Position numbers and translations under genes: made by a program. The notes under the pieces were generated by a model. That model saw only the letters and a program-made list of their open reading frames with translations, ran no database searches and was not told the DNA's origin. From NCBI RefSeq assembly GCF_023238445.1, contig NZ_CP096658.1, forward strand, positions 1,612,001 to 1,676,000: a stretch of 64,000 bases of DNA, read 5' to 3'. Below, piece after piece: positions 1 through 64,000 of the stretch. Position 1 is the stretch's first letter. Each line of letters starts with the position of its first letter. The stretch is from Halorussus gelatinilyticus (GTDB taxonomy: Archaea > Halobacteriota > Halobacteria > Halobacteriales > Haladaptataceae).

Positions 1-379
1 CACCGCCGGCGTCGTGGAGGACTTGGTCTGCGGGGTCGCCGAGGACCACGAGGTGGTCTTCGTGGAGGGACAGGCCGCGCTCTCACACCGGGCGTACTCG
101 GGCGTGACGCTCTCGTTGCTCCACGGCGCGAACCCCGACGCCGTCGTGCTGGCCCACGACCCCGACCGCGAGACTCGGACCCACTTCGACCGGTTCTCGG
201 TCGGCTCTGCCGCGGCCGAAATCGACCTGATAGAGTCGCTCGCCGACACCGAGGTCGCGGCCGTCTCGACGTGGGGCGACCCCGACGAGAGCGACCTCGG
301 GCGACCCGCGGCGAACGTCTACCACGAGGGCGGCCCGGAGCGACTCTTGGAGGCGGTCAGGGAGGCGACCGACTCGTGA
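1..379 (+). CDS. dgcN: DUF1611 / DgcN-type D-glutamate N-acetyltransferase, C-terminal part
   Basis: Only the C-terminal part is in the window. The reading frame is open from base 2 and the true start lies to the left. The visible residues match the C-terminal NTP-binding-like domain of DUF1611 proteins: a segment around EVVFVEGQAAL, then a Gly-containing turn and the HDPDRE stretch. Family members called DgcN acetylate D-glutamate using acetyl-CoA, working with a DgcA epimerase. The stop TGA overlaps the GTG start of the next gene, a dipeptide epimerase, so the two are probably translationally coupled. The pairing supports the family call. The exact substrate is inferred. Confidence 0.75.
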   Translation, partial: TAGVVEDLVCGVAEDHEVVFVEGQAALSHRAYSGVTLSLLHGANPDAVVLAHDPDRETRTHFDRFSVGSAAAEIDLIESLADTEVAAVSTWGDPDESDLGRPAANVYHEGGPERLLEAVREATDS

Positions 380-1500
380 CCGACGACGCGAGCGTCGGCG
401 ACGCCGGACGCGAGGCGAACGCCGAAATTCCGGTCGCCGAGGTCCGAGCCGACCCGCTGAACCTCGAACTCGACGCGCCCTTCGAAATCGCGCTCGGCAC
501 GCGCCACGAGGCACGGAACCTCCTCGTGGAAGTCGAGACCGAGGCGGGCGTCGTCGGCTACGGCGAGGGGTCGCCCCTGCCGCCCGTGACCGGCGAGACG
601 CAGGGTGCCGCGGTCGAAGTCGCGCGGGCGGCCGCCGACCTGCTCGCGGGCCGGGACCTCGCCGACTACCGCGCCGTCTGTGAGGACCTCCGGGCGGCGT
701 TTCCCGGCGCGAACTCGGCGCTGTTCGCGCTCGAAACCGCGGTGCTGGACGCCTACTGTCGGAGCAGGGGGCTCGCGCTCTCGGAACTGTTCGGCGGGTC
801 GCCCGGTTCCGTCGAGACCGACCTGACGATTCCCATCGTGGCGGCCGAGGAAGCCCGCGAGCGGGCTTCCTCGGCCGCGGGCGACGGCGGCGCGGGATTC
901 TCGCACCTCAAGATCAAGACCGGCGACGAGGTGGAGGCGGCGGTCGAGCGCGTGGCGGCCGCCCGCGAGGGCGCGCCCGACGCCGAACTCAAGGTGGACG
1001 CGAATCAGGGCTGGACGCCCGAGGAGACGCTCCGGTTCCTCCGGCGACTCGGGGAGCGCGGCGTCGAGTTGGCACTGCTCGAACAGCCCGTCCACCGCGA
1101 GGACCTCGCGGGGTTGGCGCGGGTCCGGGACCGCGCGCGAGTCCCGGTCGCGGCCGACGAAGCGGTCTTCTCGCCCGAGGACGCGCTGGCGGTCGTCCGA
1201 GCGGACGCCGCGGACGCGCTGAACGTGAAGTTGGGCAAGTCCGGCCCGATGGCGGCCGCCGACATCGCGGCCATCGCCGAGGCCGCGAATCTGGAGTTGA
1301 TGGTCGGCTGCATGCTCGAAAGCGCGCTCGGCATCCGGGCGAGCGCCCACGTCGTGGCGGGACTCGGATCGTTCGACTACGTGGACCTCGACGGCAACCG
1401 CCTGCTCGCCGAGGACGTGGTGGATTCGGGAGCGAGTTCGGGTCCCGAAATCGAGATTACCGGGCCGGGTCACGGCGTCGTTCCCGAGACCGAGCGATGA
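376..1500 (+). CDS. dgcA: Dipeptide epimerase (enolase superfamily, DgcA/YcjG type)
   Basis: 374 residues from the GTG at 376, chosen because it overlaps the upstream stop (GTGA) and removes an Arg/Gly-rich artefactual N-terminus. The fold is the muconate-lactonizing subgroup of the enolase superfamily. The first catalytic lysine pair is in HLKIK (K179, K181). Metal ligands are D208 (KVDAN), E236 (LLEQP) and D261 (AADEA). The second lysine region is NVKLGK (K285/K288). A DLD motif at 337-339 is the signature that contacts the substrate ammonium group in L-Ala-D/L-Glu epimerases. In DgcN-DgcA systems the homologue epimerises N-acetyl-D-Glu; in E. coli YcjG it acts on murein dipeptides. Which applies here is open. 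Cytoplasmic. Confidence 0.85.
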   Translation: MTDDASVGDAGREANAEIPVAEVRADPLNLELDAPFEIALGTRHEARNLLVEVETEAGVVGYGEGSPLPPVTGETQGAAVEVARAAADLLAGRDLADYRAVCEDLRAAFPGANSALFALETAVLDAYCRSRGLALSELFGGSPGSVETDLTIPIVAAEEARERASSAAGDGGAGFSHLKIKTGDEVEAAVERVAAAREGAPDAELKVDANQGWTPEETLRFLRRLGERGVELALLEQPVHREDLAGLARVRDRARVPVAADEAVFSPEDALAVVRADAADALNVKLGKSGPMAAADIAAIAEAANLELMVGCMLESALGIRASAHVVAGLGSFDYVDLDGNRLLAEDVVDSGASSGPEIEITGPGHGVVPETER

Positions 1501-1530
1501 GGGCTTCGAGTAACGCGAACGGAACACTGA

Positions 1531-1538
1531 TTACTACT
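1531..1538 (+). promoter_or_regulatory. Candidate box A for the Bat-like regulator
   Basis: The sequence TTACTACT lies about 26 nt before the ATG at 1559, the spacing expected for a leaderless haloarchaeal promoter. The match to the TTTAWA consensus is only fair. Confidence 0.35.
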
Positions 1539-1558
1539 GTCCACTGTCACCATTACTC

Positions 1559-2293
1559 ATGAGCGTAACACGCATCTCGGACGCCGACGACGGCGTGTCG
1601 TACAAGCAGGTCGAACTCGACCTCTGGCACCCCAACTGCTGGACGCTGGAAGTGACCGACGACCACCCGAGCACCCACGTCATCGAAAAGTCGCTGTACC
1701 CGACCGACGACCAGATAAAGGGCGACTTCCTGCTCGTCGCGGACGGCGAGACGAGCATCGAGACGTTCGTCGAGGCCATCGACGACCACCGGGTCGTCGG
1801 CGAAGTCGCGGTCCTCAAGCAGTCCGACGAACGCGCTCGCGTCGTCGTCAACTACGAGCGCACGAGCAGCATCGTCCCCGACATCGTGAACTCCGAGTTC
1901 ATGCCGGTCGACCCCGTCCACATCACCGAGGGCACCGAACACTGGACCGTGCTGGTCAGGGCGGACAGACTCGGTGACGTGGTCGAAGCGATGCAGGCGG
2001 AGTACGACGTGGACGTGAGTTCGATTCGGGAGGCCGACTCGAAGGAGAGCGTCGAGTTCGCCGACTTCGTGGACCAGGTCGAGGACCGCCTCTCGGCCCG
2101 CCAGACCGAGAGCCTGCTGAACGCCCGGCGCATCGGCTACTACAACTGGCCCCGCGACGTGTCGGCCGACGCCGTGGCCGACTGTCTGGAGGTGAGCAAG
2201 CCGACCGTCCTCGAACACCTCCGGAAGGGCGAGCAGAAGGTGTTGAACCTCTGTCTGGACGAGTTGGAACGCCGGCAGGGTCGACCGCGATGA
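1559..2293 (+). CDS. Bat-type HTH_10 transcriptional regulator
   Basis: 244-residue regulator of the bacterio-opsin-activator (Bat) family. The C-terminal 60 residues form an HTH_10 domain: ARRIGYYNWPRDVSADAVAD, then CLEVSKPTVLEHLRKGEQKVL as the recognition helix region. The N-terminal 170 residues are the family's sensor-like domain, with WHPNCWTLEV near the start; no ligand can be named. The gene sits between the epimerase (58 nt upstream) and the S9 peptidase, whose ATG overlaps its stop (ATGA), so regulator and peptidase are co-transcribed. A local role controlling the peptide-catabolism genes is inferred from position. Confidence 0.85.
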   Translation: MSVTRISDADDGVSYKQVELDLWHPNCWTLEVTDDHPSTHVIEKSLYPTDDQIKGDFLLVADGETSIETFVEAIDDHRVVGEVAVLKQSDERARVVVNYERTSSIVPDIVNSEFMPVDPVHITEGTEHWTVLVRADRLGDVVEAMQAEYDVDVSSIREADSKESVEFADFVDQVEDRLSARQTESLLNARRIGYYNWPRDVSADAVADCLEVSKPTVLEHLRKGEQKVLNLCLDELERRQGRPR

Positions 2294-4410
2294 GCGGCGA
2301 TGCGGACGCGACGGCCGGGGAATCGCCATCCGACGACGCCGACGAATCGCCACTCGATGCCGAGAAATCGCCACCCGACGACGCCGACCTCGAAATCGCG
2401 GACGTTCTCGACGTGGACTACCCGAGCGCGCCCGAATGGTCGGCCGACGGCGCGTTTCTGGCGACGCTGGTCTACGAGGACGACGGGAACGCCCTCCGAA
2501 TCGTCGCGCCCGGCGAGTCGGCCGCGTCGTCGGACGCGGCCGACTCGTCCGACGCCGGAATCAGTGGCCACGTCACCGGATTCGCGTGGGCACCCGAGAC
2601 CCGACCCACCGAGTTCGTCCTGACCACCGACGCGGGCGAGACCTACCGGGGCGACGCCGCCGACCGGTCGCTCCGACTCGTCGCCCGGTCGCCCGCGGGC
2701 GAGGCCCACCACGAGTGGTCGCCGTCGGGAGACCGACTCGCGTTCTACCGCGACGGGGCGGTCTGCGTCCGCGACGCCGACTCGGGCGCCGAGCGCCGCC
2801 TCGACCTGCCGGGCCACGAGACGTTCCTGCCGAGCGAGCGCATGCTGGCGTGGGACGACGCGGGCGAGCGCCTCGCCTTCTCGTTCACCGACCGCGAGTC
2901 CCGACAGGTCGGCGTCGCGGACGCCGAGTCGGGCGACCTGCTGTGGCGGACCGACGCGCCGGCGTCGTGCGCGAATCCGGCGTGGCTCGCGGACGGCCGG
3001 GTCGTCTTCGAGCGCGTCGTGGCGAGCAGGACCGTCCGGTCGGTGGTCGCCGCCGACCCCGAGACCGGCGCGGAGACCGAACTGGTCCGCGACGAGGACG
3101 AGCGCGGCACCGTCTCGTCGGGCGCGCCGACCGTCTCGCCCGACGGGACCCGACTCGCCGTCGCGCTCCCGCTCGACGGGTGGGAACACGTCTTCGTCCT
3201 CGACTGCGAGACCGGCGAGCGTCGGCAACTGACCGCGGGCGAGTTCGAGGACAAGGGCCTCGCCGGGTCCTCGCCCCGGTGGGTGGACGGCGAGACGCTG
3301 GCGTTCGCGTCGAACCGCCGGAACCTCGGCGAGCGACAGCTCTTCGCGGTCGATGTCGAAACGGAGGCGGTCCGCCCGCTGGTCGAGTCGCGGGGGACGA
3401 ACGTCCACCCGGACCCCTCGCCCGCGGGCGACCGACTGGCGTACGTCCACGCCGACGCCGACGTCTCGCCCGAGGTCAGGGTGCAGTCGCTCGGCTCCGA
3501 CGAACCGCCGACCCGCGTGACGCGCTCGACGGTCGAGGACTGGCCGGTCTCGGCGCTCGCACCCGAAGAAGTCAGTTTCGAGAGCGCGGACGGCCGCGAG
3601 ATTCGGGGCTACCTCTTCGACCCGCGCGAGACCGAGGCGGTCGAGGCGGAAGCGGACGAGGGTGAGGCGGAAACGGGCGACGCGGCGGACCTCCCCGCCG
3701 TGGTCTGGGTTCACGGCGGCCCGATGCGCCAGATGCGCGACGGCTGGCACCCCTCGCGGTCGTACGGTCTCGCCTACGCCTTCCACCAGTACCTCGCCCG
3801 GCGGGGCTACGTCGGCCTGCTGGTCAACTACCGCGGCGGCATCGGCTACGGCCGGGAGTTCCGCCAGTCGCTGACCGAGGGGTACGGCCGCGACGAGATG
3901 GCCGACGTGGTGGCGGGAGCCGAGTTCCTCCGGAAGCGCGAGTTCACGTCGGGGCAGGTCGGCGTCTGGGGGCTGTCGTACGGCGGGTACGCGACGCTCC
4001 AGATTCTGGGCACCCACCCCGAGGCGTTCGACGTGGGCGTCAACCTCGCGGGGCTGGCGGACCTCGAACTCTACGAAGAGTGGGCGACCCAGACGAAGTT
4101 CCCCGCCGTCGAGTCCGCCCAGTCGCTGACTTTCGGCGGGAACCCGTGGGCGGCCGCCGACGAGTGGGCCGCGGCGAGTCCGAAGACCCACTTCGAGAAC
4201 TACGAGGCACCGCTGTACAACTTCCACGGCACGGGCGACTCGTACGTCAACTTCGAGCAGTTGGACGCGGTAATCGAGGGGATGCTCGAACACGGCAACG
4301 AGTACGAAGCCGAGTACTACCCCGGCGAGAACCACGTCTTCGCCGAGCGCGCGACGTGGGAGCGCACCCTCCGGAAAATCGAGTCGGCGTTCGACGAGCA
4401 TCTGAAGTGA
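2290..4410 (+). CDS. S9 family (prolyl oligopeptidase-like) serine peptidase
   Basis: 706-residue cytoplasmic oligopeptidase of the acylaminoacyl-peptidase/S9C type. An acidic N-terminal tail of about 35 residues precedes a seven-bladed beta-propeller (about 40-430), with repeated TolB-like blades such as PEWSADGAFLATLVY and SPSGDRLAFY. An alpha/beta hydrolase domain follows (about 440-706). The catalytic triad is visible: Ser563 in GLSYGG, Asp650 in HGTGDSYVN and His682 in GENHVF. The propeller limits access to short peptides, so the enzyme suits imported oligopeptides. It overlaps the HTH_10 gene by four bases. There is no signal peptide. Confidence 0.92.
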   Translation: MSGDADATAGESPSDDADESPLDAEKSPPDDADLEIADVLDVDYPSAPEWSADGAFLATLVYEDDGNALRIVAPGESAASSDAADSSDAGISGHVTGFAWAPETRPTEFVLTTDAGETYRGDAADRSLRLVARSPAGEAHHEWSPSGDRLAFYRDGAVCVRDADSGAERRLDLPGHETFLPSERMLAWDDAGERLAFSFTDRESRQVGVADAESGDLLWRTDAPASCANPAWLADGRVVFERVVASRTVRSVVAADPETGAETELVRDEDERGTVSSGAPTVSPDGTRLAVALPLDGWEHVFVLDCETGERRQLTAGEFEDKGLAGSSPRWVDGETLAFASNRRNLGERQLFAVDVETEAVRPLVESRGTNVHPDPSPAGDRLAYVHADADVSPEVRVQSLGSDEPPTRVTRSTVEDWPVSALAPEEVSFESADGREIRGYLFDPRETEAVEAEADEGEAETGDAADLPAVVWVHGGPMRQMRDGWHPSRSYGLAYAFHQYLARRGYVGLLVNYRGGIGYGREFRQSLTEGYGRDEMADVVAGAEFLRKREFTSGQVGVWGLSYGGYATLQILGTHPEAFDVGVNLAGLADLELYEEWATQTKFPAVESAQSLTFGGNPWAAADEWAAASPKTHFENYEAPLYNFHGTGDSYVNFEQLDAVIEGMLEHGNEYEAEYYPGENHVFAERATWERTLRKIESAFDEHLK

Positions 4411-4740
4411 CCGGTGGCGCGGCAGACAAACACAGCGCTATTTCCGAGACAGACACAGAATTACTATAGAAATATTTATCGTTATATCGGGTCGGGCAAC
4501 GGCCAATCGACTCCCCGCGAACGCTCGGCCGAGAACCCGCCGTGGGTGGATGAAGGGGCCGCCCGCTCGCGGGCCAACGGCCCGTGGTCGTCTGGCCGAC
4601 CCCTATCCGGAACGACCGAAGGGAGCGGAGGATATGTCGGCCAGCGACCGCGAGCGGGCGGGGGCTTCGGGAGCGTTCTTCATTGCGTCTTCCGCGGTCG
4701 TTTCCAGAAAAACAGCGACTCGAATGTCACAAACTCCGAC
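4411..4740. other. Convergent intergenic region with box A-like AT tract and GC-rich inverted repeats
   Basis: 330 bp between the S9 peptidase and dacB-like genes, which converge here, so no promoter is needed for either. It nevertheless holds an AT-rich tract with a good box A (TTTATC at 4475-4480). Past 4550 comes GC-rich sequence with short inverted repeats (cccg/cggg and gggcc/ggccc pairs) around 4557-4600. I see no convincing protein-coding gene. It could be a repetitive haloarchaeal intergenic element or the 5' part of a noncoding transcript running antisense to the dacB-like 3' end. Confidence 0.4.
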
Positions 4741-6156
4741 TCACTTCAGCAGTCCACGAACGAACTCGTCTTGCCGACGCCGGGCCTCGTCCGCTTCGAC
4801 CGTCAAGCCGCCGTACACGACCGAGAAGAACGCGTCCGGGTCGTCGTCACGGCGAACCACGCCCGAGAGCGCGCACGTCGCCGTCAGGGTCCCGGTCTTG
4901 GCGCGCAGACCGTCCGCGCCGTCCAAACGCGACGACAGGGTGCCCTCGCCCGGCGCGGGGAGCGAGTCGAAGAACGCGTCGGCCCACGGCGCGTCGTCGG
5001 CCCGCGCGAGCAGGCCGACCATCCCCCGCGCGGTGACGAGGTTGTAGCGCGACAGGCCCGACCCGTCGCGGAGGCGGCAGGCCGCCGCGCCGCACTCTTC
5101 GAGGAAGTCGGTGGCTATCGACTCCCACGCCGCCCACGACCCCTCGCCGTCGCACTCGGCGGCGACGGTCCGGGCGAGTTGCTCGGCGACGAAGTTGTCC
5201 GAGGGAACGTTCATCGACCGAAGCAGGTCGGCGACCGGCGCGGACTCGACGGCGCAGGCGAACGCCTCCTCCGCGTGAACGTCGTCCCGGTCGGTCGCGG
5301 TCGAATCGGCCGATTCGACCGCGCGAACCTCGCCTTCGACGCTCACGCCCGCGGATTCGAGCGCGTCCAGCAACGCGAGTCCGAAGTGGCGCTCGGGCCG
5401 GACGACCGGCGCGCGCTCGGTCCGGTCGGCCCCCGGCGGGAGCGCTCCCTCGACGCGAATCGTCCCTTCGTCGGGGTCGGTGACGACCCGCAGGTCGCCG
5501 TTCCCGTCGCTCGCGTCGGCCTCGCCGTCCTCGCTCTCGCCGCCCGCCTCGACCGCACGCAGGTCGGTCTCGACCGCTATCTCGGGCGAGTCGGGGACGA
5601 CCGAGACCCGAAAGTTGCCCGACTCCTCGGGGTCCGAAATCCGAACCTCGACGGCGTTGCCGGCGAGTGCGAGCGCGGAACTCGGCGCGCCGTAGGCGTA
5701 CCGCCGGTCGCCGACGGTCCACCCCGGTCCGTACCGGCCGCCGGAGAAGTGAGTCCCGTCGAGCAGGAGGTCGCCGGCGACCGCGCCGACCTCCGCGGCC
5801 ACCGCGTCGGCGAGCGCGCGCAGGTCCTCACCGTCGAGGTCCGGCGCGCCAGACCCGCGGACGAGGAGGTCGCCCGCGAGTCGGTTGCCCTCCCTCTCGC
5901 CGCGCCCCTCGACGCGCGTCTCGAAGGCGTAGCCGGGTCCCAACGCTTCGAGCGCGAGCGCCGACGTGACGAGTTTCGTGTTCGACGCCGGGGCGAGCGC
6001 CCGGTCGGGGTCGAGGCTGGCGAGGGCCTCGCCGCCACCGTCGTCGCTGGCGAGTCCGTCGCCCGCGGCGACGGACTCGCCGTCCGCTCGCGCCACGGCC
6101 AGCACCCCGACGCTCGCGCCGTCGATGCCCGCGAGCGGCGCGGTCGGGTCGCTCAC
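4741..6156 (-). CDS. dacB: PBP4-like D-Ala-D-Ala carboxypeptidase/endopeptidase (peptidase S13) without signal peptide
   Basis: 471 residues from the GTG at 6156, which overlaps the stop of the upstream ATPase gene (GTGA). All three penicillin-binding motifs are present in order and at PBP4-like spacing: SNTK (S58-K61), SDN (319-321) and KTG (420-422). The region between the first and second motifs carries the long insertion typical of S13 enzymes, including an acidic haloarchaeal stretch near 205-220. Family members remove the terminal D-Ala or cut D-Ala-mDAP bonds. There is no signal peptide or lipobox, so the product should be cytoplasmic, unlike bacterial PBP4. It is the last gene of a dpp transporter operon, which suggests it acts on imported peptides. 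Confidence 0.9.
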   Translation of the reverse strand: MSDPTAPLAGIDGASVGVLAVARADGESVAAGDGLASDDGGGEALASLDPDRALAPASNTKLVTSALALEALGPGYAFETRVEGRGEREGNRLAGDLLVRGSGAPDLDGEDLRALADAVAAEVGAVAGDLLLDGTHFSGGRYGPGWTVGDRRYAYGAPSSALALAGNAVEVRISDPEESGNFRVSVVPDSPEIAVETDLRAVEAGGESEDGEADASDGNGDLRVVTDPDEGTIRVEGALPPGADRTERAPVVRPERHFGLALLDALESAGVSVEGEVRAVESADSTATDRDDVHAEEAFACAVESAPVADLLRSMNVPSDNFVAEQLARTVAAECDGEGSWAAWESIATDFLEECGAAACRLRDGSGLSRYNLVTARGMVGLLARADDAPWADAFFDSLPAPGEGTLSSRLDGADGLRAKTGTLTATCALSGVVRRDDDPDAFFSVVYGGLTVEADEARRRQDEFVRGLLK

Positions 6157-7445
6157 CACTCGAACGCCTCGCTGGCCTCGGCGTCCAAGTGGCACGCCGA
6201 CCGGTGGTTCTCGCCGACGGATTCGAGCGGCGGCACCTTCGACTCGCAGCCCGACTCGTGGGGCGCGAGCGCACCGAGCGCGTCGTTCCAGTCGTCGCGG
6301 GCGACCGCTTCGGCGGCCTCCCGAATCGCGCGCTCGGCGTCCGGCGGAATCTCGCTCAGGCGGTCGAAGTGGGCCGCCACCAACTCGTCGGGCGAGCGGT
6401 CGGCGTCGAGGTCGCCGGTTTCCACGCCGTCGCGGAACGCGGCGAACTCCGCGTAGCTCTCGTCGGTGAACCCCTCCGGGACGATGAAAGCGGGACAGCG
6501 CGTGTGGAACTTACAGCCCGAGGGCGGGTCGGTCGGACTCGGCACGTCGCCCGCCAGTTCGGCGACGACGCCCGCCGTGTCGGGGTTCGGGTTCGGCACC
6601 GCGTCGAGGAGCGAGCGCGTGTAGGGGTGGTGCGGTTCGGTGAACAGGCGCTCGGTCGGCCCGGTCTCCACGAAGTCGCCGACGTACATCACCGACACGC
6701 GGTCGGCCATGTTGCGGATGACGCCGAGGTCGTGGGTGATGAACAGGTACGTCAGGCCGAACTCCTCCTGCAGGTCGTTCATCAGGCTAAGAATCTGGGC
6801 CTGCACGGACATGTCCAGCCCCGAGACCGGTTCGTCGGCGATGACGAGGTCCGGGTTGATGCTGAGCGCCCGCGCGAGGTTGATGCGCTGGCGCTGGCCG
6901 CCCGAGAATTCGTGGGGGTAGCGACCGTAGTAGTCGCCCTCCAGTCCGACCTGTTCGAGCAGTTCGACCGCGCGGTCCTTCCGGTCGGCCTTCGACCACC
7001 CCGCGGCCTCCAGCGGGTCGGCGATGATTTCGCCGACCTTCCGGCGCGGGTTCAGACTGCTCATCGGGTCCTGAAACACCATCTGGACGTTCTCGCGGAA
7101 CCACTGCTCGTCCTCGCTCTCGAAGTCCGTCACGTCCCGGCCGTCGAACCGGATGGTCCCGCCGGTCGGTTCTTCGAGACCGACGACGGTCCGTGCGAGC
7201 GTGGACTTGCCGCACCCCGACTCGCCGACGACGCCCAGCGTCTCACCCGGATAGAGGTCGAAGCTCACGCCGTCCACGGCCTTGACGCTCGAATCGTCGA
7301 AGCGGAACGGGAGGCCGTCGCCCCCGCGGTCGAACTTCACGGAGTTGACGAATCCGGAGTTGACCGGGAAGTGCGTCTTCAGCCCCTCGACGCTCAGGAG
7401 GGGTTGGTCGGCGTCTTCCCGACGGCGCTCGACGGTCGAACTCAT
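6153..7445 (-). CDS. dppF: Dipeptide/oligopeptide ABC transporter ATPase (DppF type)
   Basis: 430-residue nucleotide-binding subunit. Walker A is GESGCGKST, the signature is FSGGQRQR, Walker B is LVIADEP, and the switch His is in FITHD. It ends with the oligopeptide-transporter C-terminal extension that contains the cysteine pair in CKFHTRCP, plus an acidic tail of about 100 residues that is longer than in bacterial DppF. It overlaps the DppD gene by four bases (ATGA) and the dacB-like gene by four bases (GTGA). It energises uptake of peptides through the adjacent permeases on the cytoplasmic face of the membrane. Confidence 0.93.
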
Positions 7446-8548
7446 CGGTCACCTCCGAGTCCGCCGCCACCGGCGTCGCGGTCGTCGGCTCTCGGTCCGC
7501 CGTCCGTCCGGCCCCTTCCGCCGGTTCCACCGCTCCCTCCTCGTCCGCCGCCCGTCTCGTGGAGTCGCGGGTCGGACTTGCTCTCGTCGCCGTAGATCAG
7601 ACAGGCAGCCTCGTGGTCGGGACCCACCTCGTAGTCGGCGGGTTCGACCTCGGCGCAGTCGGCGAACGCGGCCGGACACCGGGTCCGGTAGCGACACCCC
7701 GACGGCGGGTCGATGGCGCTCGGCATCGACCCCTCGATGGGGTCCAACTCGCCGACCTGCCGGTCGGCGGTCACCGTAGAGCGGAGCAGCGCCTGCGTGT
7801 AGGGGTGCTTGGGGTTGCGATACAACTCCTCGTAGGGCGCTTTCTCGGCGACTTCGCCGAGGTACATCACGGCCACCCGGTCGCACACCTCCCGGACGAC
7901 CCCGAGGTCGTGGGTCACGTATATCATGCTCGTGTCGTACTCCGTCTGGATGTCGTTGAACAGGTCGAGAATCTGGGCCTGAATCGTCACGTCGAGCGCC
8001 GTCGTCGGCTCGTCGGCGATTATCAGGTCGGGTTCGCAGGACAGCGCCATGGCGATGATGGCGCGCTGTTGCATCCCGCCCGAGAACTCGTGGGGGTACT
8101 GGTCGGCGCGCTCGGCCGGGTCGGGGATGCCCACGTCGTCCAGCAGTTCGACCGTGCGGTCCCACGCCTCCTCGTCGGTCACGTCGTGGTGGTGTTCGAT
8201 GATTTCGGAAATCTGGCTCCCGACCGTGAAGACGGGGTTTAGCGCCGACATCGGGTCTTGGAAGATGAACGAGATCTCCTTTCCCCGGACCTCGTTCCGG
8301 AGTTCGGTCTCCGAATAGTCGAGCAGCTCCTCGCCCTTGAACCGAATCGACCCGTCTACGATGTGGCCGGGCGGCCGAACTAATCCGAGGAGACTCTGGA
8401 CCGCGACGGACTTGCCCGCGCCGCTCTCGCCGACCAGTCCGAGCGTCTCGCCCCGCTCGATTTCGAAGCTGATGCCGTCTACCGCCTGCACGATGCCCTC
8501 CTCGGTGTAGAAGTACGTCGTGAGGTCTTCGACTTCTAGTAGGGCCAT
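7442..8548 (-). CDS. dppD: Dipeptide/oligopeptide ABC transporter ATPase (DppD type)
   Basis: 368-residue ATPase partner of the preceding DppF-type subunit. Walker A is GESGAGKS, the signature is FSGGMQQR, Walker B is LIIADEP, and the switch His is in YVTHD. The C-terminal oligopeptide domain has Cys residues in GCRYRTRCP and further on. The last 40 residues are a Gly/Arg/Asp-rich low-complexity tail. The start overlaps the stop of the permease gene by one base (TGATG), and the end overlaps dppF, so the operon is tightly coupled. Confidence 0.92.
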   Translation of the reverse strand: MALLEVEDLTTYFYTEEGIVQAVDGISFEIERGETLGLVGESGAGKSVAVQSLLGLVRPPGHIVDGSIRFKGEELLDYSETELRNEVRGKEISFIFQDPMSALNPVFTVGSQISEIIEHHHDVTDEEAWDRTVELLDDVGIPDPAERADQYPHEFSGGMQQRAIIAMALSCEPDLIIADEPTTALDVTIQAQILDLFNDIQTEYDTSMIYVTHDLGVVREVCDRVAVMYLGEVAEKAPYEELYRNPKHPYTQALLRSTVTADRQVGELDPIEGSMPSAIDPPSGCRYRTRCPAAFADCAEVEPADYEVGPDHEAACLIYGDESKSDPRLHETGGGRGGSGGTGGRGRTDGGPRADDRDAGGGGLGGDR

Positions 8549-9597
8549 CAGTCGTCACCTCCGCCTTGCGGGTCGGGACCCGGACCACCGTCGGTCGGGT
8601 CGCCGTCGATGGTCGGTTGCGCCGGGGCGTCGGGTTCGGTGGTGCCCGGCATCGGCAGGTCGTCCTCGTCGTAGGGTTGGCGGAGCGTCGTCTTGGGGTC
8701 CATCGCGTCGCGCAGGCCGTCGCCGAGCATGTTGAACCCCATCACGGTCAGGAATATCATCAGGCCGGGGAACGCCGCGACCCACGGCGCGATGAGCATC
8801 GCCTGCTGAGCGTCGTTCAGCATCCGGCCCCACGAGGCGGTCGGCGGTTGGACGCCGAACCCGAGGAACGACAGCGCGGCCGCGCCGATGATGACGCCGC
8901 CCATCGAGAGCGTCGCCTGCACCAGCACCGCCGCGAACCCGTTTGGCACGATCTCGCGAAGCAGAATCTTGTGGGTCGGCAGGCCCGCCGCGCGCGCCGC
9001 GTCGACGTACTCCTCTTCCCGAATCGAGAGGACCTCCGAGCGCATCACGCGGGCGTAGGCCGGGATGCCGATGACGCCGTAGGCCAGAAACAGGTTCCAG
9101 ATGCTCGGGCCGAGAATCGCCATCAGGGTCATCGCCAGCACGAGACCCGGAATCGAGTACAGCACTTCCACGAGGCGCATCAGCAGGTCGTCGGTGTAGC
9201 CCCCGCTGTAGGCCGCGAACGACCCGACGAGGATGCCGCCGCCGAACGAGATGCCGACCGAGACGATGCCGATGGAGATGGCGATGCGGGTCCCGTAGAT
9301 GATGCGGGCCAACACGTCGCGGCCGAACTGGTCGGTGCCCATCGGGTGTTCGAGCGACGGCGGCGCGAAGGCGTTTATCTGGTCGTGGGCGTGGGGGTCC
9401 GCGACCAGCGTCGTGATGATGGCCTTGTCGAGCAGGAGTTTGTCGATGGTCGAGACGATAGCCAGCACGACCAGCGTCCCGACGATGAGTCCGCCCGCGA
9501 GCGCGGTCGGACTGTGCCGCAGTTCCTTGAGTGTCGATACGACGCCGCTCTCGGTCTCGAAATCCGCACTGGAGACGGTGGTACTTTTCGAGCTCAT
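8548..9597 (-). CDS. dppC: Peptide ABC transporter permease (DppC type)
   Basis: 349-residue inner-membrane permease. A cytosolic N-terminus is followed by a first TM helix (about 33-52), then a large external loop containing HPMGTDQFGRDVLARIIYG, the hallmark of DppC/OppC proteins, then five more TM helices. The EAA loop is in the ARAAGLPTHKILLREIVPNG segment. The Pro/Gly/Asp-rich tail (last 40 residues) is an acidic, probably disordered extension. It pairs with the DppB gene immediately upstream. Confidence 0.92.
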   Translation of the reverse strand: MSSKSTTVSSADFETESGVVSTLKELRHSPTALAGGLIVGTLVVLAIVSTIDKLLLDKAIITTLVADPHAHDQINAFAPPSLEHPMGTDQFGRDVLARIIYGTRIAISIGIVSVGISFGGGILVGSFAAYSGGYTDDLLMRLVEVLYSIPGLVLAMTLMAILGPSIWNLFLAYGVIGIPAYARVMRSEVLSIREEEYVDAARAAGLPTHKILLREIVPNGFAAVLVQATLSMGGVIIGAAALSFLGFGVQPPTASWGRMLNDAQQAMLIAPWVAAFPGLMIFLTVMGFNMLGDGLRDAMDPKTTLRQPYDEDDLPMPGTTEPDAPAQPTIDGDPTDGGPGPDPQGGGDD

Positions 9598-9598
9598 G

Positions 9599-10549
9599 TC
9601 AATCGTACCTGATTCGGGGGTCGATGTAGGCGTACGCGAGGTCGGTCAGCAGGACGCCGGTCAGGAACAGGACGGCGAAGAAGATGTTCAAGCCGATGAT
9701 GACGCCGTAGTCCTGATTTAGCAGGCCGTTGTAGCCCAGTCGCCCCATGCCGGGGATGGCGAAGATGGACTCCACGATGACGCTCCCGTCGAGCAGGAAC
9801 GACAGTTGGAGTCCGATGATGGTCACGAGGGGCAACAGCGCGTTCCGGAAGGCGTGCCGAAGCAGGATGCGCCGCTCGGGAAGCCCGTAGGCGCGCGCCG
9901 TCTCGACGTAGTCCTTCGATAGCTCCTCGACCATCGACGAACGGGTCATCCGCATCAGCGTCGCGGTCTGTGCCGTGGCGAGCGTGATAATCGGCAGGAC
10001 GAGGTGCTTGGCCGCGGCTACCGGGTCCTTCAACGGCGAGACGTACCCCGACGCCGGGAGCACGTTGAACTCGTAGGCGAACAGGAAGATGAGCATCAGC
10101 CCGAGCCAGAAGTTCGGGGTCGAGAGGCCGGCGAGTCCAACGAACCGCGAGACGTGGTCGCCCAACTCGTTGTGCTTGGCCGCCGAGTAGACGCCCAGCA
10201 GCAGGGCGGTCGGGAGCGCGATGACGTACGACAGGCCCATCAGCACGACCGTCGGTCCCATGCGTTCGAGCATGAGGCCGGTCACCGGGCGCTTGCGCAT
10301 GAACGACTCGCCGAGGTCGAACTGCAGCAGTCGCCAGAGGTAGTCGAGGTACTGCTTCCAGAGCGGTTGGTCGAAGCCGTATCGCTTTATCAGTTCGTCC
10401 GCGAGGGCCTGACTCGGGTTCAGGCCCAGATATATCCGGACCGGGTTCCCCGGCAGGGCGTGGACCATCACGAACGTGAGGGTGAACACGCCTAGCAGGA
10501 CCGGAATTATCTGAAGCGTGCGTCGAATCGTGTATCTGTACAAACTCAT
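9599..10549 (-). CDS. dppB: Peptide ABC transporter permease (DppB type)
   Basis: 316 residues with six predicted TM helices. The N-terminus RYTIRRTLQIIPVLLGVFTLTF is characteristic of DppB. The EAA coupling loop is in ARAYGLPERRILLRHAFRNA, and the usual GSVIVESIFAIPGMG motif follows. The gene lies 81 bp after the binding-protein gene and one base before dppC. With DppC it forms the membrane channel. Confidence 0.93.
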   Translation of the reverse strand: MSLYRYTIRRTLQIIPVLLGVFTLTFVMVHALPGNPVRIYLGLNPSQALADELIKRYGFDQPLWKQYLDYLWRLLQFDLGESFMRKRPVTGLMLERMGPTVVLMGLSYVIALPTALLLGVYSAAKHNELGDHVSRFVGLAGLSTPNFWLGLMLIFLFAYEFNVLPASGYVSPLKDPVAAAKHLVLPIITLATAQTATLMRMTRSSMVEELSKDYVETARAYGLPERRILLRHAFRNALLPLVTIIGLQLSFLLDGSVIVESIFAIPGMGRLGYNGLLNQDYGVIIGLNIFFAVLFLTGVLLTDLAYAYIDPRIRYD

Positions 10550-10630
10550 GCTTGGCGTGTCGTCCGACGTGAGCGTCTCATTGTCATTGAGTAACTATAG
10601 TCGTACTGAATGCGGAAACGGGGAGGGACG

Positions 10631-12358
10631 TTACTTCTGGATGTACGCGTTCGACCACTCGTTACAGAGCGGTTGCTGGGTGAACGCGCTCGGCTCGTAA
10701 TCTTTCACGTCCTTGCTCCACCCGGTGACGGCCTGCTCGGAGAACACAGGGATGTGGGGGTACAGCGACTGCCACGTCTCGGCGGCGTCGATGTACATCT
10801 TCTTGCGCTCGGCCCTGTCGTTCGTCCGGCGGGCCTGCCGAATCGTCTCGTCGACCTTCTGGAGTTTGTCGCTGTCCTGGGTCTGGTAGAGGTACGCGGC
10901 CGTCGCGTTCCCGACCACGTCGTCGTTCATGCCGCCTTCGTCGTTGCGCAGGTCCCGGAACAAGTAGTAGTAGAACCCGTCGGGGTCCTGTCCGCCCGAC
11001 CAGCCGTAGATGTTCACGTCGAACTCCCCGGAGTCGAGTTCGGTGAGCCACTGGCCGATGGTGACCTCCCGGACGTTCGCCTCGATGCCGACCTTCTTCA
11101 GCTCCTTCTGGAGGATGATGGCCATGTTTTTGAACTTCGAACTGGCCAGCGACGATATCTTGAGCGTCTTGTCCATCCCGCCGCCGTAGCCCGCCTCCTT
11201 GAGGAGCTGTTTGGCCTTCTGGTGGTCCTTGGCCGGGTAGTACTTCTCCTTCCACTCCTTCCACGGGAACTCCCACGACTTGTTGACGTCCTTCGGCATG
11301 AAGCCGTACGAGCGCTTGCCGAGTTGCCCCTTCGTGGCCTTCAGAATCTCGTCGTAATCGACGAGGTACTGCATCGCCTCCCGGACTTTCACGTTGTCGA
11401 ACGGCTTGCGCATCGAGTTGAAGATGAGGCCGTTGTAGTCGAAGTGGGAGATGCGCTTCATCTTGATGCCCTGTTCGGACTTGGCCTTCCCGATCAGGTT
11501 CTTCGGCACGGTGGCCTGATGGACTCCGCCGGAGGCCAGTTCGACGAACTGGACCTGCGGTTTGGGGATGATGCGCATCCGCACTTTCCCGAGGTTCGGC
11601 TTCTTGAGGAAGTAGTCCTCGTTGCGCGCCAGGTCGATGTGCGACGACGAGACGTGCTTGTCGAACGCGAAGGGACCGGAGCCGACAGGGTCCTGGCCGA
11701 ACTTCTTCTGGCCCTTCTGTTCGGCGGCGCTCTTGGACACGATGCCCGCGTTCATCCCCGACAGCACCAGTTGGAACAGCGCGAAGGGGTACTTGAGGTT
11801 GAACGTCGCCTCGTACTTGCCCGACGCCTCGACGGTGTCGATGAAGTCGAGGTTCGCCTTGTTCGGCGACTTGTTCGCGGGGTCGAGCATCCAGTTGATG
11901 GAGTAGGCCACGTCCTCGGCCGTGAGCTCGTCGCCGTTGTGGAACGTCACGCCCTCCTTGAGCGGGATGACGAACGTCGTGTCGTCCTGCTGTTTGGGCT
12001 GTTCCTTGGCGAGGTGGGGCACGAACTTCTTCCCGTCGGGGCTGGGAAGGTAGAGCGTGTCGAAGATGTAGTGGAGGAAGCCGTTCACCCACGCGAGCTC
12101 GTTCATCCGGGGGTCGAGCGTCGTCGCGTCCTCGGCCGTCGTCCCGATGAACGTGCCGCCGCCCTGCACGTTCTGTTGCTGTTCTTCGGTCGTCTCGGTG
12201 CCGCCACCCATCGACTCCGCAGTCGTGGTGCCGGCACCGCCAGTGGTCGTCTCTTGGCCGCCGTCGCCGCCAGTGCAACCAGCCAGCACGCTGCCACCCA
12301 GTAAGCCCGAAGTCGCCAAGAAGCGACGCCGGTCGAAATTCGTACGTTTGTCAGTCAT
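10631..12358 (-). CDS. Peptide ABC transporter substrate-binding lipoprotein (SBP_bac_5)
   Basis: 575-residue extracellular binding protein. The N-terminus has a Tat signal, DRRRFLATSGLLGG, ending in the lipobox LAGC, so it is exported folded and lipid-anchored at the outer face of the membrane. A Thr/Glu-rich linker (about 35-65) precedes the bilobal type-5 binding domain, with typical segments LDPRMNELAW and FVIPLKEGVTFHNGDELTAEDV. The ligand cannot be read from sequence; the neighbours suggest short peptides. It is the first transporter gene and has its own candidate promoter at 12411-12419. Confidence 0.92.
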   Translation of the reverse strand: MTDKRTNFDRRRFLATSGLLGGSVLAGCTGGDGGQETTTGGAGTTTAESMGGGTETTEEQQQNVQGGGTFIGTTAEDATTLDPRMNELAWVNGFLHYIFDTLYLPSPDGKKFVPHLAKEQPKQQDDTTFVIPLKEGVTFHNGDELTAEDVAYSINWMLDPANKSPNKANLDFIDTVEASGKYEATFNLKYPFALFQLVLSGMNAGIVSKSAAEQKGQKKFGQDPVGSGPFAFDKHVSSSHIDLARNEDYFLKKPNLGKVRMRIIPKPQVQFVELASGGVHQATVPKNLIGKAKSEQGIKMKRISHFDYNGLIFNSMRKPFDNVKVREAMQYLVDYDEILKATKGQLGKRSYGFMPKDVNKSWEFPWKEWKEKYYPAKDHQKAKQLLKEAGYGGGMDKTLKISSLASSKFKNMAIILQKELKKVGIEANVREVTIGQWLTELDSGEFDVNIYGWSGGQDPDGFYYYLFRDLRNDEGGMNDDVVGNATAAYLYQTQDSDKLQKVDETIRQARRTNDRAERKKMYIDAAETWQSLYPHIPVFSEQAVTGWSKDVKDYEPSAFTQQPLCNEWSNAYIQK

Positions 12359-12410
12359 GATTGAGTACGGTCAACTCGAACCGTGATAACGGATAGCAAG
12401 TCGAATGGGG

Positions 12411-12419
12411 GTAAATAAG
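12411..12419 (-). promoter_or_regulatory. Candidate box A of the dpp operon
   Basis: On the minus strand this reads CTTATTTAC, a good box A. The ATG at 12358 is about 57 nt downstream, implying a leader of roughly 30 nt. It lies in the short gap after the 157-residue unknown gene, so dpp transcription may be partly independent of lysA. Confidence 0.45.
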
Positions 12420-12433
12420 TGCGCCCTATTATG

Positions 12434-12907
12434 CTAGCGGTCAGCAACGACCTGCACCGAGAGTTCGTCGTACGCGCCCCGAGCGCGCCAGTCCGGAACG
12501 GCGAGGTACCCCGTGAACGCGACGGTTCCGGGGTACGCGACCCACTCGTCGCCGTCCCGACCTCGGCGGCGAATCCGGCCGTCCCACGTCGCCGAGAACG
12601 CCCGGCGCTCGCCGCCGCCGAGGACGGTCGTCCGGGTCGCCTCGGGCGGTTCGATGCCGCGCTCGTCGGCCTCCGGCGCGTCGTCCACCCGCCACCCCCA
12701 GACGCGACTGGTCGGGTGCGTGAGTCGGACCGAGACCGGAAGCCGGTTCCTGACCGCGACGACGAACCGGGCCGACTCGCCGACCGTCACGGTCTCGGGG
12801 CCGTGGACCGTCACCGAGAGCGCCCGGACCGCGAGCGACTCGGGGACGAGTCCGGCGGCCCACCCGGTACCGCTACCGTCGTCGTCGGAGAGTGAAAACT
12901 GCCGCAT
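12434..12907 (-). CDS. Conserved-looking beta-rich protein of unknown function inside the lysA-dpp block
   Basis: 157 residues with no family I can name with confidence. The alternating pattern (LSVTVHGPETVTVGESARFVV, then AFSATWDG and GTVAFTGYL) suggests an immunoglobulin-like beta-sandwich resembling the BsuPI/secreted-inhibitor type. No signal peptide, TM helix or catalytic motif is visible. It lies 26 bp after the lysA-like gene and 75 bp before the peptide-binding protein, all on the same strand, so it is probably co-expressed with peptide uptake. Confidence 0.65.
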   Translation of the reverse strand: MRQFSLSDDDGSGTGWAAGLVPESLAVRALSVTVHGPETVTVGESARFVVAVRNRLPVSVRLTHPTSRVWGWRVDDAPEADERGIEPPEATRTTVLGGGERRAFSATWDGRIRRRGRDGDEWVAYPGTVAFTGYLAVPDWRARGAYDELSVQVVADR

Positions 12908-12933
12908 TCGTCGGGACAGTCGGACCGGCCCGA

Positions 12934-14229
12934 CTAATTTGTTCGCCCCGACGACGCCTCCTCGCCTCGCAGGTCGTCGGGAATCCTGTCGTTGCCCAGC
13001 ACGTCCTCGCAGGTCTCGCGCGCCCGAATCGACTCCACGTCGCCGGACTCCCGGACCAGCGCGACCGGGGGCTTCGGTTCGGCGTTGGTGTGGCTCGCGC
13101 TCCCCAGCGAGTAGGCCCCGATTCGGTCCACGACCAGCACGTCGCCGCGGTCGAGTTCCGGCAGGGCAACGTCCTCCTGAATCACGTCGCCGGTGTAACA
13201 GAGCGGTCCGGCGACGTGGTACTCCTCGGTCGGGTCGGCCTCCGAGAGCGCGTAGATGGGGTAGGGCCAGTACGACGAGACCGCGTTCGTCCCGGCGTCC
13301 AGCACCGCGAACGAGGCGTGGGGCGTCTCCTTCACGACGCCGACCTCGGCGAGCAGCGCGCCCGCGTTGCCGACGAGTCGGCGGCCGGGTTCGACGCAGA
13401 GGGTCGGTTCCGCGAGGTCGCGGTCGGCCGCCGCGCTCCGCACGGCGTCGGCCATGCTCGCCACGATGGTCTCGGTGTCAGGTACCTCCTCGTCGTAGGG
13501 GACCGGGAAGCCCCCGCCGAGGTCCAGCACGTCGATTTCGACGCCGGTCGCGTCGCGCACGTCGGCGGCGAACGACAGCATCTCGCGGGCCGCGACCTCG
13601 TAGGGTTCGACGCCGCGAATCTGGCTCCCGACGTGCAACTGGACGCCGACGAGTTCGACGCCCTGCGCTTCTACCGCGTCCTCGGCGACCGCCAGCGCCC
13701 GGCCCGACTCGATGTCCAAGCCGAACTTGCTCTCGCGCGTGGCGGTGGCCACCTCGGGGTGAGTGGGCACCTCCATCGCGGGATTGCCGCGAATCAGCAC
13801 CTCGGCCTCCGTCCCGGTCCGGTCGGTCGCCTCCCGAATCTTGGCCAACTCCTGTTCGTTGTCCACGAGGAACCGCTCGACGCCGAGGTCGAGCGCGCGC
13901 TCCACGTCCTCGACGGGTCGATTCATCCCGGTCAGAAGCACGTCCTCGGGGTCGAACCCGGCGGCCTGCGTGGCGGTGAGTTCGCACCGAGCGTACGCCT
14001 CGGCGTGACAGCCCTCGTCGCGGAGGACCGACAGGACGCCGAGGTTGTAGTTGGCCTTGACCGCGAAGTGAATCGTGGAGTCGGGGTAGTGGTCGTCGAG
14101 CGCCGCCCGGACCTCCCGGTAGTTGCGCCGCAGGTCCTCCTCGAAGAAGGCGTACAGCGGAGTGTCGAACGCCTCGAACAGCGCGTCCCGGTGGTCGAGC
14201 AGTCGGGCCTTGCGTGCCGCTAAGTCCAT
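12934..14229 (-). CDS. lysA: Diaminopimelate decarboxylase-like PLP enzyme (LysA family)
   Basis: 431-residue fold-III decarboxylase (alanine-racemase-like barrel plus beta domain). The PLP lysine is K58 in HFAVKAN. The phosphate-binding glycine loop is DLGGGFPVPY, followed by EPGRRLVGNAG. The active-site Cys of the dimer interface is in GPLCYTGD. The length matches LysA, which converts meso-DAP to L-lysine by acting on its D-centre. The usual dapA/dapB/dapD/dapF genes are absent nearby; instead it heads a strand-uniform block leading into a peptide transporter. It may therefore serve a catabolic role or use a related amino acid. It is divergent from the M42 peptidase. Confidence 0.82.
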   Translation of the reverse strand: MDLAARKARLLDHRDALFEAFDTPLYAFFEEDLRRNYREVRAALDDHYPDSTIHFAVKANYNLGVLSVLRDEGCHAEAYARCELTATQAAGFDPEDVLLTGMNRPVEDVERALDLGVERFLVDNEQELAKIREATDRTGTEAEVLIRGNPAMEVPTHPEVATATRESKFGLDIESGRALAVAEDAVEAQGVELVGVQLHVGSQIRGVEPYEVAAREMLSFAADVRDATGVEIDVLDLGGGFPVPYDEEVPDTETIVASMADAVRSAAADRDLAEPTLCVEPGRRLVGNAGALLAEVGVVKETPHASFAVLDAGTNAVSSYWPYPIYALSEADPTEEYHVAGPLCYTGDVIQEDVALPELDRGDVLVVDRIGAYSLGSASHTNAEPKPPVALVRESGDVESIRARETCEDVLGNDRIPDDLRGEEASSGRTN

Positions 14230-14355
14230 AGTCGGTGGAGGGAGAACGGCGACAAAAGCTATCGACCTAGCATGCGGGGTCCCGAGGCGAGCGAACCCCG
14301 AGGCGGGCTACCGCGGACCGAGCAACTATCACGCTCGACTGTGAGACCTGTGGGC

Positions 14356-15435
14356 ATGGACGAACCTGCCGTCCGCTTCGCGGACCTCGAAACGCTGGTC
14401 GCGGCGCGCGGGCCGCCGGGTGCGGAGTACCCCGTCGCCGACGCCTTCGCCGAACTGGTCGAACCGCACGTCGATTCGGTCGGGTACGACGAGATGGGCA
14501 ACGTCGTCGCCACGAGCGAGGGCGACCCCGACGCGCCCGAGATTCTGCTCGCGGCCCACACCGACGAACTCGCCGTGCTCGTCGAGGACGTGACCGACGA
14601 CGGCTTCCTGGAGTACGCGATGCTCGGGGGCCACTACAAGGGCAACTTCCCCGGCCAGCGCGTCCGGGTCGGACCGGACGGCGTCCTCGGCGTCGTCGGC
14701 CCGAAGTCCCGCCACTACATGTCCGGCGACGAGAAGGAGTCGCTGGCCGAGGACCTCGTCGTGGACGTGGGCGCGAGCAGTCGCGCCGAGGTCGCGGAAC
14801 TGAACGTCGAACCCGGCGACCACGCGACGTGGGACCGCGAGGTCGCCGAACTCGCCGGCGACCGCGTCACGGGCCGGGCGCTCGACGACCGCCTCGCGCT
14901 CGCGGTCCTCCTCGGAGTCGCGCGCACCGCCGACACCGACGCCACGGTCCACTACGCCGCCACGGTGCAGGAGGAGGTCGGCCTGCGCGGCGCGCGGGCG
15001 ACCGGGTTCTCGGTGGACCCCGACGTCGCGATTGCGGTCGAAATCTTCCCGGCCGACGACTACCCCGCGGGGGGCGACGACGGACCGGGGGTCGAACTCG
15101 GTGAGGGTCCGGTCGTGGAGTTCGGCGACGGCACCTCCGAGTACCTGTTCGGCGGCGTGCTGGTCGATAGACGGACGCGCTCGTGGCTCGAAACCGCCGG
15201 GGAATCGGCCGGGGCGTCGCTCCAGCAGGCCGTGATGATAGGCGGCACCACCGACGCCACCGAGTTCCAGCAGGTCCGGGGCGGGCGACACGCCGGAGCC
15301 ATCGCGGTCCCCTGTCGCTACACCCACTCGCCGGTCGAGACGGTCTCGCTCGCGGACGCCCACGAGACCGCGGCCGTCCTCGCCGAGGCCCTCGAAACCC
15401 CGTTCCCGTCCCGCGACGAGGTCCGGTGGGGATGA
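14356..15435 (+). CDS. M42 family aminopeptidase (FrvX/PepA-like)
   Basis: 359 residues from the ATG at 14356; upstream in-frame codons look noncoding. Dinuclear metallopeptidase signatures: H68 in AAHTDE, D177 in RALDDR as bridging ligand, the E206-E207 pair in QEEVGLRG, and the final His in YTHSPVE. Where M42 enzymes usually have an Asp ligand (VDV), this protein has Glu229 in AVEIFP, a conservative change. These enzymes form cytoplasmic tetrahedral complexes that trim peptides from the N-terminus. The stop overlaps the ATG of the next gene (ATGA). Confidence 0.88.
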   Translation: MDEPAVRFADLETLVAARGPPGAEYPVADAFAELVEPHVDSVGYDEMGNVVATSEGDPDAPEILLAAHTDELAVLVEDVTDDGFLEYAMLGGHYKGNFPGQRVRVGPDGVLGVVGPKSRHYMSGDEKESLAEDLVVDVGASSRAEVAELNVEPGDHATWDREVAELAGDRVTGRALDDRLALAVLLGVARTADTDATVHYAATVQEEVGLRGARATGFSVDPDVAIAVEIFPADDYPAGGDDGPGVELGEGPVVEFGDGTSEYLFGGVLVDRRTRSWLETAGESAGASLQQAVMIGGTTDATEFQQVRGGRHAGAIAVPCRYTHSPVETVSLADAHETAAVLAEALETPFPSRDEVRWG

Positions 15436-16374
15436 GGCCCGACACGCCCGCAATCGACCGCCGCGACGAACTCGTCAAGTACGTCGAGTCCTACGCCGAC
15501 CGCCTCGACGGCCGACTCGGCGTCTTTCTCGGATTCCCGCGCGGTCCCGACGAGTTCGACGTCGTGGCCGAGCGAAACGCCGAAACCGCCTTCGCCGCGG
15601 CGAGCACCATCAAACTGCCAATCCTCTACGCGCTCTACGACGAGTACGACGGCCGACTCGGGGACTTGGAGGAGAGCCGGGAAATCGCGGCCGAGAACCG
15701 GGTCGCCGGGAGCGGTCTCTACCACCTGCTCGACTCGACCGCCCCGTCGGTCGAAGACCTCGCTCGCGCGATGATAGCCGTCAGCGACAACGCCGCGACG
15801 AACGAACTCGTCGACCTCTTGGGGATGGACCGAATCGAGGAAACCGCGGCCGACCTCGGGATGGAGCGGACCCGCCTGCGCCGGAAGATGATGTCGACGG
15901 TGGGCGACAACGACCTCGAACTGACCGGCGACTGGCCCGCGGGCGAACCCGCGAACGCGACCGCGCCCGCCGACTGCGCCCGCCTGTTCGCCGACCTGAT
16001 TTACCGGACGACGCTCTCGGACGCGGCCTACGACCGGCTTTCGGTCCCGCTCCGCGAGCAGAAGCACGCGATGCTGTTCCCGCGGTACCTCCCGATGGAC
16101 GTCGAGCGTGCGCACAAGACCGGACAACTGCCGAGCGCCGCGCTGGATACGGGGTACGTCGAACCGCCGGCCGGAATCCGCCGCGGCGGATTCGGCCGAC
16201 CCCCACTCCGACTCTCACTCCAACCCCGACCCTGTCACCGTCCCCGACCCCGACGACCCGCCCCTCGTCTTCGCGGTGTTCGCCGACGAACTCGCCGTCG
16301 GCACCGACGGGGCCGACGCCATCGCCGAAATCGGGGACGCGGCGTTTTCGTGGCTGTCGCGTCGGTCGGCGTGA
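15432..16374 (+). pseudogene. Class A beta-lactamase-like serine hydrolase, frameshifted
   Basis: The first frame runs from the ATG at 15432 and gives a serine beta-lactamase/transpeptidase fold without a signal peptide. STIK (S58-K61), SDN (118-120) and KTG (229-231) are all present; no obvious omega-loop E166xxLN is seen. About 16 residues after KTG the frame loses sense. The missing last strand and helix (LVFAVFADEL then DAIAEIGDAAFSWL) continue in the +1 frame from about 16171 to the TGA at 16374. The switch falls in a short GC-rich run near 16161-16174, consistent with one extra base or a two-base loss. It is either a real lesion or an assembly error; all catalytic motifs lie before the break. 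Coupled to the M42 gene by ATGA. Confidence 0.85.
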
Positions 16375-16566
16375 GTCGCGGCGCGCCTCGCGCTCGCATC
16401 GCGTCGCCGAACTGATGGGACACTCGTTACCACGTCTCGACAACCGACTTACGGGAAGCCCCGAAAGGGGAGGACACGCCGAAAATCCCTCGCGCTGGAC
16501 CGAGCGACCGACGAACCGACGACCGACCCGCAACCTTCAAAAACACCCTCTTCGTTTCGAAACACC

Positions 16567-18042
16567 ATGGACCTCGCAGCCGACGACAGTATCACCGAGG
16601 GCGGCCTCCTCGGTCCGATGTTCAAGCTCGCGTGGCCCATCGTCGTCATCCAGCTGTTGCAGGTGACGTACAACATCGCCGACACGTTCTGGCTCGGACG
16701 GCTGTCGGCGGACGCGGTGGGCGCGCTGAGCCTCGCGTTTCCGCTCATCTTCCTGCTCATCTCCATCGCGGGCGGGTTCACGACCGCGGGGTCGATTCTG
16801 GTCGCCCAGTACACCGGTGCCGACAGCGAGGGGTCGGCCGGGGAGGTCGCGGGCCAAATCGTCTCGTTCGTCACGCTCTTGGCGCTCGCGCTGAGCGTTC
16901 TGGGCTACTTCGCCACCGAACCGATGCTCGGCGCGCTCCCGAGTCAGGCCCAGACGACCGACCAAATCGTCCCGCTGGCCCGCGACTACATGGAGGTGTT
17001 CTTCCTCGGGTTGCCGTTCCTGTTCGGCTTCTTCGTGTTCACGTCGCTGATGCGCGGGTACGGCGACACGCGGACGCCGATGCGCGTGATGTTCGTCTCG
17101 GTCGCGCTCAACGTCGTGTTGGACCCGCTGCTCATCTTCGGCTACGGGCCGTTTCCCGCGATGGAGATAGAGGGCGCGGCGCTGGCGACCATCCTCTCGC
17201 GGGGCGTCGCCAGCGCGCTGGGCTTCTACGTCCTGTTCGTGGCGAAGGCCGGGCCGGACGTGTCGGTCGCCGACCTCGTGCCCGACTTGGGGTACATCTG
17301 GGACATCGTTCGCATCGGCGTCCCCTCGACCGTCGAGCAGTCGATGAGCGCGCTGGCGATGATAACGCTGACCGCGATGGTGGTCCAGTTCGCGCCGCCG
17401 GTGGTCTCGGCCTACGGACTGGGTAACCGACTCGCGTCGCTGGTCTTCCTGCCCGCGATGGGACTCGGCCGGGCGACCAACACGATGGTCGGCCAGAACC
17501 TCGGCGCGGGCAAGTCCGACCGCGCGGAACGCGCGGTCTGGATAGCCGCCAAGGCGGGCGCTGGGGTGATGTTCGTCGTCGCGGTCGTCGCGGCGCTCGT
17601 CCCCGAACCCATCGTCTCGGTGTTCCTCGCGACCGGGAGCGAAGCCGCCCGCGAGACGGTCGCGTACGGTTCGACCTACCTCCGGGTTCGCTCGGTCGAG
17701 TTCGTCTTCATGGCGGTCCTGCAGGTCATGCTCGGGGCCTACCGCGGCGCGGGCAGCACCAAGACTGCGATGGTGTTCTCGATGGTCGCTCTCTGGCTCG
17801 GTCGGGTGCCGACGGTGTACTACCTCGCGTTCGTCGCCGACTTCGGCGCGACGGGCATCTGGATCGGGATGGCGCTCGGGAGCATCGTCGGCGGCGTCGC
17901 GGCCGCGCTCTGGTTCACCCGCGGGACGTGGAAGGAGACGGTCATCGACGAGGAGAAGGCCGAGTCCCCCGACGCCGACGCGCCGACCGCGGACTCGCCG
18001 GAACCGGACCTCTCGGAGACGGCCGGCACGGACGGAAAGTAA
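16567..18042 (+). CDS. MATE family multidrug/toxin exporter
   Basis: 491 residues with the expected 12 TM helices in two homologous halves. The N-terminal half starts LGPMFKLAWPIVVIQLLQVTYN with the LGRLSADAVGALSLAFP motif. The second half repeats it as VRIGVPSTVEQSMSALAMI, and the cytoplasmic tail is acidic. MATE proteins export organic cations or drugs against Na+ or H+. It lies about 190 bp after the lactamase-like gene on the same strand. A link to the peptide cluster is possible but not shown. Confidence 0.92.
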   Translation: MDLAADDSITEGGLLGPMFKLAWPIVVIQLLQVTYNIADTFWLGRLSADAVGALSLAFPLIFLLISIAGGFTTAGSILVAQYTGADSEGSAGEVAGQIVSFVTLLALALSVLGYFATEPMLGALPSQAQTTDQIVPLARDYMEVFFLGLPFLFGFFVFTSLMRGYGDTRTPMRVMFVSVALNVVLDPLLIFGYGPFPAMEIEGAALATILSRGVASALGFYVLFVAKAGPDVSVADLVPDLGYIWDIVRIGVPSTVEQSMSALAMITLTAMVVQFAPPVVSAYGLGNRLASLVFLPAMGLGRATNTMVGQNLGAGKSDRAERAVWIAAKAGAGVMFVVAVVAALVPEPIVSVFLATGSEAARETVAYGSTYLRVRSVEFVFMAVLQVMLGAYRGAGSTKTAMVFSMVALWLGRVPTVYYLAFVADFGATGIWIGMALGSIVGGVAAALWFTRGTWKETVIDEEKAESPDADAPTADSPEPDLSETAGTDGK

Positions 18043-18067
18043 CCTACGACTCGACTTCCGTTCCGAC

Positions 18068-19057
18068 CTACAACTCGACTTCCGTTCCGATTTCTCGCCC
18101 TTCCGCCTCCTCGAAGACGTACTCTGCACTCGCGGCGTCCAGCACCGCGGTCCCGACGCTCTCGACCACCAGAATCTCGTCCTCGGTCTCTCGTCCGGCG
18201 CGCTCCTCGAAGACCGCCGAGAGCGGGATCAGGTCGTCCGCGGCGAGGTCCGCCGCCAGCGCGTCCCCGATTCCGGCGACCTCCTCGGGCACGTCGGCGA
18301 AGACGCGGGCCGCACGCTCGAACACCGCGGGAGCCAGTTCCTGCATCTCGGCGGTGTAGGCCCCGACCGCGACGACCAGCGCGCCGGGCGCGAGCGCGTC
18401 GGCCGGGAACACCGGCTCGGTCGCGGTCGTCGCCGTGACTACGACGGTCGCGTCGGAGACGGCCTCTGCTGGGGTTTCCGCGGTCTCGACGGGGACGCCC
18501 GACTCCCCGAACTCCTCGCGGAGGTCGGCGGCGCACTCGTCTTTCGAGTCGCTCGGCGAGTAGACGCGCACCGACCGGAGGTCGGTCGCGGCCGCGATTG
18601 CGCGGGCCTGCCAGCGCGCCTGCGTGCCAGCGCCGACGAGCGCGAGCGTCACCGGTCCGGTAGCCAACTCCGCCGCCGCGAGACCGCCGATGCACCCCGT
18701 CCGCGCGTTGGTGATTCGGGTCCCCGCGAGGTAGCCCGCCGGAAGCCCGGTCGCGGCCTCGGTCAGCGCAATTTGGGCGTTGACCGTCGGCAGGCCGCGC
18801 TGGGCGTTGCCCTCGTGGACGCCGACGAGTTTCGTCGCGTAGAAGCGCGCGCCGTGGAGGTACGCGGGCATGACGAGACCGGTTCCCGCGGGGGCCGAGC
18901 CGTCGCCTGCGAGACCCGCGCCGACCGGGAAGTGCGGCCGGTCGGGACGCTCGACGTCGCCCCGGCCCTGCTTGCGGAAGGCGTCGCGGACGACCTGCAG
19001 GAGGTCGGCGAGGTCGAGGCAGTCGGCCACGTCGCCGTCGGAGAGAACTCTGACCAT
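18068..19057 (-). CDS. Ornithine cyclodeaminase / mu-crystallin family protein
   Basis: 329 residues. N-terminal substrate domain contains FYATKLVGV, whose Lys corresponds to the family's active-site lysine, and the TRITNARTG segment. The NAD(P)-binding Rossmann domain has VGAGTQA. The family includes ornithine cyclodeaminase, archaeal alanine dehydrogenase and cyclic ketimine reductases; sequence alone does not separate these here. The nearby genes for D-amino-acid peptides make an imine reductase or alanine dehydrogenase role attractive. Its 3' end converges with the MATE gene, 25 bp away. Confidence 0.85.
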   Translation of the reverse strand: MVRVLSDGDVADCLDLADLLQVVRDAFRKQGRGDVERPDRPHFPVGAGLAGDGSAPAGTGLVMPAYLHGARFYATKLVGVHEGNAQRGLPTVNAQIALTEAATGLPAGYLAGTRITNARTGCIGGLAAAELATGPVTLALVGAGTQARWQARAIAAATDLRSVRVYSPSDSKDECAADLREEFGESGVPVETAETPAEAVSDATVVVTATTATEPVFPADALAPGALVVAVGAYTAEMQELAPAVFERAARVFADVPEEVAGIGDALAADLAADDLIPLSAVFEERAGRETEDEILVVESVGTAVLDAASAEYVFEEAEGREIGTEVEL

Positions 19058-19110
19058 GCCCGGCGGTTGGAGCCCGCGGGCGTTAGTCGTTCCCCCGGCG
19101 AACCGGAGGT

Positions 19111-19428
19111 TCAGAACGACTCGTCGGTGTTCTCGCCCTCGGTGTTCCCGGCGCCGCGGTCGGAGTAGCCCTGGCGGCCCACCGCGTCGGCGCTGACCCG
19201 GTTGAGGATGGCCTGCTCGACCTCGTCGGCCGACTCGAAGGTCTCGTCGCCGCCCGTGACCATGACCTCCCGAAAGCTCTCCTCGCCGTCCGAGAGTCCG
19301 ATCTCGTAGTCGCCGAACTGCTCCATCAGTTCGTCGGCGTCCATCGGGTAGTCGGCGTCCCGCAGGTCGTCTTTCAGGTCGCCGAGTTCGAGTCCCATCT
19401 CGCGGCTGTCGTCGCCAGATTCGCTCAT
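19111..19428 (-). CDS. DUF5789 family haloarchaeal protein
   Basis: 105 residues from the ATG at 19428; a longer reading upstream is Ser/Arg-rich and not coding-like. It is very acidic and contains the family core LGDLKDDLRDADYPMDADEL followed by GDYEIGLSDGEESFREVM. Function is unknown. I recognise the family from haloarchaeal genomes, where it is common. It lies 53 bp before the ornithine cyclodeaminase-like gene on the same strand. Confidence 0.75.
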   Translation of the reverse strand: MSESGDDSREMGLELGDLKDDLRDADYPMDADELMEQFGDYEIGLSDGEESFREVMVTGGDETFESADEVEQAILNRVSADAVGRQGYSDRGAGNTEGENTDESF

Positions 19429-19796
19429 GGCGGGGCTACGCTGCGAACTCGAATAAGGCGTACGGCCCCCGCGCCCCGTCAACGAGTGCGTTCCGGGACT
19501 CTCGGCGGACGACCGCGTTTCGCGACTCTTCACGACCACCGACTTACGCGACTCTTCACGGACTACAGGACGCGCCGCGTCTGCGCTCGCGGTTCCGCGC
19601 GAGCGCAGATGCACGCGGGGAGGTTCGGGGCGCTGTGCTGTACGGTTGCGGGGCGGTCTTCACAGGAGTCGGCTTCAGTGCGGTTCGCGGTCGCAGTGCC
19701 GTCTAGTACGGTCGCCGCGATTCCACCGCCGCAACACGAACCTCACCCGGTCCGGAATCCACCGCCTACAAGTCCGCACGCGCCGACGCCACCGAC
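19429..19796. other. Intergenic region with a hairpin-plus-18-mer element
   Basis: 368 bp between divergent genes. I find no credible coding sequence. The notable content is a perfect 10-bp inverted repeat at 19581-19608, followed by an 18-nt block that recurs next to another hairpin about 2.4 kb away (see the repeat entries). Confidence 0.6.
19581..19633 (+). repeat. Hairpin plus conserved 18-mer, copy A
   Basis: Perfect 10-bp stem (ctgcgctcgc with gcgagcgcag, loop at 19591-19598), then the 18-mer cggggaggttcggggcgc at 19616-19633. Copy B at 21973-22035 has the same 18-mer and the same loop core gctcgcggtt. The stem sequence differs between copies but pairing is kept, which suggests a structured repetitive element rather than chance. 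Confidence 0.65.
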
Positions 19797-20534
19797 ATGG
19801 ACCTCTTCGACTCGACGTGGACCGACGCCGACGCGGCCGCGACCGACCTCGCGCTCCTGCCGGTCGGGAGTACCGAACAGCACGGTCCCCACGCGCCGCT
19901 CGGGACCGACGTGCTGACCGCGGAGGCGGTCGCGGAGGCGGGCGCGGCGGCCTACGACGGCGAGGTCGTCGTCGCGCCGGCGATTCCGGTCGGCGTGGCC
20001 GAGGAGCATCGCCAGTTCACGGGCACGCTATGGGTCAGCGAGGACACCTTCCGGAGCTACGTCCGGGAGACCGTCGCCAGCCTCGCGCACCACGGCTGGG
20101 ACCGGGTGGTCCTCGTGAACGGCCACGGCGGAAACGTCGGCGCGCTCCGGGAGGTCGCGGCGACCATCGCGCGCCACGACGCGGCCTACGCCGTCCCGTT
20201 CACGTGGTTCGAGGCGGTCGGCGACCACGGCGACGACATGGGTCACGGCGGGCCGCTCGAAACCGCGATGCTCCGGCACGTCGCGCCCGACCTCGTGCGC
20301 GAGGAGCGCGTCGAGGAGGCCCGCGAGGGGTCGAGCGACGGCTGGGGCGAGTGGGTCAGCTACGCGAATCTGGCGGTCGATTCGGCGGAGTTCACGGAGA
20401 ACGGCGTCGTCGGCGACCCCGCGGCGGGGCCGGCGGAACGCGGCGAGGAGTTGCTGGAACTGGCGGGCGAGGCGCTGGTGTCGCTGTTGGCGGCGGTCGA
20501 GTCGCGGGACGTGTCGCTCCCGCCGCACAAGTAG
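19797..20534 (+). CDS. Creatininase family amidohydrolase
   Basis: 245 residues. Metal-binding signature GSTEQHGPHAPLGTD at the N-terminus, then VNGHGGN and the late Glu/His region HGGPLETAML. This fold covers creatininase, the archaeal deformylase ArfB (riboflavin/F420 pathway) and MftE-type peptidases that cut short peptides. No single function can be assigned; haloarchaea use ArfB-like proteins in F420 synthesis, but the neighbours here are catabolic. Likely cytoplasmic, metal-dependent. Confidence 0.85.
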   Translation: MDLFDSTWTDADAAATDLALLPVGSTEQHGPHAPLGTDVLTAEAVAEAGAAAYDGEVVVAPAIPVGVAEEHRQFTGTLWVSEDTFRSYVRETVASLAHHGWDRVVLVNGHGGNVGALREVAATIARHDAAYAVPFTWFEAVGDHGDDMGHGGPLETAMLRHVAPDLVREERVEEAREGSSDGWGEWVSYANLAVDSAEFTENGVVGDPAAGPAERGEELLELAGEALVSLLAAVESRDVSLPPHK

Positions 20535-20621
20535 GGGTCAGGTGACCGGTCGGCTGGTCGGTGTAGGTCGGGGGTCGGTCTGGTTGGGCCGTGCGGCGGT
20601 CGCTCGCGCCGGGCCGAACCG

Positions 20622-21134
20622 CTACTCGGCGGCCTCGGCTTCCTCGGCGCTCTCGTCGTCGGCCTGCGCTTCCTCCGACTCGTCGGCGTCGGTCTCGTCG
20701 TCGGCGTCGTCCGCCTCGGTCCCGTCCGCCTCCTCTTCGTCGGCGCTCTGGAGTTCTTCGAGGGTGTTCTTCAGTCCCGGAATCGTGCTGGTGAGGTCGC
20801 CGACCTGCGACTTGGCGTCCTCGATGTCCTCGATGGCCTCGCCGACGCGCTCGATTTCGGCTTCGAGGTCGTCGGCGTCCTCGAACGCGTCGGCGCGCTC
20901 GCCCATCGTGTACCACTTCTTGGCGTCGCGGAGGTGGTCCTCGGCGTCGCCGGTGTCGAGCGCCGACCGGAGCGCGTTCAGCGCGCCGAGGGTGTTGTCC
21001 GCCTCGACGTTCCAGACGTCGTCGGTGTCGGGGAGCGAATCGCTGGCCTGTTGCAGGCTGGCCTCCACGTCCTCGCGGACCTCGTTGGCCGCCTCGCCGA
21101 ACAGCTCGTCCTCGTCGAGTGTCGATTGGCTCAT
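20622..21134 (-). CDS. DUF5790 family haloarchaeal protein
   Basis: 170 residues from the ATG at 21134, which sits 27 nt after a clear box A. The N-terminal part (SQSTLDEDELFGEAANEVRE) and the central segment LNALRSALDTGDAEDHLRDA are the family core, mainly helical. Residues 75-125 look able to form a coiled coil. The last 45 residues are almost only Ala, Asp and Glu. Function unknown. Confidence 0.78.
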   Translation of the reverse strand: MSQSTLDEDELFGEAANEVREDVEASLQQASDSLPDTDDVWNVEADNTLGALNALRSALDTGDAEDHLRDAKKWYTMGERADAFEDADDLEAEIERVGEAIEDIEDAKSQVGDLTSTIPGLKNTLEELQSADEEEADGTEADDADDETDADESEEAQADDESAEEAEAAE

Positions 21135-21157
21135 ACGTTGTCGTTCGGCGCGATGCC

Positions 21158-21164
21158 TTTTAAA
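21158..21164 (-). promoter_or_regulatory. Box A for the DUF5790 gene
   Basis: On the minus strand it reads TTTAAAA, 27 nt upstream of the ATG at 21134. This is ideal spacing for a leaderless transcript and supports that start. Confidence 0.6.
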
Positions 21165-21336
21165 GCCACGCCCGAAACCGAAAGTGAAACCCGGCAACTC
21201 GTCGGGGACTCGTCGCGCCGAACCGAAAGCGACGACCCGACTCGGCGAACTGCGGCCGGATTCGGTCGGGCACCCCGCCGGCGCGTCGGGGCGTCGCGTC
21301 CGGCCGGTGGGTACGACCGAACCGACGGGGCCGAAT

Positions 21337-21343
21337 ATTTATC
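21337..21343 (+). promoter_or_regulatory. Box A for the CBS-domain gene
   Basis: ATTTATC lies about 28 nt before the ATG at 21368, again matching a leaderless start. Together with the minus-strand box at 21158-21164 it defines a divergent promoter pair. Confidence 0.6.
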
Positions 21344-21367
21344 ACCAGTCAGAAGAAAGATACGCGC

Positions 21368-21775
21368 ATGGAGGACATTTTCGTCGGACGACTCATGTCG
21401 TCGCCCGTGAAGACGGTTTCACCCGACACGAAGGTCCACGTCGCCGCCGAGACGATGCTGGACGAAGGTATCGGTTCCGTCGTCATCACCGACGACGACG
21501 ACGGCCAGTTGCTCGGCATTCTCACCGCGACGGACTTCGTCCACATCGCGGCCGAACAGCGCTGGGCCACCGACGCGACGGTCGAGAACTACATGACGAC
21601 CGACGTGACGACGACCGACGCGAACGCCGAGGTCCGGGACATCGCGGACCTGATGATAGAGGAGGGCTTCCACCACGTCCCCGTCGTGGACGACGACGAG
21701 GGCGTCGTCGGGATGATCACGACGACGGACATCACGGCCTACATGTCTCACGTCCAGACGCCCAGTCCGTCGTAA
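21368..21775 (+). CDS. Two-CBS-domain protein
   Basis: 135 residues consisting of one Bateman module: CBS1 about 7-62 (MSSPVKTVSPDTKVHVAAE), CBS2 about 75-130 (YMTTDVTTTDANAEVRDIADLM). Each ends with the usual DDDDGQLLGILTATDF and DDDEGVVGMITTTDI strands. CBS pairs bind adenine nucleotides and act as energy or ionic sensors for partner proteins. No partner domain is fused, so the target is unknown. Cytoplasmic. Confidence 0.9.
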   Translation: MEDIFVGRLMSSPVKTVSPDTKVHVAAETMLDEGIGSVVITDDDDGQLLGILTATDFVHIAAEQRWATDATVENYMTTDVTTTDANAEVRDIADLMIEEGFHHVPVVDDDEGVVGMITTTDITAYMSHVQTPSPS

Positions 21776-22190
21776 GCGGACGATTTCTCGGTCACGAACG
21801 CTCTCTTTCGAGACCGCTGGTCAGCCACTGCGTCGCACGGATTGTCACCGTCCACGGAGTTCCGCGAATTCTCACTGTCCGGGGAGTTCCGCGAACTGTC
21901 ACCGACCACAGGATGCGCCGGAAGACAAACCGCGTCTTCCGAGCCTCGTCTCACTTCGTTCGACGAGACACCGCACGCTCGGCCGCGCTCGCGGTTCTGC
22001 GCGGCCGAGCGTGCAACCGGGGAGGTTCGGGGCGCGGTCTGCGGTGCGGCCTGCGATATGGTCGCGGTTGCGGTCTAATTGGCGTCGGTAGAAGCGCGTC
22101 TCGGCCGCTCCCCGAAGTCGAACTTGCACGAAGCAAAGCTACCACTAGCCATCTAAGACATAGCTATACAATCATCAAAGAAACCTCTAC
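21776..22190. other. Intergenic region with the second hairpin/18-mer element
   Basis: 415 bp between convergent CBS and mptD genes. No convincing gene is visible. It contains a short tandem-like phrase (cacggagttccgcgaattctcac then ggggagttccgcgaactgtcac) near 21853-21902 and the hairpin element copy B. Confidence 0.55.
21973..22035 (+). repeat. Hairpin plus conserved 18-mer, copy B
   Basis: Perfect 14-bp stem (gcacgctcggccgc at 21973-21986 with gcggccgagcgtgc at 22001-22014), a 14-nt loop, then the 18-mer cggggaggttcggggcgc at 22018-22035. It is identical in the 18-mer to copy A. Stem sequence covaries relative to copy A. Confidence 0.65.
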
Positions 22191-22571
22191 CTAATTCACT
22201 GACTCGACTTTCATCAGCGGGTAGCCGTCCTCCATCGCCATCGAAGTCACGACTTCGACGCCCTCGTGGTCCACGATGATTTCGACCTCCATGAACCGGC
22301 CCGTGAGTTCGGTGTACCCGCCGGTCATCTCCTCCCGGAGCTTCTCGGCCAGAATCTCGACGGTCACGGACTCGGCGAACGGCTGGTTCTCGATGGACTC
22401 CTCGATGGCGGTTTCGAGGCTCGGCGCGCTCTCGGGGCTGACCGGCGTCCCGGCGAACTGGTGGTAGAGCGCGCCGAACTTGATGCCCGCCTCGAAGCAG
22501 GCTTCTTCGGCGTCGGTGGGGTCCGAGTCGGTCCGGCCCGAGTCGGTCTGGTCGCGGTCGCTGTCGTCCAT
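22191..22571 (-). CDS. mptD: Archaeal dihydroneopterin aldolase
   Basis: 126 residues. After an acidic N-terminal 20 residues comes the archaeal MptD core: CFEAGIKFGALYHQFAGTPVS, then LETAIEESIENQPF and GRFMEVEIIVDHEGVEVV. The enzyme cleaves 7,8-dihydroneopterin to 6-hydroxymethyl-dihydropterin and glycolaldehyde on the way to the folate- or methanopterin-type cofactor. It is unrelated to bacterial FolB. Monocistronic and cytoplasmic. Confidence 0.85.
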   Translation of the reverse strand: MDDSDRDQTDSGRTDSDPTDAEEACFEAGIKFGALYHQFAGTPVSPESAPSLETAIEESIENQPFAESVTVEILAEKLREEMTGGYTELTGRFMEVEIIVDHEGVEVVTSMAMEDGYPLMKVESVN

Positions 22572-22742
22572 GCGCGACTCGACGCGCGCCGCGGGAAAAA
22601 GCCGCCCGGTCCGTGTGGCTGTCTGTTCGTCCGGTCCGTCCGTCGGTCCGACGCGGGTCCCGTCCGTCCGTCGCCCGACGGACCCCGCCCGTGCGCCGGT
22701 CCAACACAGAATACCTATCAGTCTCCGACACCTCCCTTACCT

Positions 22743-23351
22743 ATGGACTACGCATCTAACCTCGACAGAGCCATGGACGCGACGCCCGATTTCGAGGGGC
22801 AGAGCGAGCGATTCAGCTACCCCGACGCCGCCGCGCAGAAGGACGGCGCGTTCACCCGACTCACCAACCTGAGCGACATCGCCGACGCGCTCGGCCGCGA
22901 CCCCGAACACATCCACAGCGCGCTCCAGCGCGAACTCGGGACCAACGGGAAACTCGAAGACGGCCGCGCCCGCTACAACGGGACCTTCTCCGGGTCGGAC
23001 CTCGACGCCGCGATCGACAGCTACGTCCAGGAGTTCGTCCTCTGCTCGGAGTGTGGCCTGCCGGACACCCGCCTCGTCCGCGAGAACCGCAACCTGATGC
23101 TGCGCTGTGACGCCTGCGGTGCGTTCCGCCCCGTCACGAAGCGCTCGACGTCCTCGCAGAATCAGAACCGAGAGGCGGTCGAAGAAGGGTCCACCTACGA
23201 GGTCAAAATCACCGGTACCGGTCGGAAGGGCGACGGCGTGGCCGAGAAGGGCAAATACACCATCTTCGTGCCCGGCGCTCAAGAGGGCGACGTGGTGCAG
23301 ATTTACATCAAGAACATCAGCGGCAATCTGGCGTTCGCGCGACTGGCGTAA
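22743..23351 (+). CDS. tif2b: Translation initiation factor aIF2 subunit beta with TRAM domain
   Basis: 202 residues from the ATG at 22743, about 28 nt after TACCTATC (22712-22719). The aIF2-beta core ends in the C4 zinc ribbon: CSECG and CDACG with the QEFVLC and LMLRC contexts. A C-terminal TRAM domain (about 145-202, YEVKITGTGRKGDGVAEKGKYT) is the usual haloarchaeal fusion. The protein takes part in initiator tRNA delivery as one subunit of the aIF2 heterotrimer. Confidence 0.95.
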   Translation: MDYASNLDRAMDATPDFEGQSERFSYPDAAAQKDGAFTRLTNLSDIADALGRDPEHIHSALQRELGTNGKLEDGRARYNGTFSGSDLDAAIDSYVQEFVLCSECGLPDTRLVRENRNLMLRCDACGAFRPVTKRSTSSQNQNREAVEEGSTYEVKITGTGRKGDGVAEKGKYTIFVPGAQEGDVVQIYIKNISGNLAFARLA

Positions 23352-23408
23352 TCTCCTCGGTCCGAATTTCTCGTCTTCTCTTTGCTCTCTACTCGGTCTC
23401 TTTTCTCT

Positions 23409-23636
23409 CTACTCGGTCAGCGGCAGGACGACGCCGAACACGAGCGGCGAGAGCAACGCGCCGAGCGTTCCGATTATCTCCAAGTCCACGAACAGCGCGT
23501 CCTCCCACGCCGGGAGCGTGAGGTGCATCGCCGACGCGGTGAGTTCGCCGCCCGCCCCGACCGCGAACAGCGCGAGACTGAGCAGGAACCCCGTCTTGGC
23601 CAACCACTGGTAGTTCGGGTTTCCGTATCGACCCAT
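23409..23636 (-). CDS. Small two-helix membrane protein, unknown function
   Basis: 75 residues starting MGRYGNPNYQW. Two hydrophobic segments (about 15-37 and 52-72) predict a hairpin in the membrane. It is divergent from another small membrane protein 92 bp away. No family is recognised. The start codon is not backed by a clear box A. Confidence 0.6.
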   Translation of the reverse strand: MGRYGNPNYQWLAKTGFLLSLALFAVGAGGELTASAMHLTLPAWEDALFVDLEIIGTLGALLSPLVFGVVLPLTE

Positions 23637-23698
23637 GCGTTCGGCTCCGGCGGGATCCGAGAAAAACGTTGCCGTTCTCTATCGGTTCACAAAAGACG

Positions 23699-23705
23699 TT
23701 TATAT
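23699..23705 (+). promoter_or_regulatory. Box A fixing the start of the small membrane protein at 23728
   Basis: TTTATAT lies 27 nt before the ATG at 23728. An alternative in-frame ATG at 23704 overlaps the box itself and can be excluded. Confidence 0.65.
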
Positions 23706-23727
23706 GCCCAATTCGTCTGTCGTCGCA

Positions 23728-23961
23728 ATGTACGAACTGCTCGCGGAACTCGGTACCGAAGCATTCGCGGTCGTCGCGTACGCGCTGGGGACGGTCGCAC
23801 TGTCGCTCTTCGGACTCGTCGCGGAGTACAACAGCCTCCAGCGATTCGTCGGCGGCGACACGTTCCTCGCCGGTTGGTTCGCGGTCATGGGCATCGTGGC
23901 GCTGGCGTTCGCGGCGCAACTCGGCCGCGAGCGACTCCTGCCGCGCCTCGCCGCCGACTGA
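23728..23961 (+). CDS. Small two-helix membrane protein, unknown function
   Basis: 77 residues starting MYELLAELG. Two TM helices (about 12-32 and 46-64) end in a basic-acidic tail. The start is set by the box A at 23699-23705. It precedes azf on the same strand, with azf carrying its own promoter. No family recognised. Confidence 0.65.
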   Translation: MYELLAELGTEAFAVVAYALGTVALSLFGLVAEYNSLQRFVGGDTFLAGWFAVMGIVALAFAAQLGRERLLPRLAAD

Positions 23962-23980
23962 CCCGCACCGAATCGTACCT

Positions 23981-23989
23981 TACTTATCA
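23981..23989 (+). promoter_or_regulatory. Box A for azf
   Basis: TACTTATCA lies about 28 nt before the ATG at 24013, typical for a leaderless transcript. Confidence 0.6.
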
Positions 23990-24012
23990 TCCGATTCCCT
24001 CTCTCCACCTGA

Positions 24013-24768
24013 ATGGACGACCCAGTCCTGCTGACGGGCGCGGAGGGCCGCGTCGGGCAGGCCATCCTCTCGGACCTCTCGGCGGAGTACGAGTGGCGAC
24101 TCCTCGACCGGGACCCGCCGACGCGCGACACGGACCACGAGTTCGTCGTCGCCGACATCACCGACGAGGAGGCCGTCCGCGAGGCCGTCGAGGGCGTCGG
24201 GGCCATCGTTCACCTCGCGGGCGACCCCCGCCCCGAAGCGCCGTGGAACAGCGTGCTGAGCAACAACATCGACGGCACCCGGAACGTGCTGGAGGCCGCC
24301 GTCACCGAGGGAGTCGAGAAGGTGGTGTTCGCCTCGTCGAACCACGCCGTGGGGGCCTACGAGACCGACGAGCGCACCCCCGACATGTACCGCCCGAGCG
24401 ACGACTACCGACTCGACGGGACGGAACTGCCCCGCCCCTCGAACCTCTACGGCGTCAGCAAGGCGACCGGCGAGGTGCTGGGTCGGTACTACCACGACGA
24501 ACACGGCCTGAGCGTGGTCTGCGTCCGCATCGGCAACCTGACGAAGAACCACCCGCCGAAGGATTACGAGCGCGGGCAGGCGATGTGGCTCTCCCACCGG
24601 GACTGCGCGCACCTGTTCGACCGCTGTCTGCAGGCCGACTACGACTACGAAATCGTCTACGGCATCTCGGACAACGACCGGAAGTACTACTCCATCGAGA
24701 ACGCCCGCGAGGTGCTGGGCTACGACCCGCAGGACAACTCCGCCGAGTTCGCCAACGCCGAGTGTTGA
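24013..24768 (+). CDS. azf: NAD-dependent glucose-6-phosphate dehydrogenase-like SDR (Azf type)
   Basis: 251-residue extended SDR. Rossmann motif TGAEGRVG at the N-terminus, adenine-binding D in VVADITDEE, the HLAGD loop, and catalytic Tyr-Lys in YGVSKATGE with Ser in VFASSNHAVG. The closest characterised groups are uronate dehydrogenase, haloarchaeal arabinose dehydrogenase and the archaeal Zwischenferment Azf, which starts the oxidative pentose phosphate pathway. I prefer Azf because the order toward rpa2, histone and histone deacetylase resembles Haloferax as I remember it. The substrate remains an inference. Confidence 0.65.
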   Translation: MDDPVLLTGAEGRVGQAILSDLSAEYEWRLLDRDPPTRDTDHEFVVADITDEEAVREAVEGVGAIVHLAGDPRPEAPWNSVLSNNIDGTRNVLEAAVTEGVEKVVFASSNHAVGAYETDERTPDMYRPSDDYRLDGTELPRPSNLYGVSKATGEVLGRYYHDEHGLSVVCVRIGNLTKNHPPKDYERGQAMWLSHRDCAHLFDRCLQADYDYEIVYGISDNDRKYYSIENAREVLGYDPQDNSAEFANAEC

Positions 24769-24774
24769 GCGCAC

Positions 24775-25440
24775 TCAGGCGTCGAACAGCCCTTCCACGT
24801 CCTCTTCTTCGTGTCGGCGCTTGCCGACCGCGCCCTCCAATCGCTGGAAGATTATCCCGCGATTCGCCTCGTCGCGCGCGAAGTCCATGACGAACGTCAC
24901 GAACTGGCTGGTCGCCTTCTCGTCGTCCAAATCGGCCCGAGCGTACTCGACGGCTCGCTCGACTACCGCCTCGTCGTAGCCGTACTCCTCGGCCAACACC
25001 TCGGCGACGACCGCGCAGGCCCCGAAGCGCAGGTCCTCGGGCCGGAGCGCGACGCCCTCGTGGGTCAGTTCGGGCGGCGCGACGCGTTCGACGTGTTCGG
25101 GGTCGCCGGCGACCGCTCGGAGGTAGTCGCGCACCGCGCCGACGTTCACGCTCCGGTAGTCTTCTGGGAGGTCGGCGAGGTAGCCCGCGCCGCTCTCGGC
25201 GAGACCCCGGACCCCCGCCCAGTTCGCGTCCTGCGCGTGATGGACCGACGCGGTGAACTGGATGAGTCCGTGGAGCAGTCGCTCGTCGTCGCTCCCCGAC
25301 TTCAGGTCGAGCCAGCGGTCCTCCCACGCGTCGTGGGCCGCGTGGAACTCGCCGTCGTTGTAGATGGCGACCCCGGCCCGGAGGTGGTCGTCCGCACCGT
25401 CCCGGCCGTCGCCCCCGTCACTCCGGAGTTCGTCGTCCAT
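24775..25440 (-). CDS. DUF309 domain protein
   Basis: 221 residues from the ATG at 25440, which begins MDDELRSDGG; an upstream in-frame start is nine codons longer. The DUF309 helical motif is clear: AGVAIYNDGEFHAAHDAWEDRW then LLHGLIQFTASVHH. The family's short H..HE-like helix pair lacks a proven activity. It converges on azf with a 6-bp gap and is divergent from the propeller lipoprotein. Confidence 0.82.
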   Translation of the reverse strand: MDDELRSDGGDGRDGADDHLRAGVAIYNDGEFHAAHDAWEDRWLDLKSGSDDERLLHGLIQFTASVHHAQDANWAGVRGLAESGAGYLADLPEDYRSVNVGAVRDYLRAVAGDPEHVERVAPPELTHEGVALRPEDLRFGACAVVAEVLAEEYGYDEAVVERAVEYARADLDDEKATSQFVTFVMDFARDEANRGIIFQRLEGAVGKRRHEEEDVEGLFDA

Positions 25441-25518
25441 GCGCCCCGATTGGGCGTCGGCGAGCAAGTGCGTTCGGACTCGAAAGCGTCAACTGGCCCG
25501 CGCGAGACTGTCGGCCCG

Positions 25519-26859
25519 ATGAACCGCCGCCAGTTGCTCGCGACCCTCGGCGGTGTCGCCCTGTTCGGCACCGCCGGCTGCGCGACGAACGCCTGCTCGC
25601 CCTCCCAAACCGCCGGATTCGACCCGCCGCCGACGGCGTGGCCCCGGCCGCGCTTCGGTCCGACGAACGTCGCGTCGTCGGACGCCTCCACGGACGGACC
25701 GACACCGCGCGGTCCGCCGGACGACCCCGAGACGGCGTGGACCTGCGACCTCCCCGACGAGGCGAGCGACGGGGGCGCGACCAGCGCGCCGGTCGTGGCG
25801 GACGGGACCGTCTACGTCGCCACCGGCCTCCCCGGTCGGTACCGGCAGGACGGCGCGGACGGCTACCTGTCCGCAATCGACGCCGCGACCGGCGAGCGGC
25901 GCTGGTCGAACCGACTCCCGAAGGGCGCAACCGGGCCGCCGACGCTCGTGAGCGACCGACGTCGAGTCGTCGTGGGCGCGCGCGACGACACCCTCCGGGG
26001 GTTCGACCCCGCGGGCGAGAAGCGGTGGGAGATAGGCTTCGACTCGCCGCCGAACACCCCGGCAGTCGTCGGCGACGCGGCTTACGTGACCACGGCGGAC
26101 GGAACCGTCCGGGCCGTCGCGCTCCCGAGCGGCGACGCCTGCTGGACGCTCTCCCAGAAGCGCCCGAGAGACCACCTCGGCTTCGGTCGGGCGTACCGCT
26201 CGGGGGCCAAACCGGCGGTCGCCGACGGCGTGGTCTACGCCCCGACCGCGACGGCCGACGACGAGAAGAGCCACGGCGTCCGGCGGGGTCGCCTGCTCGC
26301 CATCGACGCCGAGTCCGGCGAGCGACGCTGGCAGTACTGGTTCGACACCGACCAACTGCCGCGCCCGCCCGCAGTCCGCGACGGCACAGTCTACGTCGCG
26401 GGGGGCGACGCGCTCCACGCCCTCGACGCCGAGTCGGGCGAGCGTCGCTGGTCGTTCGCTACGGGATACCGGGAGACCAGCGCCCCGGCGGTCGCCGACG
26501 GAACGGTCTATTTCACCTCGAAGAACGTCTACGGCCTCGACGCCGACACCGGCGACGAGCAGTGGCGACACGTCAATCTGGCTACCGTCGGGTCGATGAC
26601 TCACGACGACAGGACCGCGCTGACCGACGCGCCCGCGGTCGCCGACGGGACGGTCTACGTCGCGGTCGGCGCGCTCGACGCCGAGACGGGCGACGAACGG
26701 TGGGGCGAGTTCGGGAATCGCCCGGACAGCCAGTACTTCTACCCGACGGAACGCGACGACGTGGCCGCGGACGGTCCCGCGCTCGCGGACGGCGCGGTCT
26801 ACGTGGCGACGACGTACGGCGAGGTTCACAAATTCGGGAGCGGGAGTGGTGACGCGTGA
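25519..26859 (+). CDS. PQQ-like beta-propeller lipoprotein 1
   Basis: 446 residues. The Tat-type N-terminus MNRRQLLATLGG ends in the lipobox TAGC, so the protein is exported and lipid-anchored. The remainder is an eight-bladed propeller of PQQ/BamB-like repeats, each with the VADGTVYVA and LDAESGERRW pattern (for example near 95, 245, 295 and 375). Such propellers scaffold proteins at the cell surface; no enzymatic PQQ site can be claimed. The stop overlaps the start of a second propeller gene (GTGA). Confidence 0.85.
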   Translation: MNRRQLLATLGGVALFGTAGCATNACSPSQTAGFDPPPTAWPRPRFGPTNVASSDASTDGPTPRGPPDDPETAWTCDLPDEASDGGATSAPVVADGTVYVATGLPGRYRQDGADGYLSAIDAATGERRWSNRLPKGATGPPTLVSDRRRVVVGARDDTLRGFDPAGEKRWEIGFDSPPNTPAVVGDAAYVTTADGTVRAVALPSGDACWTLSQKRPRDHLGFGRAYRSGAKPAVADGVVYAPTATADDEKSHGVRRGRLLAIDAESGERRWQYWFDTDQLPRPPAVRDGTVYVAGGDALHALDAESGERRWSFATGYRETSAPAVADGTVYFTSKNVYGLDADTGDEQWRHVNLATVGSMTHDDRTALTDAPAVADGTVYVAVGALDAETGDERWGEFGNRPDSQYFYPTERDDVAADGPALADGAVYVATTYGEVHKFGSGSGDA

Positions 26860-28046
26860 GACGGCGCGCGCTCCTCGCGACCTGCGGCGCGGCGCTTTCG
26901 GCGGGGTGTGCGGGTTGGGGACCGCTCGGCGGTCCGACCGGCTCGGGCTGTGAACTCGCGGACGGCGTGCCCGGCGACGCGGCGTGGACCTCGGCGCGCG
27001 GCGGCCCGCGAAACACCGCCTCGTCGCCCGCCGACCGGACGCCAGCGCCGCCGTTCTCGATTTCGTGGACGTTCTCGATTCCGGGCGTGACGGGCACGCC
27101 CGTTCCCACCCCGGCCGAGGGAACGGTGTTCACGTCCGACCTCGACTCGGGCATCTTCGCAATCGACGCCGAGACGGGCGCGGAGCGCTGGCGCGCGTCG
27201 GTCTCCGACCCCGGCGCGGTCGCCGTCGCGGACGGCACCGCGTTCGTCGCGGGCGAAGAGGGCGTCCTCGGGTTCGACGCCGCGACCGGCGAGAAACGCT
27301 GGCGCGCGGCAGTAGCGACGACCTACGACGGGTCGCCGGTCGTCGCGGACGGGACCGTCTACGTCCCGGCGGGCCTCTCGCTGGTCGCGCTCGACGCCGC
27401 GACCGGCGCGGAGCGCTGGCGCTACACCACCGGACTCTCGACCGAGGCACCGCCCGCGGTGGGCGACGGCACGGTCTTCCTCGGCGACGGCGACGCCTAC
27501 GTCTACGCGCTCGACGCCGCGACCGGCGCGGAGCAGTGGCGATTCAAGACCGGCGGAAGGGTCGAGTGCGCGCCCGCGCTCGCCGGCGAGACGGTCTACG
27601 CCGGGTCGCGGGACGGCCGGGTCCACGCGCTCGACGCCGCGGCGGGTCGGCGACGCTGGTCGTACGCGACCGACCGCGGCGTCGAGAGCCTCACGGTGGG
27701 TCACGGCATCGTCTACGCCGGAACCCGCGAGCGACTCCACGCGGTCCGCCGCGAGTCGGGCGCGCGCTGCTGGCGCTCGGACCGCTACGTCAGCCAGTAC
27801 TCCGGCGGCCCGGCGGTCGGCGGCGGCTACGTCTTCGCCTCGACCGACGGCGGCACCGGCCGGAGGGACTTCACCGACACGAGAATCGGCGCGTTCGAGG
27901 CCGGGACCGGCGAACTCGTCTGGCAGTTCGGTCCCGTTGACCGACAGGTGGACCTCGGTCCCGCGATAGCCGACGGGGCGCTCTTCTCGGCGGGCGGCGG
28001 CGCGGGAAGCCTCGCCGTCGTGCGCCTCGACCCGAAGTCGGGGTAG
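26856..28046 (+). CDS. PQQ-like beta-propeller lipoprotein 2
   Basis: 396 residues from a GTG start overlapping the previous stop. The signal MRRRALLATCGAALS ends in the lipobox SAGC. Repeats with FAIDAETGAERWRA and LDAATGAERW blades follow for the whole length. It is a paralogue of the preceding gene and is translationally coupled to it, so the two probably act as a pair at the cell surface. Confidence 0.85.
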   Translation: MRRRALLATCGAALSAGCAGWGPLGGPTGSGCELADGVPGDAAWTSARGGPRNTASSPADRTPAPPFSISWTFSIPGVTGTPVPTPAEGTVFTSDLDSGIFAIDAETGAERWRASVSDPGAVAVADGTAFVAGEEGVLGFDAATGEKRWRAAVATTYDGSPVVADGTVYVPAGLSLVALDAATGAERWRYTTGLSTEAPPAVGDGTVFLGDGDAYVYALDAATGAEQWRFKTGGRVECAPALAGETVYAGSRDGRVHALDAAAGRRRWSYATDRGVESLTVGHGIVYAGTRERLHAVRRESGARCWRSDRYVSQYSGGPAVGGGYVFASTDGGTGRRDFTDTRIGAFEAGTGELVWQFGPVDRQVDLGPAIADGALFSAGGGAGSLAVVRLDPKSG

Positions 28047-28138
28047 CGCGATAGCTGGCGGACGTCGAAACGAACGCCCCGACGAAGATTCGAGGTCGTG
28101 CGAGAGACAGCGACGAGTCTCGCGAACTTGCTCCGCGA

Positions 28139-28164
28139 AAACGTCCTGACGGAGATTTGAACTC
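28139..28164 (+). repeat. Displaced copy of the tRNA-Arg 3' end
   Basis: These 26 bases are identical to 28297-28322, which hold the 3' 22 bases of tRNA-Arg plus four flanking bases. The two copies are in direct orientation 158 bp apart. A shorter inverted match (12 bases, tcaaatctccgt at 28223-28234) lies between them. This is the pattern left when an element integrates at a tRNA 3' end and is later lost. Confidence 0.65.
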
Positions 28165-28299
28165 GCCGAGGCGGTCCGGGCGTGTGGCGCTTCGCGCCAT
28201 TCCGGGCGTGCGACTCGTCTGCTCAAATCTCCGTAGTTGGAGTGTCCGCGACGCAGACGACTCGCTTCGCTCGTCGTCGTCGTTGCGTCGCGGCAGAAA

Positions 28300-28372
28300 C
28301 GTCCTGACGGAGATTTGAACTCCGGTCCCTGGCTCCGCAAGCCAAGAGGATAGTCCACTACCCTATCAGGAC
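28300..28372 (-). tRNA. tRNA-Arg, anticodon GCG
   Basis: On the minus strand the acceptor stem is GTCCTGA paired with TCAGGAC, then a D arm, an anticodon stem TTGGC/GCCAG around the loop TTGCGGA (anticodon GCG, reading CGC), and a T arm CGGAG/CTCCG with loop TTCAAAT. The CCA end is not encoded. The discriminator base is G at 28300. No intron is visible. Confidence 0.9.
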
Positions 28373-28501
28373 TCATCTCTACGTATGCCGGTTCTACTTA
28401 TAAGGGTCACGGTCTGACCGCGTAGTGGCACGGCGGCACAAACTCAAATCCGTATTTTTCCATCCGTGAAGACTATGAAACTCTGTGCCGTGGGTTCCAG
28501 T

Positions 28502-29089
28502 ATGAAACGACGAGAGGCCCTCGCACGACTCGGCGGCGTCCTCGCGGTCGGTTCGCTCGGCGGCTGTCTCGCCCAGTCAGGGGGCGGCGCGGAAACCCCC
28601 GAAACCGAGACGACCGGCGAGGAGACCACAGCGGACCGAACGACCGGTCAAGCGACGACCACCGAAGCAACGACCAACGCGGAGACTCGGACGACCGAAG
28701 GCGGCCGGACCACCGAATCGACCGGAGGAAGTGCGATAACCGGGAAACGCTTCGAACTCCTCGATTCGGGGTGCGGTCAGCCGACGAGCGAGGCCAGCGT
28801 CGAGTTCGCCGACGGCGGGTCGTCGGTCGTCGTCACCGGAACGATTCCGGGGTCGAACGACTGCTACCTCGCCAAACTGGTGGACGCGAGCTACGACTCT
28901 GAGACCGGGACGCTCGACCTGACCGTCGCGTCGATGGCGAAGAAGGGAGCCGACATGTGCGCTCAGTGCATCGTGGAGATAGAGTACGAGGCGACCGTCT
29001 CGTTCTCCGGCGACGGACCGAAGCGCGTGACCGTGACCCACTCGGCGATGGGGAAGTCGAAGACCGTCGCCACCGCCGAACCGAAGTGA
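28502..29089 (+). CDS. Tat lipoprotein of unknown function
   Basis: 195 residues from the ATG at 28502. The signal MKRREALARLGG ends in the lipobox LGGC. A Thr/Glu-rich linker (about 35-80) leads to a small beta-rich domain with four cysteines (CGQPTS, NDCYLA, MCAQC), which could form two disulfides outside the cell. No family recognised. Single gene upstream of rpa2. Confidence 0.75.
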   Translation: MKRREALARLGGVLAVGSLGGCLAQSGGGAETPETETTGEETTADRTTGQATTTEATTNAETRTTEGGRTTESTGGSAITGKRFELLDSGCGQPTSEASVEFADGGSSVVVTGTIPGSNDCYLAKLVDASYDSETGTLDLTVASMAKKGADMCAQCIVEIEYEATVSFSGDGPKRVTVTHSAMGKSKTVATAEPK

Positions 29090-29247
29090 GGCGTCGCCAC
29101 GCCGGTCGAGTGAGCGAAGATTTATAACCGAGGCCGGGACCAACTCGGTCCGTGACTCACCGACTGCCGCGACCGGACACCGGACCGACCGACGCGCCGA
29201 AACCGCCCGACGAGAGCGTGACTCGCCCGCGCTCTCTGCAAAGACAA

Positions 29248-29255
29248 TACTTAAG
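29248..29255 (+). promoter_or_regulatory. Candidate box A for rpa2
   Basis: TACTTAAG, about 34 nt before the ATG at 29286. The short leader implied is under 10 nt. Confidence 0.45.
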
Positions 29256-29285
29256 CGCGGGCCACTCTTGCGATACGATACGATT

Positions 29286-30740
29286 ATGGGCGCGATAGAG
29301 GACGTTCACGCCGACCTCGACGCCGACGTATCTCTCGAAGAGTTCCGCGAGGCGGTCGAGGAGAAGGTCGAGCAGATGGGCGGTCTCGCCGACGAGGAGA
29401 CGGCCGCGATGCTCATCGCCCACGAACTGGACGAGGAGGGCGGAGAGGTCGAGACCGTCGCCGACATCGAACCGGGCATGGAGGAGGTCAAGTTCGTCGC
29501 CAAGGTGGTCGGCGTCGGCGACGTGCGGACCTTCGAGCGCGACGACGAGGACCGGGAGGACGGCCGGGTCCTGAACGTCGAAGTCGCCGACGAGACCGGT
29601 TCGATTCGCATCACCTTCTGGGACCAGCAGGCCGACGCGGGCGAGGAGGAACTGGAACCCGGCGACGTGCTCCGCATCGCCGGCCGCCCCAAGGACGGCT
29701 ACAACGGCGTCGAGGTCAACGTGAACGACGCCGAACCCGACGACGAGACCGAGGTGGACGTGCCCGTTCAGGACACCTACCGCGTCGAAGACCTCTCGCT
29801 GGGCGTCTCGGACGTGAACCTTCGCGGGAAGGTGCTGGACACCGACGCCGTCCGGACGTTCGACCGCGACGACGGGTCGGAGGGGAAGGTCGCCAACCTG
29901 AAACTCGGCGACGAGACCGGCCGCATCCGGGTGACGCTCTGGGACGAGCGCACCGAGGCCGCAGAGCGACTCGACCCCGGCGTCTCCGTCGAGGTCGTGG
30001 ACGGCTACGTCCGAGAGCGAGACGGGAGTCTGGAACTCCACGTCGGCAACCGCGGCGCGGTCGAGGAGATAGACGAGGAGATAGCCTACGAACCCGAGAC
30101 CGCCGACATCGCGGACCTCGAAATCGGCGACGAGGTGGACCTCGGCGGCGTCGTGCGCGAGACCCAGGAGAAGCGCACGTTCGACCGCGACGACGGCTCT
30201 GAGGGGCAGGTCCGGAACATCCGCGTTCAGGACGGGACCGGCGACCTCCGGGTCGCGCTCTGGGGCGAGAAAGCCGACGTGGACGTGGCTCCCGGCGACG
30301 AGATCCAACTCGCCGACGTGGAGATTCAGGACGGGTGGCAGGACGACATCGAAGGCTCCGCCGGGTGGCAGTCCACCGTCACCGTCCTCGGCGAGGCCGA
30401 CCCCAGCGCGGGGTCGGCCGGAGGCGACGATTCGAGCGCCGACGCGAACGACGGCACCGGACTCGACGCCTTCGGGGGCGACGACGGCGCGAGCGCGTCC
30501 GACTCGGCGGACGCTGGCGCGAGTGCGGACGCCGGCGGTACAGACGGCGACGCCGGGAGTGAAGACGGCGAGTTCGTGGAGTTCACCGGTACCGTCGTCC
30601 AAGCCGGCGACCCGATAATTCTGGACGACGGCGAGGAGACGGTCAGCGTCGCGTCGAACGCCGACGTGACGTTGGGCGAGAAAGTGACCGCGCGCGGCGA
30701 GTTGCACGACGGCACGCTCGACGCCGAAGACGTGTTCTGA
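29286..30740 (+). CDS. rpa2: Replication protein A-type ssDNA-binding protein, multi-OB-fold
   Basis: 484 residues from the ATG at 29286 (MGAIEDVHADLD). Three clear tandem OB folds share the motif VRTFxRDDGSEGxVxNLxVxDETGxIRVTLWD: about 70-165, 180-275 and 285-370. An acidic Ser/Asp/Ala linker (about 378-430) precedes a fourth, shorter OB-like domain at the C-terminus (EFVEFTGTVVQAGDPII). This layout fits haloarchaeal RPA2, which I recall as the essential RPA. It covers single-stranded DNA during replication and repair. Confidence 0.92.
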   Translation: MGAIEDVHADLDADVSLEEFREAVEEKVEQMGGLADEETAAMLIAHELDEEGGEVETVADIEPGMEEVKFVAKVVGVGDVRTFERDDEDREDGRVLNVEVADETGSIRITFWDQQADAGEEELEPGDVLRIAGRPKDGYNGVEVNVNDAEPDDETEVDVPVQDTYRVEDLSLGVSDVNLRGKVLDTDAVRTFDRDDGSEGKVANLKLGDETGRIRVTLWDERTEAAERLDPGVSVEVVDGYVRERDGSLELHVGNRGAVEEIDEEIAYEPETADIADLEIGDEVDLGGVVRETQEKRTFDRDDGSEGQVRNIRVQDGTGDLRVALWGEKADVDVAPGDEIQLADVEIQDGWQDDIEGSAGWQSTVTVLGEADPSAGSAGGDDSSADANDGTGLDAFGGDDGASASDSADAGASADAGGTDGDAGSEDGEFVEFTGTVVQAGDPIILDDGEETVSVASNADVTLGEKVTARGELHDGTLDAEDVF

Positions 30741-30776
30741 AATCGAAGTCGGACCCCTCGCCGCCGGACGCCTCCG

Positions 30777-30998
30777 TCAGCTCTCGAAGGGTTCCTCGTC
30801 GCGGTGGTTGTCCGCGTTCTCCTGGTCGGCGGCGGCGTCCTCGCGCGCCTCGTCCTCCTCGACGCGCGTCTCGTCTTCGAGTTCCTCCTCGCGGGCCTTC
30901 TCGGCGTCCTCGGCGTCTCCGTCCTCGGACTCCTCGCCCGGCGCTTGCTTCTCCTCGGCCATCTCGCGCTCTCGCTCGCGGGGATCGTCGTCGGACAT
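30777..30998 (-). CDS. Highly acidic 73-residue protein, unknown function
   Basis: The ATG at 30998 starts MSDDDPRERERE. Over half of the residues are Glu, Asp or Arg. Helical heptads (EKAREEELEDETRVEEDEAREDA) suggest a charged single helix or coiled coil. It lies convergent to rpa2 and divergent from the histone gene. It may be a haloarchaeal conserved small protein; I cannot name a family, and coding status rests on the composition and a clean start-stop. Confidence 0.5.
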   Translation of the reverse strand: MSDDDPREREREMAEEKQAPGEESEDGDAEDAEKAREEELEDETRVEEDEAREDAAADQENADNHRDEEPFES

Positions 30999-31254
30999 GC
31001 GTGCGTTTTCCAGAGCCAGCGACTTCAGATTGCTGGCAGATTCGCAGTGCCGCGCTCCACCACGGTTTCCCTTCCGCGATTTTACCCGAGTAGCGGAGCG
31101 CACACCGGCCGCGACGCCGAACCTACGCGTGCCGGACTGAAGCGTGAGAAAGCCGCGCTCCGCTCGGCCACTGAAGGCCGCCAGAGAGACGGCCGCAGGT
31201 TCCTCGAACAACGCTTTGGAAAGAACTAAGGGCGCGAGATTCGCGGCATTGGAT

Positions 31255-31686
31255 ATGAGCGTCGAGTTGCCGTTCGCACCGGTAGACACGATAATCAGAC
31301 GGAACGCTGGCGACCTCCGAGTCAGCGCCGACGCCGCCGAGGAGTTGGCGCGTCGGATTCAGGACCACGGCGCGGACCTCGCCATCGACGCGGCCGAGAA
31401 GGCCACCACGGACGGGCGCAAGACCCTGATGAGCGACGACTTCGGCGTCGGGCAGGTCGTGGACAAGGAGGACCTCGAACTCCCCGTCGCGCCCGTGGAC
31501 CGCATCGCGCGCCTCGAAATCGACGACAGCTACCGGGTCGCCATGGACGCCCGCATCGCGCTGGCGGACATCCTCGAAGACTACGCCGACAACGTCGCCA
31601 AGGCCGCCGCGGTCCTCGCGCGCCACGCCGACCGCCGAACCGTGAAGGCCGAGGACATCGAGACCTACTTCGAACTGTTCGGCTGA
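31255..31686 (+). CDS. hstA: Archaeal histone, two fused histone folds
   Basis: 143 residues from the ATG at 31255. Two histone folds are joined in tandem: fold 1 (FAPVDTIIRRNAGDLRVSADAAEELARRI) and fold 2 (VAPVDRIARLEIDDSYRVAMDARIALADILEDYADNVA). It ends in the typical DRRTVKAEDIETYF helix. Haloarchaeal histones are such covalent dimers and have an acidic surface. In Haloferax-type organisms it acts more as a regulator than as general packaging. A histone-deacetylase-family gene follows. Confidence 0.95.
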   Translation: MSVELPFAPVDTIIRRNAGDLRVSADAAEELARRIQDHGADLAIDAAEKATTDGRKTLMSDDFGVGQVVDKEDLELPVAPVDRIARLEIDDSYRVAMDARIALADILEDYADNVAKAAAVLARHADRRTVKAEDIETYFELFG

Positions 31687-31866
31687 ATCGTTCGCGCTCG
31701 ACTCGGCGGCCGCCGGCGTCCGCGCCGCGAACCGCCGCCGCTCGATTCGAGCGCGGTCGAAATCCCCGCCGCGGTCGAAGCGGTTAAATTCCACAGCGTA
31801 CGATTGGAACACGTGCTACCGACTACCGAATCCCACACGGTGGGAGGAGCGACCGACCAGTAATTC

Positions 31867-32886
31867 ATGAACTTCGGCTACAGCGAGGAGTGTCTCGCCC
31901 ACGACACCGGCGAGCGCCACCCCGAGACCCCCGACCGACTCCGCGCCATCAAGGAGCGACTCGCCCGCAAGCACGGCGTCGAGTACGTCGAATCGAGTCC
32001 CGCGACCAGCGACTGCGTCGAGGCCGTCCACGACGCCGACTACGTCGCGGAGTTCCGCGAGTTCTGCGAGACGGGCGGGGGCAACTGGGACCCCGACACC
32101 GTCGCGGTCGAGGCGACGTGGGACGCCGCGCTCCGGTCGGCCGGACTCGCCTGTTGGTCGGCCGAGACCGCCCTCGACGGTGACGACGGCCGCGACACAC
32201 CGTTCTCGCTCGGGCGACCGCCGGGCCACCACGCGGTCGAGGACGACGCGATGGGCTTCTGCTTCTTCAACAACGCCGCGGTCGCGGCCCAGCACGTCAT
32301 CGACTCGGACGACACGGACGCCGCCAGCGTCGCCGTCTTCGACTGGGACGTGCATCACGGCAACGGCACGCAGGACATCTTCTACGACGCGGGCGACGTG
32401 TTCTACGCCTCGCTCCACGAGGAGGGTCTCTACCCCGGCACGGGCGAAATCGAGGAGACCGGCGAGGGCGAGGGCGCGGGCACGACGCTCAACGTCCCGC
32501 TCCCCGCAGGCGCGGGCGACCCGGAGTACCGCGACACCTTCGACGAGTTGGTCGCGCCCGCCTTCCGCGAGTTCGACCCGGACCTGCTGGTCGTGAGCGC
32601 TGGGTTCGACGCCCACCGCCACGACCCCATCTCTCGGATGCGGGTTTCGACGGAGGGCTACGGCATGCTGACCGCGCGTGTCCGGGACCTCGCCGACGAC
32701 ACCGACGCCGCGCTCGCGTTCGTCCTCGAAGGCGGGTACGGACTCGACACCCTCTCGGAGAGCGTGGCCGAAGTCCACGAGACCTTCGACGGGAAGCGGC
32801 CGCTGACGCCCGACGAGGAGGCCAACGACGACGTGCGCGAGCTAATCGCGGAGGTTCGGGCGTCGCATCCGGTGTTGGAGGAGTAG
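31867..32886 (+). CDS. Histone deacetylase family Zn-dependent deacetylase
   Basis: 339 residues, class II/AcuC-like HDAC fold. Diagnostic segments in order: RPPGHHA (catalytic His pair), DWDVHHGNGTQ (Zn Asp and His), SAGFDAH (second Zn Asp) and LEGGYGL. It removes acetyl groups from lysines or from small amines. The preceding gene is the histone, but archaeal substrates may instead be other proteins or polyamines. The leader is about 80 nt after a box A-like TTAAATT near 31784. Confidence 0.9.
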   Translation: MNFGYSEECLAHDTGERHPETPDRLRAIKERLARKHGVEYVESSPATSDCVEAVHDADYVAEFREFCETGGGNWDPDTVAVEATWDAALRSAGLACWSAETALDGDDGRDTPFSLGRPPGHHAVEDDAMGFCFFNNAAVAAQHVIDSDDTDAASVAVFDWDVHHGNGTQDIFYDAGDVFYASLHEEGLYPGTGEIEETGEGEGAGTTLNVPLPAGAGDPEYRDTFDELVAPAFREFDPDLLVVSAGFDAHRHDPISRMRVSTEGYGMLTARVRDLADDTDAALAFVLEGGYGLDTLSESVAEVHETFDGKRPLTPDEEANDDVRELIAEVRASHPVLEE

Positions 32887-33049
32887 CGTTTCGACGTTCT
32901 CGGAGGCGTCTTCGATAGCTCTTCGTCGCCGAGAGCCGAAACAGTCCGACCTAACTCGCCGCGTCGTGGAACTGCCGGCGGACTCGCCGGAGTCAGAAGG
33001 AGATTCTCGACGGCCTTTCGGCGACCGCCGAAGCGCGAACTCGCACGGA

Positions 33050-35590
33050 TTATTCGTCCGGGTCCACCCGCGCCAGTCGCATCGCGTTGCCCGTCACGCC
33101 CAGACTCATCCCCATGTCGCCGACGACGATGGCGACGGCGACCGAGACGAGACCGAGCGGCGCGCCGACCGCCAGCACCGCCTTGACCGCGAGGCTGGCC
33201 CAGATGTTCTGGCGGATGACGCGGTTGGCCTTCCGCGAGAGCCGGTAGAGGTAGGGCACCTTCCGGAGGTCGTCGCCCAGCAGGGCGATGTCGGCCGTCT
33301 CGATGGCGGTGTCGGTCCCGGCCGCGCCCATCGCCACGCCGACCGTCGCGGCGGCCAGCGCGGGCGCGTCGTTCACGCCGTCGCCCACCATCGCAACCGA
33401 GTCGTAGCGGTCGGTCAACTCCTCGACGACCTCGACTTTCTGCTCGGGCAGGAGTTCGGCGCGGAACTCGTCCACGCCGACTTCCTCGGCCACCGCGCGG
33501 GCCGTGCCCTCGTTGTCGCCCGTGAGCATCACCGTCTCGATGCCGAACGACTGCAAGCGCGCAACCGTCTCCGCGGCGGCCGGACGCACTTCGTCGGCGA
33601 CGGCGAGGACGCCCTCCAGTTCGTCCGCGGTGCCGACGAGGACGACCGTCTTGCCCTCGCGCTGGAAGCGGGGCACCACGTCCGCGAGCAGGTCGAGGCA
33701 GTCCTCGCGGTCGTCACACCGGCTCTTGGCCGCCGCTTGCGCGACCATCTCGCCGCCGTCGGTCGCTCGCCGGCCCCCGTCGGTCGAGAGGTGGACGTGT
33801 TCCAAGTCGAAGCCCAGTTCCTCGAAGAGCGCGGGCTTGCCGGCGTAGTGGGTCACGCCGCCGAGGTCGGCGCGGACGCCCTTCCCGGTCAGGCTCTCGA
33901 AGTTCTCGATGGGCCGGTCCTCGCCCGACTCGTCGTGGGGGTCTCCGGCGCCGTGAGCGTACTCCACGATGGCCTCCGCGAGGGGATGTTCACTCCGACG
34001 TTCGAGGTCGTGGGCACACCGCAGGAGGTCGGCCTCGTCGGTGCCGTTGAGCGCCACGACGTCGGTCACGGCCAACTCGCCCGCGGTCAGCGTCCCGGTC
34101 TTGTCGAAGGCGACGGCCTCGACCGACCCCATCGATTCGAGGTGCGGGCCGCCCTTCACGAGGACGCCGTTGCGGGCCGCGCTGGTGACGCCCGAGACGA
34201 CAGAGACCGGCGTCGAGATGACGAACGCGCAGGGGCAGGCCACCACGAGCAGGGTCAGTCCGCGGACGAACCACTCGCGGAACGCGCCGCCGAGGACGAG
34301 CGGCGGCCCGAACGCGGTCAGCAGGGCCGCCACGACGATGATCGGCGTGTAGTAGGCCGCGAACCGCTCGATGAACTGCTCGCGGTCGGTCCGGTCGCGC
34401 TGGGCGTCGCCGACCAACTCGACCACCTGCGAGAGCGTCGTCTCGTCGGCCTCGGCGGTCGCCTTGACCTCCAGATACCCCTCCTGGTTGACCGTCCCGG
34501 CGTACACCTCCGCGCCGGGCGACTTGTCCACGGGGACGCTCTCGCCCGTGATGGGGGCTTGATTCACCGCGCTCGCGCCCTCCACGACCTCGCCGTCAAC
34601 CGGAATCTTCTCGCCGGGGCGGACGACGACGACCTCGCCGACCGCGACCTCTTCGACGGGGACCGTCTCTTCGCGTTCGCCGTCCGCTCCGTCCGCACCG
34701 CGCTTGACCGTCGCGGTGTCGGGCGAGAGGTCCATCAGTTCCCGGACCGAACTGCGCGCGCGGTCCATCGAGAACCGTTCGAGCAGCTCCGCGACGCTGT
34801 AGAGGACCGCGAGCGTCGCCGCCTCGAAGTAGAGTCCGACCGCAACCGCGGCGAGGACGCCGGTGCCCATCAGTAAGTCGATGTCGAGGCTCAGCGTCTT
34901 CGCGGAGTAGTAGCCGTTCCGCAGAATCTCTTGGCCCGCGACGGCCGCCGCCAGCAGGAGGAAGACCGACGAGAGGTGGAACTCGCGGCCGACCGCGGCA
35001 AACAGCAGGACGTCGGCGCTCGTCACGAGGAACTCGAGGAGCAGGCCGACGACCATGAGTGCGCCCCCGGTCCACGTCTTGAGCGCGCGCGAACTCGTCC
35101 AGACCCCGCTTGGTCCTGCCACGTCCGGGCCGCTCTCGCCGTCAGCCTCGGCGTTCGCGACGTCGTAGCCCGCGCCCTCTATCGCGGCGACGACCGCCTC
35201 GCGGTCGGCATCGCCGGTTACGAGGACCTCGCCGGTCGCCGGATGCGTCTCGAACGACTCGACGCCAGCAACCCCGTCGAGGGCGTTCTCGACCTTGCCC
35301 GCGCACGACGGGCAGTCCATCTCCGGGACGGAGAAGCGGCGCTCGCCGTCCGCACCCGCTGCGTCGCCTTCGACCGCGTAGCCCGCGGCTTCGACGCGCT
35401 CGCGGACGGCCGCGGCGTCGGTCTCCTCGCCGTCGTAGGCGACCCGGAGCGTTCCGGTCGTCGGTGCCGGGTCGGTCTCACGCACGCCGTCGAGTCGCTC
35501 GACGCTCGCGGTCACCTTCCCGGCGCAGGACGGGCAGTCCATCTCGGGGACCGAGAGACGGACCGTCCGTTCGCGCTCGTCGGTAGTCAT
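33050..35590 (-). CDS. zntA: Heavy-metal P1B-type ATPase, Zn/Cd/Pb class
   Basis: 846 residues. Two N-terminal heavy-metal domains each carry MDCPSCAGKV (about 15-80 and 88-150). The TM CPC metal site is in ACPCAFVIST, the phosphorylation site is DKTGTLT, the HP motif is SEHPLAEA, and the hinge is GDGVNDAPAL. The last TM helices (VKAVLAVGAPLGLVSVAVAI then GDMGMSLGVTGNAMRL) follow the Zn/Cd/Pb subclass rather than the copper subclass. A His/Asp/Cys stretch near 690 may be a cytosolic insert. It exports divalent metals. Leaderless, with box A at 35615-35622. Confidence 0.9.
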   Translation of the reverse strand: MTTDERERTVRLSVPEMDCPSCAGKVTASVERLDGVRETDPAPTTGTLRVAYDGEETDAAAVRERVEAAGYAVEGDAAGADGERRFSVPEMDCPSCAGKVENALDGVAGVESFETHPATGEVLVTGDADREAVVAAIEGAGYDVANAEADGESGPDVAGPSGVWTSSRALKTWTGGALMVVGLLLEFLVTSADVLLFAAVGREFHLSSVFLLLAAAVAGQEILRNGYYSAKTLSLDIDLLMGTGVLAAVAVGLYFEAATLAVLYSVAELLERFSMDRARSSVRELMDLSPDTATVKRGADGADGEREETVPVEEVAVGEVVVVRPGEKIPVDGEVVEGASAVNQAPITGESVPVDKSPGAEVYAGTVNQEGYLEVKATAEADETTLSQVVELVGDAQRDRTDREQFIERFAAYYTPIIVVAALLTAFGPPLVLGGAFREWFVRGLTLLVVACPCAFVISTPVSVVSGVTSAARNGVLVKGGPHLESMGSVEAVAFDKTGTLTAGELAVTDVVALNGTDEADLLRCAHDLERRSEHPLAEAIVEYAHGAGDPHDESGEDRPIENFESLTGKGVRADLGGVTHYAGKPALFEELGFDLEHVHLSTDGGRRATDGGEMVAQAAAKSRCDDREDCLDLLADVVPRFQREGKTVVLVGTADELEGVLAVADEVRPAAAETVARLQSFGIETVMLTGDNEGTARAVAEEVGVDEFRAELLPEQKVEVVEELTDRYDSVAMVGDGVNDAPALAAATVGVAMGAAGTDTAIETADIALLGDDLRKVPYLYRLSRKANRVIRQNIWASLAVKAVLAVGAPLGLVSVAVAIVVGDMGMSLGVTGNAMRLARVDPDE

Positions 35591-35614
35591 CGTCCCGTAG
35601 TAGTCGCCGAGGAG

Positions 35615-35622
35615 TTATTAAT
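35615..35622 (-). promoter_or_regulatory. Box A for the P-type ATPase
   Basis: On the minus strand ATTAATAA, about 28 nt before the ATG at 35590. The adjacent AT-rich stretch (35641-35700) could hold a metal-regulator operator, though no clear dyad is proven. Confidence 0.5.
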
Positions 35623-35811
35623 CGCACTGTCAGCAACCCCGCTCGAGATGAGAGAAATTGATAATCAGAGCGGTCTGAGTTAATACCGACGGAGTAATCA
35701 CCGCTTCCCGTCGGTTCAAGCACACATTTCCCCCGTCACCAGACCGTTCACGAGCGTTCATTGCGTTACAGACCGGTCGTAACCGCGAACAATTCCCAAC
35801 CGTCTGTCCTG

Positions 35812-35818
35812 CTTATTG
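35812..35818 (+). promoter_or_regulatory. Box A for the 38-codon gene
   Basis: CTTATTG lies about 28 nt before the ATG at 35843, the spacing for a leaderless transcript. Confidence 0.5.
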
Positions 35819-35842
35819 TGAATACTCCACAAACGTAGATCG

Positions 35843-35959
35843 ATGAGCGCCATCGAAACGGGACTGGAGACGGACGCCCTGAAGATCGGGGCCGCGGTCA
35901 CGGTGCTCACGGCCGAGGTCCTCGTCGCGCTCGCGCTCTTGGTAGTCGCCTTCGGGTGA
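35843..35959 (+). CDS. 38-residue single-helix membrane microprotein
   Basis: A short open frame starting MSAIETGLETDALK, then one strongly hydrophobic helix (about 15-37) rich in Val, Leu and Ala, ending at TGA 35957-35959. It has a well-spaced box A and no other gene occupies this interval. Its position between the metal ATPase and RNase P RNA does not suggest a function. Too small to assign to a family. Confidence 0.55.
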   Translation: MSAIETGLETDALKIGAAVTVLTAEVLVALALLVVAFG

Positions 35960-36000
35960 GAATCGACACCGGGGACGGCACGCTCCTCGTAGTCGGAAAA

Positions 36001-36443
36001 CGGCTGAGGGGAGTAAGCCCCCTTCTGTTCGTCCGAGTATTCGGCTGAGCGTCCGCGCCGTCGTTCGGGCTACCTCGACGCTCGACGTCGAGACGCCGAG
36101 CATCGCGGCGTGGACTTGCACCGGCGAGGATTCGCCGTTCCATCCGTTCTCTCCCGTCGGGTGGCTTCGCCACGCACTCGGCGGTGTGTACCGCCTCGTT
36201 TTCGTCCCGACGAGGTCGGGACGCTATCCCTCGGTGGGTCAACTCTCCGTTCCTTGCTGCGGCGCGAGCCGCTTCGGGTCGGGATTCGCACACCTCATCG
36301 GTCGGGGAGAGGGGTCTCGTTTCTGTTCCAGAGCCAGCGGTCTCCCGCTCCGGACTTGCGCCCGGTCGCCTGCCCGAACGGTGGGGGGACTTTCCTCACG
36401 GGGGCGCGTGCGCGCCTCCGCGGGAACTCGGCTCCCTCTGCCG
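36001..36443 (-). ncRNA. rnpB: RNase P RNA (archaeal type A)
   Basis: On the minus strand the 5' part has the universally conserved gaggaaagtcc (near 36391-36401). The 3' part has acagaagggggcttac (near 36013-36029). P1 forms between the two ends: cggc-a-gaggg at 36443 downward with ctcccc-t-cagccg at 36001-36013. Total length of about 443 nt matches halophile RNase P RNAs. The box A lies 26 nt upstream of the proposed 5' end. Confidence 0.93.
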
Positions 36444-36465
36444 AGCGAACGTAGCACCTCGTAGG

Positions 36466-36475
36466 GTTTAAGAAA
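36466..36475 (-). promoter_or_regulatory. Box A for RNase P RNA
   Basis: On the minus strand TTTCTTAAAC, about 26 nt before the predicted 5' end at 36443. It agrees with the helix P1 boundary. Confidence 0.6.
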
Positions 36476-36628
36476 TTCGGTGAAACGACCGAAGAAATCG
36501 GGCGTTACTCGGCTCGCAGGGCGGTATTACCTCGTGATAACGCAACCCACATGAAACGTAGCGGGAGATTTCCGCGTTTAGTATTGAAGGGAAGACTTGA
36601 AGGTGCTACCTGCCCTATCGGTTTCTGT

Positions 36629-37231
36629 ATGGCACAGGCTCAGGCAGTAACTCTCTCCTACGAGGATGGCACGCGGGCCGTCGAACTCGCACGGGAATCC
36701 GTCGAATCCTACGTCATCAACGGGCAGCGCGAGCAGCCCGGTAGCATGCGCGAAGCGTTCTACGCCCGGACGGGCGTGTTCATCCGACTCTGCTCGACGC
36801 GCGGACGTGGCCGACTTCGGGGGTGCGACGGTGCGTACGAGGGCACGGACCAACTCGGCCATCTCATCGTGGATTCGGCCATCAGCGCGGCCAGCGACAC
36901 GTCGTGTGGCTCCGAGGTCGAGGAGGCAGAGCTTCCGAACCTGAAGATATCGGTCTGCGTCGTCCGCGACACCCAGTTCACGGAGAACCCCGTAGATGAC
37001 ATCGAACTCGGGACCCACGGCGTCGCAATCGAGGGGCGAGGGAACCAAGCGTGGATGTACCCGACCCTCCCCATCGAGAACGAGTGGAGCGTCTTCGAGT
37101 ACCTGGACCGGACCTGCCGGAAGGCGGGGCTTCCGAAGGGGGCGTGGGAGGACGACGACGTGATGGTGACGCTGTTCGACGGACAGGTCTTCACCGAGCG
37201 CGAACCGGAAGGCACCGTCGAAGAACTGTAA
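36629..37231 (+). CDS. AMMECR1 domain protein (TIGR00296)
   Basis: 200 residues from the ATG at 36629 (MAQAQAVTLSYEDG); an upstream in-frame ATG would add Arg-rich, non-conserved residues. The AMMECR1 fold shows GVFIRLCSTRGRGRLRGCDG (the usual LRGCIG region), then LPNLKISVCV and GTHGVAIEGRGN. The domain is conserved in all domains of life, with suggested roles in RNA or protein modification but none established. Confidence 0.88.
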   Translation: MAQAQAVTLSYEDGTRAVELARESVESYVINGQREQPGSMREAFYARTGVFIRLCSTRGRGRLRGCDGAYEGTDQLGHLIVDSAISAASDTSCGSEVEEAELPNLKISVCVVRDTQFTENPVDDIELGTHGVAIEGRGNQAWMYPTLPIENEWSVFEYLDRTCRKAGLPKGAWEDDDVMVTLFDGQVFTEREPEGTVEEL

Positions 37232-37281
37232 GGGACCGCGTTTTTCGATACTTTTGCATCTCGCCGCCGAGCGGCGCGTCG

Positions 37282-38433
37282 CTACGTTTCGTCTCGGAAC
37301 CCGACCGCCTCGGCGTCGGCCAGCGCGCGCTCGGCCGCCGCGTCCACGTCGAACTCCCGCACGAGTTCGCCGTCTCGAATCAGGGGTTCGAGCAGGGCCT
37401 CGCCGCCCTCGGGGTCCGCGCGGTCGGCCAGTCCGACGTGGTGGCCGCCGTCGGGCGTCCGGAAGACCGCCTTCTTCCCCGAGAGTTTGCCGCGCTTGGC
37501 GACCAACTCGCCGTCAACCTCCACGATGTCGAGCGCGAAGTCCAGCGGGTCGGCGTTGCTGACGTGGCCGCCGACGCCGAACCCGTCGGCGAGGTCCCGG
37601 AGTTCCCGTAGGTCGGCGGGACCCAGTCCGCCGCTGACGAAGATCTCCACGTCGTCGTGGCCCCGCGCGTCGAGTTCCCACCGGACCTCCCGGACGATGT
37701 GTCGGAAGTCCCCGCGCCGGGAACTCGTCGTGTCGAGGCGCACGCCGTCGAGCGCGTCGCCGAGCGCCTCGGCGGCGCGGACGCTCTCGTCTTTCTCGTC
37801 GGAGTAGGTGTCACAGATCGCGATGCGCGGGACCTCGGGGTCCACCGTCTCGTCGAAGGCTTCCCACGCCGCTTCCTGGTCGCCGAAGGCGATGACGAGC
37901 GCGTGGGGCATCGTCCCGCTGGCCTCGCGGCCGAGAACTTCGCCCGCGGCGACGTGCGAGATGCCGTCGAATCCGCCGACGAGCGCGCCCCGTTCCACCA
38001 TCGGCGCGATAGCGGGGTGGACGTGGCGCGCGCCGAAACTCAGGACCGACGAGTCGGGCGCGGCCCGCCGCGCTTCCAAGGCCGCGGTGGCGACGCCGCT
38101 CTGGTGTGACAGGAAGCCGAGCAGCGACGTCTCGTAGCGCGCGAAGTCGAGGTAGTCGCCTTCGATTCGCATCACGGGACCGCCGTCGAACAACTGTCCT
38201 TCGCGCATCGCGTCCACGTCGATGGGGAGTCCTTCGAGCAGTCGGGCGGCGTCCTTCAGTCCCGCGAGCAGGTCGAACTCGCCGGTCGGGAACTGGTCCT
38301 GCGTGACCTCCGCGACCACTCGCGGGTTGCGGTCGGCCGCCTCCAGCGTCTCCTCGGTCCGGAGGAAGTAGGCGTCGGTCGCCGTCCCGTCGCGGATGGC
38401 CGCCTCGGACACCACGTCGAACCCGTCGCTCAT
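37282..38433 (-). CDS. pncB: Nicotinate phosphoribosyltransferase
   Basis: 383 residues from the ATG at 38433 (MSDGFDVV), preferred over one three codons upstream. Type II NaPRTase/QPRTase barrel: TDAYFLRTEE near the N-terminus, FARYETSLLGFLSHQSG, LSFGARHVHP, DTYSDEKDE and the phosphate-binding VSGGLGPADLREL plus VGGHVSNADPLDF. It converts nicotinate and PRPP to nicotinate mononucleotide. A nicotinamidase gene follows at 40207, giving the two steps of NAD salvage. Confidence 0.9.
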   Translation of the reverse strand: MSDGFDVVSEAAIRDGTATDAYFLRTEETLEAADRNPRVVAEVTQDQFPTGEFDLLAGLKDAARLLEGLPIDVDAMREGQLFDGGPVMRIEGDYLDFARYETSLLGFLSHQSGVATAALEARRAAPDSSVLSFGARHVHPAIAPMVERGALVGGFDGISHVAAGEVLGREASGTMPHALVIAFGDQEAAWEAFDETVDPEVPRIAICDTYSDEKDESVRAAEALGDALDGVRLDTTSSRRGDFRHIVREVRWELDARGHDDVEIFVSGGLGPADLRELRDLADGFGVGGHVSNADPLDFALDIVEVDGELVAKRGKLSGKKAVFRTPDGGHHVGLADRADPEGGEALLEPLIRDGELVREFDVDAAAERALADAEAVGFRDET

Positions 38434-38539
38434 CGCCGCCACCTCGGGAGATTCATGCTCGCACGTACCTCCGCCGGAGCGAAAAAGCTCCCGCTTGCCG
38501 ACCGTCGCTCAGTGCGAAGAAAAAACGGAAGCGAGTCGT

Positions 38540-40060
38540 CTACGCCGCGGGTGCCGCGCCCTTCCGGACGTTCGAGAGTTCCGAGACCGAGGGAGCGTTC
38601 ACGACGACGACCGTGTCGCCGGTCCGCTTGACGTAGAAGGCGTCGGAGAACTCGTTACCGCTCGGGATTCTCCACGTGTTCGTCCGGCCATCGACCTTCT
38701 CGGCACCGTTGTACTTCAGGACCTTCCGGTAGCCCGTGACGAACTCCTCGGCGTCCTGCTCGGAGTCCCAGACCGACTTCCAGACGTAGCCGGTCTCGTT
38801 GTCCTTCGCCGCGTCGTTGGTGTAGACCGCGAGTTTGTCGCCGTCCCACCCGTTCGAGTAAGTGCTGTTGTAGTTCAGCGGGTCGATGGGGTCGAGTTGG
38901 CTCGAACCCTGCTGGCGGTTGAAGAAGTCCCGCGCGGGGACGATCTGGGTCTGCTGGTTGCTGGCGTAGAAGGGGTACATGAACATCGACATCATGCCCG
39001 CTTCGCCGACGCTCGCGTAGTTCGGCCGGTTCGGGAACGTTACGCGCTCCCAACCGTCGCTCGCGCGATTTTCGATGGAGAACTCGGCGGGCGAGTCCTT
39101 ACCGTACTTCTCGGGGTGGATGACCTGCTCGGTGCTCTTCGGCGGGTTCTCGTAGAGGTCGTTGACCGCCTGCCAGCCGCCCCGTTTTTTGATCTGCTTG
39201 ACGAACGCGGGCCCGTCGCTGTAGGGCTGGTACTTGATGAGGTACGGACCGATGTTGGCGAGACCGCCGCTCCCGCTCGACCCAGACGGGGCCTCGGGCG
39301 TCAGGCAGTCGCCGTTCCACTGGTTCTGACACCGCTGGGAGTAGAGGTAATCGACGTAGTTCCCGTCGCCCTCGATGACGCCGTCCTTGGCGTTGTGGAG
39401 CTCGCGGGTGGTCTGGTTGAACGACGAGAAGTTGAACTTCTGGTCCTGCAACGCGTGGAACAGCTCTTGGGAGAGGGTTATCTCGTCGAGTTGGGGCGTC
39501 GATTCGTTCTCGGAGATGACGACGATCTCCTTGTTCGTGGGGTCGTAGTAGCCGCCGACCGACGACCCGGAGTTGCTGTTCTGAACGCCGAGCGAGTCGG
39601 TGGACTCGTTTATCATGAACAGCGATTCGTACTTCGCGTTGTCGAACACCCGACGCGCCTCGGAGGTCCCGCTGGACGACTGGTTCGCGCGGAACTCCTC
39701 GCGGGTCATGATGTGGACCGGAACCCGCTCTTCGAATTCGAGCTTCCGAATTCGCTCGACGCGGGCCATCGAACGGGAGACCGTCTTGTTGAGTTCGGTC
39801 TCGTTCAGGCCGTCGTCGGGTTCCACGTCGATGGTCTCGTTGTACCAGAGTCCCGACTCCCAGCCGAGCGTGTCGGTCGCGGGGTCTTCGGGCTTGACGA
39901 CCGCGTCCTGCTGACCGGTCGTGTCCGACCCGGAGTTCGGCTGGGTCGTCGGTGCAGTCGTCGTCCCGTCCATGCCGGTCGTCGTGCCCGCGCCGGGGGC
40001 CTGCGAACAGCCCGCGACGACGAGCATCAGCACGACCGCGATTGCCAGTATCGTGCGCAT
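38540..40060 (-). CDS. Hvo_1808-like surface lipoprotein
   Basis: 506 residues from the ATG at 40060. Sec-type lipoprotein signal MRTILAIAVVLM to the lipobox VAGC; a Thr/Gly-rich linker (20-55) follows. The body contains TLSQELFHALQDQ, a helix resembling the HExxH metal site of related surface proteins but with Gln in place of the first His, so zinc binding is doubtful. Many NxS/T sequons fit an exposed glycoprotein. Function unknown. Confidence 0.75.
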   Translation of the reverse strand: MRTILAIAVVLMLVVAGCSQAPGAGTTTGMDGTTTAPTTQPNSGSDTTGQQDAVVKPEDPATDTLGWESGLWYNETIDVEPDDGLNETELNKTVSRSMARVERIRKLEFEERVPVHIMTREEFRANQSSSGTSEARRVFDNAKYESLFMINESTDSLGVQNSNSGSSVGGYYDPTNKEIVVISENESTPQLDEITLSQELFHALQDQKFNFSSFNQTTRELHNAKDGVIEGDGNYVDYLYSQRCQNQWNGDCLTPEAPSGSSGSGGLANIGPYLIKYQPYSDGPAFVKQIKKRGGWQAVNDLYENPPKSTEQVIHPEKYGKDSPAEFSIENRASDGWERVTFPNRPNYASVGEAGMMSMFMYPFYASNQQTQIVPARDFFNRQQGSSQLDPIDPLNYNSTYSNGWDGDKLAVYTNDAAKDNETGYVWKSVWDSEQDAEEFVTGYRKVLKYNGAEKVDGRTNTWRIPSGNEFSDAFYVKRTGDTVVVVNAPSVSELSNVRKGAAPAA

Positions 40061-40206
40061 TTCCTGTACACCTACCGTGGGACTACACCGACAAAAACCT
40101 CTTGAATGAATGCTGAAAAAAGTCCGGACGGAACCGGACGCCCCGAAAGTCCGGAGGAGCGCGGTCTCCGGAAAACGTTTTCGGCGACGAACGCCTACGG
40201 TCGGCC

Positions 40207-40779
40207 ATGAGCTTCGACCCAGATTCGACCGCGGTCGTCGTCGTGGACGTACAGAACGGCTTCTGTCACCCCGAGGGGAGCCTCTACGCGCCCGCCAGCG
40301 AGGCGGCCCTCGGGGACGTGACCGAAGTCGTCGCCGCCGCACGCGACGCTGGCGCGTCGGTCGTCTACACCCGCGACGTGCATCCCCCCGAGCAGTTCGA
40401 GGGCAACCACTACTACGACGAGTTCGAGCGCTGGGGCGAACACGTCCTCGAAGGGTCGTGGGAGGCCGAACTCCACGACGACCTCGACGTGCGCGAGGCC
40501 GACCACGTGGTCGAGAAGCACACCTACGACGCCTTCTACCGGACCGACTTGGAGGGGTATCTCGACGCCCACAAGATAGACGACCTGCTCCTCTGCGGGA
40601 CGCTGGCGAACGTCTGCGTCCTCCACACCGCCGGGAGCGCGGGCCTGCGGGACTACCGGCCCGTGCTGGTCGAGGACGCGCTGGGATACATCGAGGAGGA
40701 CCACAAGGAGTACGCCGTCGAACACTCGGACTTCCTGTTCGGCGAAGTGACGACGAAAGACGAAATCGAGTTCGAGTAG
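40207..40779 (+). CDS. pncA: Nicotinamidase-like cysteine hydrolase
   Basis: 190 residues of the isochorismatase-like fold. The catalytic triad is Asp in VVDVQNGF, Lys in VVEKHTYDAF, and Cys in LANVCVLHTA. Metal-site residues are in TRDVHPPEQF. This pattern fits nicotinamidases, which release nicotinic acid and ammonia from nicotinamide. The substrate is supported by the nearby pncB gene but other amidases are possible. Confidence 0.82.
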   Translation: MSFDPDSTAVVVVDVQNGFCHPEGSLYAPASEAALGDVTEVVAAARDAGASVVYTRDVHPPEQFEGNHYYDEFERWGEHVLEGSWEAELHDDLDVREADHVVEKHTYDAFYRTDLEGYLDAHKIDDLLLCGTLANVCVLHTAGSAGLRDYRPVLVEDALGYIEEDHKEYAVEHSDFLFGEVTTKDEIEFE

Positions 40780-40885
40780 TGAGCGACGACCCCGAGTCCG
40801 GGAGGACGAGCGGGACCAGCGGACGAAAGACGAGTACCGCGAGAAACACGGGTAGCGCGCCCGACGGCAGCCCGCAGTCGGCGCG

Positions 40886-41407
40886 TCACTCGCCGCGCTC
40901 GAAGTGAACGTACTGGAGCGCCTGCCGGATGCAGTAGTCCTTCTCGACGGGGTCGTCGGCCGTGAGCGCGTCCGAGAGATGTTCGAGGGCGTCGGGGCCG
41001 GCGGTCGCGGTCACGTCGTCGGAGTCGCCGTCGGCGCGAGCGAGTAGGTCCGAGACGAGTTCCGACCCGACGTACCGGACCGTCTCGGTCCGGGAGTCGT
41101 ACTCGACGACGTCCGCCTCGTCCAGTTTCGCCACGTCCTTGTGGTGGAGCGCGAGCGAGACCGACTCGAAGTCCTCGTCCCGTCTGTCGGCCACGTAGCG
41201 AGCGAGGTCCGTGACCGTCGCCACGTCGTCCGAAGTGCGCAGGAAGTACTGTACGACGCGGCGTCGCCGCGGGTCGGCCAGCGCGGTGAACGCGTCGTCC
41301 AATCTGGACGGGGAGACCTGCGTCTCCGCCTCTCTCTCCCCGTCGCTCCGCCTGCCGCTTATCGTGTCGGTGGAACCTTCCCCTCTCACACTTGGAGAGA
41401 GGGCCAC
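40886..41407 (-). CDS. DUF7344-type winged-helix regulator
   Basis: 173 residues. A winged helix resembling ArsR proteins (FTALADPRRRRVVQYFLRTS, then LALHHKDVAKLDEADVVEYD) spans about 38-110. The acidic C-terminal part (115-173) has no known motif. No metal-binding cysteines are visible. Targets unknown; the gene is convergent with the nicotinamidase gene. Confidence 0.75.
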   Translation of the reverse strand: MALSPSVRGEGSTDTISGRRSDGEREAETQVSPSRLDDAFTALADPRRRRVVQYFLRTSDDVATVTDLARYVADRRDEDFESVSLALHHKDVAKLDEADVVEYDSRTETVRYVGSELVSDLLARADGDSDDVTATAGPDALEHLSDALTADDPVEKDYCIRQALQYVHFERGE

Positions 41408-41565
41408 TCGGCGGTTGTACTTTCGCCCTCGAAACGAAGGCTAGCGGGAGTGATACGTCGATAGCGACCGTCGCCCCGCGGTACGTCGCGCCGTCGCCGT
41501 TGCCCTTCGCGGTGGGGACCGGGCGCGTCCTTTCCGTCGAAGGAAATCGCTCGCCGGCGAGACGG

Positions 41566-42558
41566 TCAGCGAGTCAGGCGCAGTTCGACCGTCTCGCCGA
41601 CCGCGAAGTCCGCCTCCGGGCAGACGAGTTTCGCGCCGATCGCCTCGCGCGCGAAGAAGAACGAGAGTCCCGTAATCGGCGTCCCGTTGGCCACCACGGT
41701 CACGTCGTCCCACGCGACGGTCCGGGACTCGGCCGCGCCGATTCGACGGTCGAAGAGCGAGACCGTGGCGGTCGCTTCGCGTCCGCCCCCGGCGGCGTCT
41801 CCGATTCCGGAGACGCCGCCGCTCTCCGGGGCGTCGACGATACCGTCGTCCGAGGTATCGATGACACCGCCACCCTCGTAGTGCGGGAGACCGCCGTCCA
41901 GAACTCCGGCGTCGGGTCCGCCACGGTCTCCGTCGCCTCTCCTCGCCGCGATACCCGCGAACGCCTCGCCCGGAGCGGGGTGGTCGGGCGCGTCGAGGAC
42001 GGCGTAGGTGTCGCCCGCCGCCACGACCGTCCCGCGGCCGTCCCACGGGACCGCGGCGAGTTCGACCTCGGGGGCCAGTTCGACGGGGAGCGACCCCGAG
42101 GCCCGGACGGGGTCGGCGTCGCGGTCCCGGAACCCGAGGTGAACGTGGTTGTCCACCCACGGCGCGAAGAACCCGGAGCGAATCATCTCGCCGAGCGAGT
42201 CGCCGCGGGCCACCTCGTCGCCGGGTTCGACCGCCGGTTCGACGTGGAGCATCCGCGCGAGGTACTCGCCGGTGTCCACGACGACGAGGTGGTCGTCCGA
42301 TTCCGCGTACGCCTTCGACGGCGCGGAGACCGTCCGGGCGGCGACGACTTCGCCGGCGACGGGACTCGGCGCGGCGGTCTCGCGCGCTCGGTCCGCGTCG
42401 CGTCCCTCGCTCGCTTCCCGCAGTTCGCTCCCCTCGCGCCAGTCGCCCTCGTGCGGGTAGAGGTCGATGGCGCACCCCTCGTCGTGGGCGGCGTACGGCG
42501 AGTTGTACAGCGAGAATCGCGGGAAGTCGTCCAGTAGCTCCGGGCCGACCGTGACCAT
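41566..42558 (-). CDS. M23-peptidase-like protein, no signal peptide
   Basis: 330 residues from the ATG at 42558 (an in-frame ATG at 42615 is 19 codons upstream). A duplicated-hybrid fold is suggested by GCAIDLYPHEGDW near the start, SPVAGEVVAARTV, and DNHVHLGFRD, which resembles the H-x-H metal site of M23/LytM peptidases. An Asp that would serve as second ligand lies in GCAIDLY. The C-terminal 150 residues are acidic and unassigned. There is no signal peptide, so a cell-wall role is unlikely. It may be a non-catalytic relative. Confidence 0.55.
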   Translation of the reverse strand: MVTVGPELLDDFPRFSLYNSPYAAHDEGCAIDLYPHEGDWREGSELREASEGRDADRARETAAPSPVAGEVVAARTVSAPSKAYAESDDHLVVVDTGEYLARMLHVEPAVEPGDEVARGDSLGEMIRSGFFAPWVDNHVHLGFRDRDADPVRASGSLPVELAPEVELAAVPWDGRGTVVAAGDTYAVLDAPDHPAPGEAFAGIAARRGDGDRGGPDAGVLDGGLPHYEGGGVIDTSDDGIVDAPESGGVSGIGDAAGGGREATATVSLFDRRIGAAESRTVAWDDVTVVANGTPITGLSFFFAREAIGAKLVCPEADFAVGETVELRLTR

Positions 42559-42583
42559 CGGTCGCCTCTCGGAGACGCGAGGG

Positions 42584-42589
42584 TTTAGG
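42584..42589 (+). promoter_or_regulatory. Candidate box A for the lipoate ligase-like gene
   Basis: TTTAGG, about 28 nt before the ATG at 42614. Its position supports that start and a divergent promoter with the M23-like gene. Confidence 0.4.
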
Positions 42590-42613
42590 TACTCCGGATG
42601 CGAACGGTCGGGC

Positions 42614-43318
42614 ATGCGCGTACTCCGCGGCCGGGCGGCGGGTCGGGACGCCGACCGCGACGTCGTCGCGGCGATGCTCGAACGGGCCGCCGAAACCGGC
42701 GAGGCGTCGGTCCGGGTGTGGCGACCCCACCGCCAACTCGCCTTCGGGCGGCGCGACTCGCGGGCCGACGACTACGAGGTGGCCAAGAAAGTCGCCGACG
42801 CCTGCGACTTCCCGCCGGTCGAGCGCTCGGTCGGCGGGCGAGCGGTCGCCTACACCGGCAACACCGTCGCGTTCGCCAACGTGGTCCCCTTGGCCGACAT
42901 GCGGGTCGGGATGGACGACCGCTACGAGGAGACCACTCGCGCGGTCCAGCGCGCCCTCTGGCGACTCGGCGTCCCCGCCTCGCGGGGCGAACCCGAGGCG
43001 AGCTTCTGCCCCGGCGACTACTCGCTCCAGCGCGACGGCAAACTGGTCGGCGTCGCCCAGCGCGTCCGGAAGAACGCCGCGCTCGTCTCGGGCGTCGTCG
43101 TCGTCCGCGACCGCGAGGAGATAGCGGGCGTCCTCGACCCCGTCTACGCCGCGCTCGACGTGCCCTTCGACCCGGATTCGGTCGGGAGCGTCGCCGGCGC
43201 GGGCGGTGACGGCGACCCCGAGCGCGTCGCTCGGACTATCGAGGACCTGCTGGTCGGCGACCGGCCCGCCGAAGTCGAACATGTCGGCGACGCCCCGGAC
43301 GTCGAACCCGCCGACTGA
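42614..43318 (+). CDS. lplA: Lipoate-protein ligase A family protein
   Basis: 234 residues from the ATG at 42614. The BPL/LplA catalytic domain shows WRPHRQLAFGRRDSR, then ERSVGGRAVAYTGNTVAFANV, then CPGDYSLQRDGKLVGVAQRVRKNA, with the lysine of GKLVG-AQ typical of lipoyl-AMP binding. Family members attach lipoate or octanoate to 2-oxoacid dehydrogenase E2 or GcvH. The RRXXGGG motif is present as RSVGGRA. Divergent from the M23-like gene. Confidence 0.85.
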   Translation: MRVLRGRAAGRDADRDVVAAMLERAAETGEASVRVWRPHRQLAFGRRDSRADDYEVAKKVADACDFPPVERSVGGRAVAYTGNTVAFANVVPLADMRVGMDDRYEETTRAVQRALWRLGVPASRGEPEASFCPGDYSLQRDGKLVGVAQRVRKNAALVSGVVVVRDREEIAGVLDPVYAALDVPFDPDSVGSVAGAGGDGDPERVARTIEDLLVGDRPAEVEHVGDAPDVEPAD

Positions 43319-43483
43319 GGCCCTTCTGCGCGAGGACTGCGACCCTTTCGAGGACGTTTCTACTCCGATTCCGGCGGTCGATTCCGGAACAGTTCATACG
43401 CCACCGTCGATTCCGGAAAGTCTACGACGTCGAAAGTACGAATCGGGACGCTTAGGACGCCGACCCCCCAATCCCCGACCGGA

Positions 43484-44794
43484 ATGCTCACCATCCGGAA
43501 CGCGACGCTCGCCGACGGCCGCGAGGTGGACGTGCGAATCGACACGTCCGCGGGCCGCATCGCGGGCGTCGGCTCGACGCTGACCCACTCGGGCGACTCC
43601 ATCGACGCCGACGGGAAGCTCCTCATGCCGGGGATGATAGACGCGCACGTCCACTTCCGCGAACCCGGCTTCTCCCACAAGGAGACGTGGGAGACTGGCA
43701 GTCGGTCGGCCGCGGCGGGCGGCGTGACGACCGTCGTGGACCAACCCAACACCGACCCGCCGACCGTGGACGGCGCGTCGTTCGACCGGAAGGCCGAGTT
43801 CGCCGAGGCCTCCTACGTCGATTACGGCATCAACGGCGGCGTGACTCCGGAGTGGGACCCCGAAGCGCTGTTCGACCGGCCGACGCTGGCGCTCGGCGAG
43901 GTGTTCCTCGCGGACTCGACCGGCGAGATGGGCATCGAGGAGGACCTGTTCCGCGAGGCCGTCGAAGCGGCGACCGACGAGTACCGCGTCGTCACCGTCC
44001 ACGCCGAGGACGCCGACCTGTTCGACGAGGAAGCGAGGGAGCGCGCCGGCGACGACTACGACGCGTGGAGCGCCTACCGGACCGCCGAGGCCGAGGCCGC
44101 GGCGGTCGAGCGCGCGGTCGAAATCGGTGCCGAAGCGGACGCCCGGATTCACGTCGCCCACACCAGCACGCCGGAGGGCGTCGATGCCGCGAAAGCGGGC
44201 GGTGCGACCTGCGAGGTGACGCCCCACCACCTCTTCCTCTCGCGCGAAGACTACGACGAGTTGGGTACCTTCGGGCGGATGAACCCGCCGCTCCGGAGCG
44301 AGCAGCGCCGCGAGGCCGTCTTCGAGCGCGTGGCGGACGGCACCGTCGATATCGTGGCGACCGACCACGCGCCCCACACCCGCGAGGAGAAGGACGCGAG
44401 CGTCTGGGACGCGCCCAGCGGCGTCCCCGGCGTCGAGACCGCCCTGCCGCTCCTGCTCGAAGAGGCCCGGAAGGAGAACCTGAGCTACGAGCGCGTCCGG
44501 GACCTGACCGCGGCGAACCCAGCCGACGTGTTCGGCCTGACCCGGAAGGGCCGCATCGAGCAGGGGCTGATGGCCGACCTCGTGCTGGTCGACCCGGACG
44601 CGAGCCGCGAGATTCGCGGCGAGGACCTCCACTCGAAGTGCGACTGGACGCCCTTCGAGGGCATGCGGGGGGTGTTCCCCGAACTGACGATGGTCCGCGG
44701 GAACGTGGTGTACCGCGACGAGTCGGCCGAGTACGAGGGCATCGACGCCGACGGGGAGTTCGCTGAAGCGGTCGGCGAGAACGTCCGCGGGTAG
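43484..44794 (+). CDS. pyrC: Dihydroorotase
   Basis: 436-residue amidohydrolase. N-terminal metal motif DAHVHFRE, further His in VTVHAED and HVAHTSTPEG, and the catalytic Asp in ATDHAPH. The substrate loop GRMNPPLR identifies the dihydroorotase group rather than hydantoinase or allantoinase. It closes N-carbamoyl-aspartate to dihydroorotate in pyrimidine synthesis. Monocistronic here. Confidence 0.93.
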   Translation: MLTIRNATLADGREVDVRIDTSAGRIAGVGSTLTHSGDSIDADGKLLMPGMIDAHVHFREPGFSHKETWETGSRSAAAGGVTTVVDQPNTDPPTVDGASFDRKAEFAEASYVDYGINGGVTPEWDPEALFDRPTLALGEVFLADSTGEMGIEEDLFREAVEAATDEYRVVTVHAEDADLFDEEARERAGDDYDAWSAYRTAEAEAAAVERAVEIGAEADARIHVAHTSTPEGVDAAKAGGATCEVTPHHLFLSREDYDELGTFGRMNPPLRSEQRREAVFERVADGTVDIVATDHAPHTREEKDASVWDAPSGVPGVETALPLLLEEARKENLSYERVRDLTAANPADVFGLTRKGRIEQGLMADLVLVDPDASREIRGEDLHSKCDWTPFEGMRGVFPELTMVRGNVVYRDESAEYEGIDADGEFAEAVGENVRG

Positions 44795-45322
44795 CGACCC
44801 GGACGGGACTCCCCGAGACCGTCGGGACTTTCCCCGGACTCTCCGCCGACGGTCCCCGGCGAACCCGGAACTCGATAATTTCCAAGCTGGCGGACGACGA
44901 GCCAGAAATAATCGTGACGTTCCGGGTCTGATGTGGATTTTTCAAGAACGCTTATCCACTTCTCAAACTCAGAATTGAAAGAGTTGCCCAGAAGAGCGCA
45001 GTTATGTGTAGATAGTCCGTAGTAGTCGTCGGCGGCGCGCTCCCGCCGACTAACGCACTGTCAGCCAACCGCCAACCAGAAGGGTACTCGTCCGCCGACG
45101 TACTCGACGCGGCGTCTGCTCGGACGCCCGTCATCCACTTTTGACGCGCCCTCGTCCGTACGACGGGACCGACTAGTTCGCCGACTATCTCGCCGAGACG
45201 TGACCGTAGCAACGGTAAAGAAACGTCTGGTTTGTCGAAACGAACGTGTGGACACTTTTAAGAACGAAAGGCGTCGTTCAGCGAGCGAGTGCGGTTCGCC
45301 GTGTGGTCTTCCGTCGCTCGGT
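44795..45322. other. 528-bp gap, partly AT-rich
   Basis: Lower-GC sequence (about 44875-45000) with T-rich runs on both strands lies between convergent genes, suitable for transcription termination. The rest has no convincing reading frame: a minus-strand frame of 86 codons at 44952-45212 has unlikely composition and no promoter. I could not identify an IS remnant. Confidence 0.5.
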
Positions 45323-45484
45323 TCAGTCGGCGATGCCGTCGCGGAGGACCGGCGCGAACGCGTAGCCGACCGCGACGACGGCCAACACCGCCGCGAACAG
45401 TCGACCGGGTTCCTGGCTGGCCTGCCAGACGACGAACGCGAGTCCGAGGCCGACCGCGGCAGCGAGGCGCGTAGTTTCGTTCAT
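45323..45484 (-). CDS. 53-residue membrane protein, unknown
   Basis: Starts MNETTRLAAAVG at 45484. Two hydrophobic helices (about 5-22 and 28-46) with a short basic-acidic end. It lies 49 bp after the membrane protein at 45534-45941 on the same strand, possibly in one transcript. Confidence 0.55.
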   Translation of the reverse strand: MNETTRLAAAVGLGLAFVVWQASQEPGRLFAAVLAVVAVGYAFAPVLRDGIAD

Positions 45485-45533
45485 GTTCGGACGTACGGAG
45501 TCCACAACTTAAAACCGGCTTACTCCAGCGGGG

Positions 45534-45941
45534 CTACGCGAGACTTCCGACGACCCACGTCGCTACCATCGCGCCGACCATTCCGCCGAGACCGACGCTC
45601 CCGAGTAGCGCCATCGCCTGCCGGGAGTCGGCCTCAGACCAGTCGGACCTACCGCCGAGGTGTCGCTGGAAGTTCTCGATGCCCTCGCCCGCGAACACCG
45701 ACCCCGACCAGCCCAGAATCGAGAAGCCGAAGACGAGCGCGCCGACGGCGAAGATTTTCTCGCTGGCGAACGCGACGGACTCGCCGGTGAGAACGAGAGC
45801 CGGAACCGCGAGACCGGCCAGCGCCGCGCCGAGCGCGAGCGCGCGCCCGAGTCGGCGCAGGCGCTCGCGGAGCGTCGGCGCGTCGCCGGACTCCGGCGAC
45901 GCGCCGTCGGGCGAATCGTGGTGTCGGTGGTCGGCGGTCAT
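45534..45941 (-). CDS. Membrane protein of unknown function
   Basis: 135 residues from the ATG at 45941 (MTADHRHHD). A His/Asp-rich start is followed by three TM segments (about 34-52, 62-82 and 110-131), joined by a loop with FAGEGIENFQRHLGGRSDW. It follows the permease gene (54 bp) on the same strand, but has no transporter motif. No family recognised. Confidence 0.65.
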   Translation of the reverse strand: MTADHRHHDSPDGASPESGDAPTLRERLRRLGRALALGAALAGLAVPALVLTGESVAFASEKIFAVGALVFGFSILGWSGSVFAGEGIENFQRHLGGRSDWSEADSRQAMALLGSVGLGGMVGAMVATWVVGSLA

Positions 45942-45994
45942 GTTCTCGATATCTGGAATCGGTCGTCGGGCGAAATCGCGGTCGTCCGGCGTCG

Positions 45995-46951
45995 TCAGTC
46001 CACCGTCTCGCGCATCCGCGGGTCGAGCGCGTCGCGCATCCCGTCGCCCAGCAGGTTGAACCCGAGGACGGTGATGGCGAGGAACAGACCGGGGAAGAAC
46101 GACCACCACCAGTCACCGGTCAGCAGGCCCTGATTCACGCCGTTCGACAGCATCAGCCCCCACGAGGGCGTCCCGGCCTCGGCACCGAATCCGAGGAACG
46201 AGAGCGCCGCGATGTCGATGATGGCCAGCCCGAAGTTGAGCGTGGACTGGACCGTGATGGGCGCGAGGCAGTTGGGCAGGATGTGGCGGACGATGACGCG
46301 GGGGTCTTTCGCGCCGAGCGCCTCGGTCGCCTCGATGTACTCGTCTTCCAGCACCTTCAGCGCGGCCCCGCGGACGACGCGGGCGAACCGCGGCGTGTAC
46401 ACCAGCGTCAGCGCGATGACGACCTTCCAGAGGCCCGCGCCGAAGATGGCGACCAGCGCCAGCGCCAGCAGGAGACTCGGGAACGCCAACAGCACGTCCA
46501 TCGTCCGCATGATGACGTTGTCCGCGATGTTGCCCTTGTAGGCCGCTAGAATCCCGAGCCCGACGCCCAGCACCGTCGATGCGCCGACCGTGATGGTGCC
46601 GTACTTCATCGCCAGCCACGCGCCGTACAGCACGCGCCGGAAGATGTCCCGCGACTGGATGTCGGTGCCGAAGGGGTAGGCGAACATGCCGTACTCGCCG
46701 ACGATGGCGGTCTTCTTCGAGAGCCAACTCGGCGGCGCGAGGTTGGGGTTGGTACCGATCTGACTCTGCGTGACCGACGCGAGGTCGATGAACAGTCGCG
46801 CGTAGAGCGCGATGGCCACCATGGCGAAGATGATGGTCAGACCTGCGACGGCGAGACGGTTCGACAGCAGTTCGGAGAGGAACGGGGACGCGCGGAGTCG
46901 CTCCACGACGCCGCGCTGCCCCACGTCCTCGCGTTGTGTTTCCGTACTCAT
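45995..46951 (-). CDS. dppC: Peptide ABC transporter permease (DppC type), second system
   Basis: 318 residues, six TM helices. The external loop has YPFGTDIQSRDIFRRVLYG, which corresponds to the GTDxxGRD motif of DppC. The EAA loop is EALGAKDPRVIVRHILPNCL. It overlaps nothing but lies two bases from the DppB gene, in the same operon. Confidence 0.92.
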   Translation of the reverse strand: MSTETQREDVGQRGVVERLRASPFLSELLSNRLAVAGLTIIFAMVAIALYARLFIDLASVTQSQIGTNPNLAPPSWLSKKTAIVGEYGMFAYPFGTDIQSRDIFRRVLYGAWLAMKYGTITVGASTVLGVGLGILAAYKGNIADNVIMRTMDVLLAFPSLLLALALVAIFGAGLWKVVIALTLVYTPRFARVVRGAALKVLEDEYIEATEALGAKDPRVIVRHILPNCLAPITVQSTLNFGLAIIDIAALSFLGFGAEAGTPSWGLMLSNGVNQGLLTGDWWWSFFPGLFLAITVLGFNLLGDGMRDALDPRMRETVD

Positions 46952-46953
46952 CG

Positions 46954-47967
46954 TTATTGGTCGATCCGCGGGTCGAGGTAGGAGTAAGTCACGTCCACGA
47001 GCAGGTTGACCATCGTGAACAGGAACGCGAAGGTGAGGACGGTGCCCTGCACGACCGGGTAGTCACCGACCTGAATCGCGCTCACCAGCAGGGTGCCGAT
47101 GCCCGGAATCCCGAAGACGGTCTCGGTCAGCACCGCACCGCCCAGCAGGGTGCCGAACTGGATGCCGATGACCGTCACGACCGGGATGAGCGCGTTCTGG
47201 AAGCCGTGTTTCATGACCGTGATCTTCGAGCCTTGGCCCTTCGCTCGGGCGGTCCGCATGTAGTCCTGCCGGATGACTTCGAGCATCGACGACCGCATCA
47301 TCCGGGAGATGAGCGCCATCGAGTAGATGCCGATGACGACCGACGGCAGAAAGAGATGCATCGCGGCCGACTGGAACGCCGCGAAGTTCCCGCGGACGAG
47401 CGTGTCGAACGTGATGATGCCCGTGATGGGAGTGATGCTGAACTCCGAGGCGATGCGGCCGCTCGCGGGGAACCAGTTCAGAACCTGGGCGAACAGGAGG
47501 ATGAGGAGCGGACCGCTCCAGTAGATGGGGACGCTGATACCGGTCAGCGCGCCGATGCGCGTCACGTGGTCGCTCACCGCGTCCTGCTTGACCGCCCCGA
47601 GCAGACCGATGGGGATGCCGAAGAGGATGCCGAGGAACTGGCCGAACAGCGCCATCTCGAGCGTGACAGGGAGCTTGTACCGCAGCACCTGTTTGACCGG
47701 CGTTCCCTTCTGAATCTGGTAGGAGTTGCCGAAGTCGAACTGCGCCGCTTCGAGCAGGAACCTGCCGTACTGTACCCAGATGGGGTCGTTGAGTCCGAGT
47801 TCCGCCCGGACCTGCTGGACGAACTGCTCGGATGCCCGCTGGCCCGCGATGACGCGGGCGGGGTCGCCGGGTGCCATATGCAGGATGGCGAAAACGAACG
47901 TCGCCACTCCGAACAGCACCGGGACCAGGAGTAGGAGGCGTTTGATAACGAACCGCTTGGAAATCAT
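46954..47967 (-). CDS. dppB: Peptide ABC transporter permease (DppB type), second system
   Basis: 337 residues with the DppB start KRFVIKRLLLLVPVLFGVATFVF and EAA loop ARAKGQGSKITVMKHGFQNA. Six TM helices predicted. A hairpin followed by T residues sits just upstream (47976-47996) and may attenuate transcription from the binding-protein genes. Confidence 0.92.
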   Translation of the reverse strand: MISKRFVIKRLLLLVPVLFGVATFVFAILHMAPGDPARVIAGQRASEQFVQQVRAELGLNDPIWVQYGRFLLEAAQFDFGNSYQIQKGTPVKQVLRYKLPVTLEMALFGQFLGILFGIPIGLLGAVKQDAVSDHVTRIGALTGISVPIYWSGPLLILLFAQVLNWFPASGRIASEFSITPITGIITFDTLVRGNFAAFQSAAMHLFLPSVVIGIYSMALISRMMRSSMLEVIRQDYMRTARAKGQGSKITVMKHGFQNALIPVVTVIGIQFGTLLGGAVLTETVFGIPGIGTLLVSAIQVGDYPVVQGTVLTFAFLFTMVNLLVDVTYSYLDPRIDQ

Positions 47968-47975
47968 TCACTCGC

Positions 47976-47996
47976 AAAATTGACCGCAGGGGTCAA
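47976..47996 (-). terminator. Hairpin plus T-run between binding protein and permease genes
   Basis: On the minus strand TTGACC, a 5-base loop, GGTCAA, then TTTT. It also has six T upstream. It lies 9 bp before the DppB start and could reduce read-through, giving more binding protein than permease. Archaeal terminators often need only the T tract. Confidence 0.45.
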
Positions 47997-48095
47997 AAAA
48001 GACTCGTTACGGCGGTGCCCGCACGCGGTGTTGCGGGCCGAGGGGCCGGGTCGAGCCTCGACCGGTCGGGCCGCAAGCGGTCGGGCGTCGGTCGG

Positions 48096-49838
48096 TTACT
48101 TTTCGAGCGAGACCTGCTTCAGGAACGGGCCGCCGATGGGCGCGATTTCGAAGCCGCTGACGCGCTTGGCGACACCGCGCATCGTCTTGGTGTGGTCCAG
48201 CGCCACCCACGGCTGTTCCTCGTGGAATATCTTGCCGGCCTGCTGGTACTTGGGCTTGCGCTCGCTCGTCTTGTAGCTCGTCTGGGCCTCTTCGGTGAGT
48301 TTCATGAACTCGGTGTTGGCCCACGCCGCCACGTCGAGCGTGTTGAAGTTGTCGTGCTTGCTCGGGTCGGCCCAGTCCTGTCCCTCGGGCACGGCGTCGC
48401 GCGAGATGCCAGGGTGGAGCAGGGCGTAGTAGAAGTTGTCCGGGTCGCCGTTGTCGGTCATCCAGCCGAGGAAACACGCGTCGTGCTTGTAGTTCTCGGT
48501 GTAGGTGAGGTAGGCCTTCCACGGCATCGTGTTGAGTTCGACCGTGACACCGACATCGCCGAGGTTCGACTTGATGAGTTGGGCGGCCTGCCGCGGCGAG
48601 GGGAGGTAGGGCCGCGGGTTCTTCATGATGGACAGCTCGAAGCTGAGCCCGTCGTATCCGGCCTCCTTGAGCATCTTCTTGGCCTTGTCGGGCTTGTAAC
48701 CGTACGGGTCGAGGTCGGGGTTGTACCCCATCACGCTCTCGGGGATAGGCTGGCTGGCCTGCGAGGCGATGCCCTTGAAGATGGTGTTGACCAGCGACTT
48801 CGTGTCGATGGCGTAGCTGATGGCCTGTCGGACCTTCTTGTTCCGGAAGGCTTCGACCCGCGCCATGTTGAACGCCATGTAACCGACGTTGATGCCGGGC
48901 ATCGAGACGAGTTCGGCCTTGTTCGACCCCTCGATGATCTTCGAGGACTGGGCACCGAGACCGTCCACGATGTCCGCGCCGCCCGAGACGAGCGTCTGGG
49001 CACGCGTCGAGTTCTTGCCGACCGCCGTGAAGACGACCTCGCCGACCTTCGCGTTCTGTTCGCCCCAGAACTCCTCGTTCTTGCTCAGGCGGATGCGCTG
49101 GTTGCCTTGGTCCCAGTTCTCGAACTTGAACGGCCCGGTTCCGACCGGGTTGCTCTTGAGGTCCGTGCCGTACTTCTTGATGGCCTTCAGCGAGTGGACC
49201 TTCGAGCAGAACATCGCCAGGTTGGCGAGGATGGGCGCGTACTGCTGCTTGAGGGTGATGCTGACGCCATATTTTCCGTCCTTCTTGACCGACTTGATCC
49301 AGCTACCGAGCGAGTACGGGCCGTACGACGACACGTAGTCCTTGCCGGGGTAGTGCTCGTAGTCCTCGTCCACGAACCGGCGGTACGTCGCCACGAAGTC
49401 CTTCGCGGTGAACTCGTCGCCGTTGTGGAACTTCACGCCCTCGCGGAGCGTCAGGCTGACCGTCTTGCCGTCGACGTTCCACTTGGTCGCCAGTCCGGCC
49501 TTCAGCGAGGTCTTGCCGGGCTTGAACTCGATGAGGCTGTCGTAAATCTGGTTGGTGACCTTCGCGACTTCACCGCTGGTCGTGTTCTGGAAGTCGAGGG
49601 TCCCGGAGTCGGCACCGCGGGCGTAGGTCAGCGTCCCGCCGGAACTGCCGCTCTCCTCGGTGGTCGTCGTGTCGGTCTCGCCACCCTCGGTCGTCCCGCT
49701 CGTCGTCTCGGTCGTGCCGGTGGTCGTGCCGTCGCCTTCGCCGCCGCCACCGGTACACCCGGCGAGCGTCGCCGCCGCCGTCGCACCACCGGCCGCTTTC
49801 AAGAAACTACGCCGCTTCAAACTGTCATCTGTCGCCAT
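48096..49838 (-). CDS. Peptide-binding lipoprotein 1, second system
   Basis: 580 residues. Tat signal KRRSFLKAAGG ends in the lipobox LAGC, so it is exported and lipid-anchored. A Thr/Glu-rich linker (32-60) leads to the SBP_bac_5 domain (GTLDFQNTTSGEVAKVTNQIY, REGVKFHNGDEFTAKDF). It is a close paralogue of the next gene upstream. Candidate box A at 49864-49871. Confidence 0.92.
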   Translation of the reverse strand: MATDDSLKRRSFLKAAGGATAAATLAGCTGGGGEGDGTTTGTTETTSGTTEGGETDTTTTEESGSSGGTLTYARGADSGTLDFQNTTSGEVAKVTNQIYDSLIEFKPGKTSLKAGLATKWNVDGKTVSLTLREGVKFHNGDEFTAKDFVATYRRFVDEDYEHYPGKDYVSSYGPYSLGSWIKSVKKDGKYGVSITLKQQYAPILANLAMFCSKVHSLKAIKKYGTDLKSNPVGTGPFKFENWDQGNQRIRLSKNEEFWGEQNAKVGEVVFTAVGKNSTRAQTLVSGGADIVDGLGAQSSKIIEGSNKAELVSMPGINVGYMAFNMARVEAFRNKKVRQAISYAIDTKSLVNTIFKGIASQASQPIPESVMGYNPDLDPYGYKPDKAKKMLKEAGYDGLSFELSIMKNPRPYLPSPRQAAQLIKSNLGDVGVTVELNTMPWKAYLTYTENYKHDACFLGWMTDNGDPDNFYYALLHPGISRDAVPEGQDWADPSKHDNFNTLDVAAWANTEFMKLTEEAQTSYKTSERKPKYQQAGKIFHEEQPWVALDHTKTMRGVAKRVSGFEIAPIGGPFLKQVSLEK

Positions 49839-49863
49839 AGGGAACCTTGCTCACACCTTCCAC

Positions 49864-49871
49864 ATAAGTAT
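49864..49871 (-). promoter_or_regulatory. Box A for binding lipoprotein 1
   Basis: On the minus strand ATACTTAT, about 29 nt before the ATG at 49838, so this binding protein can be transcribed alone. Confidence 0.5.
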
Positions 49872-49959
49872 GCCGGACCAAGAGGAGTGACAAAAATAGA
49901 ACAATCACTCGCTACCGAGTTCTATTTTTCTAAACCTTCGAAAAGAGTAAAAACCCGGG

Positions 49960-51639
49960 TCAGTTCGTGAGTTCGACCTGCTTGAGGAACGGTCCGCCGA
50001 TGGGTGCGACGACGAAGTTCTCGACGTTCGAGCCGATTCCCCGAAGTTCCTTGGCGTGGTCCATGAACACCCACGGAGCCTCGTCGTGGGCAATCTGGGC
50101 CGCCTGTTTGTACAGGTCGGCTCGCTCCTGCTGGTTGTACGTCTTCTGGGCCTGCTCGGTGACGTTCATGAACTCGGTGTTGGCCCACGCCGCCACGTCG
50201 AGCGTGTTGAGGCCCTCGGTATCCCAACTCACCCAGTCCTGCCCTTGGGGCACTTTGTCCTGCGAGACGCCGGGGTGGAGCAGGGCGTAGTAGAAGTTGT
50301 CCGGGTCGGCGTTGTCGGTCATCCACCCGAGGAAGCAGGCGTCGTGCTTCCCGGAACTGGTGTAGTTCAGGAAGGGGTTGAACGGCTGTTGGTTGATGTT
50401 GACCGTGATGCCGACCTGCTGGAGGTTCGACTTGACCGTCTGGGCCGCCTGAATCGGCGACGGGTTGTACGGCCGCGGGTTCTGGAACGTCGCCAACTCG
50501 AAAGTGAACCCGTCGCCGTAGCCCGCCTCGTTCAGCAACTGTTGGGCGCGCTGCGGGTCGTGCGGGTACGGGTCCAACTCCTCGTTGTAACCCAAGACGT
50601 TCGACGGGATGGGTTGGCTCGCCGGCACCGCGATGCCCCGGAAGATGGTGTTGACGATGGCCTGCGTGTTGATGGCGTAGCTGATGGCCTGTCGGACCTT
50701 CTTGTTCCGGAAGGCTTCGACCCGCGCCATGTTGAACGCCAGGTACCCGATGTTGATGCCCTGCTTCTCCAGCAGTTCGGCGTTCTGAGACTGGTCCACG
50801 ATTTGGGCGGCCTGCGCGCCCAACCCGTCGATGATGTCCGCGCCGCCCGAGACGAGCGTCTGGGCTCGGGTCGTATTCTTGCCGATGGCCGTGAACACGA
50901 CTTCGTTCACGCTCGGCACCTGCCCCCAGTAGTTCTGGTTCGCCGAGAGTCGGATGCGCTGGTTGCCTTGGTCCCAGTTCTCGAAGACGAACGGACCCGT
51001 CCCCATCGGGTTCGTGCTGAGGTCGGTGCCCCGCTGCTGTATCGCCTGCTCGGACAGCACGCTCGACGCGAACATGGCGAGGTTCCGGAGGAACGGCGCG
51101 TAGCGCTGTTCCAACTGGATGGTCATTTCGTAGTCGCCGTTCTTCTGGATGCCGCTGACCCAGTTGCCCAACGTGAACGGACCGTACGACGAGACGTACT
51201 CGTCGCCCGGATAGTACTCGTAGTTCGAGTCGGTGAACCGCCGATACGTGGCGATGAAGTCGTCCACGGTACACTCGTTGCCGTTGTGGAAGGTCGCGCC
51301 CTCCCGCATCGTGACCGTGGCTTGCTGGCCTTCGAGCGTCCACTCGGTCGCCAGTCCCGCGACGAGTTGCGACGTTCCCGGCTTGAACTCGATGAGTCGG
51401 TCGTATATCTGGTTGGTGACCTTCACGTCCTCGCCGCTGGTCGTGTTCTGCGGGTCCAACGTTCCCGAGTCGTTCCCGCGGGCGTACGTGAGCGTCCCAC
51501 CGCCCTGTTGTTCGGTCCCCTGCTGTGCGTCCTCCGCGCTCCCGGTATCGACGTAGCCCGCGACCGACGCCGACGCGGCCGCCCCACCGGCCGCCTTGAG
51601 CAGGCTCCGCCGCGAAACGGATGTGTCGTTTGAAGTCAT
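49960..51639 (-). CDS. Peptide-binding protein 2, Tat-exported without lipobox cysteine
   Basis: 559 residues, paralogue of the preceding binding protein. They share LDPQNTTSGEDVKVTNQIYDRLIEF-type blocks and NKKVRQAISYAI. The Tat signal SRRSLLKAAGGAAASASVAG is intact but the position of the lipid-modified Cys is Tyr (VAGY), so it should be released or held by protein contacts only. It shares the two permeases and the ATPase with lipoprotein 1. Own box A at 51664-51673. Confidence 0.92.
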   Translation of the reverse strand: MTSNDTSVSRRSLLKAAGGAAASASVAGYVDTGSAEDAQQGTEQQGGGTLTYARGNDSGTLDPQNTTSGEDVKVTNQIYDRLIEFKPGTSQLVAGLATEWTLEGQQATVTMREGATFHNGNECTVDDFIATYRRFTDSNYEYYPGDEYVSSYGPFTLGNWVSGIQKNGDYEMTIQLEQRYAPFLRNLAMFASSVLSEQAIQQRGTDLSTNPMGTGPFVFENWDQGNQRIRLSANQNYWGQVPSVNEVVFTAIGKNTTRAQTLVSGGADIIDGLGAQAAQIVDQSQNAELLEKQGINIGYLAFNMARVEAFRNKKVRQAISYAINTQAIVNTIFRGIAVPASQPIPSNVLGYNEELDPYPHDPQRAQQLLNEAGYGDGFTFELATFQNPRPYNPSPIQAAQTVKSNLQQVGITVNINQQPFNPFLNYTSSGKHDACFLGWMTDNADPDNFYYALLHPGVSQDKVPQGQDWVSWDTEGLNTLDVAAWANTEFMNVTEQAQKTYNQQERADLYKQAAQIAHDEAPWVFMDHAKELRGIGSNVENFVVAPIGGPFLKQVELTN

Positions 51640-51663
51640 CCAACGATACCAATCGATGATTTA

Positions 51664-51673
51664 GAATATAAGA
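51664..51673 (-). promoter_or_regulatory. Box A for binding protein 2
   Basis: On the minus strand TCTTATATTC, about 29 nt before the ATG at 51639. Confidence 0.55.
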
Positions 51674-51872
51674 ATGCGGGACCGCATTGAAGAATCGTTA
51701 GATTAGTTCAAAACTCCTACCGGTGTGCAACCAGTTCCGCCCGCTCTCACGAACTGCCTCGCAGACGACTGCAAAACTCGCGGCAGAGGAAACCCCGGAG
51801 CCGATGGCGAGGGGTACTCTCCACGAGGTCCGAGGAGCACGGGAGGCCGTCGCCGGAGCGGAGAAAAGAGAG

Positions 51873-54368
51873 CTACTGCGGTTGGTCGTAGAGGTGGCAG
51901 GCCGCGGGGTGGGCCTCGTCCTGTAACACCGGGTCCTTCCGCTCGCAGACGCTCTCGAAGTGGTCGCGGAGCAGCGACTCGGCGGCGGCCCAGTCGCCCG
52001 ACGCGAGGTAGTCGAACGACTCGGCGACGAGTTCGCGCGGTCGGCCCGACGGTTCCGCGTCGAACAGGCGGTCCCAGAGGACGGCTTTGAACGCGGCGGG
52101 CGAGGCGTCGGGTCTCCCGCCGTCCGCGGCGGTCGCGGTCTCGGTCCGGGCGACGTCGCCGCCCGCGGCTTCCTCCCACGTCGCGTCGAGGTCGATGGCG
52201 CGGCTCTCGACGCGCTCGCGGTAGTCCATAATCTGGCGGTACGCGTCCTGTTCGACGTCGAGGTCCTCCGGCGGGATGATTTGGGGACATCGCGTCCGGA
52301 AGTGACAGCCGGAGGGCGGGTCGATGGGCGATGGCACGTCGCCTTCGAGGATGACCCTGTCCTCGGTGTCGGACCGCGGGTCGGGTTCCGGAATCGCCGA
52401 CAGCAGCGCCTGCGTGTAGGGGTGTTTCGGGTCGGAGAACAGTTCGTCGGTGTCGGCGACCTCCACGATCTCGCCCAGATACATCACCGCGATGCGGTCG
52501 CAGATGTGGCGGACGACGCTCAGGTCGTGGGCGATGAACAGGTAGGTCAGCCCGAACTCCTCTTGGAGGTCCTCCAGCAGGTTGAGAATCTGGGCCTGCA
52601 CCGACACGTCGAGCGCCGACACCGGTTCGTCGGCGACGATGAAGTCCGGGTCCACCGCCAGCGCGCGGGCGATGCCCACGCGCTGGCGCTGCCCGCCCGA
52701 AATCTCGTGGGGGTAGCGGTCGTACTGGCCCTCTTCGAGACCGACGGCCTCCATCAGTTCGGCGACGCGATTCCGGCGCTGTTGCTTCTTGGACATGTCC
52801 CCCTCGGGGTCCTCCTCGGGCAGGTCGTGAATCTTGAGGGGTTCGGCGATTATCTGACCCACCGTCATCCGCGGGTCGAGGCTGGAGAGGGGGTCTTGGA
52901 AGATCATCTGCATGTCCTTGCGCTTGTCGCGCAACTGCTCGCGGTCGAGGCCCGAGAGGTCGGTGCCTTGGAACACGATGCGGCCGTCGGTCGGGTCCTC
53001 GAGGTGGAGCAGGGTCCGCCCGGCGGTCGATTTCCCACAGCCCGATTCGCCGACCAGTCCGACCGTCTCGCCCTCGTAGATGTCGAAGTCCACGCCATCG
53101 ACGGCTTTGACGCTCTCTACCTCGTCGGCGAGCCACTCGTCGAGCAGGCCGTCCGCGCGCGAGAAGTGCTTCTTCATCCCCTCGACTTCGAGGAGGCGGT
53201 CGCCCACGTCGTGGTCGCGGGTCGTCATCGTCTCGAACTCCTCGCCGTACTGGCTCTCGTCGAACTCTTCGAGGACGCACTTCGCGCGGTGGTCCACCTC
53301 CTCGGGCCCGTGCTGGAGGTTCGGAATCTCGCCCTCGGTACACTCGGGTTGCGCCCACGGGCACCGGGGCGCGAAGTGACAACCCTGGGGCATATCGATG
53401 AGGTCCGGGACGTTGCCCTCGATGGGCGTCAGGCGCTCTTTGTCCTCCTGCGGGATGGATTCGAGCAGCGCGTAGGTGTAGGGGTGGCTCGGGTTGTGGA
53501 AGATTTCGTCCACGGGACCGACCTCCACGATGTCCCCGGCGTACATCACGGCCACGCGGTCGCAGGTCTCGGCGACGACGCCGAGGTCGTGGGTGATGAA
53601 GAGGACCGACATCCCCAACTCGTCCTGCAGGTCGTTCATCAGGTCGAGAATCTGGGCCTGAATCGTCACGTCGAGCGCCGTCGTCGGCTCGTCGGCGACC
53701 AGCAGTTTGGGCTGGCAGGCCAGCGCGATGGCGATGAGGACGCGCTGGCGCATTCCGCCCGAGAACTCGTGGGGATACTCCTCGACGCGCTCGGTCGGTT
53801 CCGGGATGCCGACCTCTTCGAGCATGCCGATGGTGTCCTGCAGAATCTCCTCGTCGATGTCCTTTCCGCCGAGGCTCGGCGCTATCTCCCGGACCGCGTT
53901 CCACCACGAGTCCTTCCGGCGGCCGCCGTACTGGTGGAGGCGCAGGCTCTCGGCGACCTGCTCGCCCACGGTCAGCGCGGGGTTGAGCGAGGTCATCGGG
54001 TCTTGGAAGATCATGCTGACCTCGCCGCCCCGAATCTCGCGCATCGGGTCCTCCGGCGTCGAGAGCAGGTCCACGTACCCCTCGTCGGGGAACACGAAGT
54101 CCCCGACGCCCGAGGGGTACCGCTCCGCGAAGTCGGCGGTCAACTCCTCGTGGTAGAAGGCGGCCTCGCCGTCCGCGATTTCGCCGGGGTCGTCCACCAA
54201 CTGCATCAGCGAGAGCGCGCTGACGCTCTTGCCCGACCCGGACTCGCCGACCAGACCGACCGTCTCGCCCTCCCGAATGGTGAGGTCGAAGTCGTCCACC
54301 GCCTCGACCACACCTCGTTCGGTGTTGAACTGCGTCCGCAGATTTGAGATTGACAGTAAGTCACTCAC
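51873..54368 (-). CDS. Fused double ATPase of a peptide ABC transporter (DppD-DppF fusion)
   Basis: 831 residues with two complete ATPase units. Unit 1 (about 1-350): Walker A GESGSGKS, signature FSGGMRQR, Walker B LLVADEP, and the C-terminal oligopeptide segment [10 protein letters not shown]. Unit 2 (about 385-740): Walker [10 protein letters not shown], signature ISGGQRQR, Walker B FIVADEP, and GCHFRTRCP. The two are separate genes in the first Dpp system of this window. A long C-terminal acidic region (about 740-831) is unassigned. It powers the second peptide system. Confidence 0.93.
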
Positions 54369-54454
54369 AATTACGCGAAAGTGGTGCGTCCGCTGGCAAA
54401 TAGCTTTCCACTTTTCCAGCGGACGCGACCGTGGGGCGGCGAGCGGTCGAGAGA

Positions 54455-57196
54455 CTACGGGTCGCTGTCGATGTCAGTGAACTCGAACCGTGCCCCACCA
54501 CCGGCGCTCTCCGTCACCTCGTACTCCCAACCGTACACCTCGGCGAGTTCGCTGACGAACGCTAGTCCTAGTCCGGTCCCTTCTTGCCCGGAGGTAGTCG
54601 TGTATCCCGCCTCGAACACCGTGTCTCGGTTCTCGGCCGGGATACCGGACCCGTCGTCCGCAACGTAGAATCCGCCGGCAGTTTGCTTCGCTCCCTGCCG
54701 AGCCTCGTCTTCGCTCCGCTCGGACGAGACGCCGACGGACTCGTCGGTCGAGTCTCCGTCCGCTTCGGTCTCGGGGCCGGGCGGAAGGTCGCCGACCGTG
54801 ATGGTAACGTCGCTTCCGCCGTGTTCGACCGCGTTCTCGAGGAGGTTTCGGAACAGGTGCTGGACGTACGTCTCGTCGGCCTGTATCGTCTGGCCGACCG
54901 AAACTTCGAGCGTCGCCTCGGGAGCGTCCACGTCGTCCCACGTCTTCCGGGCCGCGTCCGCGAGTTCGACCGGCGTTCGCTCGCCGACGGCCTTGCGGCC
55001 GCGAGTCAGTACCAGCATGACGTCGATCATGTCCTCGATGCGGTCGAACGCCTCCGTGACGTACTCCACCGCGTCCGTGCCCGCGTCGTCGGGCAACTGC
55101 TGGCTGTATATCTGGCCGATGGTCACGGGATTGCGGAGTTCGTGGGCCAGCATGCTGGCGAACCTGTCGAGGCGCTCGGTCCGCTCCTCGAGTTCTCGCT
55201 CGCGTTCCACCTGTTCGGTGACGTCCTGAGCGAGACTCAGCCCGGCGAAGATGTCGCCGTCGGCGTCGCGCAGGGGTGCCGCCCACACTCGCCAGTCTCG
55301 ACCGCCGAATTCGGTCGTCGTCTTGCCGGTTTCACCGTCCTCGACGGCGGCCCGAAACACCGGTTCGAGGTCCTCGACCGTCTCCGACGGGAAGATATCC
55401 GGCATTCGGTTGCCCTCCAGACGGTCCGCGCTCGGTAGGGTCTCGCCCAAGACTTTCCCCTCGGCCAGGGTGTAGCGGAGTTCGTGGTCGTACACCCCGA
55501 CCGCTCCGTTCGGGAAGTTCTCGGTGAGCGTCCGATACCGCCGCTCGGACTCTTCGAGCGCTCGCTCGCGCCGTTTCCGCTCGGTGATGTCGCTCGCCAT
55601 CCCGATCCACTCCTCGATTTCACCGTCTTCGTCGAGCATCGGCACCGCGCGCGAGAACGTCCAGCCGACGTTCCCGTCGTCCCGCTCCACCCGGTGTTCC
55701 AACTCGAAGATGCCCTTCGTCCGGATGGCCTCGTCGATGGCCTCCCTGACTCGCGGCTGCTCGTCCGGATGGATGTACTTGTCGAGCCAGTTGCTGGTCG
55801 ATTCGTCCGTGTCGGCGAGGAACTCCTTGCCCTCGAGTTCGTGCATCTCGCTCCAGTCGGGGCTCATGCGATACACCACGTCCGAACTCGCGGTGACCAG
55901 CGCGCGGAATCGCTCTTTGCTCTTCTGGAGTTCCTCCTCGGCCTCCTTGCGCTCGGTGACGTCGCGGGTCGTCCCGGCGATGGCTTCGACTTCGCCGTCG
56001 TCGTCGAGTACCGGCGCGAAGATGTAGTCGTAGACGCGGCGGCCGAGTTCGGCGTGTGGGAACTCGACCTCACCGCGGACGGGTTCTTTCGTCTCGATGA
56101 CCTCGTCGATTTCGCGCTCGTGCATCTCGGCGTGCCACGGCTCGTAGCCGATTTCCTCCAGCGTTTTCCCGATGGATTCCTCGAGGGTTCGGTCCCACAT
56201 CTCCAGCACCGCGTCGTTGGCGAACGTGAAGTGGTAGTCGAGGTCGAAGGCGTAGACGAGGTCCGGCGTGCTGGAGACGATGGTCTCGTAGAGCCTCATC
56301 TGCTCTTCGGTCTCGGCTGTCACTCGCTCCAGCTCTGCCTCCGCTTCCTTGCGTTCGGTGACGTCGGCGGTAGCACCGAGTATCCGGACCACCTCGCCGT
56401 CGTCGTCGTACTCGACTTCGCCGCGGGACGACACCCACCGCGTGTCGCCGTCCGCGTTCGTAATTCGGTACTCGGTGGCGAACTCCCCAGTCTCCTCGAC
56501 CGCCTCGTCGAGTCGCTCTCTCACTCGTTCTCGGTCCGCGTCGTGAACCGAGGCGAGGAACTCCTCGATTGGTGCGCCCCCGGTAGCCGTCGCCGGGTCC
56601 GCGTCGAAGGACGCGACGAGACACTCGTCCGCCGTCACGACGTTCTCCCGAATGTCCCACGTCCACGTGCCGACCAACCCGGCGGACGCGGCAGCTTCGA
56701 GTCGAGTTTCCGTCTCGGGAGACTCCCGTTCGCACTCGCCGCGCTGCTCGCGGTTCCGTCGTCGGTGGGATTCTCCGCGTGACTGATTCGGTCGCCCGCG
56801 GTCGGTGACTTCTCGAACGACACCGACGGTTCCCCCTCCCGCGCCGTCGGCTTCGAACGGGGTAACTCGCGCCTCGCAGCGAACGCGGCCGCCCTCGGCA
56901 GTCTGTACGACGAACTCGATTCGCTCGCTTGGGTCCGTCGGACTCGTGAGGAACTGCTCGGTCGTCGAATCGTCGTCGGCGAGTAGCAGAGAGACGTGTT
57001 CGCCGAGCAGGTCGTCGCGCGCGTAGCCCGTCAGTTCCACGACGGCGTCGTTGACCGCGGCGAATCGACCCTCGGCGTCGAGTTGGTAGATTCCATCGTC
57101 GATTACGTTCACGAGTGATCGATAGCGCCGGAGAGCCTCCGGGCCCTCGGCGTCCCCCCAAAACGCTGGGCCAGAAGCCCCCGCTCGTCCACTCAT
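54455..57196 (-). CDS. Multi-PAS sensor histidine kinase
   Basis: 913 residues, no TM segment, so a soluble sensor. About five PAS domains in tandem: about 24-135, 165-285, 295-410, 418-540 and 545-665, several ending in the PAC motif xxGxxxDVTERK. The His kinase core starts with [15 protein letters not shown] (phosphoacceptor His) and ends with the ATPase domain, including [12 protein letters not shown] and [11 protein letters not shown]. No response regulator lies beside it. Box A at 57221-57229. Confidence 0.92.
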
Positions 57197-57220
57197 ACGC
57201 CTAATCAGTAGCGTGCGCTA

Positions 57221-57229
57221 GATAAATCT
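57221..57229 (-). promoter_or_regulatory. Box A for the PAS kinase
   Basis: On the minus strand AGATTTATC, about 28 nt before the ATG at 57196. Confidence 0.55.
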
Positions 57230-57393
57230 TCATGTGGTCGGCGCGCTCGGAAAAGAGAGCGGCGTCCCTCCTGCGATTTACCGAAACAGTACGGACCAGC
57301 GTCGGAAAACTGCCTTCGTTCGCTAAGCCAACACGCACCATCCCACAGGCTCGAACGACCTCGAACCACCACCGACGCGCGGCGTCACCGAAG

Positions 57394-57400
57394 TTTAAGA
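57394..57400 (+). promoter_or_regulatory. Box A for the universal stress protein
   Basis: TTTAAGA, about 27 nt before the ATG at 57424. Confidence 0.6.
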
Positions 57401-57423
57401 GGCGTCCGGCAGTACCACCTGCC

Positions 57424-57855
57424 ATGATAGATTCCGTCGTCATCGCCACCGACGGCTCGGAGAGCGTCACCCGTGCCGTGCGAGTCGCGCTCGACCTCGC
57501 CGAGCGATTCGACGCCGCGGTCCACGCCCTCTACGTCGTGGACACGGGCGAGGTCGATTCCTCGCCCGAGAAGCTGCGCGACGAGTTGCGCGACGCGCTC
57601 GAATCGCAGGGCGAGGCGGCCCTCGAAGCCGTCCGAAACCACGCCGACCGCGAGGTCACGACCGCGGTCCGCGAGGGTCGCCCGGCCGCCGAAATCACCG
57701 AGTACGCCCGCGAGTGGGACGCCGACGCGGTGGCGACCGGCACGCGAGGCCGCCACGGGGAGAACCGCTTTCTCATCGGGAGCGTTGCCGAGCGCGTCGT
57801 CCGGTCGTGTCCCGTCCCCGTGCTGACCGTCCGGCAGTTGGAGAACGGTGAGTAA
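57424..57855 (+). CDS. Universal stress protein (UspA family)
   Basis: 143 residues from the ATG at 57424. The single Usp domain has ATDGSE near the N-terminus and the nucleotide-binding GTRGRHGENRFLIGSVAERVVRSCPVPVLTV motif, so it is likely the ATP-binding class. It lies divergent from the PAS kinase and 74 bp upstream of the DHH gene. Confidence 0.92.
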   Translation: MIDSVVIATDGSESVTRAVRVALDLAERFDAAVHALYVVDTGEVDSSPEKLRDELRDALESQGEAALEAVRNHADREVTTAVREGRPAAEITEYAREWDADAVATGTRGRHGENRFLIGSVAERVVRSCPVPVLTVRQLENGE

Positions 57856-57929
57856 CTCGGCGACGCTCGCTCTCTCCGCCCTCGCGTGACAACCGAGGAT
57901 TCTTCCGCGCTGGTCCCCCACGGAAAGGC

Positions 57930-59075
57930 ATGAAAGACTGGGTCATCGACGACGACAACCTCTCTATCGAGCGCAAGTCCATCCTGCCCGGCGAGGGCTT
58001 CTTCGTGCCGGATTCGGTCGAGGAGGCCAAAGAGGAGGCCGAGGCCGAGGCCGCCCTGACCGGTGCCGAGGTCGCGGTCGTGGCCGACCCCGACGCCGAC
58101 GGACTGGCCTGCACCGCGCTGGTCCGGGAAATTTACGGGGAGGCGGCGCTCATCGACGCCGGACCCCACGACTTGGAGGAAGCGCTCGAACGCGTCGCCG
58201 ACTACAGCGAACCCGGCGCGCGAATCTTCGTCTGCGACCTTTGTCCCGACAGCTACGACGAGGTCGGCGAGTCGCTGGAGGCGCTGGTCGAACAGGCCGG
58301 CGACGTCCGGTGGTTCGACCACCACCAGTGGACCGACCCCGTGGACGAGGCGGTTCGCGAGGCGGGCGTCGAGTTGGTCGTCGGCGACAGCGACGAGGAG
58401 TGTACCGCCGACGTGGCGGTCCGGTCGCTGGACTACGACTTCCCGGACTACCTCGTGGAACTCGCGGCGGTCACGCGCGACCACGACCTCTGGATTCGGG
58501 ACGACGAGCGCAGCGACGACCTCGCGGACTTCTCCTACTGGGCCGACCCCGAGGAGTACATCGAAGTGGTCGCCGAACACGGGGCTGACCTCCCCGCCGA
58601 CATCGAGGAGTTCCTCGCGGAGATGCGCGTCGAGAAGGACGCGCTCATCGAGAAGGCGGTCGCCCGCGCCGACGTCGAGGAGATCGGCCCGTGGACGGTC
58701 GGCGTGACCTACGGCCGGTGTTCGCAGAACGAGGTCGCCGAGGAGTTGCGCCAGCAGGGCACCGACGCCGCGGTCGTCGTCAAGCCCTCCGGGAGCGCCT
58801 CGATTCGGGGCACCGACGAGTTCGAGCGGTGCCACGAGGTCGCCCGACAGGTCAACGGCGGCGGCCACCCGAAGGCCGCGGGATGTAAGCCCCGCATCTA
58901 CGACGACATGCTCGACTACGCCCACCACTGGACGACCCGCGGCGCGGTCGCGAAGCAGGTCATCGTCGAGGCGTTCTGGCACGTCGCGCGCGACGTGGAA
59001 GCCGAGACGGCGGCGGCCGAGGAGGAACTGGACGAGGGCGACGAGGCCGGCGAGAACGACGAGAGCGACGAATGA
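57930..59075 (+). CDS. DHH family phosphoesterase
   Basis: 381 residues. DHH motifs: I, VVADPDADGLACTALV; II, VCDLCPDSYD; III, FDHHQ; IV, TRDHDLW. The DHHA1 domain ends in GRCSQNEVAEELRQ and VNGGGHPKAAGC. Such enzymes cleave short RNAs, pAp or cyclic dinucleotides, or act like RecJ; the substrate is not clear. The acidic tail (350-381) is non-conserved. It overlaps the BtpA gene by four bases. Confidence 0.88.
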   Translation: MKDWVIDDDNLSIERKSILPGEGFFVPDSVEEAKEEAEAEAALTGAEVAVVADPDADGLACTALVREIYGEAALIDAGPHDLEEALERVADYSEPGARIFVCDLCPDSYDEVGESLEALVEQAGDVRWFDHHQWTDPVDEAVREAGVELVVGDSDEECTADVAVRSLDYDFPDYLVELAAVTRDHDLWIRDDERSDDLADFSYWADPEEYIEVVAEHGADLPADIEEFLAEMRVEKDALIEKAVARADVEEIGPWTVGVTYGRCSQNEVAEELRQQGTDAAVVVKPSGSASIRGTDEFERCHEVARQVNGGGHPKAAGCKPRIYDDMLDYAHHWTTRGAVAKQVIVEAFWHVARDVEAETAAAEEELDEGDEAGENDESDE

Positions 59076-59887
59076 CGACCGGACTCCCCATCGACGCCGA
59101 GAAGCCGATCGTCGGCATGGTCCACCTCCCGCCGCTTCCGGGCGCACCGAAGTACTCCGGCGACTTCGAGGCGGTCCGCGAGAGCGCCCTCCGCGACGCC
59201 CGGCGACTCGAAGCCGGCGGCGCGGACGCGCTGCTGCTCGAAAACTTCGGTGACGCGCCGTTCTACCCAGACGACGTGCCCAAGCACGTCGTCGCGTCGA
59301 TGACCCGCGTCGCGGCCGAGATTCGGGGGGAAGTGGACCTCCCGATGGGCGTCAACGTCCTGCGGAACGACGCCGCGGCCGCGCTCTCGGTCGCGGCCGC
59401 GGTCGGGGCCGCGTTCGTCCGCGTGAACGTTCACTCGGGCGCTCGCGTGACCGACCAAGGCGTCGTCGAGGGGCGGGCCCACGAGACGGTCCGCCTGCGC
59501 GAGCGCCTCGATTCGGACGCCGCCGTCCTCGCGGACTTGGACGTGAAGCACTCCGCACCGCTGGCGGAGCGACCCATCGACGCCGAGGCCGTCGCCGAAC
59601 CGGTCGAACGCGGCCTCGCGGAGGGAATCGTCGTCTCCGGCGCTGGCACGGGCCACGAGGTCGGCGTCGACCGCCTCCGGGCGGTCGCCTCGGCCCGCGA
59701 CGAGGCCGGACTCGACGCGCCGATTCTCCTCGGAAGCGGCGTGACGGCCGCGAACGCCGCGGACCTCCTGTCGGTCGCCGACGGAGCCATCGTCGGCACC
59801 GCGCTGAAGGAGGGCGGCGAGACGACGAATCCCGTCTCGGTGGAGCGCGTCGAGCGGGTCGTGGAAGCGGTCGAAGAAGTCCGGTAG
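59072..59887 (+). CDS. btpA: BtpA/SgcQ family TIM-barrel protein
   Basis: 271 residues: IVGMVHLPPLPGAPKY at the N-terminus, then LLLENFGDAPFYPDDV, the PMGVNVLRND strand, and the phosphate-binding GSGVTAANAADLLSVADG and IVGTALKEGGE. The family is related to phosphoribosyl barrels; BtpA itself was linked to photosystem I assembly in cyanobacteria, but the role here is unknown. Next to a PfkB kinase (convergent), which suggests sugar- or nucleoside-phosphate metabolism. Confidence 0.85.
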   Translation: MTTGLPIDAEKPIVGMVHLPPLPGAPKYSGDFEAVRESALRDARRLEAGGADALLLENFGDAPFYPDDVPKHVVASMTRVAAEIRGEVDLPMGVNVLRNDAAAALSVAAAVGAAFVRVNVHSGARVTDQGVVEGRAHETVRLRERLDSDAAVLADLDVKHSAPLAERPIDAEAVAEPVERGLAEGIVVSGAGTGHEVGVDRLRAVASARDEAGLDAPILLGSGVTAANAADLLSVADGAIVGTALKEGGETTNPVSVERVERVVEAVEEVR

Positions 59888-59909
59888 CGCGAATCTATCC
59901 CTCGATTCG

Positions 59910-60887
59910 TCACCGCGAATCGAGGAAGTCGAACACGTCGTCCTCGGTCGGCAGACCGCCTCTCGCGGTCTCGGCGGTGCAGTTGAGCGCCGCCGTCGCC
60001 GCGGCGAATCGCCCGGCCTCGCGGGGACCGCGGTCGCCGAGGAACCACGCGTGGAGCAGGCCCGCGGTGAAGGCGTCGCCCGCGCCGGTCGTGTCGGCGG
60101 TCTCGACCGCGAAGGCGGGAACGTCGAGGACGGTCCCGTCGTCGGTCAGCAGGAGGGCGCCGTCGGTCCCGCGGGTGACCGCGGCCCGGCGGACGCCTCG
60201 CTCGCGGAGCGTCTCGATTGCGCCGCGGGGGCCTTCGCCGAGGTACGACCGCGCGGAGACCGCGTTGGCGACGAAGCAGTCGCAGACCGGTAGGAGCGCG
60301 TCGAGCGTCTCTGGGCGGGTGGCCCGGTCCTCCAGTTCCGAGAGGGGCCCCGCGAGGTCGAAGACCAGCGGCGGGAAACCGTCGCCGTCGTCGCGCTCGG
60401 CGTCCTCGACCAGCGCGGAGACCACCGGGTCGGGCGCGTACGCGCTGGTGAACGCGAGGTCGGCGCGCCGGACGTACTCGCGGTCCGCGTCGCTCAGTCG
60501 GAGGTTCGGCACGGCCTCGCCGCCGTTGACTATCATGCGCTCGCCCTCGGGGTCGCGCAGAATCATCGAGTAGGTGGTGCGCTCGTCGGGGTCGCCCCGG
60601 CGGACCCGGCGGGCGTCCACGGCGCGCTCGCGGAGGTCGGCCAGAATCCGGTCGGCGGCCTCGTCGTCACCGAGTCGGGAGACGACGCCAGTCTCGCGCC
60701 CCAGTCTAGCGAGTCCCGCCGCGACGTTCGCGGCGACGCCGCCGGTCGCGGTCGCCTCGTCGCGGACGAACGCACCGCCGTCGGGTTCCGGCAGGTTGGT
60801 CAGGCCGTAGATGCGGTCTTCGACCGCGCTCCCGACCGCCACCGCGTCGAGGCGCGCCGAGTCCGCCCGGGCGTCGAAGTCACTCAT
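59910..60887 (-). CDS. PfkB family carbohydrate/nucleoside kinase
   Basis: 325 residues from the ATG at 60887 (MSDFDARADS). Ribokinase fold: N-terminal GGVAANVAAGLARLG and the C-terminal signature DTTGAGDAFTAGLL with catalytic Asp. Substrate not readable. An Ala/Arg/Glu-rich region around 130-160 is typical of haloarchaea. Convergent with BtpA (22 bp apart). Confidence 0.88.
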   Translation of the reverse strand: MSDFDARADSARLDAVAVGSAVEDRIYGLTNLPEPDGGAFVRDEATATGGVAANVAAGLARLGRETGVVSRLGDDEAADRILADLRERAVDARRVRRGDPDERTTYSMILRDPEGERMIVNGGEAVPNLRLSDADREYVRRADLAFTSAYAPDPVVSALVEDAERDDGDGFPPLVFDLAGPLSELEDRATRPETLDALLPVCDCFVANAVSARSYLGEGPRGAIETLRERGVRRAAVTRGTDGALLLTDDGTVLDVPAFAVETADTTGAGDAFTAGLLHAWFLGDRGPREAGRFAAATAALNCTAETARGGLPTEDDVFDFLDSR

Positions 60888-60945
60888 CGACGCTATCGAG
60901 ACGCCGCGGGATGAAACCGCTTGCGACGCGGGTCCCGCGGCCCTG

Positions 60946-61227
60946 TTACGACGGCGCTCGGAACTCGTAGGAACGGTCGCCGTTCTCGACGCGCACGGCC
61001 CCGCGGTCGTGGTCGAAGTAGAGCACCTCGACCTCGCCGTCCTCGAAGTCGTGGAGCGGCATCTCCGCCGAGACGCGACCGTCCCTCGTGACGAGGAAGG
61101 TCGCGTTCCCCACCGTGATTTCGATGCCCTCGTCGCTCTCGGACACCTCGCCGTCCTCCGCGAGTTCGCGGAGGTGTTCGGTGACGTCGGACCAGTCCCC
61201 GACGGGGACGCGCTCGTAGTCGTCCAT
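60946..61227 (-). CDS. Small conserved-looking hypothetical protein
   Basis: 93 residues, acidic. A helical N-terminus (MDDYERVPVGDWSDVTEHLREL) is followed by a beta-rich half (GIEITVGNATFLVTRDGRV). No family I can name. Same strand as the kinase, 58 bp upstream of it, so possibly one transcript. Confidence 0.65.
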   Translation of the reverse strand: MDDYERVPVGDWSDVTEHLRELAEDGEVSESDEGIEITVGNATFLVTRDGRVSAEMPLHDFEDGEVEVLYFDHDRGAVRVENGDRSYEFRAPS

Positions 61228-61350
61228 GGCGGGCCTGCGATACTGAGCGGCAAAACGGCTTGGGCCGGCGAAGACTCTCGATAGATGTCTCTCGTCCTCG
61301 AAACCGAACGTCGGCCGGAATCGAACGCCGGCCAGAAGAGCAGTCTGGGT

Positions 61351-61773
61351 CTACTCGGCCTCGCCGGCGACCCACTTGTCCGAGTACGCGGTCCCGCAGT
61401 CGCAGTACGAGTAGGCGTGAATCACGTCGCCCTCGGCGTAGAGGTCGCCGACCTCCTCGTTCTGTTCCTCGGCGAAGGCGAAGACGAACTCCGCGTCGCC
61501 GTCGCACTCGGGGCAGTCGCCGCCCGAGAGGTCCCGCGCGATGGCGCCCTCGGTGCCCATCGCCTGCTTCGCGAAGCCCATCGCGTCCATGCCCGTCGCG
61601 GTCTTGAAGACGCTCCGGCCCTGGTCGCCCTCGACGACGAGGACGACGCCGTTCTCGACCGATTCGCCGTGCTTCGCCAGTCCGTCGCCGTCGCCCTCCA
61701 CGAACGAGTCGGAGAGGAACAGCGCCACGTCCTCGGGGCGCTCGCCGCTGAGGAACTGCTCGCGTTTGCTCAT
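61351..61773 (-). CDS. DUF5807 family haloarchaeal protein
   Basis: 140 residues from the ATG at 61773 (MSKREQFLSG). Core motifs ERPEDVALFLSDSFVEGDGDG, GVVLVVEGDQGRSVFKTATG and AKQAMGTEGAIARDLSGGDC. A C-terminal zinc-ribbon-like tail has CPECDG and YCDCGTAYS. Function unknown; I recognise the family from haloarchaeal genomes. Confidence 0.72.
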   Translation of the reverse strand: MSKREQFLSGERPEDVALFLSDSFVEGDGDGLAKHGESVENGVVLVVEGDQGRSVFKTATGMDAMGFAKQAMGTEGAIARDLSGGDCPECDGDAEFVFAFAEEQNEEVGDLYAEGDVIHAYSYCDCGTAYSDKWVAGEAE

Positions 61774-61983
61774 ACCGCCGGTAGGGAGAGCGAGGGGAAA
61801 AGGTCCGCGTTCTCGACGGGCGGCGAGTCGGGGGAGCGCGTTCCGTCGGGTCGGTCCGCTCGGTCGTCGTAACGACTCCTCAACAGTCGGTTTCGCCGTC
61901 TCTCCGAACAACTCGCTCTCGACTCCGACCCCCGACCAGCCACGATGAGAAACGTTACCCGGCGCGAACGACTACGACGACTC

Positions 61984-62547
61984 ATGACCGAGGAGACGCC
62001 CGCAGACGACGACTTCGACGCCGAGGAGTGGCGCGAGCGACTCCAGTCCCACCGCACGGAGAAGGACGACTTCTTCGCCGACCACCCGCAGTCGCCCATC
62101 CCGCCCGAGGAGCGCGACGACTTCGAGAGCCTCGACTACTTCGACCCGGACCCGAAGTATCGCGTCACCGCCACGGTCGAAGTCCACGAGCGACCCGACC
62201 CCGTGGAGATGGAGGTCAGCGCCGGGCCGCCACAGCGCTATCTCCGAGTCGCCACGCTCCGCTTCGAGTTGGGCGCCGACGAACTGGAACTCGCGGGCTA
62301 CCGCCAGCAGGCGGACGACGACGGCCTGTTCGTCCCGTTCCGCGACAAGACGACCGGCCAGCAGACCTACCGAGACGGCCGGTACATGGAGTTCGAGACC
62401 GAGGAGTTGGCGGACGGGAGCGAGATGGTGCTGGACTTCAACCTCGCGTACTCGCCGTTCTGCGCGTACAGCGAGACGTTCGCCTGCCCCCTCCCGCCCG
62501 AGGAGAACTGGCTCGACGCGGAGATTCGCGCCGGCGAGAAGGCGTAG
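61984..62547 (+). CDS. DUF1684 family protein
   Basis: 187 residues from the ATG at 61984 (MTEETPADDD); an upstream in-frame ATG at 61945 is less likely. Family motifs: WRERLQSHRTEKDDFFADHPQSPIP, then LRFELGADELELAGYR and GRYMEFE, YSPFCAYSETFACPLPPEENWL. The proteins occur widely but have no established function. Cytoplasmic, no signal. Confidence 0.85.
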   Translation: MTEETPADDDFDAEEWRERLQSHRTEKDDFFADHPQSPIPPEERDDFESLDYFDPDPKYRVTATVEVHERPDPVEMEVSAGPPQRYLRVATLRFELGADELELAGYRQQADDDGLFVPFRDKTTGQQTYRDGRYMEFETEELADGSEMVLDFNLAYSPFCAYSETFACPLPPEENWLDAEIRAGEKA

Positions 62548-62673
62548 CGACAGCCCGACGGGCGGCGCGGAGACGACCCGAGAACGAAACGGAGCGCGAC
62601 GGACGGGCGAGAGCACGGCGACCGTCCGAGAGGGAGGCAGATTCTACGGGGGTTCGGCGAGGGTCGAACCGAG

Positions 62674-63756
62674 TCAGTGGACGGTTCGCTCCTCGGTCGT
62701 GACGAAATCGACGTTCGTGAACTCGAAGCGCGCGCCGCCCGCCTCGCTCTCGGTGAGGGTGCAGTCCCAGCCGTACGTCTCGGCCAATTGCGAGATGAAC
62801 GTCAACCCGAGACCGATGCCGTCGGCGTCCGTGGTGTGTCCCGCCTCGAACACCGCGTCGCGCTCGTGTTCCGGGATGCCCACTCCGTCGTCCGCGACGT
62901 AGAAGCCGTCCGGGAGCGGGCCGACGGTTATCTCCACCGCCGACTCGGTGTGTTCGACGGCGTTCTCGAACAGGTTTTCGAGCAGGTGGCGGAGGTGAAT
63001 CGGGTCCGCCAGCACCGTCCGGTCGGTTTCGACGGCGAGTTCCGCGTGTTGGGGGTCGAGACTATCCCACGTCTCCGCGGCGACGTCGGAGAGCGAGACG
63101 GGTTCGGCGTGGATGGTCGCGTCCTCTCCGCGTGCGGTGACCAGAACGACCTCTATCATCTCCTCGATGCGGTCGAGCGCGGTTTCGACCTCCTCGACCG
63201 CCTTCGGGTCGCCGTCCGTGGCCGGTCCGAGGTAAATCTTCGCGATGGTCAGCGGGTTCTTGAGTTCGTGGGCGACCATTCGGGCGAAGTTCTCCAACTG
63301 GCCGTTCCGGCGCTGGAGTTGCCGGTTGTGTCGCTCGGCTTCCCGCCGCTGCGTCACGGCGCGGGCGTCGTTCACGCCGATGCCGAAACCGGCGGCGGTC
63401 CCGATGGCCGCCCCGAGCGTGAACGACCAGCGCGGGTAGGCGATGGTGACGCCGGGTTCGAGGTTGAGGAGTTCGATGACCCCGAGCGTGACGACGAATC
63501 CGGCGAGACACCACGTCACGACGCGCGGATACGTGTCCGAGTCGAGGTCGATTCGGGGGAGTCGAACCCCGCCGTACAACAGCACTGCTCCGGGACCGCC
63601 GACGAGAACGAAGTCGATGACGGCGGCGAGAATCGGTCTACCTGTAGCGACGACGAACCCCGCGCGAGCGACGGCGACCGCGACGTACAGTCCACCCAAA
63701 CCGGCGACGATGCGTTCACCGCCCACCGTAGAGACGAACCGCGACCAGTACCCCAT
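62674..63756 (-). CDS. Membrane-bound sensor histidine kinase
   Basis: 360 residues from the ATG at 63756 (MGYWSRF). Four to five TM helices in the first 135 residues, then a short coiled coil (EAERHNRQLQRRN) and the kinase core with FARMVAHELKNPLTI as phosphoacceptor and DDGVGIPEHERD as G1 box. The kinase core is strongly similar to that of the multi-PAS kinase at 54455, indicating duplication with different sensor parts. No adjacent regulator. Confidence 0.92.
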   Translation of the reverse strand: MGYWSRFVSTVGGERIVAGLGGLYVAVAVARAGFVVATGRPILAAVIDFVLVGGPGAVLLYGGVRLPRIDLDSDTYPRVVTWCLAGFVVTLGVIELLNLEPGVTIAYPRWSFTLGAAIGTAAGFGIGVNDARAVTQRREAERHNRQLQRRNGQLENFARMVAHELKNPLTIAKIYLGPATDGDPKAVEEVETALDRIEEMIEVVLVTARGEDATIHAEPVSLSDVAAETWDSLDPQHAELAVETDRTVLADPIHLRHLLENLFENAVEHTESAVEITVGPLPDGFYVADDGVGIPEHERDAVFEAGHTTDADGIGLGLTFISQLAETYGWDCTLTESEAGGARFEFTNVDFVTTEERTVH

Positions 63757-63855
63757 TACCGACCGTCTGTCGATATGGGAAGATAGGCATTTCGTCTGCT
63801 CGACAGTTGACAGTCGCGGCACCGCCGCCGAACTCCGAGGACTCGTCCCGGTCGG

Positions 63856-64000
63856 CTACGGCGCGACGCCGACGGTCAACAGCGTCCCGAACTCCCGGTA
63901 GCGTTCCACCATGTCCTCTCGCGACGCCCAGTTCTCGGTCGGGAACTCGTCCGCGTCGGGAATCTCGGTCTCACGGTCGGGCACGTTGTCCTGCTCGGCG
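63856..64000 (-). CDS. C-terminal end of an unidentified gene
   Basis: A minus-strand frame open from the right edge runs to TAG at 63856-63858 and gives about 47 residues: acidic, with FPTENWASREDMVERYREFG before the end. Too little is visible to name it. Confidence 0.6.
   Translation of the reverse strand, partial: AEQDNVPDRETEIPDADEFPTENWASREDMVERYREFGTLLTVGVAP

Follow-up and report, generated by a model that had tools for sequence, protein, structure and literature searches.

A diaminopimelate decarboxylase relative with an altered distal site in a probable haloarchaeal island for the uptake and dismantling of murein peptides

The window analyzed here is a 64,000-nucleotide stretch of Halorussus gelatinilyticus DNA (contig NZ_CP096658.1, positions 1,612,001 to 1,676,000). 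An open reading frame (ORF) of 431 residues was located at exactly 12934–14229 on the minus strand, where the initial annotation had described a LysA-like decarboxylase, and it is named LysA2 here. Its Pfam matches, Orn_Arg_deC_N and Orn_DAP_Arg_deC, assigned it to the fold-III PLP decarboxylases. LysA2 is the first gene of a same-strand block with the order LysA2-orfX-oppABCDF-PBP4, and a second set with the order YkfC (NlpC/P60)-DUF1611-dipeptide epimerase-HTH-S9 is convergent with this block. The features of window positions 1–16415, together with the gene just outside, are as follows:

12934..14229, minus strand: LysA2, relative of diaminopimelate (DAP) decarboxylase (DapDC) with an altered distal site (S319, Y345, T381); Pfam, NCBIfam and alignment
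12434..12907, minus strand: orfX, 157 residues; adjacent to LysA2 in 15 of the 22 orthologue loci
10631..12358, minus strand: oppA-like substrate-binding protein (SBP_bac_5); Pfam/NCBIfam
9599..10549, minus strand: oppB-like permease; Pfam/NCBIfam scan
8548..9597, minus strand: oppC-like permease; name based on its sequence and position alone
7442..8548, minus strand: oppD-like ATPase; Pfam/NCBIfam scan
6153..7445, minus strand: oppF-like ATPase; family scan
4741..6195, minus strand: PBP4/S13 D-Ala-D-Ala carboxypeptidase/endopeptidase-like protein with SxxK, SxN and KTG; family scan and motifs
2290..4410, plus strand: S9 prolyl-oligopeptidase/dipeptidyl-peptidase-like peptidase; family scan
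1559..2293, plus strand: HTH_10 (Bat-type) regulator; family scan
376..1500, plus strand: enolase-superfamily L-Ala-D/L-Glu (dipeptide) epimerase-like protein with a DLD motif; the listed ORF starts at 271
1..379, plus strand: 3' end of a DUF1611/DgcN-like gene; whole gene at L057:11291-12379
G000:C1:1610120-1611238 (L057:10120-11238), wholly outside the window, in the plus-strand set: YkfC-like NlpC/P60 protein; profile search
14344..15435, plus strand: M42 aminopeptidase, divergent neighbor; seen at 5 of 22 loci, which belong to a single genus
15432..16415, plus strand: serine hydrolase with the class-A beta-lactamase fold (PF13354), likewise divergent; accompanies LysA2 in 16 of 22 loci

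The initial annotation had placed an unknown gene and the dpp operon after LysA2 on the same strand. The order stood, as the 157-residue ORF, for which the profile scan returned zero Pfam or NCBIfam matches, is followed on that strand by the SBP_bac_5 transporter. The name "dpp" held only as far as the Opp/Dpp type; none of the three parts scanned, namely, the substrate-binding protein, one permease, and one ATPase, scored over a curated NCBIfam cut-off. That finding had included neither the PBP4 and epimerase genes nor the NlpC/P60 gene that lies a short way beyond the window. The DUF1611/DgcN-like gene starts approximately 710 bases before the window, and the YkfC-like protein is the sole NlpC/P60 match of this genome. 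Two further genes were left out as pathway members, namely, OCD (18068-19057), present in only 2 of 22 loci, and a creatininase (19797-20534), whose matches in five loci include distant paralogues. Toward its 3' end, the serine hydrolase gene at 15432–16415 (plus strand) departs from its close relative at L033 by a gap of one base and a short insertion of low complexity. The last part of the ORF is thus read in another frame, either through a real change or through an assembly error.

LysA2 scored 328.6 bits against the NCBIfam equivalog TIGR01048 (lysA), above the cut-off of 297.9, and no dap gene was found among the neighbors scanned, as expected from the earlier description of a decarboxylase separated from lysine genes. 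The better TIGR01048 match of the genome, with 366.8 bits, was located approximately 757 kb away at C1:2383693-2384871, between dapD/dapB and dapF, where dapB is represented by a partial ORF (104.7 of 122 bits). The second lysA in a dap cluster, for which the initial annotation had advised a search, is thus present. With two TIGR01048 matches in the genome at E ≤ 0.001, the opposing case that it had named, in which LysA2 is the only lysA, does not apply to the gene content. LysA2 and the canonical LysA are 35% identical. Given the canonical lysA in the dap cluster and the different distal site of LysA2, an ordinary misplaced lysA was rejected as the whole story.

The distal site was compared in an alignment of 21 LysA2 rows, which included L035 and excluded L045 and L054; the first alignment had been made without L035, L045, and L054 (split frame). 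The LysA2 of L045 (L045:9403-9429, genome G190) stops reading after 8 codons and has two TGA in the match, which may reflect either a damaged gene or an error in the sequence. The PLP residues K58, H199, E280, R283, and C344 were kept in all 21 rows, as was EPGR. However, the positions of Arg285, Glu315, and Tyr351 of the Thermotoga maritima enzyme were occupied by Ser319, Tyr345, and Thr381 in 21/21 LysA2 rows, while Arg, Glu, and Tyr were retained in 10/10 LysA or LysA-like rows (8/8 canonical haloarchaeal and 2/2 bacterial LysA-like). The equivalent of Arg249 (R283) was kept in LysA2, and likewise Y323 and Y373; the segment around Ser319 was gapped in one pairwise view, that against 2yxx, and held no Arg. 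In the midpoint-rooted tree with 8 canonical and 2 bacterial rows, in which long branches were flagged, the 21 LysA2 rows formed one side of a branch with 100/100 support. Because the three distal residues that define DAP decarboxylases were tested and found absent, we advise against classifying LysA2 as a DAP decarboxylase.

For the T. maritima enzyme, the distal carboxylate is described as bound by Arg249 and Arg285 and the distal amine as bound by Glu315, with Tyr351 coming from the partner subunit and placed close to the catalytic lysine (PMC8277567). For the Cyanothece enzyme, key residues were replaced by alanine in eight mutants, of which all but R196A are given as almost inactive, and the contact residues include Tyr372, Cys399, Glu400, Tyr428, and Tyr436 (PMC12599289). 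As LysA2 lacks residues with which DAP decarboxylases grip the L-end of free meso-DAP, it is more likely to take a substrate with a changed distal group. Since none of its three distal positions is charged, a DAP peptide with an amide-capped L-end would be an attractive candidate substrate.

The initial annotation had suggested a salvage role for imported DAP. In its plain form, with LysA2 as one more conventional DAP decarboxylase that makes lysine from the free, imported amino acid, we consider this idea unlikely. It would agree with the TIGR01048 score, with an island context that could provide DAP, and with the best match of the fold search, the Methanocaldococcus jannaschii DapDC structure 1twi. 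That search used an AlphaFold2 monomer model with a mean pLDDT of 77.5, and since the distal-site segments 317-325, 327-334, 341-349, and 372-382 were below 50, the model was used for the fold match alone. Free DAP as a substrate is also compatible with the report that most T. maritima E315X variants keep a reduced activity on DAP, with E315T losing most of it (PMC8277567). However, the replacement of all three distal residues in every LysA2 row argues against an ordinary enzyme. Moreover, a plain duplicate would look redundant, because each of the 23 genomes in which the LysA2 match is complete or nearly so holds at least one further match to the LysA2 query, at 35–39% identity in at least 17 of the 23 among the matches listed.

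Another amino acid was also weighed, namely, D-Lys or D-Orn, as for DokD, or some other, with the murein genes as mere neighbors that share no substrate. The DokD model NF052544 scored LysA2 at 189 bits and the canonical LysA at 125.7, and in the fold search, DokD structures ranked directly behind 1twi/1tuf. However, 189 bits is far under the cut-off of 700, which places LysA2 outside the family. A true DokD (899 bits) carries Asp, Asp, and Tyr at the three distal positions, against Ser, Tyr, and Thr in LysA2, and a DokD-type enzyme was therefore rejected. The distal pattern of LysA2 is thus that of neither DapDC nor DokD. As this reading would also leave the tight co-occurrence with PBP4 unexplained, we regard it as improbable. 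A 47% identical relative of LysA2 was found on a plasmid of Haloarcula sp. JP-L23 (L106:13980-15242), with distal Ala/Tyr/Phe, sharing the Tyr. It lies approximately 5 kb from an annotated dapF, and of the island genes tested, none except an amidase was found beside it.

The PBP4 of the window scored 210.3 bits against TIGR00666 (cut-off 107.8) and belongs to this family, with the motifs SNTK, SDN, and KTG. In 19 oppF-linked island copies, including that of the window, a possible start overlaps the oppF stop by 7–43 bases, leaving just 32–69 residues ahead of SxxK; in the window, the possible starts that overlap the oppF stop are GTG. No twin-arginine leader was seen in these 19 copies, with start codons inferred, and the island copies thus appear to lack the signal peptide expected of an exported PBP4. 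In the case of PBP4 copies from elsewhere, an RR (Tat-like) motif such as DRRTFLGATG or DRRRFVQATG was present in 11/11, and 73–100 residues preceded SxxK in the 10 where SxxK was found. Island copies and the others could not be distinguished by plain N-terminal hydropathy, and accordingly, the two classes, leaderless in the island (L033-L054) and with an RR start elsewhere (L095-L105), were told apart by start position and RR motif. It is likely, from these starts, that an intracellular PBP4 stands beside the importer and that some genomes hold an exported copy elsewhere. The RR-type copy was the sole PBP4 found in G016 and G061; that of G016, a genome of 59% completeness, lies on another contig. 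The copy beside LysA2 in G034 is a fragment, and the TIGR00666 search found no PBP4 in the LysA2-positive G094. The genome of the window has a single PBP4, and profile searches of it returned neither Amidase_3 nor NamZ. Lacking both NamZ and Amidase_3, it may not open cell walls alone, and with a single PBP4 and no Amidase_3, the host may feed on fragments that other organisms set free.

Enzymes of these kinds serve bacteria in taking murein stem peptides apart. In such peptides, YkfC is described as separating L-Ala-gamma-D-Glu from the diamino acid, and YkfB as epimerizing L-Ala-D-Glu, and the 2010 description of the YkfC subfamily has it predominantly in four bacterial phyla (PMC2954226). 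The YkfC-like protein of the window's genome combines NlpC/P60 and SH3_16 domains. When it was aligned to dipeptidyl-peptidase VI (3pvq), the letters EYVWGG, DCSG, PRDA, HVAL, and FVHA agreed at the YkfC substrate-site and catalytic positions, mapped from the Bacillus cereus numbers Tyr226, Trp228, Asp237, Cys238, Ser239, Arg255, Asp256, small-257, His291, and His303, and the SH3 Tyr lies in DGYVAWV. Among 21 YkfC-like relatives of LysA2-positive genomes, which exclude the NlpC gene of G034 (outside the stretch covered), DCSG was present in 21/21, the Asp256 equivalent in 19/21, the SH3 Tyr motif in 19/21, and the last His motif in 20/21. The Natrialba-type proteins at L050:10644-11801 and in L051 have PRTT for PRDA and miss this Asp, the hallmark of free L-Ala.

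The epimerase is an MR_MLE protein whose best NCBIfam match was the L-Ala-D/L-Glu epimerase, at 261.7 of the 500 bits of the equivalog cut-off and thus below it. It scored 161.4 bits against DgcA and is hence nearer the dipeptide epimerase. In a comparison with structures, the Bacillus subtilis enzyme 1jpm ranked third with 215.8 bits, behind two members of the family that carry no specific name. The motifs KIK, VDAN, LEQP, AADEA, NVKLGK, and DLDG were all present, which we take to be the catalytic Lys and metal ligands of the enolase superfamily, with DxD as the mark of dipeptide epimerases. The DUF1611 gene scored 196.8 bits against NCBIfam DgcN, below the cut-off of 480.

Subsequently, the distribution of these genes was determined in 293 genomes of the order. 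A clear LysA2 was present in 23 of them, including that of the window, with 65–94% identity to the window protein, and a 24th LysA2-positive genome (G171) holds a fragment at a contig edge, from which its NlpC distance is counted. PBP4 was found in 22/24 LysA2-positive genomes and 1/269 others (Fisher p 8.5e-30), NlpC/P60 in 23/24 and 14/269 (p 1.6e-23), and NamZ, the exo-N-acetylmuramidase, in 16/24 and 8/269 (p 4.7e-15), where the p-values ignore kinship. By genus, the corresponding figures were 8/9 and 0/78 for PBP4, 8/9 and 6/78 for NlpC/P60, and 6/9 and 5/78 for NamZ. The pairing of LysA2 with PBP4 was the tightest of the three, which fits a D-center passed between the two enzymes. NlpC/P60 lies 0.9–14.1 kb from LysA2 in 22 of the 23 genomes with both, and on another contig in G041. 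In 14 well-known control genomes, NlpC/P60 matched in nine, all bacteria, and PBP4 in seven; one of these is the archaeon Methanosarcina acetivorans, so that PBP4 (TIGR00666) is not limited to bacteria or to the island. NlpC/P60 without LysA2 was found in 14 genomes of the order (L075, L076, L078-L089), and a few of these loci also have the beta-lactamase-fold gene, the epimerase, or NamZ, and its function accordingly does not need LysA2.

The 22 orthologue loci, most covering about ±10 kb, contained the opp genes in 18–19 cases, PBP4 in 19, the beta-lactamase-fold hydrolase in 16, orfX and the YkfC-like gene in 15 each, and the epimerase in 7. A composition-ranked gene list was used for loci, as six-frame all-against-all clustering was swamped by spurious ORFs. 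Gene order varies among loci, and the set stays linked. YkfC and the epimerase were within 5 kb of LysA2 in L046, L048, and L050-L053, and both were together with the peptide importer within approximately 10 kb in L046, L050, L051, L052, and the window's own genome, which thus shows the grouping of the B. subtilis operon. In L053, the listed ORFs put PBP4 3 bases behind LysA2, and a NagZ-like GH3 gene and NamZ lie within 7 kb. The annotation of Natrialba magadii pNMAG01 lists dacB, HTH, lysA, NlpC/P60, dipeptide epimerase, serine hydrolase, and D-aminoacylase. D-aminoacylase-like genes were present in all four of the islands L046, L048, L050, and L051, with a PF00144 hydrolase or an amidase in some.

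A general oligopeptide uptake locus, in which murein-type enzymes serve peptides with other D-amino acids, such as those of aged proteins, in a loose grouping, would account for Opp, S9, and M42, all of them general peptide-use families, and for the D-aminoacylase-like and amidase genes of some islands. However, murein is the substrate of YkfC-type NlpC/P60 and of S13 PBP4 where their action is known. Both are uncommon in the order (37/293 and 23/293, respectively) and yet track LysA2, and L053 adds NagZ and NamZ; we therefore consider a general uptake locus very improbable.

The gene of LysA2 very probably belongs to a haloarchaeal island for the uptake and dismantling of bacterial murein peptides. 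The best explanation for the whole, which we favor over the alternatives with moderate confidence, is murein-peptide scavenging in which LysA2 decarboxylates the D-center of DAP. This was based on computed gene content, gene order, linkage, co-occurrence, family membership, and active-site letters, from which we infer the substrates, the direction of flow, and co-transcription in the island. In this pathway, the Opp-type transporter would import free stem peptides that are still cross-linked in part. The PBP4-like enzyme, which is leaderless, would then remove D-Ala and open D-Ala-DAP cross-links, exposing the D-center of DAP, and LysA2 would decarboxylate it. The YkfC-like NlpC/P60 enzyme would release L-Ala-gamma-D-Glu from the third residue, and its D-Glu part would be converted to the L form by the epimerase or by a route of DUF1611/DgcN and the epimerase. 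The DgcN-DgcA route may be the fate of D-Glu here.

Action of LysA2 on the D-center of murein-derived DAP, either free or peptide-bound, is considered moderately probable, whereas a peptide-bound rather than free substrate is put forward tentatively. It is likewise a tentative proposal that LysA2 acts on peptides while the L-center is still bonded to D-Glu (and D-Ala), so that DAP-type would become Lys-type peptides before cleavage. If true, DAP-type murein peptides would be converted to Lys-type ones in an archaeon feeding on bacterial cell walls. The salvage idea of the initial annotation is right in its direction. A salvage role of LysA2 connected with peptide import is strongly supported by neighborhood and co-occurrence, while an action of LysA on free DAP lost ground with the replaced distal residues. 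If the island reading is true, genes annotated as lysA in these species, such as that of Natrialba magadii pNMAG01, may be misnamed and may define a new decarboxylase specificity. In a full-text literature search, murein-peptide catabolism in haloarchaea appeared in none of the titles and abstract openings among the matches listed.

Compared with known systems, the island would be a haloarchaeal counterpart of the Bacillus ykf pathway for murein peptides, to which a decarboxylase has been added. Similar to B. subtilis ykfABC, and to the MpaA/YcjG route of E. coli, a YkfC-like NlpC/P60 protein and an L-Ala-D/L-Glu epimerase-like protein stand beside a peptide transporter. Unlike Bacillus, haloarchaea have no murein, and the island adds a leaderless PBP4 and a DapDC-like decarboxylase, while YkfA (LD-carboxypeptidase) was not among the island proteins scanned. 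LysA2 shares with LysA (TIGR01048, 1TWI, 2YXX) the fold, the PLP residues, EPGR, and the partner-loop Cys, but differs in its distal site and in its place outside the dap cluster. DokD (NF052544, 6N2H) is likewise a DapDC relative with a changed distal site, although with a different set of residues and a family cut-off far above the score of LysA2. Yu and colleagues reportedly described in 2023 a DgcN-DgcA system of D-glutamate catabolism in halophilic archaea. The DUF1611/DgcN-like gene directly ahead of the enolase-superfamily gene resembles it, but the island pair sits among murein-peptide enzymes, and its epimerase is nearer the dipeptide epimerases. Finally, archaeal peptidoglycan hydrolases are likewise a case of archaea acting on bacterial peptidoglycan, and their 2025 description asks whether they serve niche defense or bacteria are a resource, "parcels of nutrition" (PMC12352652). 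Those are described as secreted killing enzymes, whereas uptake and intracellular dismantling are suggested here. A linked uptake-and-dismantling set in murein-free archaea would make the resource option directly testable through growth on stem peptides.
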